The notes under the pieces: model-generated
Seen by the model: the letters and a program-made list of their open reading frames with translations, nothing else
Database searches by the model: none
What the model was told of the DNA's origin: nothing
Shown here: piece by piece, positions 1 through 64,000 of the stretch
Numbering within the stretch: position 1 is the first letter of the stretch
How the letters are laid out: each line of letters begins with the position of its first letter
Source: Pomacea canaliculata
Taxonomy: Eukaryota > Mollusca > Gastropoda > Architaenioglossa > Ampullariidae
DNA length: 64,000 nucleotides
Assembly (NCBI RefSeq): GCF_003073045.1
Contig: NC_037593.1
Coordinates: forward strand, 15,818,735 to 15,882,734
Direction of reading: 5' to 3'
Program-made: the position numbers and the translations under genes

Positions 1-220
1 GTGTGCACAAGCGAACTTAAACATGAACTTAAGCTTAAGTTGGCTGACTCAACTTTAAGTACAGTAACTCGGTGTGCACAAGACAACTCAAGTCCTCTAA
101 GTACAAAATTTCTTACTCAACTTTAAGACTGCCCTCCCCCAGGTATAAACCCTTACTTAACTGAGTCGGGCGACTTAAGTTAGCACAATTCTGATTTCTT
201 CGTGTGAAGAGTGACAGAAG

Positions 221-468
221 ATGGCAACGAGACGACTGTGCTTTACGATGATGATAAGAAGACATTTGAGGAGGGAACGTGTGTCTCGCGACAGACACAA
301 TCCTTTTGACCTGTATGATCCGTGATATAGCCCTAGTTGCTGGCACGGCATAAAACACAAACAATGTGACCTGTATGACGACGTTGAACTCTACGCTCGA
401 TTTCGCTTTCGGCGAGTCGATATCATGTACCTGTGCGATTTTAATAAAGGAGGACATCGACCACCCTG
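221..468 (+). pseudogene. HARBI1-like transposase N-terminal fragment
   Basis: A start codon at 221 opens MATRRLCFTMMIRRHLRRER, then RDRHNPFDLYD. After a 48-bp insertion it resumes DDVELYARFRFRRVDIMYLC and IKEDIDHP. The pattern of an acidic DD-E-L, then R-F-R-F-R-R, then I, then a DI..P ending matches the N-terminal region of PIF/Harbinger nucleases, which continues in intact elements into the DDE domain. Nothing resembling the DDE domain follows. A one-base surplus near 450 also shifts the frame relative to copy F. This is a dead fragment. Confidence 0.6.
319..366 (+). mobile_element. SINE 3' tail inserted with 12-bp target duplication
   Basis: The 48 bp carry GATATAGCCCTAGTTGCTGG followed by CACGGCATAAAACACAAAC, a short-interspersed-element tail that recurs at 43.7 and 54.6 kb. 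The 12-mer TGACCTGTATGA stands on both sides (307-318 and 367-378), as expected for target-primed insertion. It interrupts the HARBI1-like reading frame. The same insertion is in the copies at 7.05 and 21.6 kb, so it predates the duplications. Confidence 0.7.
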
Positions 469-859
469 GCTTTTAAATTTGACCATTTTTTAAAATTTTG
501 GGCCCATTCCCGTTTTTGCTCTCCACGAGCACTGATGGCAACTGCTATGTCTTTCCACAGCTGATTTTTTTTCTTTGCGGTCAATACATAAACAAAACAT
601 AACAAAAACTACCGCACACATCAATTTACATAAATAAATCAACAAACATATCTCTGACAATCTACACAAATCTTTCCTCCATCTCATCATGCCCTACCCT
701 ATGAAAGGACCAGCTGACGCTAGTAACATCATATAGGTTGTAGTGGTTTGTCTTTTAGTTGTAGCTTACACAAATACCGATAGCTTTCACACATAAACAT
801 CAAATAAATAACACATATTTCAGGCAGTTCGCACATTTCAACTGTACACTGAACTTATA

Positions 860-2700
860 CTTATCTATACATTTATGACATTAGCTACATCTGAGGCATA
901 GCTCACCCATATATTTATTATCTTCACGTATACAAATACCAAATCAGGGAAGGAAAACATGTCTATTCACAAACATTTTCAAGTAGGTATAGGGTATCCA
1001 GACTACGAGGAGACATAAGGGATGCATGACTTTTTACAGATACATAACAATATAAGTATACATAGCAAACAAGCAATATTTTACAATATACCAACATAAA
1101 AAACAAACATATACACATAAATTAACAAACATTTTAAAAATACATCCATCTGCCCAGAGAAGCCACACAAATAAAGCAATCATCATAGAAGGCACCTTGG
1201 AGCCTATGTGTCATAGGATGACAGCACAATATTAATGTATATCAAGACATATGTAGTTTTTGATAATCAAGATCATATAAATGTATATAATCAGTATTTA
1301 GTTTAGTTAACAAGTTGTTCATATGATAGCCAGTGTTTAGCAAACTTTTCTTCGGTTGATTCTAAACATGCATTAAATTTTTCAATTGAATATCTGTTTC
1401 AATATTTGGATAAAGGGTTCTAACTGGGGGATGACTTTTTTAAATATACAAGAATATATGTATGCTTTTGCCAGCAATAAAATTAAATCAAATGCAACAT
1501 CTGTCTCAAAGTTGTTATTGCATCCAAATAAAATCAAATGTTCACTAAAAGTTATCTTAGGAGCATTTGTATATTTGTCTAATATACAATTTTGTAAGTT
1601 TTTCCAAAAAACATTAACATATTTAAGCTTTCAAAAAATATGCTGAATATTTTCTTTATCATCTCTGCAAAGGCTGCAGACATCATCATCTTCTAGTCCC
1701 ATGTGGAATAATATTACTCTTGTCGCCAGGATTCTATGTAACACTCTGATTTGAAGCCATTTTAATTTAATATCTTTTATATTAGCCATTGCTTTAAATA
1801 TAACATGCCAATCAACATTTCTATTTATCCTTTTATCCCAGTTTAAGCAACAGTTTGGTATACATGGTTTAGATAACATTTTATCATAATATAGTCTTGC
1901 TCCTTTGTGTATTGATCAAATTATTTTTAGAGTTTTGTTTGTGTCATATGTAGAAGGAGATAAATCTGTTTTATTCCTTCTATTTAAGTTTATGTATGTT
2001 TTTATGTTCTTTATGCAACCATTAAAAGAGACAAAGTCAATGTTAACATCATATTTATTGTTAACAGCTTGTTATGATAGAAAGTTTCCTCTTTCATCTG
2101 TCAAGTGTTTAATTGAGTATACATCTTTCTCCACCCATCTTATATAGAATTGGCTTATTCCCAATTGTTATTCTATCGTTACAAAAGATAGGTTCTGACA
2201 AAATTTCATGTTTATCACACACTATATTATATCCAAATCTCCGGTATGCTTTTAGTACATCCGCCAAGAAGCTATTTGCATTAATATACATGTAGTGGCA
2301 AACTGCAGGGCCCAGTTTGTCCAAATAACCTATTATTTTATGTGTAGACAGAAGATTTTATTTTCCAGCTGTGGTTGCTTTTCTTTATTTTCCGCAGCCA
2401 TGATAATTTTAACGCATTCATATAAGTTTTAACATCAGGTATGCCCATGCCTCCAGCCTGGATATTTTTAATGGATATTTTTCTATTAATTTTATCATTT
2501 TTTTCCATTCCAAACAAACCTAAAGATAGATTTCTGCATGTCATTTATAGCAAAGTCTGGAGGGTTAGGTAGTAGTAACCAAAGGTGTACTAATTTTGAT
2601 TAAATTAAGGACTTAAGTATTGCTACTCTCCCTAATGGAGTTAACTGAAACTTTAACCATATTTTGTACAACATTCTTATTTCAGCAAGCTTGCTATCGT
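860..2700 (-). mobile_element. L1/Tx1-like LINE ORF2 C-terminal fragment
   Basis: Minus-strand open pieces between about 2560 and 1390 read as the C-terminal part of a non-LTR retrotransposon ORF2: GGMGIPDVKTYMNALKLSWL early, then KWLQIRVLHRILATR and a C-S-L-C-R-D...N-I-Q-H-I-F zinc-knuckle-like segment, then LLLAKAYIYSCIFKK near the end. These are typical of the region after the reverse transcriptase in L1-type elements. Stops and frameshifts interrupt it throughout. It is nested in the Harbinger-like element and recurs at 22.0-23.8 kb. Outer limits are approximate. Confidence 0.65.
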
Positions 2701-3081
2701 AGTTTAATTTGCGTACAGTCTTTCTTTTTGGTAATTGTTTCCATTTTTTCCGGCAAATACCTCAATCTCAAAAGATAGTATCGTGGTTGAAAAGACTGAA
2801 CAAGACCAAACATAAAAGCGTAACGCACGAACAAAGCGATTGTTGATTGGCTGTTTGTCTATAAATAGCCAGTGACGCAGGAGATTCCCCTGCAATTCCG
2901 AAAAGGACAAGAGGTCACTGTCTTGACCAATTTCTTAACTAAGCAAGCAGCTCATGCACACCGATGTGAATTCTCGCCAGCAACGAACTCAGCTGAGTAA
3001 AGTTTGCGGTTAAGTCGGCCAACTTAAGTAAGAAATTTAAGTTCGCTTATGCACATCAGCCCTGGCTTTTTCCCTTTTCAG

Positions 3082-4194
3082 TTCCTAAGCAAAAGAATAA
3101 ACTGGAGAAAATCACCGGTTGTGTACCCTGAGACAAAAACATCTCTGCCGACGGTAAACTCCTTGCTGGACAACACCACGGTCTTTGCGACGCTCAATGT
3201 TGTCCCGCACAACAACTTCAACATCCTGACTGCACTGACCAGTACATCGTCGTCCACCGGTCATCCTGTCACGACTCCTACTAAAGGTCACGTGTCGCAC
3301 AGCTCCTACACCTTCCCAGGTGGCACAAATAAAACTGGAGTCACTGTACCGTCGGACCCGCTCATCGCAACCAAGTGTTGTGTATCAGTTTTGAAGGCCG
3401 ACTAGGAAACCAACTCTTCAGTACGCATCCTTTTGGGCATAGCTCTAAGACTAAGCGGATACCTGTTTACTGGGGGAGACTATTCTGTCGGATGTGTTGA
3501 GAAACACTTCACTGATTGACGCGTCTTCCCGCTAACACAGATCGGTGTAAGGACGTCTTTCTAATGGAAGAAGGTTGTTGTAAGTTTTTCAAAACGGAAT
3601 ATTTCAAGCTGAATTCTAGTAGAGATTACAGGATCGGGCAGTATCTTCAGTCCTGGCGATATTTCAACGAACACGAAGTGGAAGTACGTCACGCGTTAAC
3701 TTTCAAGGACACGATTGTGTCCCAAGCTCGTCAAACGGTCGACTCCCTCAGACAGAAATTTAATCGAACGCTGACAGGTATCCATGTACGCAGAGGAGAC
3801 TATTTAACTTATGGATACAAGACAGCACCTGTAGAATACCTGTTGCATGCCATGAACTACGTCCGAAAAAAGTTCCGAGACGTCGTTTTTGTCGTTTCTT
3901 CAGATGACCTCGAATGGTGTCGGCAGCAGTTAGCTAACGAAAGTGACGTCACATTGCTGCAGCGTCAGTCATCGCCTGCAGTTGACATGATGATTCTTGC
4001 GTCACTGGATCACATGATCATGACGGTGGGGTCTTACGGGTGGTGGGCGAGTTTTCTGAACCGCGGGATTACCGTCTACTATCGAGACTTTTGTTGATCT
4101 GATACATAAAAAAATCTCTAATCTCTCCTCTATCAACACTCTTCAACCAAACGGAACGGACTACTACCGTCCGGACTGGATTTCCTTGTCCTGA
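3082..4194 (+). pseudogene. GT11 alpha-1,2-fucosyltransferase copy A, stem and catalytic exon, frameshifted
   Basis: Homologous over its full length to intact copies D and F. The first part (3082-3405) encodes the stem from FLSKRINW to the loss of frame at the sugar-nucleotide segment. The rest (3516-4097) carries the motif GIHVRRGDYL, VVSSDDLEWC and MTVGSYGWWASFLN. Between about 3372 and 3540 several single bases are missing relative to the sisters, so the GRLGNQLFQYAS region is out of frame. A short T/C-rich insertion near 4105-4125 breaks the C-terminus. The homologous stop is at 4192. It is either a young pseudogene or a poorly polished gene, since almost every difference is a one-base indel. 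The transposon lies immediately upstream. Confidence 0.85.
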
Positions 4195-5330
4195 CTTTAA
4201 TCAGAGATTACAAACGGTTAACGTTTTACTGACAATTATATTTTATTCTCATACTGTTCTTGTTATTGTTATGTTATATTATCTTTAGTCTGTTCAATTT
4301 TACACTATCGAGTAATCAGCATATAACACTACAATGTCCCAAACAGAAGCAAAATCTAAATGTGCCCGTAACCTGGTAAGTTTAAAATAAATCCATTTGA
4401 AGACAATTGTTTTGAGTATGTACGCTGTACTAGCGCGTAAATAAAACATAAAAGATAGTTATTTTAGTCTAATTGTTTAAAAATATTTGAGATGTTAGCA
4501 AAATGTCTTTTATTTATTGCCTTTACATTTTTTCTTTTTTTGTGGCTAGGTTGCTGATGGACTGCATTAAAAAAGAAATCATATAAGGCTGTCAAATTGA
4601 GCTGAGCTTTTTTCCAATTTGTTTAGCCTGACGAGACGTGATATTCAAACTATTTACTAACCTTTTCTATTTGTTTTTTAATTTATATCTTATTTAACGT
4701 AAGCGTACCTCAAACCACACTTTTCGTAGCCGACCCAGTAACTTACTTCTTTTTTCTCTGAAAACTCCAGTAGAATCGTCCAAGTTCCAAACTAAAAGAG
4801 AGATAAATAGAAGTAGACAACCCTAAAGACCAACCCTGCTGTCATTAAGCTTCACGTAGTGAAGAAAAGATATTTAAAAAAATAATTAAGGACCACTTTT
4901 TTACAACTTTTAATTCATCTCTCTGTTCGGACGACAGAGCTCTGACCACTAGGATTAAATAAAATGTATATCTATATCTACATATCACACACTAAGGGAG
5001 ACTAGTCTTGATACTTGTCGAATGTCATGCCTGCCTCCCTTTGACACACTTCCTTTTTTTTCCCCTTCAAAAAAACGCAAAAAAACCCCAATAAAAAAAA
5101 ACTAAGTAAGATAATTTTTCCAAACATAATTACTTTTAAATTTACTAAAAAATTGTAAAAAAATTGTTTGTCTCCGCATGTTCTTTTAAACTCTTGCATT
5201 CTACGAGCACTGTGCATGGTAGGGTAATGGACCCAGTGTCAGTCATCAGACTCATACATTCTAATCAAGCATAAGGTGTACAACGCTTACAAAGCTCCTA
5301 ACCTTACTACTAAAGGCAAGTCCAAAGCGT
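4195..5330 (+). repeat. 3' flank of copy A, repeated after copies C, E and F
   Basis: No gene. This is the 3' UTR and downstream spacer, repeated with high similarity at 9593-10727, 17499-18620 and 25462-26570. Candidate polyadenylation signals AATAAA lie at 4386 and 4440, about 190 and 250 nt after the stop. Near 5022 is the conserved block CATGCCTGCCTCCCTTTGAC, also found (with small changes) after C, E, F and G. Confidence 0.7.
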
Positions 5331-5659
5331 AGCGAATGTCCGGGTACATTTAGAAGCAGGGGACGTAATGAGCATGTGAATATAATGGGAGCTGACTTTG
5401 CCGTTCTTGGAAGTTAAAGTTAATTTTATTTTTTAGTATTCAATACTTTGTCGTTTCAAATAGAGGAGAATGGAGTAGCCGGAGGAAGAGTGTTTCATTA
5501 GGTGCTGGTGTTTTTGCTTTGCTTTGTTTTCTAAGATATTTTTCGTAGTGGAGTTTACAAAATAATATAGCAACTACTGGAAGAAATCTGCGAGATTTGA
5601 TTTTGAGCAAGAAAGGAGATGAAGTGAGTTGGGGGTAGTAGATCTTGTATTGGTGTCCT

Positions 5660-5800
5660 GTGTATGACGGTCTTGTGCGCGTCATTTGTTCCACGTCATT
5701 GAAGCAGAAAAAGACGTCATACATAAGGATAGCAGTAGGACTTAAATGGCCATGACCAAAAGTTGGCGTTACAAAGACGCTGCTTTTCCCGCATCTTCTT
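5660..5800 (+). promoter_or_regulatory. Putative promoter of copy B
   Basis: Aligned with the promoters of D, E and F. It has GACGTCA at 5713-5719 (CRE-like). It also has a degraded form of the E2F-like inverted repeat at 5764-5793, whose centre reads AAAGACGCTGCTTTTCCCGC, the same orientation as copy E. No TATA box is obvious. The role is inferred from conservation among units and position before the shared non-coding exon 1. Confidence 0.5.
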
Positions 5801-6645
5801 TATGACTCTCAGTGACATTCGTGACGAGTTTGCGCTCTTCGATTCGATTCGTTTCCAAATTTCTTCATCCTCATCGTCATCTGCCAGGGCTCGTCGAGCG
5901 TTGCATTGTTGTGTGTGCAATACGTCGGTGCGTATGAAAGGTAAGTGTACATTCGTCTTAATACAGTGCTGTCAGTCTAACGATTGTTTCCAATATCATT
6001 TGCTAACGACAGTCTTCTGCGCCTCGAGACAAAGGTTCAGACAATATCGCTCACAGATGTGCAAGGATGGAGAGAGAGAGAGAACAGCTGACATGAGAAA
6101 TAAGGATAAATCTCGCTTTATCAGTTTTATAGAATGTTCACCCGCGTGTTTTGCAGATAGTCTGCTGTTGCACACGTGTGTTAAACAACCTGTTTTCTTG
6201 TGGACTTAAGCACTGAAGTCATGAGAGGAACGCTTAAAGTGTTCAGGTAAGATACGTTCCCTCTTGAAATAAATGTGACTCATGTGTTTTGATCCCTTTT
6301 GTCTCATTTAGCGTTGTGCGAAAAAGTATTTTCTCTAGTGACAGTGCAATGTCTGCACAAATTTTACGGCAGGTCTTTTTCTTTCGCTAAATCAAATTCA
6401 AATCAATTCAAATCAAACTTTATTGTCTGTTCCGAGAATTCAAGACAAATTTTCCTTTTGCTTAAAAGTACCAACCACATATACAAATGATGATGATGAA
6501 GTTGATGATGATGATGATTGATGATTGAATTGATTGATTGATTGATGATGAGATAAGATGATGATGATTTTACATTTAACTTGCAGCATTGTTGCGCTGA
6601 TCATTTCTCCTCATTCTGGTTGGCGAGCTGTTTATCATGGACAAG
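5800..6645 (+). pseudogene. GT11 fucosyltransferase copy B, 5' exons only
   Basis: Non-coding exon 1 ends at a GAAAG|GTAAGT donor near 5940. Exon 2 is 6157-6246 and holds the start codon at 6221 (MRGT...). Exon 3 begins at 6597 after TTGCAG and encodes the membrane anchor up to GACAAG (6645). Exon 2 has 26 coding bases instead of the 25 found in all intact copies, which puts the anchor exon out of frame (TGA soon follows in the normal phase). A GTGAGT donor and the Harbinger-like element follow at once. The catalytic exon would lie in or beyond the assembly gap, so the state of the whole gene cannot be judged. Confidence 0.65.
6400..6560 (+). repeat. LINE 3'-tail remnant plus (GAT)n microsatellite in intron 2 of copy B
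   Basis: CAAATCAAACTTTATTGTCT followed by a C/T-rich stretch and then a GATGAT/GATTGATT run. The same pair of elements occupies intron 2 of C, D, E and F, and the (GAT)n run alone precedes the exon in G. The first part resembles the end of the LINE at 18.86 kb. Confidence 0.6.
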
Positions 6646-6652
6646 GTGAGTC

Positions 6653-7552
6653 AGGGATGCGTGGCACAAGCGAACTTAAACATGAACTTTAGCTTAAGTT
6701 GGCTGACTTAACAAGTACAGTAACTCGGGCTGGGTGTGCACAAGCGAAACTTAAACATGAACTTAAGTTAAGTTGGCTGACTCAACTTTAAGTACGTAAC
6801 TCGGTGTGCACACAAGACAACTCAAGTCCTCTAAGTACAAAATTTTTACTCAACTTTAAGACTGCCTCCCCAGGTATAACCCTTACTTAACTGGAGTTCG
6901 GGCGACTTAAGTTAGCACAAATTCTGATTTCTTCGTGTGAAGAGTGACAGAAGATGGCAACGAGACGACTGTGCTTTACTATGATGATAAGAAAGAGCAT
7001 TTGACGACGAACGTGTGTGTCTGTGACAGACACAATCTTTTGACCTGTATGATCCGTGAATAGCCCTAGTTGCTGGCACGGCATAAAACACAAACAATGT
7101 GAACCTGTATGAGAGTTGAACTCTACGCTCGATTTCGCTTTCGGCGAGTCGATATCATGTACCTGTGCGCATTTTAATAAATGGAGGACATCGACGGCAC
7201 CTGGCTTTAAATTTGACCATTTTTTTAAAATTTTTGGCCCATTCCTTTTTTGCTCTCCACGAGCACTGATGGCAACTGCTATGTTCTTTCCACAGCTTGA
7301 TTTTTTTTTCTTTTGCGGTCAATACATAAACAAAAATAACAAAAACTACCGCACACTCATTTACTAAATAATCACAAACATATCTCTGACAATTGCACAC
7401 AATCTTTCCTCCATCTTCCTCAATGCCTACCCTATGAAAGGACCAGCTGCCGCTAGTAACATCATATAGGTTGTAGGTGTTTGTCTTTTTAGTTGTACGC
7501 TTACACAAATACCGATGCTTTCAACATACATCAATAAATAACACATATTTCA
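6653..7552 (+). mobile_element. Harbinger-like transposon copy B, left part, cut by gap
   Basis: Begins AGGGATGCGTGGCACAAGCG right after GGTGAGTC in copy B, at the same position as in copy F. It repeats the tandem left-end units, the HARBI1-like start and the SINE tail with its duplicated 12-mer (7041-7052 and about 7100-7112). It runs into the gap before the LINE part. It carries many one-base differences from the other two copies. Confidence 0.75.
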
Positions 7553-7652
7553 NNNNNNNNNNNNNNNNNNNNNNNNNNNNNNNNNNNNNNNNNNNNNNNN
7601 NNNNNNNNNNNNNNNNNNNNNNNNNNNNNNNNNNNNNNNNNNNNNNNNNNNN
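7553..7652. other. Assembly gap (100 N)
   Basis: Exactly 100 N, the usual placeholder for a gap of unknown size. Left of it is the middle of a Harbinger-like element and right of it is the middle of exon 1 of the next gene. At least about 2 kb of transposon, the catalytic exon of copy B and the promoter of copy C are therefore missing. Confidence 0.98.
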
Positions 7653-9592
7653 GTGGGAGATGACATTTGTAATGAAGTTTGCCGCATCTTTCGATTCGCA
7701 TCATTATTCCAAATTTCTTCATCCTCATCGTCATTCTGCCGGGCTCGTGTGTTGTTGTGTGTGCAATCGTCGTGCGTATGAAAGGTAAGTGAACATCGTC
7801 TTAATAAGTGCGTGTCCAGTCTAAAACGATTGTTCCAATATCATTGTGCTAAACGGACCAGGTCTTCTGCGCTCTAGACAGTGGCAGACAATATCCAGCT
7901 CACAGATGTGCAAGGATGGAGAGAGAGAGAGACAGGCTGACATGAGAGAAAGAATAAATCTCGCTTTATCAAGACTTTATAGAATGTTCAACCCCGTGTG
8001 CAGATAAGGCTCCGCGCTCGTTCACACGTGTGTGATAACAACCTGTCTCTTGTGCGACTTAAGCGACTGAAGTATGACAAGAATGCTAAAGTGTTTTGGT
8101 AAAGCTGTTGTTCTATTGAATAAATGACTCATGTGTTTTGATCCCTTTTGTTCTCATTTAGGTGTGGAAAAAGTATTACACTAGTGACAGTGCCAATGTC
8201 TGCACAATTACGTGGTCTTCGGCGCTAAATCAAAATTCAAATCAAACTAATTGTCTGTCGAAGAAGTCCAAGACTAAATTTCCTTTTGCTTAAAAGCCCA
8301 ATCACGTATCACAAATGACGATGATGAATTGATGATAGATGATGATTGTGTGGATTGCTTGATGATTGGAATGATAATTGATAATGATGATGATCATGAT
8401 GATTTTTTATTGACTTGTCAGCGTTGGATGCACTGCTGGCAACAGCAGCATTGTCCTTCCTCATCTGGTTTAAGCTGTTTATCGGACAAGTAGCCTGACT
8501 TTTTACCTTTTCAGTTTCCTAACCAAAAAAGCATAACTGGAGAAAATCCCCGTTGTGTCCCCTGAACAAAACGTGGTCTTCTGCCGACGGTAAACCTTCT
8601 TTCGGACAACACTACGGTCTTTGCGACGCCAACGTTGTCCGCAATCAACAACTTCAACATCCTGACGCACTACCAGTACATCGTCCGCCACCGGTCATCC
8701 ATGTCACGACTCCACTAAACTGTACGTGTCGCACAGCTTCCTACACCATCCCCAGTGGGCACAAATAAAACTGGAATCACTGTACCGTCGGAGCCGCTCA
8801 TCGCACCAACCAAAGTCAGTGTATCAGTTTTAGAGGCGGACTAGGAACCACTCTTTCAGTACGCATCCTTTGGGCATAGCTCTTAGGACGAAGCGGATAC
8901 GGTTACCTGGGCGACTATTCTGTCGGATGTGTGAGAAACACTTCACTGATTGACACTTCTTTCGTACATCAATCGGCGTATGAACCTCTTTCTGAAGGAA
9001 GCAGGTTTTTGTAAGTTTTTTCCCGAAGTATTCGAGCTGGACTCTAAGAAAAGATACAGGATCGGTGAGTATCTTCAAGTCTGCGATATTTTCGCGCGAA
9101 CACGAGCGGAAGTACGTCACGCTTTGACGTTCAAGGACACGATTATCTCAGGCCGTCAAACAGTTGACGATCTCAGACAGAAATTCAATGCACACTGATA
9201 GTATCATGTACGCAGAAGGAGACTATCAATGGATAGAAAGACAGCACCTGTAAGAATACCTGCTGCACCATGGACTACGTCAGAAAAAGATCCGTCGACG
9301 TCGTTTGTCGTTCTTCTCGGTGATACCTCGAAGCTGGTGTTATAGGGCAGCAGTTGCCAACAAAAGCAGACGTCACAGTGCTGCAAGCATCATTCATCTC
9401 CCGCAGTTGACATGATGATTCTTGCGTCACTGGATCACATGATCATGTGGGGACCTACGGGTGGTGGGCGAGTTTCTGAACCCGGCCATACCGTCTACTA
9501 TCGAGACTTTGTTGATCGGATACATATCTTCAACACTCTTCAACCCAAACGGAACGGACTACTACCGTCCGGACTGGATTTCCTTATCTTGA
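7653..9592 (+). pseudogene. GT11 fucosyltransferase copy C, full layout but heavily indel-ridden
   Basis: Exon 1 ends at 7784 (donor GTAAGT). Exon 2 has ATG at 8074 and a 25-nt coding part ending at 8098. The anchor/stem/catalytic exon follows from about 8420 to a stop at 9590-9592. Recognisable pieces are LDSKKRYRIGEYLQ, EVRHALTFKDTI, MMILASLDHMIM and the C-terminal NGTDYYRPDW segment. Single-base insertions and losses occur every few dozen bases, in exon and intron alike, so no frame is longer than about 96 residues. The evenness of the errors and the nearby gap suggest poor consensus rather than old decay. No Harbinger insertion is present. Confidence 0.75.
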
Positions 9593-10727
9593 CTTTAATC
9601 AGTTGCCCATAACGGTTAACGTTTTACTGACAATTATATTTTATTGTTATACTGTTCTTGTTATTTTGTTACTGTTATATTATCTTTAGTCTGTTCATTT
9701 TACACTATCGAGTAAATCACGTATAGTAACACTACAAAGTCCAAACAGAAGCAAAAATCTAAATGTGCCCGTAACCTGGTAAGTTTGAAATAAATCCATT
9801 TGATAACAATTGTTTTGAGTATGTACGCTGTGCTAGCGCGTAAATAAAACATAAAAGATAGTTATTTTAGTCTAATTTTTGAAAATATTTGAGGAGATGT
9901 TAGCAAAATGTCTTATATTTATTGCCTTTACATTTTTTCTGTTTTTGTTGCTGATGGACTGCATTAAAAAAGAAATCATATAAGGCTGTCAAATTGAGCT
10001 GAGCTTCTTTCCAGTTTGTTTAGCCTGAAGAGACGTGATATTCAAACTATTTACTAACCTTTTCTATTTGTTTTTTAATTTATATCTTATTTAACCTAAG
10101 TATACCTCAAACCACACTTTTCGTAGTCGACCCAGTAACTTACTTCTTTTTTCTCTGAAAACTCCAGTAGAATCGTCCAAGTTCCAAACTAAAAGAGAGA
10201 TAAATAGAACTAGACAACCCTAAAGACCAAGCCTGCTGTCATTAAGCTTCACGTTGTGAAGAAAATATATTAAAAAAGTAATTAAGGACCACTTTTTTAC
10301 AACTTTTCTTTAATTCATCTCTCAGTTCGGACGACAGCGCTCTGACCAGCAGGATAAAAAAAAAATATATTTATTCTAATCATATCACATACTAAGTGGA
10401 GACTAGTCTTGATAACTGTCGAATGTCATGCCTGCCTCCCTTTGACACACTTCCTTTTTTTTCCCCTTCAAAAAAACGCAGAAAAAACCCCAATAAAAAA
10501 AAAACATAAAGTAAGAAATTTTTTCCAACATAATTACACTAAAATTTACTAAAAAAATTGTAAAAAAATTGTTTGTCTCCGCATGTTCTTTAAACTCTTG
10601 GATACCATTCTGCCCGAGCACTGTGCATGTATAATGGCCCAGTGTCAGTCATCAGACTCAATACATTCTAATCAAGCATAACGTGTACACGCTTACAAAG
10701 CTCCTACCTTCTATACAGGCAGTTCAA
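9593..10727 (+). repeat. 3' flank of copy C
   Basis: Gene-free spacer closely matching 4195-5330. AATAAA signals occur near 9790 and 9843 and the conserved CATGCCTGCCTCCCTTTGAC block near 10427. Confidence 0.65.
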
Positions 10728-11054
10728 AGAGCGAATGTCCGGTAGCATTTAGAAGCAGGGGAGGTAATGAGCATGTGAATATAATGGGAGCTGACTCTGC
10801 CGTTCTTGGAAAGTTAAAGTAATTTTATTTTTTTAGTATTCAATACTTTGTCGTTCAAATAGAGAGAGATGGAGTAGCCAGGAGAAAGAGTGTTCATTAG
10901 GTATGGTGTTTTTGCTTTGTTTTGTTTCTAAGATATTTTTCGTAGTGGAGTTTACAAAAATAATATAGCAACCTTACTTGGAAGAAATCTGCGAGATTTC
11001 ATTTTGAGCAAGAAAGGAGATGAAGTGAGTTGGGGTAGTAGATCTTGTATTGTG

Positions 11055-11190
11055 TCGTGTATGACGTCTTGTGTGCGTCATTTGTTCCACGTCACTTGAA
11101 GCAGAAAAAGACGTCATACATAAGGAAAGCAATAGGACTTAAATGACCAAGTTGGCGGGAACAAGCAGCGGTCTTTTCCCTCCATCTTCT
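11055..11190 (+). promoter_or_regulatory. Putative promoter of copy D
   Basis: Contains TGACGTC at 11062-11068 and GACGTCA at 11110-11116 (CRE-like half-palindromes), then the E2F-like inverted repeat at 11154-11183. One arm has lost its match (TTTTCCCTCC in place of TTTTCCCGCC), and with it the YY1-like CCGCCATCTT. The centre is in the same orientation as copy F (AGCAGCGGTC). Confidence 0.5.
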
Positions 11191-11316
11191 TTATGACTCT
11201 CAGTGACATTCGTATGAGTTTGTGCCTCTTCGATTCGATTCATTTCCAAATTTCTTCATCCTCATCGTCATCTGCCGGGGCTCGTTCTGTTGTTGTGTGT
11301 GCAATACGTCGTGCGT

Positions 11317-11564
11317 ATGAAAGGTAAGTGTACATTCGTCTTAATACAGTGCTGTCAGTCTAAACGATTGTTTCCAATATCATTTGCTAACGACCAGTCT
11401 TCTGCGCCTCGAGACAAAGTGCAGACAATATCGCTCACAGATGTAGCAAGGATGGAGAGAGAGAGACAGGCTGACATGAGAGATAAGGAATAAATCTCGC
11501 TTTATCAGTTTATAGAATGTTCAACCCGCGTGTTGCAGATAGTCCGCTGTTCACACGTGTGTGA
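11317..11564 (+). promoter_or_regulatory. Predicted 10-codon upstream ORF spanning intron 1 of copy D
   Basis: Exon 1 ends ATGAAAG at 11323 before a GTAAGT donor. Joined to exon 2 at 11539 (after TGTTGCAG) it reads MKDSPLFTRV then TGA, ending before the main start at 11603. The same peptide is predicted in copies E and F. Whether it is translated is unknown; such short upstream frames often dampen translation of the main frame. Confidence 0.35.
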
Positions 11565-11602
11565 TAACAACCTGTTTTCTTGTGGACTTAAGGACTGAAG
11601 TC

Positions 11603-13146
11603 ATGAGAGGAATGCTAAAGTTCTTAGGTAAGCTGTTGCTCTCTCTTGAATAAATGTGACTCATGTGTTTTGATCCCTTTTGTCTCATTTAGGTTGTGCG
11701 AAAAAGTATTTACTCTAGTGACAGTGCCAATGTCTGCACAATTTTACGTGGTCTTTTCTGGCGCTTAAATCAAATTCAAATCAAACTTTATTGTGTGTCC
11801 AAAGAAGTCCAAGACAAATTTTCCTTTTGCTTAAAAGCCCAATCACGTATACAAATGATGATGATGATGTTGATGATGATTGATGATTGATGATGGAATG
11901 ATTGATGATTGATAATTGATAATTGATGATGATCATGATGATTTTACATTGACTTGCAGCATTGCTGCTCAGCATTGTCTTCCTCATTCTGGTTTACGAG
12001 CTGTTTATCATGGACAAGGTGAGTCCTGACTTTTTACCTTTTCAGTTCCTAAGCCAAAGAATAAACTGGAGAAAATCACCGGTTGTGTCCCCTGAAACAA
12101 ACGTGTCTCTGCCGACGGTAAACTTCTTTCTGGACAACACCACGCTCTTTGCGACGCTTAACGTTGTCCCGCACAACAACTTCAACATCCTGACTGCACT
12201 GACCAGTACATCGTCGTCCACCGGTCATCCTGTCACAACTCCTACTAAAGGTCACGTGTCGCACAGCTCCTACACCTTCCCAGGTGGCACAAATAAAACT
12301 GGAGTCACTGTACCGTCGGACCCGCTCATCGCAACCAAAGTGTTGTGTATCAGTTTCAAAGGCCGACTAGGAAACCAACTCTTTCAGTACGCATCCGTTT
12401 TGGGCATAGCTCTAAAGACGAAGCGGATACCTGTTTATTTGGGGAAGACTCTTCTGTCGGATGTGTTAAGAAACACTTCACTGATTGACACTTCTTCTCG
12501 CTACGCAGATCGGTGTAAGAACTTCTTTCTGAAGGAAGAAGGTAGTTGTAAGTTTTTCCCGAAGTATTTCGAGCTGGACTCTAAGAGAGATTACAGGATC
12601 GGAGAGTATCTTCAGTCCTGGCGATATTTCGCCCAGCACGAAGCGGAAGTACGTCACGCGTTGACGTTCAAGGACACGATTGTGTCCCAAGCTCATCAAA
12701 CGGTCGACTATCTAAGAAAGAAATTCAATCGGACGCTGACAGGTATCCATGTACGCAGAGGAGACTATCTAAGGTATTCAGATGGTAGATACAAGACAGC
12801 ACCTGTAGAATACCTGTTGCATGCCATGGACTACGTCCGAAAAAGATTCCGTGACGTCGTTTTTGTCGTTTCTTCGGATGACCTCGAATGGTGTAGTCAG
12901 CAGTTTGCCAACAAAATTGACGTCACATTGCTGCAGCATCAGTCATCGCCTGCCGTTGTCATGATGATTCTTGCGTCACTGGATCACATGATCATGACGG
13001 TGGGGACCTACGGGTGGTGGGCGAGTTTTTTGAACCCCGGGATTACCGTCTACTATCGAGACTTTGTTAATCCGGGTAAATATCTATCACGCTATAACCC
13101 AAACGGAACGGACCACTACCGTCCGGACTGGATTTCCTTGTCCTGA
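11603..13146 (+). CDS. GT11 galactoside alpha-1,2-fucosyltransferase, copy D, intact
   Basis: Two coding exons (11603-11627 and 11960-13146) give 403 residues. The start lies in a short exon ending TTAG|GTAAGC and joins in phase 1 to TTGCAG|CATTG. Residues 1-8 form a short cytoplasmic tail, about 9-26 a membrane anchor, and 27-130 a Ser/Thr/Pro-rich stem with N-glycosylation sequons. The catalytic domain runs to the C-terminus: GRLGNQLFQYAS at 143, HVRRGDYL at 272 (GDP-fucose binding in GT11), SSDD at 313 and TVGTYGWWASFLNPG at 355. The family moves fucose from GDP-fucose to the 2-OH of galactose in the Golgi. Human FUT2 is about 343 residues; the extra length here is stem. An Asp conserved in the sister copies and in human FUT2 (SPAKDF) is Val at residue 342, which may impair activity. 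Confidence 0.9.
11766..11940 (+). repeat. LINE-tail remnant and (GAT)n run in intron 2 of copy D
   Basis: CAAATTCAAATCAAACTTTA and following bases match the intron-2 repeat of the other copies. They are followed by GATGATGATGATG, TGATGATTGAT and TGATAATTGAT units ending about 20 bp before the splice acceptor at 11959. Confidence 0.6.
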
Positions 13147-15100
13147 CTTTAATCAGTTGCCCACAGCGTTTAAAGGTTCACTGACAATAATATTAATATT
13201 TTTATATTATTACTGTTATATCATTATTATCTTTATTTAATACTATCGTCTTGAGTCTCGCATAGTAACACTACAAAGTCTTAACGGGGGCAGAAATGTG
13301 CCCCTTACCTGCTAAGTTTTAAATTAACCCATATGAAGACATTTGTTCTAAGTATGTACTGTGAACACCCATGTAAATAAAACATAAACAAATAATCATT
13401 TCAGTCTCATTGTTAAAAATATTTTAGGAGAATGCAGCAAAATGTCTTATATTTTTTTTCTGTACATATTTTCAATTTTGTTGTGGTTTAATTGCTGATA
13501 GACTACTTTTTAAAAAAATGGCATAGCGCTCTTCAAAAATTTAACTTAGTTTTACTTTTCCGTTTTCTTTGCCTAAAGATACGTGATAATTAAATCATTA
13601 CTAACAATTTCTCATTTTTTTTCTTAGAACTCTTTTCATGTAAGTGTACCTCAAACCACAATATCCCTAGTCAGCTCAGAAACGTATGTCTTTTGTCTTT
13701 GTAACCTCTAGTACAAACTTCAAAGTTTCTTTACTCGTAAGAGATAAAGAGAACTAGACTACCCTATATACCAACCTTGCTGGCTCAAGCTTCAAGGAGG
13801 AAGGAAAGATATTTAAAAAATAATCAAGGACCACTGATTTACAACTATTGTTTATGCGGGGAATCTTTTTTCTTCTGCCAAGAGCTAAGTTGTCTAAGTC
13901 AACCGATATTTATTTCTTCATTTGCATATCAGTGGACTTCAAAGTGAGTCAGAGATATTTGGTCAATCTGTAGTTTATACACAGAGTGTTAACACTTTTA
14001 TAATCTATACACACTCCCACCCTTGAAGTTTGGCAAACATTTGAATGTGTTGAATCTACTTGCTGGATTGGCCCTGCTTCTCTTCCGACGCTTTGTAAAT
14101 TTATTTTGAGTTTTCAAATACGCATTCGGCACGCAACCCATTGAGCTTAAAAATAAAAAAATGCTTGTACCTATGATATCGGTTCTATGACTGGACCTGT
14201 GACGTGAACAGGAGCATTTGCTGTCTTGATTTCATTTTAAATGAACTGCTAGCGCTGGAAGCAGCTTCTGGTTAAATAACTTTCATCTCAATTGTATTCT
14301 ATGTTTGAGTATCTGTATCTGTCTCTGTGTGTGTGTTTTGTTTCTGTAAAGTACCATGAGCCTGTACAGGTTCACTGTATTTTATTATAGCCAAGAACAT
14401 GATTTACCACCGTCAGTCAAGAGTATAACTTTTTTCAATGCAGCTTTTTTAGACTATGATCGCTAACCTCATCCAACCCAGTCTAAAGCTTCATTTTTAG
14501 TAGTCTAAGATTTTATAAAGCGTTTTGGTTACAGACATGTCATCGCTTACTGCTTCAATATATTCTATTCAGAAGGAAAAACTTGGTAATATGATAAGCC
14601 ATGTCATGCCATCCACTGAATGGTCTAAATGTTTCTCTGTGTGAGGCTTGTACTGCTATTCATACGTATGAATATTTCAACAAATATAAGTAATTTACTC
14701 CGGACTGACGTGTTCGCTTCAATGAATCAAGAGCTGTAATTAACGTATGTCACCTGGTGTATCAATAATTATGTCTGTTGTACATTCTCTCTAGCAAGCT
14801 GTGGTGCAAGATTAAGGACTAACAAAGAAGTCTTCTTTCACACTTAAGGAAAAAGGAGAGGACAGCACAGTATTTACACGCGAGGTTCCGGGTCAACGAA
14901 TGTGTATCAGACCCGCGACACAGTGGACTGTTCAGGTCGCCGGATGCTTGGGGAAAAAGGAGAAATTCTCCCTCAGGGTATTTTTAACCCAAGCCAAGCA
15001 CTCTAACCAGAGATTAATCGGATGGTCACTTTCTTCAGAAGCACCATCCCTACACTAAATACATAAAGGGACGGAAAGTGTTGAGTTCGACTACCAAAGC
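13147..15100 (+). other. Copy D 3' flank, diverged and partly unique
   Basis: No gene seen. Up to about 13850 it aligns with the other 3' flanks, resembling that of copy G most in its first 100 bases. AATAAA lies at 13376. From about 13860 to 15090 it is unlike the flanks of A, C, E and F, which points to replacement of the usual spacer by unrelated sequence. The shared unit resumes near 15100 (GCGAATGTCCGGGTACATTT). Confidence 0.55.
14850..15030 (-). mobile_element. Possible tRNA-derived SINE fragment
   Basis: On the minus strand CTCTGGTTAGAGTGCTTGGC near 15020 resembles a tRNA A box region and is followed by about 170 bp of non-repeated sequence. I find no convincing B box and no duplication at the ends, so this is a weak call. 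Confidence 0.25.
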
Positions 15101-15429
15101 AGTAGCGAATGTCCGGGTACATTTAGAAGCAAGGGGCGTAATGAACATGTAAATATAATGGGAGCTGACTCTGGCGTTCTTAAAAGTTAAAGTTAATTTT
15201 ATTTGTTAGTGTTCAATACTTTGTCGTTTCAAAGAGAGGAGAGATGGAGTAGCCAGGAGAAAGAGTGTTTCATTAGGTGATGGTGTTTTTGCTTTGTTTT
15301 GTTTTTAAGATATTTTTCGTAGTGGAGTTTACAAAAATAATATAGCGACCTCCTTGGAAGAAATCTGCGAGATTTGATTTTTAGCAAGAAAGGAGATGAA
15401 GTGAGTTGGGGTAGTAGATCTTGTATTGT

Positions 15430-15566
15430 ATCGTGTCTGACGTCTTGTGTGCGTCATTTGTTCCACGTCACTTGAAGCAGAAAAAGACGTCATACATAAG
15501 GATAGCAGTGGGACTTAAATGACCAAGTTGGCGGGAAAAGACCGCTGCTTTTTCCCGCCATCTTCT
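15430..15566 (+). promoter_or_regulatory. Putative promoter of copy E
   Basis: TGACGTC at 15438-15444, GACGTCA at 15486-15492, and a perfect-arm inverted repeat at 15530-15559 (GGCGGGAAAA ... TTTTCCCGCC, E2F-like on both strands). Next is CCGCCATCTT at 15555-15564, which fits a YY1 site often found at start sites. The centre of the palindrome is the exact reverse complement of that in copy F. Confidence 0.5.
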
Positions 15567-15974
15567 TTATGACTCTCAGTGACATTCGTATGAGTTTGCG
15601 CCTCTTCGATTCGATTCGTTTCCAAATTTCTTCATCCTCATCGTCATCTGCCGGGGCTCGTTGTGTTGTTGTGTGTGTAATACTTCGTGCGTATGAAAGG
15701 TAAGTGTACATTCGTCTTAATACAGTGCTGTCAGTCTAAACGATTGTTTCCAATATCATTTGCTAACGACCAGACTTCTGCGCCTCTAGAAAAAGTGCAG
15801 ACAATATCGCTCACAGATGTGGCAAGAATGGAGAGACACAGTCTGAAATGAGAGAAAAGGAATAAATCTCGCTTTATCAGTTTATAGAAAGTTCAACCCG
15901 CGTGTTGCAGATAGTCCGCTGTTCACACGTGTGTGATAACAACCTGTTTTCTTGTGGACTTAAGCACTGAAGTC

Positions 15975-17498
15975 ATGACAAGAATGCTAAAGTGTTTAGG
16001 TAAGCTGTTGTTCTCTCTTGAATAAATGTGACTCATGTGTTTTGATCCCTTTTGTCTCATTTAGGTTGTGCGAAAAAGTATTTACACTAGTGACAGTGCC
16101 AATGTCTGCACAATTTTACGTGGTCTTTTCTGGCGCTTAAATCAAATTCAAATCAGACTTTATTGTGTGTCCGAAGAAGTCCAAGACAAATTTTAATTTT
16201 GCTTAAAAGCCCAATCACGTATACAAATGACGATGATGATGTTGATGATGATTGATGATTGATGATGGATTGATTGATGATTGATAATTGATAATTGATG
16301 ATGATCATGATGATTTTACATTGACTTGCAGCATTGCTGCTCAGCATTGTCTTCCTCATTCTGGTTTACGAGATGTTATCATGGACAAGGTGAGTCCTGA
16401 CTTTTACCTTTTCAGTTCTAAGCCAAAGCATAAACTGGAGAAAAATCACCGGTTGTGTCCCCTGAAACAAACGTGTCTCTGCCGACGGTAAACTTCTTTC
16501 TGACAACACTACGGTCTTTGCGACGCTCAACGTTGTCCCGCACAACAACTTCAACATCCTGACTGCACTGACCAGTACATCGTCGTCCACCGGTCATCCT
16601 GTCACGACTCCTACTAAAGGTCGAGTGTCGCACAGCTCCTACACCTCCCCAGGTGGCACAAATACAACTGGAGTCACTGTACCGTCGGACCCGCTCATCG
16701 CAACCAAAGTCTTGTGTATCAGTTTTAGAGGCGGACTAGGAAACCAACTCTTTCAGTACGCATCCCTTTTGGGCATAGCTCTTAAGACGAAGCGGATACC
16801 GGTTTACCTGGGGGAGACTATTCTGTCGGATGTGTTGAGAAACACTTCACTGATTGACGTGTCTTCCCGCTACGCACATCGGTGTAAGGACGTCTTTCTA
16901 ATGGAAGAAGGTTGTTGCAAGTTTTTCACGGAATATTTCGAGCTGAATTCTAGTAGAGATTACAGGATCGGGGAGTATCTTCAGTCCTGGCGATATTTCA
17001 CCGAACACGAAGCGGAAGTACGTCACGCGTTGACGTTCAAGGACACGATTGTGTCCCAAGCTCGTCAAACGGTCGACTCCCTCAGACAGAAATTCAATCG
17101 CACGCTGACAGGTATCCATGTACGCAGAGGAGACTATCTAATAGATAGAAAGACAGCACCTGTAGAATACCTGCTGCACGCCATGGACTACGTCCGAAAA
17201 AGATTCCGTGACGTCGTTTTTGTCGTTTCTTCTGATGACATCGAATGGTGTAGGCAGCAGTTTTCCAACAAAAGTGAAGTCACAGTGCTGCAGCATCAGT
17301 CATCTCCCGCAGTTGACATGATGATTCTTGCGTCACTGGATCACATGATCATGACGGTGGGGACCTACGGCGAGTTTTCTGAACCCCGGGATTACCGTCT
17401 ACTATCGAGACTTTGTTGATCCGGATACAGATCTTGCAACACTCTTCAACCCAAACGGAACGGACTACTACCGTCCGGACTGGATTTCCCTGTTGTGA
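15975..17498 (+). pseudogene. GT11 fucosyltransferase copy E, pseudogene
   Basis: Exon 2 coding part 15975-15999 (MTRMLKCL) and exon 3 from 16332 to a stop at 17496-17498 follow the family layout. In the anchor and stem, single bases are missing near 16372, 16410, 16418 and 16502 and one is gained near 16444. From 16625 to 17370 the frame is open, with GGLGNQLFQYASLLG, HVRRGDYLIDRKTAP and VVSSDDIEWC. At 17370/17371 the 8 bases GTGGTGGG present in every sister are absent. That removes the two tryptophans of TYGWWASF and shifts the frame to an early stop. Loss of this motif would abolish a GT11 active site. No Harbinger insertion. Confidence 0.85.
16140..16312 (+). repeat. LINE-tail remnant and (GAT)n run in intron 2 of copy E
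   Basis: Same pair of repeats as in copy D, with TCAAATTCAAATCAGACTTT at its start and GATGATG/TGATTGATGATTG units before the acceptor. Confidence 0.6.
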
Positions 17499-18628
17499 CT
17501 TTAATGAGAGATTACAACGGTTAACGTTTTACTGACAATTATATTTTATTGTTATACTGTTATTGTTATTTTGTTATTGTTATATTATCTTTAGTCTGTT
17601 CATTTTACACTATCGAGTAAATCACGCATAGTAACACTACAAAGTCCAAAGAGAATCAAAAATAAAATGTGCCCGTAACCTAGTAAGTTTAAAATAAATC
17701 CATTTGAAGACGATTGTTTTGAGTATGTACGCTGAAACATAAAAGATAGTTATTTTAGTCTAATTGTTGAAAATATTTTGAGGAGATGTTAGCAAAATGT
17801 CTTATATTTATTGCCTTTACATTTTTTCTGTTTTTGTGTGGCTAGGTTGCTGATGGACTGCATTAAAAAAGAAATCATATAAGGCTGTCAAATTGAGCTG
17901 AGCTTTTTTCCAGTTTGTTTAGCCTGAAGAGACGTGATATTCAAACTATTTACTAACCTTTTCTATTTGTTTTTTAATTTATATCTTATTTAACGTAAGT
18001 ATACCTCAAAAAACACTTTTCGTAGTCGACCCAGTAACTTACTTCCTTTTTCTCTGAAAACTCCAGTAGAATCGTCCAAGTTCCAAACTAAAAGAGAGAT
18101 AAATAGAACTAGACAATCCTAAAGACCAAATCTGCTGTCATTAAGCTTCACGTAGTGAAGAAAAGATATTTAAAAAAATAATTAAGGACTTCTTTTTAAC
18201 AACTTTTCTTTAATTCATCTCTCAGTTCGGACGACAGCGCTCTGACCACTAGGATATAAAATTTTTTTTTTATATCTTTATCTACATATCACATACTAAG
18301 GGAGGCTAGTCTTGATAACTTGTCGAATGTCAAGCCTTCCTCCCTTTGACACACTTCCTTTTTTTCCCCCCCTTCAAAAAAACGTAGAAAAACCCCAGTA
18401 AAAAAAACATAAGTAAGAAATTTTTTCCAAACATAATTACATTTAAAATTTGCTAAAAAAATTGTAAAAAAAAATTGTTTGTCTCCGCATGTTCTTTAAA
18501 CTCTTGCATTCTGCCCGAGCACTGTGCATGGTAGGGTAATGGGCCCCAGTGTCAGTCATCAGACTCATACATTCTAATCAAGCATAACGTGTACACACTT
18601 ACAAAGCTCCTACCTTACTACAGGCAAC
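17499..18628 (+). repeat. 3' flank of copy E
   Basis: Gene-free spacer matching 4195-5330 and 25462-26570. The polyadenylation AATAAA is at about 17694; the second signal is altered here. The spacer is interrupted at 18629 by a transposon and resumes at 19916. Confidence 0.65.
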
Positions 18629-19915
18629 CAGAGGCGGCGTTAGGGGGTGGCAAATGGGGCGGCCGCCCCAGGCCCTGCTCTCGCAGGCCCCGCACTTCAG
18701 CCCCGAGGTCATCTTTATGACTTATTGCCAGCTGTGTTAAACAAGTTGTGACCAAAAAATTGACGTTCAGTAAACACCTTTAAGTTCTAATTAAGCAAAT
18801 TATTGAAACCATGTCTTAACTTTAAACCCGGCAATAATAACAAGCAGTTTATTAAATCAAATCAAATCAGACTTTATTGCCTGTCGAGGAGACCTCAAGA
18901 CAGAAATTTTTCTTTTGCTCACACGGGCAGGCATACATACTCACACAGACATTTAACGCACACATAATCACTACTATCTTTTCATCACCTGCAGGCAAAC
19001 AACATTACAAATTGTCATCTATGTCATCTATTAGCCTTTGACAGAAATCCCTGCATTTCAGTAATTATTTAGATTGAGAGCTCATCTTGTTTGTGCGAAA
19101 GAGAGGGCACATTCAACAAGGTGATGGCTGATAATGGATGTCAGCACCCTCTTCTCTTGAGACTGTGTTTGATTCCTCCTAAATCCTTGTGCCTTTATTT
19201 AGGATGGTGATGGCTGCTGGCAGGAAGGACCTCTGGTAGGCAGCTTTCCGTACACGTGGCACTTTATAGCGCCTGCCTGAGGGCAACAGCTGGAAGTTGG
19301 GATGGAGAGGGTGCGTCAGGTCAGAAATGATGTTGTGTGCCATCTTTCTGACTGCATGAAGGTACGAGTCAGAAAGTGGCAGCTGTGATTTACCAATAAT
19401 TTTATTTGCCTGGTGGATGATTCTGGCCAGCCTTGCCTTGTCGTTGACGAGGAGGTGACCATACCAGGCAGCGATGTTAAATGAGAGGATGCTCTCAACA
19501 AGAGACCTGTACAGTCTCAATCACCCCAGAGCTGACATTGAAGCTGCAGAGTCTCCTCAGAAGGTACAGCCGTTGATGGGCCTTTTTGTACACTTGGTTC
19601 ACGTGATCACTAAAGGAGAGCGTCCCGTCGATCACTGTACCAAGGTACCTACACAGCAGACCTCTGCACCTTAAGTTATCGTCACCATATTATTGCGCTT
19701 TAAGAACAATCCGCTACTGTCACAAACGGTGGGAAAGGTTACGAACAATTAAAACACTAAATTCGTGCGTTATTTCGCGAAATTGATCTAGCCTATCTAA
19801 CTGTCTATAAATCAGTGCTTCCGAATCATATCATAGGGATGTTGATACACGTACTCCATTACCCCGGCCCACGCGGATGTCGGCCAGGCCCGCGTGTGTC
19901 CTAACACCGCCTCTG
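18629..19915. mobile_element. TIR DNA transposon, non-autonomous, 1.29 kb
   Basis: Ends CAGAGGCGGCGTTAG and, on the opposite strand, CAGAGGCGGTGTTAG, with one mismatch, followed by GC-rich subterminal sequence (GGGCGGCCGCCCCAGGCC at left). It splits the array spacer between copies E and F, which is continuous at the corresponding point (5320) before copy B. A clean target duplication is not evident. No transposase is visible; the middle is taken up by a LINE fragment. The superfamily is uncertain, possibly hAT-like from the CAG start. Confidence 0.65.
18855..19680 (-). mobile_element. LINE 3' fragment (L2/Rex-like reverse transcriptase C-terminal part)
   Basis: Minus-strand translation shows YLGTVIDGTLSFSDHVNQVY, then KKAHQRLYLLRRLCSFNVSS. 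After a frameshift it continues LYRSLVESILSFNIAAWYGH, then NKIIGKSQLPL, and ends in a segment with LLPSGRRYKVPRVRKAAYQR. This is the post-catalytic region of the reverse transcriptase of L2/CR1/Rex-type LINEs. It ends in a tail of TTTGATTTGATTT type at 18855-18870. The 3' end (TTTATTGCCTGTCGAGGAG on the plus strand) matches the repeat in intron 2 of the fucosyltransferases. It is 5'-truncated and broken. Confidence 0.75.
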
Positions 19916-20249
19916 ACCAAAGCGTAGCGAATGTCCGGGTAGCATTTAGAAGCAGGGACGTAATGAGCATGTGAATATTAATGGGAGCTGACTCTGCCTT
20001 CTTGAAGTTAAAGTTAATTTTATTTGTTAGTATTCAATACTTTGTCGTTTCAAATAGAGGAGAGATGGAGTAGCCAGGAGGAAGAGTGTTTCATTAGGTG
20101 ATGGTGTAGTTGTTTTGTTTTTAAGATATTTTTCGTAGTGGAGATTACCAAAATAATATAACGACCTACTTGGAAGAAATCTGCGAGATTTCATTTTGAG
20201 CAAGAAAGGGGATGAAGTGAGTTGGGGTAGTAGATCTTGTATTGTGTCG

Positions 20250-20382
20250 TGTATGACGTCTTGTGTGCGTCATTTGTTCCACGTCACTTGAAGCAGAAAA
20301 AGACGTCATACATAAGGAAAGCAGTAGGACTTAAATGACCAAGTTGGCGGGAAAAAGCAGCGGTCTTTTCCCGCCATCTTCT
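20250..20382 (+). promoter_or_regulatory. Putative promoter of copy F
   Basis: TGACGTC at 20254-20260, GACGTCA at 20302-20308, perfect-arm E2F-like inverted repeat at 20346-20375 and YY1-like CCGCCATCTT at 20371-20380. This is followed by the shared exon 1, which ends at 20522 with a GTAAGT donor. No TATA box. Confidence 0.5.
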
Positions 20383-20787
20383 TTATGACTCTCAGTGACA
20401 TTCGTATGAGTTTGTGCCTCTTCGATTCGATTCATTTCCAAATTTCTTCATCCTCATCGTCATCTGCCGGGGCTCGTCGAGCGTTGCGTTGTTGTGTGTG
20501 CAATACGTCGTGCGTATGAAAGGTAAGTGTACATTCGTCTTAATACAGTGCTGTCAGTCTAAACGATTGTTTCCAATATCATTTGCTAACGACCAGTCTT
20601 CTGCGCCTGTAGACAAAGTGCAGATGTGGCAAGGATGGAGAGAGAGAGAGACAGGCTGACATGAGAGATAAGGAAGAAATCTCGCTTTATCAGTTTATAG
20701 AATGTTCAACCCGCGTGTTGCAGATAGTCCGCTGTTCACACGTGTGTGATAACAACCTGTTTTCTTGTGGACTTAAGGACTGAAGTA

Positions 20788-23700
20788 ATGACAAGAATTC
20801 GAAAGTGTTTAGGTGAGCTGTTGTTCTCTCTTGAATAAATGTGACTCATGTGTTTTGATCCCTTTTGTCTCATTTAGGTTGTGCGAAAAAGTATTTACAC
20901 TAGTGACAGTGCCAATGTCTGCACAATTTTACGCAGGGTCTTTTCTTTTGCTTAAATCAAATTCAAATCAATTCAAATCAAACTTTATTGTGTGTCCGAA
21001 GAAGTCCAAGACAAATTTTCCTTTTGCTTAAAGTACCAACCACGTATACAAATGATGATGATGAAGTTGATGATGATTGATGATTGATTGATTGATTGAT
21101 GATTGATGATGATGATGATGATTTTACATTTACTTGCAGCATTGTTGTTCTACATTGTCTTCCTCATTCTGGTTAGCGAGCTGTTTGTCATGGACAAGGT
21201 GAGTCCAGGGCTGGTGTGCACAAGCGAACTTAAACATGAACTTAAGCTTCAGCTGGCTGACTTAACAAGTACAGTAACTCGGGCTGGTGTGCACAAGCGA
21301 ACCTAAACATGAACTTAAGCTTAAGTTGGCTGACTCAACTTTAAGTACAGTAACTCGGTGTGCACAAGACAACTCAAGTCTGCTAAGTACAAAATTTCTT
21401 ACTCAACTTTAAGACTGCCCTCCCCCTGGTATAAACCCTTACTTAGCCGAGTCGGGTGACTTAAGTGAGCACATTTCTGATTTCTTCGCGTGAAGAGTGA
21501 CAGGAGATGGCAGCGAGACGACTGTGCTTTAGAATGATGATAAGAAGACATTTGATGAGGGAACGTGTGTTTCGTGACAGACACAATCTTTTTGACCTGT
21601 ATGATCCGTGATATAGCCGTCGTTGCTGGCACGGCATAAAACACAAACAATTTGACCTGTATGAACTCTACGCTCGATTCCGCTTTCGGCGAGTCGATAT
21701 CATGTACCTGTGCGATTTAATACAGGACATCGACCACCCTGGCTTTTAAATTTGACCATTTTTTAAAATTTTGGGCCCATTCCCGTTTTTGCTCTCCACG
21801 AGCACTGATGGCAACTGCTATGTCTTTCCACAGCTGATTTTTTTTCTTCGGTCATACATATAACAAAACATAACAAAAACTACCGCACACATCAATTTAC
21901 ATAAATAGAATCAACAAACATATCTCTGACAATCTACACAAATCTTTCCTCGATCTCATCATGCCCTACCCTATGAAAGGACCAGCTGACGCTAGTAACA
22001 GTATAGTTGTAGTGGTTTGTCTTTTAGTTGTAGCCTTACACAAATACCGATAGCTTTCAACATTCATCAATAAATAACACATATTTCAGGCAGTTCGCAC
22101 ATTTCAACTGTACACTGAACTTATACTTATCTATACATTTATGACATTAGCTACATCTGAGGCATAGCTCACCCATATATTATCTTCACTTATACAAATA
22201 CCAAATCAGGGAAGGAAAACATGTCTATTCACAAACATTTTCAAGTAGGTATAGGGTATCCAGACTACGAGGAGACATAAGGGATACATGATTATTTACA
22301 GATACATAACAATATATGTATACATAACTAACAAGCAATATTTTACAATATACCAACATAAAAAACAAACATACACATAAATTAACAAACATTTTAAGAA
22401 TACATCCCCAGAGAAGCCACACAAATAAAGCAATCATCATAGAATGCACCTTGGAGCCCATGTGTCATAGGATGACAGCACAATATTAATGTATATCAAG
22501 ACATATGTAGTTTTTGATAATCAAGATCAGATAAATGTATATAATCAGTATTTAGTTTAGTTAACAAGTTGTTCACAGGATAGCCAGTGTTTAGCAAACT
22601 TTTCTTTGGTTAATTCTAAACATGCATTAATTTTTCAATTGAATATCTGTTTTCAATATTTGGATATAGGGTTCTAACTGGGGGATAACTTTTTTAAATA
22701 TACAAGAATATATGTATGCTTTTGCCAGCAATAAAATTAAATCAAATGGAACATCTGTCTCAAAGTTATTATTGCATCCAAATAAAATCAAATGTTCACT
22801 AAAAGTTATCTTAGGCGCATTTGTACATTTGTCTAATATACCATTTTTGTAAGTTTTTCCAAAAAAAAAATTAACAAATTTACAGCTTCCAAAAAATATG
22901 CTGAATATTTTCTTTATCATCTCTGCAAAGGCTGCTGACATAAATCCTCTTCTAGTCCCATGTGGAATAATATTACTCTTGTCGCCCAGATTTCTATGTA
23001 ACACTCTGATTTGAAGCCGTTTTAATTTAATATCTTTTATATTAGCCATTGCTTTAAATATAACATGCCAATCAACATTTCTATTTATCCTTTTATCCCA
23101 GTTTAAGCAACAGTTTGGTATACATGCGTTAGATAATATTTTATAATAATATGGTCTTGCTCCTTTCTGTATTGTTCGAAATTATTCTTAGAGTTTTGTT
23201 TGTGTCATATGTAGAAGGAGATAAATCTGTTTTATTCCTTCTATTTAAGTTTAGTATGTTTTTATGGCCTTTAATGCAACCATTAAAAGAGACAAAGTCA
23301 ATGTTAACATCATATTTATTTTTAACAGCTTGATATGATAGAAAGTTTCCTCTTTCATTTGTCAAGTGTTTGAGTATACATCTTTCTCCACCCATCTTCT
23401 ATATAGAATTGGCTTATTCCCAATTGTTATTCTATCGTTACGAAAGATAGGTTCTGACAAAATTTCATGTTTATCACACACTATATTCTCTCCAAAAATC
23501 CTGTATGCTTTTAGTATATCATCCGCCATAAGCTTTTTGCATTAATATAGTGGCAAACTGCAGGGCCCAGTTTGTCCAAATAACCTATTATTTTATGTGT
23601 AGACAGAAGATTTTTTTTCCAGCTGTGGTTACTTTTCTTTATTTTCTGCAGCCATGATAATTTTAACGCATTCATATAAGTTTTAACATCAGGTATGCCC

Positions 23701-25461
23701 ATGCCTCCAGCCTGGATATTTTTCTATTAATTATTATCATTTTTTTCCATTCCATACAAACCTAAAGATAGATTTTCTGTATGTCATTTATAACAAAGTC
23801 TGGAGGGTTAGGTAGTAGTAACCAAAGGTGTACTAGTTTTGATAAAATTAAGGACTTAAGTATTGCTACTCTCCCTAATGGAGTTAATAACTGTCTCTTT
23901 AATCATATTTGTAAAACATTCTTATTTCAGCAAGCTTGCTATCGTAGTTTAATTTGCGTATACAGTCTTTTACGTAGGTCTTTTTTTTTTTTTTTTTTTT
24001 TTTTTTTGATAATTGTTTCCATTTTTTCAGGCAAATACCTCAATCTCAAAAGATAGTATCGTGGTTGAAAAGACTGAACAAGACCAAACATAAAAGCGTA
24101 ACACACGAACAAAGCGATTGTTGATTGGCTGTTTGTCTATAAATAGCCAGTGACGAGAGAGAATTCCCGGGCAATTCCGAAAAGGACGAGAGGTCACTGT
24201 CTTGACCCATTTCTTAACTAAGCAAGCAGCTGAGTCCGCTCATGCACACCGATGTGAATTCTCGCCAGCAACGAACTCAGCTGAGTAAAGTTTGCGGTTA
24301 AGTCAGAAAACTTAAGTAAGAAATTTAAGTTCGCTTATGCACATCAGTCCTGGCTTTTTCCCATTTCAGTTCCTAAGCAAAAAAATAAACTGGAGAAAAT
24401 CATCGGTTGTGTCCTCTGAAACAAACGCTTCTCTGCCGACGGTAAACTCCTTGCTGGACAACACCACGGTCTTTGCGACGCTCAACGTTGTCCCGCACAA
24501 CAACTTCGACATCCTGACTGCACTGACCAGTACATCGTCGTCCACCGGTCATCCTGTCACAACTCCTACTAACGGTCACGTGTCGCACAGCTCCTACACC
24601 TCCCCACGTGGCACAAATACAACAGGAGTCACTGTATCGTCGGACCCGCTCATCGCAACCAAAGTCTTGTGTATCAGTTTTATAGGCCGACTAGGAAACC
24701 AACTCTTTCAGTACGCATCCGTTTTGGGCATAGCTCTTAGGACGAAGCGGATACCGGTTTACCTGGGGGAGACTTTTCTGTCGGATGTGTTGAGAAACAC
24801 TTCACTGATTGACGCGTCTTCCCGCTACGCACATCGGTGTGAGGACGTCTTTCTAATGGAAGAAGGTTGTTGTAAGTTTTTCACGGAATATTTCGAGCTG
24901 AATTCTAGTAGAGATTACAGGATCGGGGAGTATCTTCAGTCCTGGCGATATTTCACCGAACACGAAGCGGAAGTACGTCACGCGTTGACGTTCAAGGACA
25001 CGATTGTGTCCCAAGCTCAACAAACGGTCGACTCCCTAAGACAGAAATTCAATCGCACGCTGACAGGTATCCATGTACGCAGAGGAGACTATCTAATAGA
25101 TAGAAAGACAGCACCTGTAGAATACCTGCTGCATGCCATGGACTACGTCCGAAAAAGATTCCGTGAAGTCGTTTTTGTCGTTTCTTCTGATGACCTCGAA
25201 TGGTGTAGTCAGCAGTTAGCTAACGAAAGTGACGTCACATTGCTGCAGCATCAGTCATCGCCTGCAGTTGACATGATGATTCTTGCGTCACTGGATCACA
25301 TGATCATGACGGTGGGGACCTACGGGTGGTGGGCGAGTTTTCTGAACCCCGGGATTACCGTCTACTATCGAGACTTTGTTGATCCGGATACAGATCTTGC
25401 AACACTCTTCAACCCAAACGGAACGGACTACTACCGTCCGGACTGGATTTCCTTATCCTGA
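20788..25461 (+). CDS. GT11 alpha-1,2-fucosyltransferase copy F, intact if the transposon is spliced out
   Basis: Proposed coding exons are 20788-20812, 21140-21198 and 24370-25461, giving 391 residues with no internal stop. The first two encode the tail and membrane anchor up to VMDK. GTGAGT at 21199 then serves as donor, and TTTTTCCCATTTCAG ending at 24369 as acceptor; both junctions are in phase 0. The catalytic domain has GRLGNQLFQYAS at about 134, HVRRGDYL at 263, VVSSDDLEWC at about 298 and TVGTYGWWASFLNPG at about 342. The conserved Asp in SSPAVDMM is kept. In copies without the transposon the 27 nt between the same GT and AG are translated (nine residues), so this protein would lack nine stem residues. 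The intact frame over 1.1 kb after the insertion supports continued function. The splicing itself is a prediction. Confidence 0.8.
20945..21120 (+). repeat. LINE-tail remnant and (GAT)n run in intron 2 of copy F
   Basis: TCAAATTCAAATCAATTCAA and TTTATTGTGTGTCCGAAGAA, then GATGATGATGAAG, TGATTGATTGATTG and GATGATGATGATGATG, ending about 20 bp from the acceptor. Confidence 0.6.
21207..24351 (+). mobile_element. PIF/Harbinger-like transposon with nested SINE and LINE, complete ends
   Basis: Left end AGGGCTGGTGTGCACAAGCG; right end read in reverse AGGACTGATGTGCATAAGCG (3 mismatches in 20). The left end is repeated in tandem: GGGCTGGTGTGCACAAGCG again at 21281 and a partial GGTGTGCACAAG at 21357, a period of about 75 bp. 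A HARBI1-like transposase start is at 21507-21740. A SINE tail at 21605-21652 lies between two TGACCTGTATGA copies (21593-21604 and 21653-21664). A minus-strand LINE fragment spans about 22000-23800. A poly-T run of 27 is at 23981-24007. The element lies wholly between a potential splice donor and acceptor in copy F. Confidence 0.8.
22080..23960 (-). mobile_element. L1/Tx1-like LINE fragment nested in the Harbinger-like element
   Basis: Second copy of the fragment at 860-2700. Open pieces include GGGMGIPDV-type sequence near 23700, SYQAVKNKYDVNIDFVSFNG near 23340 and IQILKTDIQL at the end, with KAYIYSCIFKKVIPQLEP before it. Several stops and frameshifts are shared with the first copy, so both descend from one already broken insertion. 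Boundaries are approximate. Confidence 0.6.
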
Positions 25462-26570
25462 CTTTAATCAGAGAATACAACGGTTAACGTTTTACTGACA
25501 ATTATATTTTATTGTTATACTGTTATTGTCATTTTGTTATTGTTATATTATCTTTAGTCTGTTCATTTTACACTATCGAGTAAATCACGCATAGTAACAC
25601 TACAAAGTCCAAACAGAAGCAAAAATCTAAATGTGCCCGAAACCTGGTAAGTTTAAAATAAATCCATTTGAAGACGATTGTTTTGAGTATGTGTGCTGTA
25701 CTAGCGCGTAAATGAAACATAAAAGATAGTTATTTTAATCTAATTGTTGAAAATATTTGAGATGTTAGCAAAATGTCATATTTATTGCCTTTACATTTTT
25801 TCTGTTTTTGTTGCTGATGGACTGCATTAAAAAAGAAATCATATAAGGGTGTCAAATTGAGCTGAGCTTTTTTCCAGTTTGTTTAGCCTGAAGAGACGTG
25901 ATATTCAAACTATTTACTAACCTTTTCTATTTGTTCTATCTTATTTAACGTAAGTATACCTCAAAAAACACTTTTCGTAGTCGACCCAGTAACTTACTTC
26001 TTTTTTCTCTGAAAGCTCCAGTAGAATCGTCAAAGTTCCAAACTAAAAGAGAGATAAATAGAACTAGACAACCCTAAAGACCAAACCTGCTGTCATTAAG
26101 CTTCACGTAGTGAAGAAAAGATATTTAAAAAAATAATTAAGGACCACTTTTTTACAACTTTTAATTCATCTCTCAGTTCGGACGACAGAGCTCTGACCAC
26201 AAGGATAAAAATAAAAATTTATATCTATATCTATATATCACACACTAAGGGAGACTAGTCTTGATAACTTGTCGAATGTCATGCCTGCCTCCCTTTCCTT
26301 TGACACACTTCCTTTTTTTTCCCTTTAAAAAAAACGCAGAAAAATCCCAATAAAAATAATATAAGTAACATTTTTTTTCCAAACATAATTACAGTTAAAA
26401 TTTACTAAAAAATTGTAAAGAAAAATAGTTTGTCTCCGCATGTTCTTTAAACTCTACCCGAGCACTGTGCATGATAGGGTAATGGACCCCAGTGTCAGTC
26501 ATCAGACTCATGCATTCTAATCAAGCATAACGTGTACACGCTTACAAAGCTCCTACCTTACTACAGACAA
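25462..26570 (+). repeat. 3' flank of copy F
   Basis: Gene-free spacer like 4195-5330. AATAAA at about 25666; the second signal reads AATGAA. It contains the CATGCCTGCCTCCC block near 26279. The shared unit ends about 26570, which marks the end of the recent tandem array. Confidence 0.65.
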
Positions 26571-28640
26571 CACTAACGCAAACTGGCTAATATCCGCTCC
26601 TTTCATCTTGAAAGGAAAAGACAAAACAAAACCAAACAAAAACCAAGAACTAAGCAAGATTACTGTGTGAACACACAAAACACAGACATACCTAAAAGAT
26701 CAAATTTCTTCTCCTGTTTCTCCATCAACAAATGTTGAACTGCGCCGTTGGTCCTTGCGAACAAAAAAAAAAAAAAAGCAGGATGCCTGTAGTGTCTGTA
26801 GTACCGCACAATACAAAACAAACTACTTAGCAAGTGTAAATAACTAGAGTTGACCTATTTGTGTAAATGCCATTTTGACTATATTGCATGACTGAATGCT
26901 GGTTTCTCAGCGCCATGTCCCAGACAGGCTATTATCAGTCAAGTGGACTGGTCACACAGACTATTTATTGTCTTCTTGTCACCAAGGGCGACCACTGGCA
27001 GGCAGCGACTAAGGGAAGGTATTCAGCAAATTACCTCGTCTCAATCCTTTGTCCCAGGACCCGGTAGTCCTGGCCGAAAAATAGTTTCGTATCAGGAACA
27101 GGTGCCTTGGTATTGTCAGATCGGAGTTTTCACATATTCTGGCTGGCAAATCAGAAACATAAAAAGAGCAAAGATAAATCTAATCGTCCTATTTTGTTTT
27201 CTTGTGCCTTATCAATGCCTTCCATGTATTTCGATGTGTGAAATGATGGACGGGAAAGGAGATGTGTGCCGGGTGCTCTTGGTGTACACAGCGGGTTCAG
27301 GTCTGATGAGCATATGGAGGACAGGACGCGTCAAGTCTGATGGGATTTGGTGGTGCAGCGACTCTGAAGTTCACTTGTAAAGATGTCAGCAGACCGCAGC
27401 ACAATGACACCGAGCTGGCTGACCTACTGAGGTGAAGACCACGAGGGACATCTCCCCCTTATTTCCCCCGCCCCCTTCTTCATACCCACCAGCTAAATTC
27501 TACCCTCATCCCCCTTTCTCCTGAGTCCTCAGCGGACGACCGTTTGGGATATTTTAGCTTTTATTGTCGTGCCACGTCAATTAAATACTCGTTCGTCACC
27601 CACTCTATTCAGTTTGTTCGAGGTTTTCAATGTTATTCAAACCTTTATGGTCTGCTCGTTCAGAGGCGAACAGAAGATCGAGAAGAAAATGTTTTGGAAT
27701 ACAAAAACCAAGAAAAATGTTTTGGAATTGTTTGTTGTTTATTCATGAGAGAGTATCTGTGAATTTTCCCACGCGTGCAAGTGTTTGTGCGTTTATGTTT
27801 GTGTGAGTGCGCCGCTGCTTGTGGATTCAATACACTACGCATGCGTGAAGGTGTTCAGGACGAGGGGTCAGATTACGAAACGAAATCAGGGTCAAGTACA
27901 ATATGCCACCGACAGGACATTGTAAGATATTGAAGCAAGCGGACATCAACATTAAGAAGATCGTAGTATCACTAGCTTTATATATTGGCAATTCTTGTGC
28001 TTAGTAACTTTGTACTTTGTTTCATGGTCGCACACTTAGCCATTGACCCCCTTCATAATTTGACCCCAGATAGCATCTATTCATTTTCAGTTTTGTATAA
28101 AGATATACAGCTGCTAGTTCATGTTTACGGTATGCTTGATTAAAGATTATCTAAGGGTTTTCTCGTCCAATGATTGGTATAAGGGAATGCAAAATGTTTG
28201 TTGATCTTTCTATGTCTTAAACATGTAAAGCATATCAGAGGACATTTCCTCGACTAAATCGTTTAAAAACTAGTCATTTCATCTTTCATCTTTGCGCGAA
28301 GAGCGAAAGATAGTGTTCGAGTGGACGATGCATCAAGACCTATAATGTCGCCAGCTCCTGGAAGAAAGCTTTGATATATATATATACTTTTCAGATAGAA
28401 CAAAATATCTCCAGATACAGTGATCATCTTTGAAACATTCAACGATGATTCTAAAACAATTCTCTTTCGTGAATATATCCAGTAGATATAGGTCTTTTCA
28501 TCACATGACGGTTATTACTGTAGTTTGTTTTTCAAATTGTGCTTCTGTATTTGCTTTTGAACACACAACACTCTAAGATCTTATTGTGTGTGTGTGTTTA
28601 AACCCGTGAAACGTGACCATGTACAGGGTATATTTTTATG
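26571..28640 (+). other. Unique spacer before copy G, no recognised gene
   Basis: An open frame of 145 codons at 26943-27380 has no domain, signal peptide or family I can name and no sister copy. It may be chance. A short TA run is at 28376-28386. From about 28640 the sequence aligns with intron 1 and exon 2 of the other copies, so copy G's exon 1 should lie upstream, but I could not place it. Confidence 0.4.
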
Positions 28641-28885
28641 CAGGAGTGCCAAACCGGTTTCCAATATCATTTGCACATGACAAGTGCGTCTTTTAAGTCT
28701 TCATGCAAAGTGTAGGAAATATCGCTCACATGTGTGACATTCACTAAGAGACAAGTAACATTAGATAGTACTCCTCACTACCCCGCCTTATCAGGTTCAA
28801 TGTTCAGCCCGGGTGTCGCAAATACACCGCCACGCACACGTGTGTGATAACAACCTGTCTTCGTGAGGACCAAAGGACTAACGGC

Positions 28886-29786
28886 ATGACAAGAACACTA
28901 AAGTGTTTCGGTAAGCTGCTGTTTTCTCTTGTGTGTGTAAATATGTGTGACTCAAATTATTTTTATCTCTTCTTTCTTTCATATCAGGAAACGAACGAAA
29001 CATTTCCACTAGTGACAGTGCCAACGTCTGTATAATTTCTGGCGCTTGTTTCTTGTGCTTCCTCCTAACTCAGGGGTGGGCAAAGTATGGCCCGCGGACA
29101 TCTTTTTCCGGCCAGTCTGATAAAATATGAAGTGCACTTGTTTTTTTTTTTTTTTTAAAGGCTCACTTAATTGAAATTCAATTTATTAAGTACAGTAGCG
29201 TTAGAAATCGACAGTCCGTAACATTCTAACACGAAGTACAAAGATAACAAATAGCACGACTGACATGGCTGATGTAGCCAGAGAGCATCGGGGGTTCTCT
29301 TTACACAATTCGAAAATTGAACGCCATTATGGACTCGTTTGCTGTCCATTCCATTATCACTAGGTTTGTTGTGTATTTACCTGGCCTGGGTTTCTGAAAT
29401 TTACTGGCCCGCCGCATAACTTAAGAATTTTGAGACTGGCCCGCAAAAAGTAAACTTTGCCCACCCCTAACCTAATGTAAGCCCCACTTAAAGAGTTACA
29501 TCCCTTCTCTAACATTTTGTCTCGTGCATAGATCAGATTTTGGTGTCTGCTGTTAATCTGATATTTGTTGTTGTTCCCATTACCTCTATTTTGGATTTTT
29601 CCTCTATGCATGCGTAGCGTAGTCTTTCCTACCTCTAGGCATTCGCGTCCTCTGCAGCACGTTCTTCGGTTCGTCACATTGTCTGCAATGTTTCGCTTTC
29701 ATTGGATGTTTTGTTTATCTTGCGTTTGTATATATAATTATATGTGGCAAATTCGTTACAAAATGCTGGAATGTTGTTTTTTTTCT

Positions 29787-29821
<35 letters not shown>

Positions 29822-31073
29822 ATATTTTCTTGCAGCATTGCTGCTCATCATTGTCTTCCTGATTCTGGTTTGCGAGCTGTTTATCATGGACAAGTTGAGC
29901 CTCAACCTCTTCTCTTTTCAGTTCCTAAGCCCTAGCGAAAACTGGAGACAATCACCGGTTGTCATCCCTGACAGCAATATTTCTTTGCCGACGTCAAATT
30001 CTACGTTGGACACCATCACGTTCTTGGCGACCAACACCTGGGGTGCAAAAAATGAAACTCCGGCAGCGGAACTTACGGCGACGTTTGACGTTGTCCACCA
30101 TAGCAGCTTCCACATCCTGACTGCACTGACCAGTTCATCTTCAACCACCGGTCATCCTGTCACCACTCCTACTAAAGGTCAGGCGTCGCAAAGCTCCTAC
30201 ACCTCCCCACGTGGCATAAATACAACTGGAGTCACTGTACCGTCGGACCAGCTCATCGCAACCAAAGTCTTGTGTATCAGTTTTGTGGGCCGACTAGGAA
30301 ATCAACTCTTCCAGTACGCATCCCTTTTGGGCATAGCTCTTAGGACGAAACGGATACCTGTTTACCTGGGGAAGACTCTTCTGTCGGATGTGTTGAGAAA
30401 CACTTCACTGATTGACACTTCTTCCCGCTACGCAGATCGGTGTAAGGACTTTCTAAAGGAAGCAGATGGTTGTAAGTTTTTCCCGAAGTATTTCGAGCTG
30501 GACTCTAAGAGAGATTACAGGATCGGGGAGTATCTTCAGTCCTGGCGATATTTCACCGAACACGAAGCGGAAGTACGTCACGCGTTGACGTTTACAGACA
30601 CGATTGTGTCTCAGGCTAATCAAACAGTTGACGCCCTCAGACAGAAATTTAATCGCACACTGACAGGCATCCATGTACGCAGAGGGGACTATCTAAGAAA
30701 TCCACGTTCTGGATACAAGGCAGCACCTGTAGAATACCTGTTGCATGCCATGGACTACGTCAGAAAAAGATTCCATGACGTCGTTTTTGTCGTTTCTTCA
30801 GATGACCTCAAATGGTGTAGTCAGCAGTTTGCTAACAAAAGTGACGTCACATTTCTGCAGCGTCAGTCATCGCCTGCAGTTGACATGATGATTCTTGCGT
30901 CACTGGATCACATGATCATGACGGTGGGGACCTACGGGTGGTGGGCGAGTTTTCTGAACCGCGGGATTACTGTCTACTATCGAGACTTTGTTAATCCGGG
31001 TACATTTCTATCAACACGCTTCAACCCAAACGGAACGGACCACTACTGTCCAGACTGGATTTCCTTGTCCTGA
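28886..31073 (+). CDS. GT11 alpha-1,2-fucosyltransferase copy G, intact
   Basis: Coding exons 28886-28910 and 29836-31073 give 420 residues, the longest of the set because of about 17 extra stem residues. The start (MTRTLKCF) and the phase-1 junction match the other copies. Residues about 9-26 form the membrane anchor and 27-147 a Ser/Thr-rich stem with several sequons. The catalytic domain has GRLGNQLFQYAS, HVRRGDYL at 288, VVSSDDLKWC at about 327, SSPAVDMM and MTVGTYGWWASFLNRG near the C-terminus. All positions conserved in the family are present, so this is the best candidate for an active enzyme. At the site of the transposon in copy F, G has TTGAGC in place of GTGAGT, so it lacks that latent donor, while the CTCTTTTCAG end is kept. 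Intron 2 holds a hAT MITE. Confidence 0.92.
29071..29470. mobile_element. hAT-type MITE in intron 2 of copy G
   Basis: Left end CAGGGGTGGGCAAAGTATGG; right end in reverse AGGGGTGGGCAAAGTTTAC. The matched inner terminal repeat is AGGGGTGGGCAAAGT, with GC-rich GGCCCGC motifs next to both ends, as in many hAT MITEs of animals. About 400 bp with no coding sequence. Flanks CCTAACT and CCTAATG could be a decayed 8-bp duplication. A diverged relative sits at 35671. Confidence 0.75.
29789..29818 (+). repeat. (GAT)n microsatellite before exon 3 of copy G
   Basis: Ten uninterrupted GAT units ending about 17 bp before the TTGCAG acceptor. It is in the same place as the interrupted GAT runs of the other copies, but here without the LINE-tail sequence. 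Confidence 0.8.
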
Positions 31074-34000
31074 CTTTAATCAGTTGTCCACAACGGGTAA
31101 CGTTTTACTGACAATAATATTATTTTTTTATATTATTATTGTTGTTGTTTTATTATTATGTTCATTTTAGACTGTCGTCTTGAATCTCACGTAGTAACAT
31201 TACAAACTCTAAACAGAAGCAAATATCAACATAACAACATTTATCCCTAACCTTCACAGTTTAATTAAAATAAATCCTTATGAAGACAATTGTGTTGAGT
31301 ATGTACTGTTTCCTACCATGTAAATAAACAAAACAGATGCTGAAAATATTTTAGGGGATGTCAGTGAAACGTCTTACATTTGTTTTCTGAGCATATTTAC
31401 AGTTTGTTTTTTAATTTGGATAAATTGCTGATGAACAGCTTAAAAAAACTATGCTAAAATCACATAAATCCCTTCAAAAATTAGCTGAGCTTTTCTTTCC
31501 AGTTTTAATTTACCTAAATTTGTGTGATAACTAAATCATTTTCTATCCCTTTCTTATATTTTTAATTAGAACTTATTTTACTGACCACAAACCTCACTTT
31601 TCTGCTTCGTCCTAGTAACTCACCTCTTTTCTCTTCGTAGTATCTATATCTATCAATCATTGAGTAAGGGAGACTAGTCTTGTCGTTGTCGAATGGCATG
31701 CCTTCCTCCCTTTGACATCCGTACCCCCCCCCCCAAAAAAAAAAAAAAAAAAAAACCACAAAAAAAAACAAAAGTAACAATATATATATATTTGAAATCT
31801 GCTCATAATGGTAAAACAGCTTTTATAGGTCTTAGTATGTTCTTTAATGCATCTGATTTAAAATTTAAAAGTGTAAGGAGCACGAGTTGTGACAAAGTGC
31901 AGCGCACCATTTTTCACCAGACATCCTCGAGTGAATACCATGATGTTAATGCACACATATAATTATAACCACAAGGGAAAATTACCTGATGAAGTGTGGA
32001 TCTGCTATAATATCAACATGACTGAGCATAACCATAAGCTGAAATGTTGCAATATTAACATCTTTTTGTGCCACTGATATGAAATTTCAAGCCAACTGGT
32101 ACTCACTCACAAGGGGATACTGTTTCAGTATTTAGAATGTCCCGAAAATGTTTTTAATATTTTAAAATATTTTATGTACACCATCAACATTGCATGGTTT
32201 CAAAACTAAGAAATAGTCATCAGTCTGTCCTTATTCAATGCTATTTATAGTAGTCATCAGATAGTCTTTACTGCATGCTGGTTACATGACGCTGCGAGTA
32301 GTAAGAGGGCAGCATCATGGCTTCAGCCAGTTGGCAGTTCTATTACAGCAGTTTTAGATTACTGTTCCTAAGGATTCATGTAACAGATTAATATACTTTG
32401 GAAATACTACAATAAATAATGACAATTGTTTGTGGAAAAATGGGTTGTGGAATGTATTTGGGAGTAAGAAAAGTGTAACTTTATACAAATGTACATCACT
32501 TTATCATAGGTTCTATGATACAAAACTAGACTAGATTCACAATGGGGTAGACAGCTAGGCAAATGTTTCCTTTAAACAGCATAATCACAACTAAAGAACT
32601 GAGAATAAAGTTTGTCATCTTGAATGTGAATCCATGCTTAAAACACAAAAACCCCAAATGCAAATTCCTATCCCACCCCTGACTCCTCCTCTTCCCCCTA
32701 GGCAATTTAAGCACAAATATTTTACAAAAGTACATAGCAGATCTACATATGACCTGAAGTGAGTTTTCAATCTCATTAAGTTCACCAAAGCAAACAGGGA
32801 TTATTCAAAGAGCCACATGAATGCTTCTAATCAGCAACACAGCTGATGGTAAGGCGATGAGATATGATGATACTGGAGCTGGAGGTTGGCAGCAAAGGGC
32901 AGTTTGGGCCCGCCCTGGCAGTCGGGAGTTTCTGTGAACAATAATTGCTACCTTGACACATGTTTCAGGTGAAACAAATTTTAAGATAATGCCACACACA
33001 TGATATACACATTCCAAACCAAAACTCCTAAATCCCTGTGTACGATACTGTGTATTCTGTAGCATGAAACTTTTTTTAATGGTACGATATAGGAGGAACA
33101 GCAAAAGAAATATAATAAAAATTGTGCCAATAATATTTATGAAATGTGCTATTATTACATCAAAGTAACACCAATATGTCTGATATCTATTGTCATCTTC
33201 TTAAATACAATAAAAAAGAATTTCAATAAAACAAAACAAAAAAAAAAACATCCAAAAAAGTCGTCATTTTTTATGAAAAGTGTGACTTATCCCAACGCTG
33301 AATAAAAACATCTGTTTATGGCTGCCAAGTATGACTAAATAATAAGTTTTAAAAGATCATTTTCTTCTTTCCTAAAAGATTAATGCATGACTTACCAAAC
33401 AATATAATTTTTGAAGAAATGGTGCCCTTGATATTTGTGCTGATGCAATAGTTGTCAATAAAATCATTAGCCTGCACATTTTTCACCTGTCGATGAAAAA
33501 AATCATGAGAGCAATAACCACATTTTCAGAAAAGAAAAATCAAAAGTTCAGGTGCAGGTCACACGAGTTGAAAAGCCAACTGAAGTCATGACAGGGTATA
33601 TAGATAGTTATTGTGGGGGATAAACAAAGAATATAAAAAAGAGCTTCTTCCCTCTTTATTTATTTGTTGGTTTAATTTGGTAGTTGTACCTTGTTTCTCA
33701 GGGAAAAAAAGATAAATTAAATGTAAAAAATAATTTCGTCCAGCATAAAAGATATTAAGGAATCTTATCTTAAGCTCAAGGAAACAAAATACTGATAAGG
33801 ACTTGCACGAGTCCAAACAAAATTATCTAAGTAGCTATACCAGTCATAAGCAAAAAGGACTGCTATCGCAAAGGAGTAATAATCATAAATATTCATAAAG
33901 ACTATTATTTTTAAGAACAATGCAGCCACCATAAAAAAGGAAAACATATTAACTGCTGCCTTACCTTGAGAGTGTACCACTGTTCCCCTGCTTTCAGATT

Positions 34001-34250
34001 TTGGTTGTCTGTAGTCTGTTGATGCTGAACTAATCATCATCAGTGATTAGTTAACACTTTAACACCCTTTCCCAGGTCACAGTGGGTTCTGGGTGACCTG
34101 TCGTAGAGGGGTTACAGAAATAAAGTTAAGAACCAGAGAACAAAAAGGAATCTATGCATGAGTGAAACTGGTGTATTCTTCCTTCCTGAAAATTATTTTC
34201 ATTACTGAATACTTGAAAGACACAAAAGGGAAATGGTGCACTTTAGCAGG
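31074..34250 (+). other. 3' flank of copy G and spacer, no gene recognised
   Basis: The first 650 bp align loosely with the other 3' flanks: an AATAAA near 31270, GAGACTAGTCTTG at 31669, then ATGCCTTCCTCCCTTTGAC. A C10/A20 homopolymer junction is at 31725-31755. From 31.8 to 34.25 kb I see AT-rich sequence without convincing coding potential, repeats or RNA genes. Confidence 0.5.
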
Positions 34251-34263
34251 CCACATTTCACAG

Positions 34264-35312
34264 TCACTTCTCTTGAGACAAGAAATATGATTTTAAGCCA
34301 GGAAATAACTTGAGTAGTCTATTCACCGCAGGCATAAGAAATAACCATCTGGTCTTTCCATATCCCAAAATTCTGTTGTATTCTACATTGGCAAATTCGC
34401 AGAATTCTTTTAAAGATTCCACGCGAACGGTGTAGATGTAGAAGTAATAATAAATTTTCATGGTTATCGTTTCCACGTCTAATGGTAGATAATCTGCAGT
34501 AGTTTGTATGGCGTTGTGTACTATATGGGCAGCACAGCCAATTCCGAACAGTCTTTTGCCAACGCCGACAGAATCTTGCAATTTTGCATAAACGTTATTT
34601 TGTCCTCTCCGTTTCAGACCAAAATTAGTATTCGCATTGTCAGCGCAAAAACCTACTATTTTTTTCTTCCAGTCCGTGTTTTAGTAAACAATTTGCAATA
34701 AGTTGGCAAATAATCTCAGCAGTTTCTCCTAAAAGTGATTCTATTTCCCATATTTTAATTTGCAAACCCGACAGTGGCACAGAGTATCGTATCATCAGCG
34801 GAAACAACTTGCCGTCTTTGTCGTTCGAAGCATCCGTGAACACTGTCACAAGCCGGGCATCACTCACCTGCTTCTTCACTTTGTTCATTATAAAAGGAAC
34901 CAAGACGTTTGTAACGATTGCTTCACATTTGGTTCTTGCACAAGTGAACTTGGGATCATACATTTTTTAAAGCAATTTCCACGTGCAGTCCATTGATCTG
35001 AAACTGTGATTATAGAAAACTGTATGATACGCAAAAGTACCTTGTGGGGCTGCTAACTTGACTTCTTGATCGCCAGGTTCAACATTGGAGAAGTACCTTG
35101 TGATAGGCTTACTAGAAGCTTCCAACTTCAAAGCAATCAGTATTCAGGTGTTTGGTTATATCACTGCTTCCACCATGTGCGACAGAAAACTGTGATCCAC
35201 ACTTGTCACACCGCACTCCACTGTCATTGTTGATTCCTCTTGCCTTCTTTATAAATGGGAACTCGGCCTGTAGGTCCTTGTTAAACGTCGATGTTAGTTT
35301 CGTCCCCGACAT
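34264..35312 (-). pseudogene. hAT-family transposase, broken
   Basis: Reads on the minus strand from a start at 35312. A BED-like zinc finger comes first (VRCDKCGSQFSVAHGGSSDI, then THL-type KHLNTDCF), followed by AYHTVFYNHSFRSMDCT, then KMYDPKFTCARTKCEAIV and VTVFTDASNDKDGKLFPLMI. The catalytic-region motif GFCADNANTNFG is near 34640, then FGIGCAAHIVHNAIQTTADY and YGKTRWLFLMPAVNRLLKLF. These are the ordered landmarks of hAT transposases with the N-terminal finger. A stop at about 35110, another near 34965 and a frameshift in a T-run near 34660 break it. The C-terminal dimerisation region is missing. I found no matching terminal repeats around it. Confidence 0.8.
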
Positions 35313-35670
35313 TGCTTAGTCACTGATCCCGTGATCCGTACTCAAAGAAAAGGATCACTGGAAGTGAATAAAATGCCGGGCAGCGGAAAACACGTGGGAG
35401 GATTAAATTGCCCAGAGGCGAGGGGACACGTGCTGACCTAGGCTTGGCCTACAAGCCGGTTGGACTTGAGAGTAAAGAGGTGGGTATGTTACTGATGTAT
35501 GGCCAGTCTGTGAATGGAGAGGATGGGGCCCGCCGCTGGCAGTACAACCTCTAAGCCCTAAGTGAGAGATGTCAAAGGAACTTGTTTTGTAGTTACTTCA
35601 CGACACAGTGAAACTTTCTCTTCCCGTCTCTCCATCACCAAGCAAACTACATTAGTCTACAACTCTATAC

Positions 35671-36030
35671 CAGGGGTGGGCTAAGTACGGCCTGTGGATG
35701 CCTTTGGATTGGCATCGTCTGCAAAACTGTGAAATGCAGTTGTTTCCACTTTTTAAAAAAAAAATCAGCCTAGCTTAATTTGCTAAAAATTTATTATGTC
35801 AAGTACAACAGAGTTAGAAATCGGCAGTCCGTAGCATTCCAACACAGACAAAGTAAAAAGATAAAAAAAAAAAATAACTGACATGTCTGATGGAGTCGTT
35901 AGAGGCTGCCTTTAATGAAAGTGAGCGGCTTCAAACAGCTTCACTTTACACAGTAAATTCGGCAGTAGAAAGCTGCCATTCCATTATCACTAGGTTTGGT
36001 AGTCACCTTCTGGCCGGCAGGTCATTATCG
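35671..36030. mobile_element. hAT-type MITE, diverged copy
   Basis: Starts CAGGGGTGGGCTAAGTACGG. It shares inner blocks with the MITE at 29071: GTTAGAAATCGGCAGTCCGT, and CCATTCCATTATCACTAGGT near 35990. The right end is not clear; similarity fades near 36030. Older than the copy in gene G. Confidence 0.6.
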
Positions 36031-36139
36031 CCACAGGTCAAACACCGGAGCCCGCAGGGCAACGAAAAATAAGTAGGGATCAACAAGACAAGGCCAAAAC
36101 CAAAGGTACGGATGAGAATCAGTGTACGGTAATCAGATT

Positions 36140-36238
36140 TTTAAAGACAAGCGAGACATTTTGGCGTCCCTCCCGGACATTTTATGAGCAGGCGGGACAC
36201 GATGTCAAAAGCGGGACTGTCCCGCGTATGGTCACCTA
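36140..36238. mobile_element. Possible end of another DNA transposon
   Basis: CGGGACACGATGTC, GCGGGACTGTCCCGCG and a final TATGGTCACCTA resemble the GGGACAGTCCCG/TAGGGTGACCA ends known from some hAT elements. Only one end is seen, so this is tentative. Confidence 0.3.
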
Positions 36239-36239
36239 G

Positions 36240-36720
36240 AAGTGTTCGGGAATATTCTTCGTGTGGTCAACATTGTCGCGTGTCGGCGACCGTGTTGTCT
36301 GTGTTGTGCCGCCCGTACAGTGCTGGAATGTCGTTGGGTGTGCGCGCGCGGATGGGGAGAATCAAGGGACATTCACACGACCCTTGTGTGACCCTATCCG
36401 TCTCGCGAGCTGAAGAGCCCACCGGCGGCGCTTGTCGTCACTCGTCGGTTGTTTGCAGGTCCCTTCTTTTCGGGAGTGGACGGCGCATCCCTCCCCTTGA
36501 CCTTTCTCCCCCCTTTCTTTACCTTATATATTCGCGCACGCGCAGTCCTTGGGGCGTTTTTCTGTCGCTTTTGGACAACAACAACAACAACAACAACAAC
36601 TTCTTCCAGCAACAGGCAGTGCCGGACGTGTGGGACGGTGTTAGACCGTGGTCGTGGCAGCCGGCGTCTTTTCTTGCCCTGGATCGACCTGTCACAATCC
36701 GTTTTGGTGAGTAGACATCT
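36240..36720 (+). promoter_or_regulatory. GC-rich 5' region of copy H
   Basis: CpG-rich block with ACCTTATATATTCG near 36520 as a possible TATA element, a CAA repeat at about 36577-36601, and a donor-like TTTTG|GTGAGT at about 36711. Its first bases (GGAATATTCTTCGTGTGGTC) resemble the segment before the first exon of copy I. The role is inferred from position. Confidence 0.35.
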
Positions 36721-37457
36721 ATTTTGTTGGGTTCCAAACTATTCTAGTCTGTAGGGGCCTTGATCGGCGGTTGGAAGTTGCGCGTGAGGAGCAAGTGAAA
36801 ATATTTCTTGCATGCTAATAACTATATAAGTTCAGAGTTTTGAGTGCAAGACATGTTGCTTTGCCATGTTGGGTTAGCATTTGTGATGTCCGGGTCGCGG
36901 CGCATGTGCCGCTCACCCGTTTCTCCCTGTGCGAATTGTGAATTTTAAGATCAATAGTCCGGTGGTCATATAATATATATATAAGGACATTTTTAGAAAA
37001 TATGAACAGTTTTTATGAGAGGCGCCTGTTGATCGAACATTTGTATGGACTGTTCTTTCTACAAGCTTTTATTTTTCCTTTTCGTCATTGTCCATCATTT
37101 TGTCGTATTCTTCGTATTCTCATCGTTTGCCTTCATTCTTCATCCACGCTTCTCTTCCCAATTCGCCATCTACGCCCACCATTGTGTCAAGGTCTAACTG
37201 TTCGCCCCTCCACCCTGCACCCTCATCGCCTCGTCAGCGCGTGAACCCGTGACCCTGCCGTGCCCGGGTGAGGCCAAGCCTACCAGCTCAAGCTCCCCAG
37301 TTACAAAGGCCCTCGGGGAAGGTGTGCCTGGACGAGAGGAAGAGCGGGGGAGGGGAGGTCAGAACTGGAGCGTCACGCAGGGTCAGAGGGCGAGCAGCAG
37401 TCAGCCGGTACATTGACCGGACGATAGACTGGCAACCCGGCAGTACGACTTTCAATT

Positions 37458-39721
37458 ATGAAGAATAAAATATGGTATTTCGGTAAGTTTTTTTTTTAAT
37501 TGAGTGTTTTCCTCCCCATCTTTCTCTCGCTCGTGAATGTGTGTGTGATAGAATGTGTGGGCGCGTACACACATGCTGGCGTCTTCACGAGTCTACATAT
37601 ATATATTCATGGGTAGCATAATATTGTTTACTGTCTTTTGCCAATTCTATTACGTAACCACCTGATGGTTGCACCATTGAACTTTACCAAGTAACATGTG
37701 AGACCAGGTATTCTTGCCTTTATTTCTTTTATGTAACACACGTGGAAATCATTTAAACCCACTAACACACCAATATACACATTTCTCATAGCATTTCACC
37801 TTATTTACAGAAAATCATTAGCAGACCTTCTCGACCAGCAGACTCGTTCACTAGGGAGACTTACTTAGAACATATCTTTATTCGCTTTTTGTAAATTTAC
37901 AATCCTATCAAGTTTTTTCTGCCATATTGTATAGAACTTGATTATTGAACACATCAGCAATGTATATCTCAAAACACTGTTTCAAAAATGCAAGCACAGT
38001 GGATTTTGGCGATTGTATTCAAATATTATTATTTAACAAGTATTTTGCTCAAGTAAAAGCGCGAGTTGTTTGTATCTCTTACAATGTGTAAATAATATGA
38101 AATCATGTTTGTTTTCTAACATTACTCCAACTTCACACAACTCATTATTTATTAACTTCTAGTTTTTACTTATAGTATTTATTGTTCATATCCTCAGACA
38201 TATTCTACCAACAAAAAAATGTAAATTTTGTCAGTAAACACTGCAGCAACAATAGTACTAATAATCACGATGTTGATGATTATTATTATACTTATTATCA
38301 GACCTAAACACTATTTCGAATAAAAAAAAATCGATCTACTACATGTACTGTCAAATACAGTAATGAAAGAGAGGGATAAAGAACCAATCAGTTCGAAATG
38401 TTATTTAGATCAGATAATGCTCCTGAATCGCTATACACGGCCTTCAAATAATCTTCGTCATCGTAACTTCATCAATATGACATTTTAAAAATATTGTTAA
38501 TTGCGTTTTTTAATTTATTTTTGCAGTTGTAATCCTTGGCACCGTTTTTTCTGTTCTTGGCTGTGGTGCATTTTTGAGACACCATTATGTTGTGGACTTC
38601 ACGCTTTCTTTCCTTCCTACATGCCAACAGCAACCAGAGCACCCAGTCCAGAGCAACAGACCAAGACCATGATTCTTCCACTAATGTGAGCACAGGTACC
38701 TTACAACGTCCAGCATCTTGAGTATTGATAATCATGAGTCTGAAACCCCAGAATACACATCTATAGGCGATAGAAATTTGCATCAGACTACCACTCTCTC
38801 TATCCGCCCAATTCATTCTGCTGAGGCTGGGAATCCCAAGTTCATCTTATCCGACATCTGTCAACAAACCACCACTACAACGAACTGCTTTGTTGGACAG
38901 CATCAACGGTTCCAGGTGATATGTGAAGACCCGACGGCAGGTTGGGCAATCAGATGTTTGAGTATGCGTCTGTTATTGGATTGCACTGAAAACACAAATA
39001 GGATACCCGTCTTTTGGGCAGTCAATCTACTTAATGATGTGTTGCCACAATACTTCGATAATGAGAATTCTGTCAAAATACTCAAACCATGTGCAAGAGA
39101 ACTTTGTACGGGAACACCGCATGTTGCAACATTTTTCCCAGGTTCCTTCAGCTGGATCCAAACACAAATTTACAGGATCGGGCTGGCCTCTAGTCGTGGC
39201 GATATTTCTTTGAACCGAAGCGAAATACGAGAAGCGATGAAGTTCAGGACTCTATAGTGACCCAGGCTCGCAAAGTGTGACAGCCTCCGTCAAACACAAC
39301 CGCACGCTGACAGGCATCCACAGTACGACGGGGAGACTACCTTCATGGTGAGAGCTCTGGATATAAGACAGCTCCGTTACAATATCTTGTGCAAGCCATG
39401 GACTACGTCAGACAAAGGTTCCGTGACGTCACTTTTGTTATCTCATCGGATGACGTCAAATGGTGCAAGGAACAGTTTGCAAACATAAGTGACGTCACTG
39501 TTCTGCAGGCGAATTCGCCGCCTGCTGTTGACATGATGACTCTTGCGTCACTGGATCACATGATCATGACGGTGGGGACCTACGGGTGGTGGGCTAGTTT
39601 CCTGAACCCCGGGATTACCGTCTACTACCGAGATTTCGTGAAGCCGGGTACTCCTCTCTCGCGACATTTCAGCCCAAACGGAACGGACCACTACTGTCCA
39701 ACCTGGATTTCTTTGTCGTGA
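37458..39721 (+). pseudogene. GT11 fucosyltransferase copy H (subfamily 2), frameshifted
   Basis: Exon 2-type start exon 37458-37482 (MKNKIWYF, 25 nt, donor GTAAGT) and main exon from 38527 to the stop at 39719-39721. The anchor reads VVILGTVFSVLGCGAFLRHH. An early TGA follows in the stem near 38716. In the middle many small losses and gains occur, and an added base at about 39330 destroys HVRRGDYL. From 39389 the frame is open again: VISSDDVKWCKEQF, SPPAVDMMTLASLDHMIMTV and GTYGWWASFLNPG. Most likely a pseudogene. The start-exon length and phase match subfamily 1, which shows common descent of the gene structure. Confidence 0.8.
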
Positions 39722-42700
39722 CCTTCAGTGTTATTGCCATCAATGTTGGCAGTTGATAGTGAGTGTGACATTTATGTATTGAAGAATCTTGAATTTCGTA
39801 AATATTTTTTTAATTATATTTTTAATAACTTCAAAATAGATATTCAGTTTTCTTTTTGTATAATTTTTTATAGTTTTAAAAGTCCTTGGGTGGGGGTATT
39901 CTGTTATAAAAATATTTCTTGTTTATCTGTTGCTGTCCTTTTTGATCCTCTAAAGAAATCCTGAAATATCTTGGAAAGACCCGGAAGATAAATCAGAAAA
40001 CTTTTTGGGAGTGAAAATTTCAAGTCATATCTTGTATCTGTTTTAATTTTAAGATTTGGTAAATAATATAGATATATCTTGATGTGCATGTAAGACCCCC
40101 ACACAGAAATCAATTTACAACCGTTCATTTAAATATGACAACTAAGATATAAGTTTGAAACTTTAAATGCACACCTTTCAATGATAGAAAACAATGGCGA
40201 AAGAAAGGCGGCAAAATATGCAACTAGTGACTTAGATATTAATGGATTACACGGGGCAGTATACAGAAAATGAAGTTCAAGAAGGATGAAGGCAGGGAAG
40301 GTATTGATGACAAGTCGAAATTCACCCATGAAGAATTTCAAGAATGTATGAGATAACATCATGCACAACCAGGTGCTGTTTATATTTTCCTGAACATCAT
40401 CTTCATTTTCAGCTAGACAATAAACTCCCTATGGAGCAAGTGCATATGAGCAGCAACAGGAGCAAAAGACTTTTCTTGTTTAACATGCTTTCATAGGCTC
40501 ATTCCTGTCACAGCACAGTTTTTGTTTCCTGGTGTGTGTCTATAACAAACTTAACATCTAATTATTGTGTATGATTTTGGTGCAATGCTAACAATGTTAT
40601 TCCTTGTGTGTGAGAGATCATGCAGTCTAGATAAGACATGCTTGACAATGTTTATGTTGTTTAGAGGGGGGAATATGTTCAACATTTAAAATCAGAAAAT
40701 ATGTTTCCAAATTAGAGTGTTATAATATCCCGTATAATAATATCTTTTCATAATGAACTCACATTTCTTCGTTCACTTGAAAAAAAAAAAAAAAATATTA
40801 TATGTGTAAATAAAAAGTTCAACTTGTACTAAATGCACAAGAATAAATCTCTTAATAGTCATCTAAGAACCATATTTCTCAGTGTAAGATAGCTTGAACA
40901 TAATCCATCCTTTACTCCAATATGAATGCTTTGCCAAGCTTCTATAAACATACAGCTCAACCCACTGCACCATAAAATAAAAAGATATTAAAAGAAATTA
41001 AAAATAAAATTAAGCAATAAAAGACAATGCCAAAAAAATAAATACACGTATGCAATGTATGAAAGTCATGCAAACTTATCTCCTTTCTACTTTCCCCTCT
41101 CGCTCTTTCTCATCTTACGCACAACCATCAAGTAACACCCACTACGCCTTTAGTAGAAACTGGTTTTCCAGACCTTTGTCCTGTCCTGCTAATCTGATCG
41201 GAATGGTCATTAACTGTGATACATTTATCGCCATCATTTCCCACTAAAAGATGCATTGGTACTTCGGTAAGTACTTTCAATCTTTCTCTCCTCTCTCACC
41301 TTACAGAAGAACCATCATAAAACTTTACTGGCCACGTCTTTGCATTCATCTTCAAAATAAAATAAAAAAAAAAACTGGTTCTATAAGAACATCATTACGA
41401 CCAAAGGTTATAACCAGAATGGTCAAAAATGCTTAAAAATAAAATCCTTCGTCTAAGGTTTCTCATGAGATGAATAATACTAATTTTGAAGAACTGTTTG
41501 TCCATGCACGCGATGCTATCATGACACCCGATGTGAGCTAAACATGAAGGTAGAACAGGAGTTCAAGAACCCCCCCCCCTAAAGCTATAAGTGCAGGGTC
41601 TGTTATTGCTTCACCTTTCTTCCTCCCTCGACCATTTAGTCGCCTTCTGCAGAAATTGCTGGACGTGCCTTCCCCTGCACACTGGCTTGCATATCAGCTT
41701 TTTCTCCTCACTTTAGCAAACTAAACAAAAGCCGCTGCTCGGATCCCTTCGCAAATATATCACTATTTTTGTGTTCAACAGAATCTCCCTGCTAAACAGG
41801 AACAATTTTATTACGAAGGCTATACAAAATATTAGAAAAATAGAAAATAATGTCGGCCTAATGATGACATAATGAGCTGTAGAGTTTACTAATAAATATG
41901 TCAGTTCAGTAAAGACAGTATACTTTTCTTATACCAATACATAAAAGCAATCGGTGAAATATTATAATACAATTTGTGATGTACTTAGATCTAGTTTTAG
42001 TTTTCTTCTATAATCGTGTAAACATCAAAGAGGCCTGAGTGCATCGATTAGGATGTCATTCACCACACTATGAACAAGAATATCTCTTAAGAATTGCTCA
42101 GCTAAAATCTATTTATTTTTACTTTCAATAATTCTGCTAGTACCTTACCCTCACTGCTGACTTTTTGGTAAAATAAATTTTACTTTTTTACGTTTTGTAT
42201 CAAAAGTACTTTGAAAGATCCAACATGTAATTTATTTACAAATCTATGACATTACTTTTCATTATAATAAATTAAAATCACAAAAAATCTTCCAAATTAA
42301 AAGATAAAAACAAAATTGAAAACAGATGAAGCAATTCAGATGTTACAGCTAACTGATTATGGTGCCCCTGATCTAGGGGTGGTGAATGGTAATGAAAGGG
42401 TAGAACTGGCCCTGGATACAAAGCTTTTCAACATGTTCAAAAATGGACTCGGTCCCTCTGTTGTTCTCTGGTAGAGGAAAATGTGAACGACTACGGAGGC
42501 CAGGGACACAGGACCATTGCCTAGAAATTTCCCAAGAGTAATAAGGCTGTCCATACCATGAGAGGAGAATGTAGAGCTCAAGTAAGGTATTCAGTTACCT
42601 ACACAATCGTTAGCCTTCACAGACGACACAATGGCGTCAGCTGACGTGAATTCAAGCATGAAGGTTCGTAGCCTGACCTTTGTCCCAGGGACGTGTAAGA

Positions 42701-45700
42701 CCTATTTTGCTGATGGCCAGACCTGCGTATCACAACACGATCGCTTCCGCAAGTTTCCCCTTCCCTTTCCCGGTCCTACACCGTCCAAGCGAGACGAGTG
42801 ACCCGAGATCAGGTGATACAGCACCCACGTGTATGTGCATAAATCATGGACAAACTACAAAGACCGTATCCTGTTCACCACAGCGTGACGAGGCCGTTGA
42901 CTCTCTTTGTGGTGATATCCAGTAGGGCAGAAATAATGGGTAGGTGTTGTGGTCCTCTCACAACTCACAAGTACCTCAAAATCAGACCATTTTTGTCTAC
43001 CCTATTTTGAGTGCAGGGGACAGAACCTGTCGTGAACTCTGGGGTAGGAGCACATGGAGATGGTATAGGTTATGATTTCCATCCTTCCGGCCTATCACAC
43101 TCTCGATACCTCCACCAAATCCCCTCGACATCTACAGCATGCACCTATACTAAATTGCTTATTTACACTTTTAATTAGCTTGAGCCCCAAGGATGTATCA
43201 CCCCAATAAACAACTCAAAACAATTTAGTATATTAAAGAAGGTTATTAATTATCGAGAGGATTACAAACTACAAAATGAGAAAGGAATAACAAAAGAACA
43301 GACAAGTTTGCAAATGATCTAGTTTCTTATCTTGGCTAACTATCTAGGTTTCCCGTTAACACCAATTATTCGTTGCTTATTTACTTTTTTCTGAATACGG
43401 TTTGTATGATGATTCAGTATGAGTTGTGTTCTAGTTCACCTGCCACTTTTCATTGTTTTATAATTTCGTTCTTCATTGCTGCATTTCTAGTCTTATCTAA
43501 TATCAGATCTGTCTGATTTTTGTTGTGCGTGATAAAGCAACCTTGTCCATAAATTTATGTTAAAGAAACTTCCATCTTACTACTTTTTTTTTCTCCTTGC
43601 CTCAAGCACACCTTTAGAAAAAAAACCCAAACTTTACATCAAACTGCTATTGTACGGCTTGTCGTTAAATAATACATATAGACAGCAAGGGACGGGGAAC
43701 GCCGTTCCAGCAGCTAAGGCTATATTACGGCAAGCAGGACAGCCCGGTAAACACGATGCCACATGCAGAGAAAGAATCAGCGCCCGAGACAGAAATGAAC
43801 TCAGGGCAGCCAACTTCACTGATATTGGTGACAGCGTAGCGCTAACCGTTGCGCCAACCGGAACCGCTCAATATAGACAGCAAAACGAAAACTGAATTAA
43901 ATAATGAAACAGAATCGAACCTTCCTACTGCCCAATTAAAAGAAGAAAACCACAGGGAGACTAATGATATTTGCAGTTATCCAGTTTGATAAAACCCAGA
44001 AAAATGCACAGATTATTTATTAAGTGTCTGTATTCAAATTTTACATGAATGAGGGCCACGTGGTCGCCTGTGGCACAATCACTAAGGAAAGAGAGGATGG
44101 CCTGATGCTATGAGGGTTTTTAAGAAGAGATGAATGATGTTAGGGAAATATCATTTTCTTGGTATCACTTGCAGGAGACATTTCATCCACTTGTAGGTTT
44201 ATTTGCCCACGAGTTTCTGGGTTCATGTATCACACCATCATCAGAGCGTGTGAAGGCCCCATGTGAAGTGAAAGCTACCCAGGGGTCAAGTGTAGGGCGG
44301 GTGCGAGGTGGAGAAGGGTGAGGGAGGGGCGGTGTTGAGGGCTGAGGGGGTTGGGGGAGGACCCTAGGAGGCTAGGACAGACAGAACAGATGCCAGTCTT
44401 ATCTTTCACTCCTCTTTCGTCAAGTCAGAAGAACTTAGAAGAAAAACTGAAGGGAGTTCGGGGACAACAACACTGTCTTATCCTTATTACATATGTTTCT
44501 TTGTGATTATATTAACTATTTTACTTACGAACTTTCAGCCAGAAAGCACTTAGTTAATTCACGATCACATTATCAATTAATAAGGGTAGCGTCAGTAAAT
44601 AAATAAATAATAATAAATAAATAAATATCAAAGTAGAGTCAGTTGTCTGTTGGAGTGCTTTAAACTAAGCAAGACCCGGACATCGGGATTTAATTCAACA
44701 ACACCTTTGTATTGTTAGCGTCTTGAGACTGTCCTGTTCACTTTCACACCCAACTGCCGGGTAGAACCCGGGAAGTGGGGAGGGGTCATAGGGGTAAAAA
44801 GCTCGAGTACCGTGGGCTAGATGACGGAGAACAAATACCGGAAAATTTTAATGACCCGTTCATTTACTTTTGGTTGTAAAGATCCTTGTAGAAAAGGACT
44901 TTCCATATAAAGCAGGAAAGACGAGGTCAGTGCTCGTCCCTAAGATCAGAGAAAAGTTAAAGTTTAATTTTACATTGCATTTGTCTGCTTGGGTGCTTGA
45001 TGCTATCGTCCTTGCGAAGCTGTGTCGCTGTACTGCAAAAATATATTTGATTTGTGCACTCGATTATGCGCCAAAAATATACATTTTTTTTTATTACAAT
45101 GCGTCCGGAGGAGAAAATTGTGAACGAATCAAGCTTCAGGAGTGGATGCAAGTCTGTGGTCCTACAATGTCATGACAGTTTGTAAAGATACGTTTGCTTA
45201 ATACATGACTTTTTATACACATTGTCATATCCTTACAAATTTCTCTACATATCTAGGGAAACACAGTTCGTCCATACCTTAATTAATTCTTCAAATTCAC
45301 AGTACCTTCCATCAAAAGCGCTGTATAGAATGCTTAAGTGTTTAGACTGTGCCTAGCAACATGCACTAGTAGTCCCATGACCTCACAAGAAATCAGGTTT
45401 TTAAGGCAAATAATTAGCTTGCAAATAGATGTTAGCAGATGGGGGATGGTGTATGATCGTGGGATAGAGAATAACGGAAAATATAAGCTTCTCCTTGGTT
45501 GACATAGTATCGCAGCGTGAACGAGCGTCTGACGGACTGTGAGAGAATAATGAACAAACAGACTTATTCTTTGATAAAAAAAAAATATAGCAGCGTGAAC
45601 GAATTCAACCGATTGTCGGGGAATAATGGAATACATTGTCTCACTCTTCGTTTGATATTACTTCGCGAGCGGGTGTCTAATCGTCTTCTCAGGAATCAGT

Positions 45701-46400
45701 GAACGTAAAATTTAGAGTTAAATACAGCCGAGTCGTTGTTTGAAAGTACACGGGGGTGACTCTACATTTGGAAGTATTTAAAACAGACGGAAGGAACAAA
45801 ACTCAAAATTAAAGAAACAAACAAAAAAATAAATAAATAAAAAGTGAACCTCATACAATGCACACTATATTATTGGTTGCTTTCGACAAATATCTGCTAA
45901 TCCACCCAGACACCTATTCACAGGACAACACCCGTTCTTCTACATCATGAGACCCACTGCCCAGACCATTACAAGACGGTCACTGAGTGCAAGATATCGA
46001 CTCTGATTTTAGTCACTCCAATCAAATCAGATGCCCAGGTAGTTATTATATTGATTAAAAAGAAAAAGAGAGAGAAACCCTAGCATCATACTTTCTTCTT
46101 AATCACGTTCTCAGAGAATGCAATTAAGTACTGTCGACCAAGGGAGGGTCATTACATGGCTGCAGGAGGATGAAGAAAACAACGGCATTACAGTACCTTG
46201 TTGATCACAGCCAGGGAGGGGAGGGATACAACGATTGACCGACAACTTAAGCAGCAGTAAACAAGGTTATAGTGACCATCAGGAAAAAAAAAACCAAACA
46301 ATAAAGCGCATTGTTGGAGCTGAATAAGGCGTTGATACGACCGTTTGAATTTAGTGACGTAATTAAATGGAGGGAGAGGTCGTCCCATGACCTTAGTCAG
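39722..46400 (+). other. Long spacer between H and I, no gene recognised
   Basis: AT-rich sequence with A-runs (40781, 41365), a C9 run at 41571, an AAAT-unit microsatellite at 44597-44628 and one SINE at 43.7 kb. Open frames of 60-145 codons have no recognisable domains and lie on both strands. Confidence 0.5.
43670..43865 (-). mobile_element. tRNA-derived SINE, near complete
   Basis: Minus strand starts GGTTGGCGCAACGGTTAGCG, a good tRNA A box, with a B-box-like GAGTTCATTTC about 55 bases on. The body ends in GTAATATAGCCTTAGCTGCT followed by GGAACGGCGTT, the same tail as the 48-bp insertion at 319-366. About 195 bp. This copy ties head and tail together in one element. Confidence 0.65.
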
Positions 46401-46705
46401 GTCGTAAAGGTGTGAGGTGTTAGACACCTTTCTGTTCTCTGGACTAGCGAGACGTGGGAGGGGTGTCCATGTCCTCACCCTCGCTACCTGTCTTTCCCCA
46501 ACCCTCTCTAAGTCAGGTCCACATTCTCGCCAATCGGGAAGACTGGCAGAAGTGAGGTGCGCTACTCAGGTGACAAACCAGCGCCTCAATCATAAGAAAC
46601 AAAAGCGAAATAGAGAAACATGTGTGAGATTTGTTACTTCCATGACTGCAGCTGATCGAGTGCTTTAGGAATATTTTTCGTGTTGTGAACATCCGTCTTT
46701 CATTT

Positions 46706-48125
46706 ATGGACATCAAAAAAAGATATTTTGGTAAGCTACTATTTTTAATTCAGTGATCTTCTCTGTATGTCTCACTCTCGCCAATAACAATAATAATTTC
46801 CTACGAGTAATAATTACTACTTGCTCGATTCTAAAATAGCGAAAAATATTACAGAAAGAGTTCAGATACATTTACTGTGTACTGTGAAGAAATCAAAGAC
46901 AATTATAATGGACCAATCAATTACTTATTTTTCAGTTGCATTGCTTTGGGTCTTTCTTCTTGTTCTTGCCTGGGAAGTGTTTGTAACACGCCACTATGTT
47001 GTGGACTTCACGCCCTCTTTCCTTGCTAGACTTGTAAACAACAACCAGTCAAGAGCAGTAGCACATGACTATGATTCTCCACTAATGTGAGCACCAGTTA
47101 CCCTACAACTTCCAGCAGCTGGAGTATTGATAATCATGAGTCTGAAAACCCAGAATACACATCTATAGGCGATAGAAATTTGTATCAGACGACCACTCTC
47201 TCTTATCCGCCGATTCATGTGCTGGAGGCTGGGAATTCCCAAGTTCATCTACTCCACCATCTGTCACAAACACTACTACAACGACTGCTTCGTTGGACAG
47301 CATCAACGGTTCTAAGGTGATCTGCGCAAGACCCGACGGCAGGTTGGGCAATCAGATGTTTGAGTATGCGTCTGTAATTGGATTGCACTGAAAACAAATA
47401 GGATACCCGTCTTTTTGGGCATGTCGTCTGCTTTATATGATGTGTTGCAGAATACTTCGATAATTGAGAATTCTGTCAAATATTCAAAGCAGTGCGAAGA
47501 GAATTTTGTAGAGGAGCCCGCGTGTTGCAAATTTTTCCCAGGGTTCCTTGAGCTAGATCCAAAAAGGAATTACAGGATCGGACCTTACCTTCAGTCGTGG
47601 CGATATTTCTTTGAACACGAAGCGGAAATACGAGAAGTGATGAAGTTCAAGGACTCTATAGTGACCCAGGCTCGCAAAGTGGTTGACAGCCTCCGACACA
47701 AACACAACCGCACGCTGACAGGCATCCACGTACGACGGGGAGACTACCTTCAAGCTGAGATTTGGGGATATAAGACAGCTCCGGTACAGTATCTTTTGCA
47801 CGCCATGGACTACGTCAGACAAAGGTTCCGTGACGTCACTTTTGTGGTCGCTTCTGATGACGTCAAATGGTGCAAGGAACAGTTTGCAAACACAAGTGAC
47901 GTCACTGTGCTGCAGACGAATTCGCCGCCTGCTGTTGACATGATGATTCTTGCGTCACTGGATCACATGATCATGACGGTGGGGACGTACGGGTGGTGGG
48001 CTAGTTTCCTGAACCCCGGGATTATCGTCTACTACCGAGATTTCGTGAAGCCGGGTACATTTCTCTCGCGACATTTTAGCCCAAACGGAACTGACTACTA
48101 CTGTCCAACCTGGATTTCTTTGTGA
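46706..48125 (+). pseudogene. GT11 fucosyltransferase copy I (subfamily 2), catalytic half intact, stem frameshifted
   Basis: Start exon 46706-46730 (MDIKKRYF, 25 nt, donor GTAAGC) and main exon from 46936 (after TTTTTCAG) to 48125. The anchor VALLWVFLLVLAWEVFV is followed by a stem that loses frame at about 47075 (one base short against H and J). Further shifts occur between about 47230 and 47310 and near 47383, within the GRLGNQMFEYAS region. From 47415 on, 236 residues are open, including YRIGPYLQSWRYFFEHEAEI, GIHVRRGDYLQAEIWGYKTA, VVASDDVKWC and TVGTYGWWASFLNPG. Only about three one-base differences separate it from a working gene, so assembly error is a real alternative. Confidence 0.82.
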
Positions 48126-49127
48126 ACTGCAGTGTTAATGTAATCACCATTGTCAGCTGCTAGAGAGAATGTTACGGGTACACGAATGACAGTGTCGTGA
48201 CTTATTTAAGTATTTAAAGATCTTGAATTTTAAAAGCCTTTCTTTCTTGCTTGCAAATATACTATTTTTTTACACTTTAAATGACGTCTTGTAAAATTGA
48301 TACGATCAAGATTTTGCTCTGTAGTTTTTTTAGAGTCTGAAAAATCTTTTAGCAAGAGGGGGAGGCAGTATTCACTTACTACATTTGTGGTCCATTTTGT
48401 TCTTCTAAAGCAGGGTTGTAAAGTTTCGCGTTTCAAATTCACAGTGCCGTGCTATTTGTTCCGGTGTTTTAATTGTAGGCACTAGACCAGGGCAGTCGCG
48501 TTGAAGTAACGTGATTAGGGGACACAACTCACCATGTTGCATCATGATAGGACGTGTAATGGAATTTCAGATCGTTTACATAAACATGGAATCTACCAGA
48601 GAGGCATCATGATCTGATGCTAATCCATATAGCCGAAAAGCGGCAAGCAGAAGCGAATGTGTCTGTCATGTTCTCGTATTTGTTCTGTTTATCCCGTAAT
48701 GGAAGTCCCTTGCTTATCCCTAAAATAAAAAAAAAATTATTATTCATTTAGTATTCATTTATGTTCTTATATTACTATAAAAACGTCCTATAGATTTCCT
48801 GCAACATGCGATAAATAAAATTCCTCTCATCATTAAAAAATTCCTCACCTGTTATTTAAAAAAAATGTTGACGAGATAAAAAAAGTCAGTAAACCTGCAC
48901 ACGACGAAAACACAATACTTGACGGCCCCTTCAACCTGACGACCTGCATCTGTAAACTTTAATGTTCTGTGGTCCTTTGTAAATGTGACAGACTATTGGC
49001 TGTAGTTCAGGAGTGGTGAAGAATCATTCGGAATGTAGTTGATGATGTTTTTACAGCGTATTTTCCACATGCCTCTACCTTTATTTATGTCTGCCCTTCG
49101 TCTTGTTGGAGGAGTGGGTAGAGAACC

Positions 49128-49185
49128 GAGTGGTTAGAGCGCTGTTGTCCCAGCAGACAGGTTCCCCTTCTCTCTTTCTCATAGT
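49128..49185 (+). mobile_element. tRNA-like SINE head fragment
   Basis: ACCGAGTGGTTAGAGCGCTG resembles an A box and CAGACAGGTTCCCC a partial B box. It is too short and unpaired for a tRNA gene. Weak. Confidence 0.3.
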
Positions 49186-49209
49186 TTTAACTCACTTTTA
49201 GCAGGATAC

Positions 49210-49560
49210 TGCGTACCCGAATAATCTTTCATTTAAAAAATCAGTTAGTATCCTTCACTAAATCTAACAGGACCTGATACACCCTTGTCTCATCTAACAC
49301 TGGTTGGATTGATAAAAACTCAACTTGGGTGCCAATGCCATAAAGTTCGTTTGCCAGTCAGTCCCTATTTATCTGCTTTGTCACCAGTGCCGCACGAGCT
49401 TTACGTGATTTCGCTATTTTATTATTCAGTCCTTCAGAGTCCGCTATGCCTAACATTCTGTCCCGCCCCTCCACCCTACAAAAAAATTGTGAAAATGGTA
49501 ATTTTGGGTGCAGAGGTCGTTCAAAGCCGTTAACGCTAAACTAAGAAGTCTCGGTGCTGT
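49210..49560 (+). repeat. Dispersed repeat, copy 1 of 2
   Basis: Shares ATACTGCGTACCCGA, CCTTC/CTAA-rich middle, AAAGTTCGTTTGCCAGTCAG and ACCAGTGCCGCACGA with 57487-57780 on the same strand, in the same order. Family unknown. Confidence 0.6.
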
Positions 49561-50435
49561 ATTTAAATTGATGGAATACAGCTTATATCAAGGTTGAATT
49601 TCTCTTACAGGTAAAGTTCAGCAGTTCAGGAACTCGCCTACCCGCGGGTAACGACTTCAGTCAACAGAAGCTGTCGTTGTCATCAGGCGTTGCTTGCCGT
49701 TGCTTGCAGCGACAAAACAATCAACAATAAACACAGACTCCACCAACTGAGAAACCAGACGTAACCAATCTTTAAAAAGGTTTCAACGACATTGCCATGG
49801 CATCGATAACATTTAACGATGAACATTAAAAGTTTATTGGATGCAACAGATGGCTGAGCGATACACCCAACCTTCTGATTGGACGTGCGAAGATCAAAAT
49901 GGTTCCTGCGTATTACACTTCCAGTGTCACATATCCAAGCAAGAGAATTTTTCTCATTAATTAATCTATCTTATTAATCAGTCCTACAGTATGTCTTATC
50001 AACATTAATCAATCACTCTTGTTAAGCACTCAACATCATAAATGCTCCAATCGACATACCAGCGAGTTGTCGTTCGTGCCTGCCACCCTATATCATTGGT
50101 GCCAGTCTAAAGCCACTAATTCTACCTCCGTGTTTGAAACACATCTCTTAGATTAACCCAGGGGTTTATTTCAATCCTCTACCCTATTTCAAACCTGTCA
50201 TTGTTGCGTCCGTGTTAGTTCAGATAAGAAGCTGATTTGGACATGTCTGACGTGGTTAGCGCCCCAGAGAAAAAAGCGACCACTCGAGTAAAGCCAGTCA
50301 ACGATGTCGAAAGCAACTACAGGAGGTGACACCACTCCCTCGTAATACAATATCGTGGCTGTGTTTATATTCGGCGATACATCTTCGACCAGATGAGTGC
50401 ACAGTTCTCTTGCTGTCGCAATACTGATTTACATT

Positions 50436-52212
50436 ATGAACAGCAAAAGAAATCCTGGGTGAGTCACGACCTGCATATCTGCACTTGATCTCTCCTTTTG
50501 TGTGTGAGTGTATATGACAGAGACTGGTCTTCTCACGTCTTTTTATACATGAATTACTAATATAATGTTATTTTCTGTCTCTTGCAATTTATCTGTGAAG
50601 TAACTATCTCATTGTTGAACCATTACTTTTTACCAATGAAAATATGATACTATGCATTTTCGTCTTCCTTAAAAGTCATTTGTGGTACTCTTCTGTAACG
50701 GATAAAAAATAGTACACCATGTAGTTTTGCCCTTTCTGGAGTCCAAAATCATAATGATAGTTATCGTCATAATGATAGTGATTGTGTTTTTCATGCAGAG
50801 CCAGAACATATTACAAAAAGGGAACTAATACCTTTCCTGTAAAGAAGACAAAGTCAATGCTAAAGGTACAATCAGTCTGAAATATGACTTGCTTTAAAAA
50901 TAGTCAAACAAACTTTCTAAATCACTAAACGTGGCCCACAAATAATCTTCGTCAACGTGACACTCAAATCTTTATTAGATTCTTTTTTTTATTTCTTTGT
51001 TTATTTATTTTTCAGCTGTATTCCTCTGCGTCATTCTTCCTGTTCTTGCATGGCATGTGGTTGTAAGACGCCATTATGTTGTGGACTTCACGCCATCTTT
51101 CCTTGCTAGACTTGTCAACAACAACCAGAGCATCCCAGTCGACAGCAGCAGGCAATGGCTATGATTCTTCTACTAATGTGAGCAAGGTACCCTACAACTT
51201 CCATTAATTGGAGTCCAATCAGTCATATGTTCGAAAATCCTGAAGGTAAATTTATTGGTGATAGAAATACGCATAAGCAAACCACTCTCATTTATCCACT
51301 TAATTCGTGTTTTGGACGCTGGGAATCCCCAAGTTCATCTACTCCACCATCTGAGACTAGAAAAACTGCTTCGTTGGACAACATCAACGGTTCCAAGGTG
51401 ATCTGCGCAAGACCAGACGGCAGGTTGGGCAATCAGATGTTTGAGTATGCGTCTGTTATTGGGATTGCACTAAAAACAAACAGGATACCCGTCTTTTTGG
51501 GCATGTCGTCTATTTACATGATGTGTTGCAGAATACTTCGATAATTGAGAATTCTGTCAAATACTTAAATCAGTGCAAAGAGAATTTTGTACAGGAGCCC
51601 GCGTGTTGCAAATTTTTCCCACAGGTTCCTTGAGCTGGATCCAAACAAGAATTACAGGATCGGGCCTGCCCTCCAGTCGTGGCGATATTTCTTTGAACAC
51701 GAAGCGGAAATACGAGAAGCGATGAAGTTCAAGGACTCTATAGTGACCCAGGCTCGCAAAGTGGTTGACAGCCTCCGACAGCAAACACAACCGCACGCTG
51801 ACAGGCATCCACGTACGACGGGGAGACTACCTTGGTGGTGAGAGTTCTGGATATAAGACAGCTCCGTTACAGTATCTTGTGCACGCCATGGACTACGTCA
51901 GACAAAGGTTCCGTGATGTCACATTTGTGGTCGCTTCTGATGACGTCAAATGGTGCATGGAAGAATTTGCGAAACACAAGTGACGTCACTATGCTGCAGG
52001 TGAATTCGCCGCCTGCTGTTGACATGATGACTCTTGCGTCACTGGATCACATGATCATGACGGTGGGGACCTACGGGTGGTGGGCGAGTTTCCTGAACCC
52101 AGGGATTACCGTCTACTATCGAGACTTCGTGAAGCCGGGTACATTTCTCTCGCGACATTTCAGCCCAAACGGAACGGACTACTACTGTCCAACCTGGATT
52201 GCCTTGTCGTGA
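50436..52212 (+). pseudogene. GT11 fucosyltransferase copy J (subfamily 2), frameshifted
   Basis: Start exon 50436-50458 (MNSKRNP) has 23 coding bases before its GTGAGT donor instead of 25, so it does not join in phase with the main exon at 51016. The anchor reads VFLCVILPVLAWHVVVRRHY. The stem frame breaks near 51190. ARPDGRLGNQMFEYASVIGI (51400-51460) is intact but shifts at about 51515. Further shifts fall near 51625, at 51782 (one extra base before the HVRRGDYL coding stretch) and near 51972. The C-terminal part from 51980, with SPPAVDMMTLASLDHMIMTV and GTYGWWASFLNPG, is open to the stop at 52212. Probable pseudogene, closest to I. Confidence 0.8.
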
Positions 52213-54060
52213 CCTACAGTTTATTGTAATCACCATTGTCAGCTGTTAGTAACGGTGTCACGAATACAACTGTGATAGTTGTGTAGTGAGTGTAGTATTG
52301 AATGTCTTTTAGTGGCGGTATTCTATTAGAAAATAATTTTATTATTCTTGGTGATGCGTTTTGTCACAAGTCTTGACATCGTTGTTATAATGAATTTTAG
52401 CTATATATTGCTGAAATGTCTGTGCGTGATCAGTTATTAATTTGGTAAAATTTATATATATTTTTCATAAGGATGTTAAGACATCTCTCCTTATTTACAA
52501 CCGTTCATTTCAATATTACACCTTAGACATAAACTTTAGTGTAGACCTTGCAATGATAGAAGACGTAATGGCGAAACAATGGCTGTCCTATAAGCAACTG
52601 GTCACTTAGATATCAATATTAGCAAGCCTCTTTTGCATTAATTATAATAAATGATGTGATCTAAATTATCGTAATTTTCTTGTGGGTTCACTGCTAGGAT
52701 TTCTTGAGGTTTTATTTCTTATGTCCTTAATGTCCAGTTTTAGCAATTAGTTCTTGCAATAAGCAAAAACATCGTTGTGTGTTATTTTGTAATATGGTTT
52801 CAAATGATTAACAGTACTTTGTCAAAAAGATGAAAATGAGCCAAGAAAAACATGCACATGTTTATCCTAATGTTATCTACGAAAGAGGTAGAAAAATCTG
52901 TTTATGGCTTATATGTAAATACTCCTCCCGGGTAAATTGCTTATGTGCTGTGAATGCTGATGCACTAGTCCTTGCACATAACTTATTTTGTCTGAGATAT
53001 CTGTATTAATCTGAAAGCATGTCACTGTTATAGCTCTCTTAAAATCTGAGTACATGTTCCTGCTATTTTATATTGCTTTTTTAAATGCTCTTATTGAGTT
53101 TGTGTGATCACGTCCACAGATATAAATGTGATGGCATCTGGGACGTGCAAGGAGATGAGACAGTTTAAGAAAGAAAAGTGGATAAAGTGTAGGAGGCTAA
53201 AACTCCCCTGAATCTGGGAAGTTGCCATCGGCTTCTTCTTCTCCCTCTTTTATGCTCCTATATCACTATTCTACATTCATCCACCCCCTTCGCTTCATCC
53301 TTCATCCTCCTGTCCTACATCGTGTGACGTGTGGTTAGTGAGGCAGTTTGGACTGAGGACCAGCAGAGGGTCCCTGTGTGGTCAGGACGGACAGTAGAGT
53401 GGAGTAGAGTGGTGGTCAGCGCGAGAACGTGGAGCGAGGCCACAGAAAGTGAGAGAGAGAGGGAGAGAAAGAATAAACAAAGTGCGAACTGTTCTACATC
53501 TTACGCTGGGCCTGAAGGCCTCAAGGGTGAGAACTCGTCGTGCCCTAACAGTACTGAGCCACAGTGTGTGCGGATGTTTGTTTGTTTTCTTTTTTCCCCT
53601 CACTAACCTTAATTATCTTTTGTCTGGGCGTAAGGGAATCTGTGTTTTCTTGTGTCTGTGAAGATAAATTTTCACTTTTTATTTTTTTAATCTACGTGTA
53701 AATAAACTTGCTATTTGTACCGTTAATTTCGTCTTAGTTGTGGTCTACGTTCATTAGAGATTCGACAGGTACGTCGTGTACCTCTGGCTGAGCGAGTGGT
53801 TGTGTGTTGGTGCTAGCTGTGAGCGGTTGCTAGGGGTGACACGTGACACTTACACTGTGGTGTAAAATCTGCCGGAGTGTAGCTGGTGCTGTGGCAAATG
53901 TTACTATGTGTGTAGCTTTGCTTCTGACAGACATTTTTCATGTGAGTCCCCATGTATTAACAGAGGTATCTACATTGTGGCTGTATGAAAATCAGGTAGT
54001 CAACAGATGCCGAAAAAAAATAAATGAAATAAATAATAAAATATTTTTTATATAACAAAA
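52213..54060 (+). other. Spacer after J, no gene recognised
   Basis: Downstream sequence of J followed by unassigned sequence. The overlapping 70-90-codon frames at 53.3-53.7 kb are in a purine-rich stretch (GAGAGAGAGGGAGAGAAAG) and have no recognisable motif. Confidence 0.45.
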
Positions 54061-54069
54061 TAGCGGAGG

Positions 54070-54180
54070 CAACCAACCAACCAACCAACCAACCAACCAA
54101 CCAACCAACCAACCAACCAACCAACCAACCAACCAACCAACAAACAAACAAACAAAAGCAAACAAACAAACAAACAAACA
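54070..54180 (+). repeat. (CCAA)n then (CAAA)n microsatellite
   Basis: About 17 CCAA units followed by a run of CAAA units with one AAAAGC interruption. Pure simple repeat with no spacers, so not a CRISPR array. Confidence 0.95.
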
Positions 54181-54544
54181 AGACAAGACCATGAATGTGC
54201 AGGTATACGTGCAATCAAGACCAGGATGATACTAGGGACAAATCACGTGATCAGGGTTTTCCGCAGTTTTTTCCACAGCTACACACATAACACTTATCAA
54301 ATACAAGTAGCCGGTGGCTATGGGTGTCGTCTGAAGCAAGAAGGAGACGTGACGTGTCTCATGCCTCCAGGACACTAGACGGACAGCGACACTTTCACCT
54401 CGTTGAATATCTGGAGTGTGTCACGTTCAGGTCCGCAACAACAACAAATAACATTCTGGGGTAGGTGGAGGGACAATGGCAGTAACAGGTTCTTGCGTCG
54501 GGTGGCGCATTTACTCCTCATGGTTGTGAGAGAGAGAGATTGTT

Positions 54545-54585
54545 TGTTTTTAACGCCGTGCCAGCAACTAAGGCTATATCACGAT
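54545..54585 (-). mobile_element. SINE tail fragment
   Basis: Minus strand reads GATATAGCCTTAGTTGCTGG then CACGGCGTTAAAAACAAAC, the tail shared with 319-366 and 43670-43865. It is followed on the plus strand by a GA microsatellite (54585-54600). Confidence 0.65.
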
Positions 54586-55099
54586 GAGAGAGAGAGAGAG
54601 AATACATAAAAACATGTACAAGAAGTTTTATTTCTAAAATCAGTTTCTATCGTTGTGTCTCGCGATCGTTCTTAGTCTTTGTGTCTTTATATCTTTCTCT
54701 TATCCTATCTTCTCATCATCGTTGAAACCATCCATTACACAGCCTGACATGCTCGCACTTCTTTTGTTGTAAATGATTTCTCCAACACCAATCTGTCGTA
54801 CATTTTATTCTTCAAAGGACAAAAAGTCAATACCATTACCTATAATCAGCACCTAGCCTTATATCCTCAAACTACACAATTTTTTCGCAGAGAAGCCAAC
54901 AGTTACCAAGGGTTGATACTCTTTGTCTGTCTGTAACAGGCGCAGTCACATGTAGTTGATTTCTTTTCATAGTTACAGGAGAAGTAACAGGAGAGAGAAA
55001 ATGTACAGACGGGGTGTGGCGTTACTGCTGAAAAAGAGAAAATTTAGAAACTTGATCAGATTAAAGGGCTTTAGAAGTTTGATATGTATGATATTGTTA

Positions 55100-55430
55100 A
55101 GAAAGTGTAAAAAGGACTTTGAAACACACACACACACACAGATAGGCATGCGTATATGCAATCACAACCCCTAAGAAATACACAGAAATAAGCAAGCATA
55201 ACATACACACACAAACTTACATGCTAAAATATCTTTGGAAAGTAAATAATTAAAAATATCAGAGTATTAAAAAAATTATCAGAATATATATATATATATC
55301 AGAATATTAAAAAAAACACAGAATGACACACACACACACACACAAAAGCACAAATATACAAACATGTACTCAAAAGACAGTACACACACAAACACACGCG
55401 CGCACAAACACACACACATCACATGAACAA
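55100..55430 (+). repeat. CA-rich microsatellite region
   Basis: Several CA runs (55125-55140, 55328-55343, 55383-55420) and a TA run at 55285-55298 in A-rich sequence. Confidence 0.85.
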
Positions 55431-55472
55431 GAATGCAAGTAAGCAAACAGATCATTCAACGTACCTCCTTAC

Positions 55473-55656
55473 CTTGGCACCTGCAGGTGGAGCATCCGTT
55501 GGAGTCTAAACCGTGCCGTGCAGACAGTAGTTCTTGCACTGGATCTGGGGGCAGAGTCTGGGTGGGCCGTCGTTGCAGACTTGCACTTGCAGCTGGGACA
55601 GCCGTTACTCAAGGTTTCACGACCGAACAGACAGTAGTTCCGACACAAAGGGCAAG
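55473..55656 (-). pseudogene. Exon with two antistasin-like domains, two small frame breaks
   Basis: After an acceptor GTGTTGCAG (minus strand, ending at 55657) the exon encodes CPLCRNYCLFGRETLSNGCP then SCKCK, a six-cysteine antistasin-like module. A second module follows, LCPQIQCKNYCLHGT then LDSNGCSTCRCQ, and the exon ends at a GTAAGG donor at 55472. One base seems to be missing between the modules and another inside the second one, which puts the parts in different frames. Antistasin-like domains inhibit serine proteases in leeches and molluscs. It could be a further exon of, or a tandem neighbour to, the gene at 56247-56877. Its partner exons on the 3' side were not found. Confidence 0.6.
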
Positions 55657-56034
55657 CTGCAACACGGATAGTTAATGGTTGGTTGGCCGGCTGGCTGGCT
55701 GAGTGAGCAAAGAGTCAGGGGAAAACAAACCGAGTGTCATGCTGATAAGCTCGCCGTTACCATAGTTACCACGTCCCTACGGAGAGCTGAACCATCCCAT
55801 GGCCACGACTGGCGATGGAGCGTTCTCCTTTCGCTATGTTTTTGTCTAAACCTTGTATGCATTATAGATGCCTGGGTTCCTGTCTCCATCGGCTGCTATG
55901 GCAACGCAAAAGTAACGGATACAGGTTTTAGGGAGTTGACACTCTCTCCTCGTCATGGCTGATGCTATTTTTTTTTTTAATTCACATGAGCTTTAGATGA
56001 AGCGGAGGGAAGTCGCTAGTCGAAGAAAAACAAT

Positions 56035-56180
56035 TGTCACTCGCAGACCATTCACACTACACATTGTTCACACCCACTACACACTATTTGCACGCTATAC
56101 GCCATTCACACACTACACACACTGCTCACATTGCACACTTCCAAACGTACACACTATTCTCGCTGTCTTGTTCACACTTT
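56035..56180 (+). repeat. Degenerate CACAC/TACAC tandem sequence
   Basis: Loose repetition of CACTACACACT and TTCACAC units (for example TCACACACTACACACACTG). A low-complexity tract with no coding meaning seen. Confidence 0.5.
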
Positions 56181-56246
56181 AGCTATTGGCATGTTCAGTA
56201 ATCACATCACAAACGTGTCGCACCTTTAGGTGTTATAGGGACAGGG

Positions 56247-56877
56247 TCAATCTGCAATAATCTGCGCCCCTCCGGTCTTGCACTGGCAAGTAGGACAACC
56301 CCTGGCATCGAGGACGTTACCCTCGGGGCAGTAGATCGCACACACTGGTCCACAGTTCTCAGCAGAAACAGACTGTGAACCTGCAATGATTGTGAAACTC
56401 ATAGTATCACAAGACTTTCATAACAACCCAGAGCAAAGAGTTTACTAGTCATTATAAAGCTGTCATCGAAGGTGAAAATATTAACGCATAAGATTCAAAT
56501 ATCAACATAATGCAGTTATCAAGCGAGTGACAAATGTGCATCAGATGCTTATACGTAAAGTATATTAAATATATATTAATTCATCGTTTAAGGTGACAAT
56601 CGTCCTCATTAACCTACTGGATCAAGAAAGTTCTTATATCCACCAGCAAGATGGATGTGTGTGTACCCGTATCCCATGATACTAAACACGTTTCAATGAC
56701 TCTGATACTTTGGATACATTTCACACAAAACAAAACAAAACAAAACAAAACAAAAAAATCCAGTCAGATAATCTAGAACACAATAAATTCGCTTTTAAAC
56801 TCACGTGCTGTTGTCCACAATAACCATGTTGCTGTCAAAAACATCATAGCTTGCCTTTTCGCACTTATTTGATTCAT
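56247..56877 (-). CDS. Small secreted antistasin-like protein
   Basis: Two coding exons on the minus strand, 56877-56805 and 56380-56247, give 68 residues. Exon 1 encodes a signal peptide: basic start MNQISAKRQ, then a hydrophobic stretch and small residues near 24. The donor is GTGAGT at 56804. After ATTGCAG exon 2 encodes SVSAENCGPVCAIYCPEGNV, then LDARGCPTCQCK and a short tail to TGA. The six cysteines spaced C3C3C10C2C1C fit the antistasin-like domain, which inhibits trypsin-like or clotting proteases. One domain in a 68-residue protein is small for the family. A TATA-like GTATAAATA on the minus strand lies near 57198, about 320 bp upstream. The link to the two-domain exon downstream is open, since a stop precedes any donor in exon 2. 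Confidence 0.65.
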
Positions 56878-57486
56878 TGTATCTCTAGACCAAAAGGTTC
56901 TTTTTATTATAGAATTTACTATTTTCTAAAAAGACAACCAAAGCTATAACCTCTAGTCCGCTCGGTGAAAATCTCTTGCTTAAGCATGACGAGCTCCTGG
57001 GTCTTATATCTGCTGTAGTCCCATCATTGCCGCCTACATCGCCTTGTTTCAACAAAGGTCTGTGGACACAGCTGGGAGGAGGGGTGGAGTCCATCCCTGG
57101 GTTAACTACTTAATTAGCATGATCTGCTAAGCTATCGCCACGTGCGCACACGCGCAAAGTCACGCTCCCTCCCACAGAGGCAAACACTGGGGAAATATTT
57201 ATACACCTTAAGTCTTAGGTATGCTTGCTTGTCTTAGTGTCCGGATGGAAAGGGTGGAGAGAATACACAACGCATGTAAACTCTTTCTTTTTCACTCTCA
57301 TACACCTATCTCTCTCTCTCTTGAAAAATTGTATTCAGTAGAACACAATCATAATCATAATTTTTTCTCAATCAAAAGAAACACACACACAATTTTATTT
57401 TTCCCCCTCTCTCTCTCACCTAAAATGTCTCATTTTTTCAAGAACAATTTATTCAAACATATCATATATTTTTCACCTTACATAGG

Positions 57487-57780
57487 AGAATACTGCGTAC
57501 CCGATTAGTTTTTTTTTTCATGAAGAAGTATGAATCAGCTTATGTTCTACATTCTGCTCCAGACCTCACAGGACCTTCCATTGCTCAGTTTACCAAGCAG
57601 TAGCTGGCATGTAAACCTCGACTGTGCCGCCAAAGGCTTAAAGTTTGTTTGCCACTCAGTCCGTATTTACTGTCTTGGTTACCAGTGCCACACGATCACA
57701 CCGGGAAAGGGCTATTTTAAGCAAAATGTGAAATGGTTAAACCGGAGGTAAATAACCGTGGTGCAGAGGAACTTCAAAAT
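57487..57780 (+). repeat. Dispersed repeat, copy 2 of 2
   Basis: Matches 49210-49560 in order: AATACTGCGTACCCGA, CACAGGACCTTCC, AAAGTTTGTTTGCCACTCAG, TACCAGTGCCACACGA. Diverged by point changes and indels; no terminal repeats identified. Confidence 0.6.
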
Positions 57781-59340
57781 CACCCCGCCCCCCACCAACA
57801 CCTTTTACTACATTGGTAGTATCAGTTAATTAGTTAATAAATTGACAGCGAATAGCAGCTTCATGTGCAAAATCATCTTTTACTCGGTCTCACCCGAGAA
57901 ATGCAAATCAGTCTTTGCCACTTACTTGTCTTTAGAAGATAATTATTACATGATGGTCACTAGGAATATGCTTTATGAAAGTTGATATTTCCACAAAATT
58001 TTTCCATGATCACAAAAGATACTAGTATTCCAATTTTATATTCGCACTGTATTTGGAGATTGTTTTTTAACAATTTGGTTATTATTATTTTCTTACCAGA
58101 CTATGAACACTCTCATGCAACTATTTCAATCCAAAAGTTAAGAATATTTTATTTTGACAAAAATTTTGCTCCACATGAAATTTTAACGTTAAAAAATTGA
58201 TTTTTTAAATTGCAGTTCCTAAAGATCAACAATATTATTTATAAAAAGAAATTTGTACAGTTCATATACGATATATATATATACTTTCGTTTGATATCAG
58301 GTTGTGAATTCAAGAGCAAGAGACAAACCGAGAGTAGACTACTTTATAGTTCTTTTATAAAATTTTGAATATTCAGTTAATATAAACGTGCGGTCTCCAC
58401 TTTGGAAAAGTGTCCGGGTGGTGAAAAATTTCTTCCTGATGTAACTGTGTATTCTTATCTTTGAAACAATGACATTAACATTCTTACTGTTTTCAACACC
58501 TCGAGCAACATCTATAATAGTCTAAAGATAAACAGTTTCGATGAACACCTGCTGAGATGGGGACACCTGATGTAAAAAATTTTTTAAGTTAGTCGTTAGA
58601 AATGTTGGCGTGTTGTTCAAAGCCTCAGTAGACCAGTATCTTTACTCCAATTTCTACCAATCAAAGTTACTTACAGCTACAGACACTAAAAGGCTACCAA
58701 TGCAACTCTATGCGTTTATAAAAAAATACTTCACTGTTAATAGTGTGAAAGATAAATTTAAACTTCTTTTGAACAAATCGAAACATAGCGCAATGCCTGA
58801 GCCCAAAATAGAAGATGTTATAAATAAGTTCTTTTGTCATTGATATTTTCCAGGTATTAAATTAATAATAAGGAAGTCATGGGTAGGCTGAATTATTTAG
58901 TTTCACGTGTATATGGATATCCGATACGACGGATCAAACAAGGGACGCAATTACTGCAGGTTTTTCCGACAGGTGTAACAAGACTGCACTCCCTTTGCTC
59001 TGTTCGAAAAACTCAGTTTTTGGCTTGTAGAAACAGTTTCTCCGCAATTTAACCAAGATTAAACCTCAAACCCAAGCATGCAGGTGAATGCAACCCACGT
59101 GAGTTTACACAGACGGACTATAGCACCTGAACTCTACCTTCCAAACTTCGTCCAGCAACCAGTATGGTCTTTGAAAAGTGAATATCAGCAGCTCAGGCAT
59201 TCATTAGGACAGGCAACTTATTACTGTATATATTTTAATTTAATTATAATAGTTTTTTTTAAACGGCGTCTTAAATTTGACAATAATAATGATAGTAACA
59301 ATAATTTATATTAAAGAACTCGTGATGTGTACAGTCTAAA
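57781..59340 (+). other. Spacer, no gene recognised
   Basis: AT-rich. A 77-codon frame at 58610-58843 has no family I recognise. Confidence 0.4.
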
Positions 59341-59341
59341 G

Positions 59342-59410
59342 CAGGGATGGGAAACATCCGGCCCTTATGGTCCGCGAAATCATTATTTTGATCCGGCCTG
59401 CCAAGGAAAT
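59342..59410 (+). mobile_element. hAT-like terminal fragment
   Basis: CAGGGATGGGAAACATCCGG then GGTCCGCGAAATCATT and GATCCGGCC have the layout of a hAT left end (CAGGG start followed by GCGG/CCGG motifs). A different family from the MITE at 29071. The right end was not found. Confidence 0.4.
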
Positions 59411-60027
59411 ATCAGTAAATCTAGTAAATTTGAAAACGTTTTTCATAACAACATGAAATGTATATTCAGTAAGTAAGAATAATCATGAAAATATCGAAGG
59501 GACATGTACGAGCGTCCATTGCGGGATAGACAGGACACATACCGGTACATGATGAGAGAGACCCGTTTGAACACATGAAAAACACAAAAAGAAAATAAGG
59601 AAGAAAAGGAAAGGCTTGGATTAAGTATGAATATATATATATAGGTTGATAAAGATTTTTTTAAATCTCAATTTTATCACTCAGGCATGCACTTGCGAGC
59701 GCGTGAGGGCGCGCAAACACACACACACAAACAGCGTGGGCACAAACAATAACGCTCTTGTAACATCTGATATATTTAACATTAACAAGCTTTATATTTA
59801 TAGAGTATAAACAGCTGATAGGTTTCATATATTTGTAAGTAGAAAATGATTATTTAACTAAACATCGTGGGTTGGGGGGGGGGGGCATTCATAAACAAAA
59901 GAAGCTTAGCTGTCAGGTATCCAGGTCCGTAAACCTTTGAGTTTTAAATATTTAATAGCTCAAACACTTCACATCTATATGTGTAAATGTTTGCTTCTTA
60001 CACTTAAATACTGTACTACAGCAACGG

Positions 60028-60095
60028 ATAGCGGATAGTGGAAAGGTTAAAGCAGCGGCGACCGCACGAGAAGGTTCGAGACCTGAGTGACGCAG
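60028..60095 (+). mobile_element. tRNA-derived SINE head
   Basis: GATAGTGGAAAGGTTAAAGC as A-box region and GGTTCGAGACC as a good B box about 30 bp on. The acceptor stem cannot be paired, so this is a SINE head rather than a tRNA gene. Confidence 0.45.
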
Positions 60096-61460
60096 AGTTT
60101 ATTTTTCCTTCATCAACCAACTGTGGAGTAGGCTCCTGGCTTTGCAGAGGTTTGGGGAAAACAATGTAGCGATAAAAAGAATAACTTTGAGAGAAGAGGG
60201 CTCTGAACTCCTCCCTCTCCTGCGATCGTAAAGCCTTAGGACTACCGACATCCTTTGTCTAACACGTGAATAATGTGATAGATAATTATACGACTCGTAT
60301 GATTGTCTATACGACCACCAATGTAGTGGTGTGTATGTATATATATTCAAAGCTTTGTTTGTCCCACCATTCCATGCACTTTATAACAACATTCAAATCC
60401 TAGACATTAATGGGATTTATCAGCACTAGTTATTAAAATGACTTAGTTCATTATACAGGTGTTTTCTGTCGACTGTAGGTAAAAAATGTTTTAATGTTTT
60501 TTGCAAAAATTTAAAAACAAACAATTAAACAATATTTACCAATGATCTCACTTTGTCTCGATGCATAAAACATTTAAAAATAATACTTCAGTACATAGCA
60601 CTCAAAGTCAAGCTTCGTAATAACGAAGATCACATTCTTGAAACAGTAAATAACACCTGTTCTTTCATGCGTTGTGTAAATAAAAAGAAAAAATTGCACC
60701 ATGCAGCCTGCTGCAAATAATGTTCACTGCAAAACATTTTAACACTGGGGACACAGAAAAACTCGAATCATCTTACTTGCTTCGGTAACCAGTTTTGCTG
60801 AGGGGTAAAAGTTGAAAGGCTTGTATGTATTTCACACAGAAATTGCCATCTTATATCACATGATCACTTTCATTAATCGTTTAAAGTAATCAAATCTTAC
60901 ATCAGCTTCTCTTTCAGATAAACAGATAGTGAAAAAAACACACAATTAATTCTTTGGCATGCAGATGAAAACGAAACCACACAATCTTACAATTTTATTC
61001 TGAGCCGGGGGCAATTTTATATTTAGTCTGCAAGTCACGTTTCTAAAACATGATTTTTTTTTAAAAAAAAGAAAGAGAGGAGGGCCTTGAGAAAGGTAAC
61101 ACAAAGAACATTTCAAAGACCTGTAGGAGTTCACCTTTGGTTGATGTGGGAAAAACATCTTTTTTTTTTTTCACAGTATATGTTGTCGACTTGTATTTAA
61201 CACCACAGCTAAAGCCTAGCGAGTCCGGTTGAAGATTTTAAACAAGTTAGTTTACTTACACTCACATTCCTTAAGTTAGTCTAATCATCAATAAGTAAAA
61301 ATATCAAAATGATTTGTCTAAGTATTTAAAGTAGAAAACATATATGAGCAAAATATGAGTCTGTAAGTCAGTTATCACGAAGGTTTTGACTGAGATGTTT
61401 GGTCCAGTTGTCAGCAGGCACGTGAGTGAGATAAGCAGCAATAATAAGCACAATGCTTCA

Positions 61461-62734
61461 TCACAGTGGAATCCAGCCAGGGAATATATAGTCACTTCCG
61501 TTGGCACCGAACTGATCACCAATTTTGTGTTGGGTGCGATGTAGTCCTTTTGATGAACTACGGTACCTTTATTCAAGAAACCCACCCACCACCCGTAGGT
61601 ACCCACTGTTATGATCACGTGATCTAGAGACGCCAGCACCATCATGTCGATAGCTGGTGTCTGTCGGTTCAACAGGAGGGTGTCGTTATGGTCCGAGACG
61701 TAGGTCTGGAACCAGTACTCGTCGTCAGAGAAACTACGAAGGTAACATTTGATTCCAGCCGCTGCCGGAAGTAGTCCAAGCTGTCCTGAGGTAACTGGCC
61801 GAGGCCGCCTTGTACCCCATCTCAACGTGCTTCTTCAGCAAGTAGTCTCCTCTCCTCACGTGAACTCCCACGAGAAATTTCCGGCCTTTGGCTCTCAGCG
61901 CCGACACGGTCTCGTTCGCCGCGGAAGTGACGTCAGCGTTGAAGGTCATGGCCTGCCGGATCTGGTCTTCGTAGTTCCGGAAGTATTTCCAAGACTGAAG
62001 ATACAGTCCGATCTTGTAGTCCTTGTCGGCCTCCAGGTTCACGAGGCGTGGATCGTAGAAACAACAAGACTTTTCCACGATGTTGAAAGACATCCTGCAT
62101 CTGTCTACGTAGTCCTTCTGGCTTTCCCCGGCGGAGGCTGCTTGAGACTGGTCCGCAGATGCTGACCCGACAGCAGCACCGGAATTCGTGAAGTCCTGAA
62201 TGCTATTCCTAAAACGGAGGCATACTGATACATCTCATTTCCTAAACGGCCCATCAGCGTGCAGCAAAGAAGTCGGCCACGTCCACCATCTTCGATCCCC
62301 GACGAAGTCTTTGGCAGTGTTGATGAGTAGTTGGAAGACTTGATCGTAAGTGAGTTTCCGGGCGAAGGAAGAAGGGAAGCAGGTGAGGATGTGTGAGGCA
62401 GAAACGAGGGGATGCTGGCAGTCAGGGAGCTGGCCATTTCTGTGGGGTGAGACGCGGGGGTTCGATACATTCGACGTGGAACGCACATCCCCGGAGACTT
62501 CCGGCTTTGTGACGGCTGACGTTCTCTTGGGATTGCGAGTCAGCGTTCTGGTTGCCATAGCAACCTCGTCTGAGGTCGTAGGGGTCGTTGCCTTGGAGAA
62601 GACCTTTACAGCTCGTACATTTATGGTGGACAGGCCGAAGGGCTGCGATATGGAATCAAAATTTGCTCGGGGAATCCATTTGATGTGCAGTCCGATTATG
62701 AACAAGGTCACTCCGCCAAACAGAAATACAAGAA
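61461..62734 (-). pseudogene. GT11 fucosyltransferase copy K, divergent, frameshifted
   Basis: Main exon on the minus strand after TTTTCAG (ending 62735), phase 1 as in the others. The anchor reads LVFLFGGVTLFIIGLHI. The stem then changes frame near 62450. MGRLGNEMYQYASVLGIAF (about 62250) is followed by a shift near 62150 and then an open stretch with DPRLVNLEADKDYKIGLYLQ and VGVHVRRGDYLLKKHVEMGY (about 61870). After another shift near 61800 come RLESNVTFVVS and, shifted again at about 61737, SDDEYWF and SLDHVIITVGTYGWWVGFLN. The last shift near 61520 leads to SDYIFPGWIPL and a stop at 61461-61463. Every GT11 landmark is present but spread over frames. Either a pseudogene or an unpolished gene. 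The 25-nt start exon was not found upstream. Confidence 0.78.
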
Positions 62735-62739
62735 CTGAA

Positions 62740-64000
62740 AATCAAACAGAAATTCAAGTCGTCTGTTATTTTATCTTATGCACGTAAACTTTATAACAGA
62801 AAGCACCAAAGATTTTCGGAAACAGACATGATGCGAAAAAAATTAAAAATAATTAAAAATATGAAAAAAAAAAGAAACAGGAGAATACAGACGAGAACAG
62901 CAATAAACAAACAGAGAAAAAAAAATAGGTATGAAAGCAAGAGTGGGGAGCAGGGAGGTCAGAAAAACTAACAGAATAAAACGTTATTGAAGAGAAAGAA
63001 ATAAAAGAGAAGACAACAAGCTCAAGAAGAGGGGGAGGGGTCGGTCTAGCATTTCACGCAGCGTCAACAAGTAAGGTTACATTACCATAAAACAACAATA
63101 AAATCATCTGTCGAATATATTTTCAACAATATGCCGCAGTTAAGAGAATCGTTTTCAGTCAATGCTGTTAGTATTTGGTCTCTCTCTCTCACACACACAC
63201 ATACATTCTTTCTCTCTTTCACTCTCTATCTCTTGTGTACACAAATGCTTTCTTTCTCACACAAACACATTCTCACAAACACATATCTGGTCAGATCCTG
63301 AAACTTGATGCTGCTGAGAGATGGGATGGTCTAGAGTTCGCCAGTGTGCAAGGAGGGATGTCTGGACGGACTCTAGAACTGTGCTCACAGTCGCACGCCG
63401 ATGGCGAGGCCGCGGTATCTCCGCCACCGTCACCACGACAATGATGAGACAAAAGAGATTTGTTGACACTTGGCCTGCAGGCAATCAATAGCTGGCCGCT
63501 TGCTGTCGCTGACATACAAACCTCGCTCCACCCAGTCAACAACAGCAAGAGACAGAGAGTTTGCCCATGTCCAATATACAAAGCATATTGAAGTGAAGGC
63601 AGCCTCGTACACACATGCACGCACGTACACAGACTATGGAAGTGTTGCCACACACGCAGTCAGTACTGCGCTGTGAGTTCACAGCAGGATGTGGAGGAGG
63701 GTGGGATGGATGGATGGGTGAGTTTGAGGCGGAGGTAGTTTCTGGTTTGGCTTTTTCTCTGAATCCCATCTGTATTTTAAATCTACATATTTGTGTGCCT
63801 GTGTGTTTGTATACGCGTGTGTCTATGTCCGTGTGTGTGTGTTTGCGCGCGCGTGTGTGTGCATGGGAGAGAAAGCTAACGAAAGATTATGACCTTCTGC
63901 GTATAAACATTTCACAATGCAAAACCCTAACTGAGCTGACACATTAAATGTGTGACTTTCTTTCATAAAAAAGATGAGATACGCGAGATACAAGACTTGA
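62740..64000 (+). other. Upstream of copy K, simple repeats only
   Basis: TC runs (63180-63225), CA runs (63190-63205, 63265-63290) and GT/GC runs (63830-63862). Overlapping open frames on both strands in this low-complexity sequence show no family features. Confidence 0.5.

Follow-up and report, generated by a model that had tools for sequence, protein, structure and literature searches.

A candidate transposon-made intron between latent host splice sites in a fucosyltransferase gene array of Pomacea canaliculata

Results

The window, that is, the whole stretch of DNA analysed, comprises 64,000 nt of the Pomacea canaliculata genome (GCF_003073045.1, NC_037593.1:15,818,735-15,882,734, forward strand), and all positions below refer to it. 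It contains an array of fucosyltransferase gene copies, designated A, B, C, D, E, F, and G. Copy F is predicted to encode a GT11 alpha-1,2-fucosyltransferase by its Glyco_transf_11 domain (Pfam PF01531, E=1.2e-37, 130.2 bits, cut-off 23.9). Its coding exon 1 (20788-20812, + strand) extends from ATG to TTAG, is followed by a GTGAGC donor and intron 1, and joins in phase to coding exon 2 (21140-21198, +), which encodes a hydrophobic anchor according to hydropathy and ends with ATG GAC AAG. Coding exon 3 (24370-25461, +) encodes the stem and the GT11 catalytic domain (PF01531) and is open to its stop codon. Between exons 2 and 3 lies a candidate new intron of 3,171 nt in phase 0 (21199-24369, +), which would be spliced from a donor matching 9/9 positions of the general splice-site consensus to a TTTCAG acceptor. 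The sequence-only reading had placed a transposon inside the coding stretch of F, and the element indeed occupies 3,141 nt (21209-24349) between the perfect donor and an acceptor-like CAG. Its prediction that removal of 21199-24369 in phase 0 would leave a 391-residue open frame also held: the three exons joined translate into a GT11 protein of 391 residues plus stop that includes the membrane anchor, with a top 19-residue hydropathy of 2.71 starting from residue 7.

The element had been described as Harbinger-like, a label that we correct to NuwaI-like on the basis of its inverted ends, CWG flanks, and weak Myb/SANT remnant. Its 3,141 nt include a nested insertion. The left terminal inverted repeat (21209-21235, +) matches the right one (24323-24349, −, present also in A) at 23 of 27 positions, and the arms 21205-21234 and 24324-24353 are 90% complementary. 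The left target-site copy is CAG (21206-21208, +), as at the same place in B, and the empty site of D reads CTG; the right copy is CTG (24350-24352, +), as in A (3062-3064). The two sides of the target duplication, CAG on the left in F and B and CTG on the right in F and A, are one base apart and both CWG, and represent one insertion event only. A 31-residue piece in A (474-566, −) gave a weak Myb/SANT hit to PF13873 (E=0.0017, 18.7 bits) that lies below the cut-off of 21.7. Two short pieces, which we take to be transposase remnants, had no Pfam match to a DDE transposase. Since no DDE part was found, the element is called NuwaI-like and is not filed as a NuwaI member. It encloses a fragment with approximate ends 21850-24020 (−), recognized by minus-strand open pieces and presumably LINE-like; the pieces tried had no Pfam match, and a search for a target duplication around it yielded none that was convincing.

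The same insertion occurs in two further units. Copy A carries the element up to the right junction (1-3061), with host exon from 3082, and differs from F by substitutions at 4.2% of 2,996 aligned sites. Copy B retains the donor, the left junction, and the first 0.9 kb of the element (6646-7552), after which a 100-N gap begins (7553-7652); it differs from F by substitutions at 10.1% of 871 aligned sites. The nested LINE-like piece is common to all three insertions, being just begun in B. Neither the A and B insertions nor the nested piece had been noticed in the sequence-only reading. Because the element occupies an identical position and encloses the same nested piece in A and B as in F, the three insertions would most simply represent one event that was later copied, and the idea that the insertion is private to F was rejected. 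A recent conversion of F by A or B is not favoured, as divergence next to the element is not lower, either between F and B (38/291 versus 94/969) or between F and A (9/111 versus 59/995). That three units carry the insertion is compatible with its having been tolerated.

An assembly artefact, in which the F element or the A and B units arose through wrong joining of haplotypes or paralogues in an insufficiently polished array, is very improbable. The 100-N gap, the abundance of indels in the adjoining copies B and C, and the 1-nt indels in A and E, several of which lie in short single-base runs and could be consensus errors, are compatible with it. However, B and F share the left junction and A and F the right one, in sequences 4-10% diverged; the element ends match, D provides an empty-site counterpart, and B comes after A, but not after F.

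At the insertion site, D contains an uninterrupted 27-nt stretch (12019-12045, +) that is read in frame, as judged by open reading frame and alignment, and G contains a homologous 27-nt coding stretch (29895-29921, +; same criteria) with TTGAGC and no donor. Both stretches lie uninterrupted in open frames, indicating formerly continuous coding sequence. The possibility that the stretch is a shrunken ancestral intron was rejected, as it is coding without a donor in G. The earlier claim of in-frame reading in D, C, and E stands for D; the stretches of C and E are not in frame as assembled, because GTGAGT is scrambled in C and the stretch of E has 26 nt with more 1-nt indels around it.

In copy E, the sequence across the insertion site resembles D over a tract with approximate ends 16012-16513 (+), which we read as gene conversion. 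D and E differ at 8/394 sites inside the tract and at 136/1,946 outside (P=5e-5). The limits of the tract were taken from two-two splits; P values throughout are uncorrected and come from several related tests. Within 20947-24453, all 16 two-two splits join E to D and F to either B or A. Outside this interval, E pairs with F at 8/15 upstream sites and 8/15 exon sites. These exon splits and the codon analyses below omit C because it is scrambled; B has no downstream exon. A previous scoring of E by 55 sites at which A and F agree and differ from D (best breakpoint 24453/24469, 3 misfits) was replaced by the two-two splits, because it counted D's own changes as evidence. The element was probably erased from E by gene conversion, through a D-type overwrite of about 0.5 kb in a copy whose flanks are closer to F.

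The donor of F, AAG/GTGAGT (21196-21204), is perfect and is the sole match of at least 8/9 within 21140-24369. In counts made once the site had already been chosen on account of its splice signals, 9/9 donors occur at 9 of 3,919 GTs on the + strand of the window, and this donor accounts for four of them (in B, D, E, and F); in the coding exon of D, 10 of 1,187 insertion positions have a donor matching 8/9 or better before them and an acceptor in phase after them, and among the 47 CWG sites of that exon one (12026) lies within such a range, a second (12043) being the acceptor CAG itself. The insertion used the single bracketed CWG site. The TTTCAG that ends at 24369 belongs to a host-derived pyrimidine tract with CAG acceptor (24353-24369, +) in which 11/14 positions are pyrimidines. 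The tract is interrupted in F by its own A at 24363, where the other copies keep T. The idea that the insertion lineage had bettered this tract was dropped, as the C at 24360 is also found in G and F has since gained the A. A branch-point-like CTTAT (24334-24338, +), whose A at 24337 precedes the intron end by 32 nt, lies within the right inverted repeat and may function in splicing.

Among eight acceptors tried, the frame is kept by 24369 only. The six acceptor-like sites inside the element and the CAG at 24347 each allow no more than 64 residues before a stop, and the unspliced reading stops after 63 residues. The interval 21199-24369 also contains six polyadenylation-like hexamers, which count against the proposed splicing, as do the pyrimidine-rich internal acceptors named below and the A at 24363. 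One alternative is that F yields aberrant products only, either by use of an element-internal acceptor or from an element-started transcript whose ATG at 24337, in the right inverted repeat, would produce an anchorless protein. The acceptor-like sites at 23101, 23651, and 24030 are richer in pyrimidines than the proposed acceptor at 24369, and from the ATG at 24337 an open frame runs across the stretch into exon 3. However, all seven alternative acceptors run into the early stops given above, and the protein starting at 24337 lacks a segment of similar hydrophobicity (best 1.47 versus 2.71). Golgi fucosyltransferases require a membrane anchor, which counts against this proposal, and we regard it as unlikely.

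The constraint on F after the insertion was assessed by indels and codon substitutions. Unique frameshifting indels of F number 0 in 1,073 exon sites versus 15 in 3,064 non-coding sites (P=0.011). Scaled to substitutions, with 10 F-unique coding substitutions, the depletion is unremarkable (Fisher P=0.35), and F by itself shows no difference from A and E together (P=0.19). Codon analyses used 356/364 exon-3 codons with the stop or 355/363 without it, contiguous in the alignment. Omega on the F branch was 1.10 (236 codons), 1.57 (355), 1.28 (324), and 1.36 (257), never below 1. For F plus the E-F stem it was 0.81 and 0.72, values that do not depart from 1 (P=0.66 and 0.56), and for A, F, and the stem together 0.58 and 0.57 (P=0.06 and 0.08). 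Pairwise omega was 0.51 for A-F (P=0.01) and 0.78 for F-E (P=0.25). The changes unique to F comprise 8 non-synonymous and 2 synonymous substitutions. Copy A, which has the insertion and the downstream exon, carries 8 frameshifting indels and is broken in frame. The element-free E is frame-broken too as assembled, and breakage therefore does not track the insertion.

Together, these data bear on whether F is a young pseudogene, a unit silenced by the insertion whose exon 3 is still open through short time or through refreshing conversion from working copies. This reading is a serious one, although we would sooner doubt it than accept it. It agrees with the F-branch omega of about 1 or higher, the 8:2 ratio of changes, the broken frame of A with the same insertion, the inter-unit exchange evident in E, and a lack of frameshifts that is ordinary for so few substitutions. 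Against it stand the 15 non-coding frameshifting indels with none in the exon, the use of the sole bracketed CWG among 47, and the broken frame of E without the element. The proposal that latent splice sites rescued the gene is upheld insofar as an exon with latent sites received a transposon and its anatomy allows clean removal; its wording that the gene was rescued and given a new intron is not, with omega at 1.1-1.6 on the F branch, 8 non-synonymous to 2 synonymous changes unique to F, and 8 frameshifting indels in A. Likewise, the suggested fit of the intact downstream exon with function finds agreement in its open frame and the indel comparison and loses it on substitution scaling, while the suggested comparison of non-synonymous with synonymous changes gave a low A-F ratio and no measurable purifying selection on the F branch. 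Intactness of the F exon lends function no more than moderate support.

Discussion

The reading that we put forward is that the F element is an intron spliced on latent host sites and that the insertion was thereby tolerated. The array strongly suggests that a transposon inserted once at a CTG in the coding stretch, next took in the nested LINE-like piece, and then multiplied along with its unit; E would have lost it through the conversion by a D-type copy. The F pre-mRNA would be spliced from the host's pre-existing donor (21199) to the host TTTCAG (24369), perhaps with a branch point provided by the right inverted repeat of the element. Splicing would take out the element, the target duplication, and 27 host nt together, and yield a type II membrane fucosyltransferase lacking 9 variable-stem residues. 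We propose that the insertion was tolerated because its site belongs to the small part of the exon that latent splice sites bracket in phase. Taken as a whole, this account has in our judgement about an even chance of being correct. More tentatively, and with somewhat less confidence, the array may hold all stages of a recent animal intron: latent sites in D, a transposon-made intron relying wholly on host sites and retained in a functioning gene in F, spread by tandem duplication in A and B, growth by the nested LINE-like piece, and loss by conversion in E.

The origin of an intron is seldom caught with empty, filled, and probably converted-back sites side by side. If F is spliced, it would document, at a single animal locus, an intron whose two splice sites were already present in coding DNA, and would favour the idea that latent splice sites determine which exon insertions persist. 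The array could further serve to test the loss of intron-like insertions via gene conversion, without reverse transcription. A PDB search returned 0 matches, and among the literature matches listed none described this locus or a NuwaI-made intron in its title or abstract opening.

Exon insertions of Tc1 in C. elegans, Ac/Ds in maize, and the P-element in Drosophila are spliced out. As proposed for F, flanking cryptic sites there let a transposon in an exon be treated like an intron; the examples are mutant alleles from study organisms, whereas here the insertion occupies three units of a gene array. Maize Dissociation is reportedly a case of intron gain by transposon insertion. Such gain, including activation of nearby latent splice sites, is described in PMC3443670. 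The same mechanism is proposed for F; compared with those cases, the paralogues here display empty, filled, and probably converted states. Introners are transposable elements that create introns in multi-copy families, with median lengths of 30-654 nt, and in PMC9860276 a Florenciella family lacks splice sites of its own and recruits both from the sequence into which it inserts. F resembles introners in its DNA-transposon ends, host-given splice sites, and coding-sequence insertion. Introners make many introns, whereas the F-type element is a single 3.1-kb insertion at a single position, its observed copies all accompany the gene, and its removal would cost 9 codons. Transposon-made introns on latent or host splice sites are thus already described, and this locus adds an unusually readable history.

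NuwaI is a group within the PHIS (PIF/Harbinger-ISL2EU-Spy) superfamily of DNA transposons, for which PMC4482050 lists a 3-bp CWG target-site duplication, inverted repeats of 12-61 bp, a usual GGG start, and a second ORF with a Myb/SANT domain. The element shares the CWG flanks, an inverted-repeat length within 12-61 bp, and a weak Myb/SANT trace; it differs in that no DDE domain is left, its repeat starts with GG instead of GGG, and its CAG and CTG flanks are unequal. The 18-nt motif of its ends, with at most 3 mismatches, has 9 matches in the window, all in A, B, and F, and its internal sequence has one match elsewhere in the window, 45 nt long (54539-54583).

Gene structure and candidate splice signals of F

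In the window, genes of glycosyltransferase family 11 (GT11; PF01531, Pfam) are arranged in tandem, as units A (before 1 to 5310, starting outside the window), B (5322-7552), C (7653-10721), D (10730-13854), E (15094-18627), F (19917-26571) and G (28657-31634). More GT11 relatives lie on the minus strand at 38895-39725, 47296-48122, 51365-52213 and 61464-62275; their protein matches are spread over more than one reading frame, which suggests broken copies.

The coding exons of F are 20788-20812, 21140-21198 and 24370-25461. Exons 2 and 3 are separated by 3,171 nt (21199-24369), which start with GTGAGT after AAG and end with TTTCAG. Joined, the three exons form an open frame of 391 residues ending in a stop, and the predicted product has a hydrophobic anchor close to the N terminus. 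The core observation of the sequence-only reading, a GT...TTTCAG interval whose removal yields a 391-residue frame, is real.

Scored against the donor consensus, the F donor matches at 9/9 positions and is the sole site reaching at least 8 among the GTs of 21140-24369. The acceptor ending at 24369 has 11/14 pyrimidines, and a CTTAT resembling a branch point occurs 32 nt upstream, within the right inverted repeat of the inserted transposon. Rival acceptors at 23651 (13), 23101 (12) and 24030 (12) are richer in pyrimidines, and the interval holds six polyadenylation-like hexamers. Of the eight acceptors tried, 24369 alone preserves the frame; the other seven reach a stop after at most 64 residues, and unspliced F does so after 63. 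Splicing of F from 21199 to 24369 is plausible, with the chances about evenly balanced. The F CAG at 24028-24030, an acceptor-like site, is CCG and hence absent in A, where the long T run of the F element (23980-24030) is far shorter.

The insertion site and its element

At the place of the insertion, D has a 27-nt coding stretch in frame (12019-12045), and the 27-nt homologue in G (29895-29921, starting TTGAGC) is also coding, so the stretch would most simply have been coding in the ancestor. It had been proposed that the stretch is read in frame in D, C and E. This holds for D but not for E and C as assembled: in E it measures 26 nt, with further 1-nt indels close by, and C is scrambled there. 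A 100-N gap (7553-7652) directly precedes C, and B and C on either side are rich in indels, which makes sequence errors likely; low-quality contig ends probably meet at this gap, and frameshifts in B and C are likely untrustworthy. Exon 3 of A carries six 1-nt indels in about 170 nt (3370-3540), several within short one-base runs, reflecting either gene decay or consensus errors.

The element in F (21209-24349) has ends that pair as inverted repeats at 23/27 positions. With D as the empty-site reference, its flanks can be read as a CWG target duplication of 3 bp, CAG on the left and CTG on the right. PMC4482050 gives CWG as the target of NuwaI-group PHIS transposons and places a Myb/SANT gene in most autonomous members of the group. 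A 31-residue minus-strand piece of the A copy matches PF13873 (E=0.0017, under the curated cut-off); no DDE part was found in the element. Its middle is a minus-strand fragment, nested and LINE-like. The earlier label "Harbinger-like" is acceptable at the superfamily level, although this second, nested insertion makes up most of the 3.1 kb. The left end (21208-21377) is tandemly duplicated, with a 59-nt repeat at 73-nt spacing and a third partial copy at 21357; the duplication is also in B, and A is truncated there by the window start. A 45-nt minus-strand match (54539-54583, 89%) to the transposase-like part is a possible relic of another copy.

We counted insertion positions bracketed by a donor of at least 8/9 and an acceptor of at least 10/14 pyrimidines, spaced 15-90 nt apart by a multiple of three. 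There were 10/1,187 in the D coding exon, 0/1,238 in G and 0/1,092 in F exon 3. One of the 47 CWG sites in the D coding exon lies within the bracketed range, and another is the acceptor CAG itself. The bracketed site is suggestive of survivorship, although these counts give no clean probability of it, the site having been picked for its splice signals.

If spliced, the F locus would work in the manner of transposon-insertion introns, introners and intronization. That introns can arise by transposon insertion is a well-established proposal; a 2012 review lists 35 such gains, from Oryza, Drosophila, Oikopleura and Zea, and cites the activation of latent splice sites nearby as a mechanism (PMC3443670). 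Introners with both splice sites supplied by the insertion site are described (PMC9860276, Fig 2E), and intronization of coding sequence via cryptic sites is a model described in PMC9612004. The kind of event is already known; the value of this case is that the history of one site can be read across paralogues.

Selection on F

F-unique frameshifting indels occur at 0/1,073 exon sites versus 15/3,064 non-coding sites (pooled P=0.011), the latter comprising 4/784 in the element (P=0.03), 7/1,223 upstream (P=0.01) and 4/1,057 downstream (P=0.06). D resembles F (exon 0 versus non-coding 6, P=0.023), and such protection of the exon was not seen in A (8 versus 11) or E (4 versus 10). When scaled to F-unique coding substitutions, of which there are 10, the F frameshifts are uninformative (P=0.35 versus non-coding, P=0.19 versus A and E); F and D pooled against A and E, scaled likewise, give P=0.003.

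Between A and F, pairwise omega is 0.51 across 348 codons (P=0.01) and 0.42 across the 261 codons of the catalytic part (P=0.003), values hard to take as purely post-insertion since A-F synonymous divergence (0.10) exceeds that of the element (4.2%). The excess could come from conversion between units or base composition. Omega for A, E, F and the stem (the branch common to E and F) is 0.50 (236 codons, P=0.013) or 0.66 (355 codons, P=0.069). On the F branch, four overlapping codon sets give 1.10, 1.57, 1.28 and 1.36; no value is below 1 or departs significantly from 1 or, where tested, from background (P=0.29, 0.08). F plus stem gives 0.81 and 0.72 (P=0.66, 0.56), A plus F plus stem 0.58 and 0.57 (P=0.06, 0.08), and F-E 0.78 (P=0.25); F-unique changes are 8 non-synonymous to 2 synonymous. 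We counted the frameshift depletion and the A-F and clade omegas for continued use of F, and the omegas of the F branch, F plus stem, A plus F plus stem and F-E, the 8:2 ratio and the scaled frameshifts against it. The indel and omega data fit either a working gene or a young pseudogene.

Copying of the insertion and its probable loss from E

A (1-3061) carries the same element and nested piece through the right junction, and B (6646-7552) the donor, left junction and first 0.9 kb, which would most simply make the insertion and nested piece older than two or more rounds of unit copying. Element divergence is 4.2% for A-F (2,996 aligned sites) and 10.1% for B-F (871). F-A and F-B divergence shows no drop beside the element, making a recent gain by F from A or B less likely than loss from E.

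The history of E was read from two-two split sites. Upstream of 20947, F groups with E at 8 sites, with B at 3 and with D at 4. Within 20947-24453, 16/16 join F with an insertion-bearing copy (B 10, A 6) and E with D. In the downstream exon 8/15 join F with E, 4 with D and 3, clustered, with A. D is unusable in the 3' flank, and there F pairs with E at 6/11 and with A at 5/11. A D-like tract in E (16012-16513) spans the insertion site, and the flanks of E more often pair with F. With tract limits taken from these same sites, D-E differences are 8/394 in the tract and 136/1,946 outside (P=5e-5), E-F differences 41/394 and 100/1,962 (P=1.6e-4), and D-F differences do not change significantly (35/398 versus 124/1,958, P=0.08). 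On the simplest reading of these patterns, E would derive from an insertion-bearing unit in which sequence from a D-type copy replaced a tract of some 0.5 kb and erased the element; the transposon seems to have been removed by gene conversion. The 3' flanks of A, C, E and F differ by 5-8% among themselves and by about 25% from that of D (13147-13854), whose downstream region seems to have a history separate from theirs.
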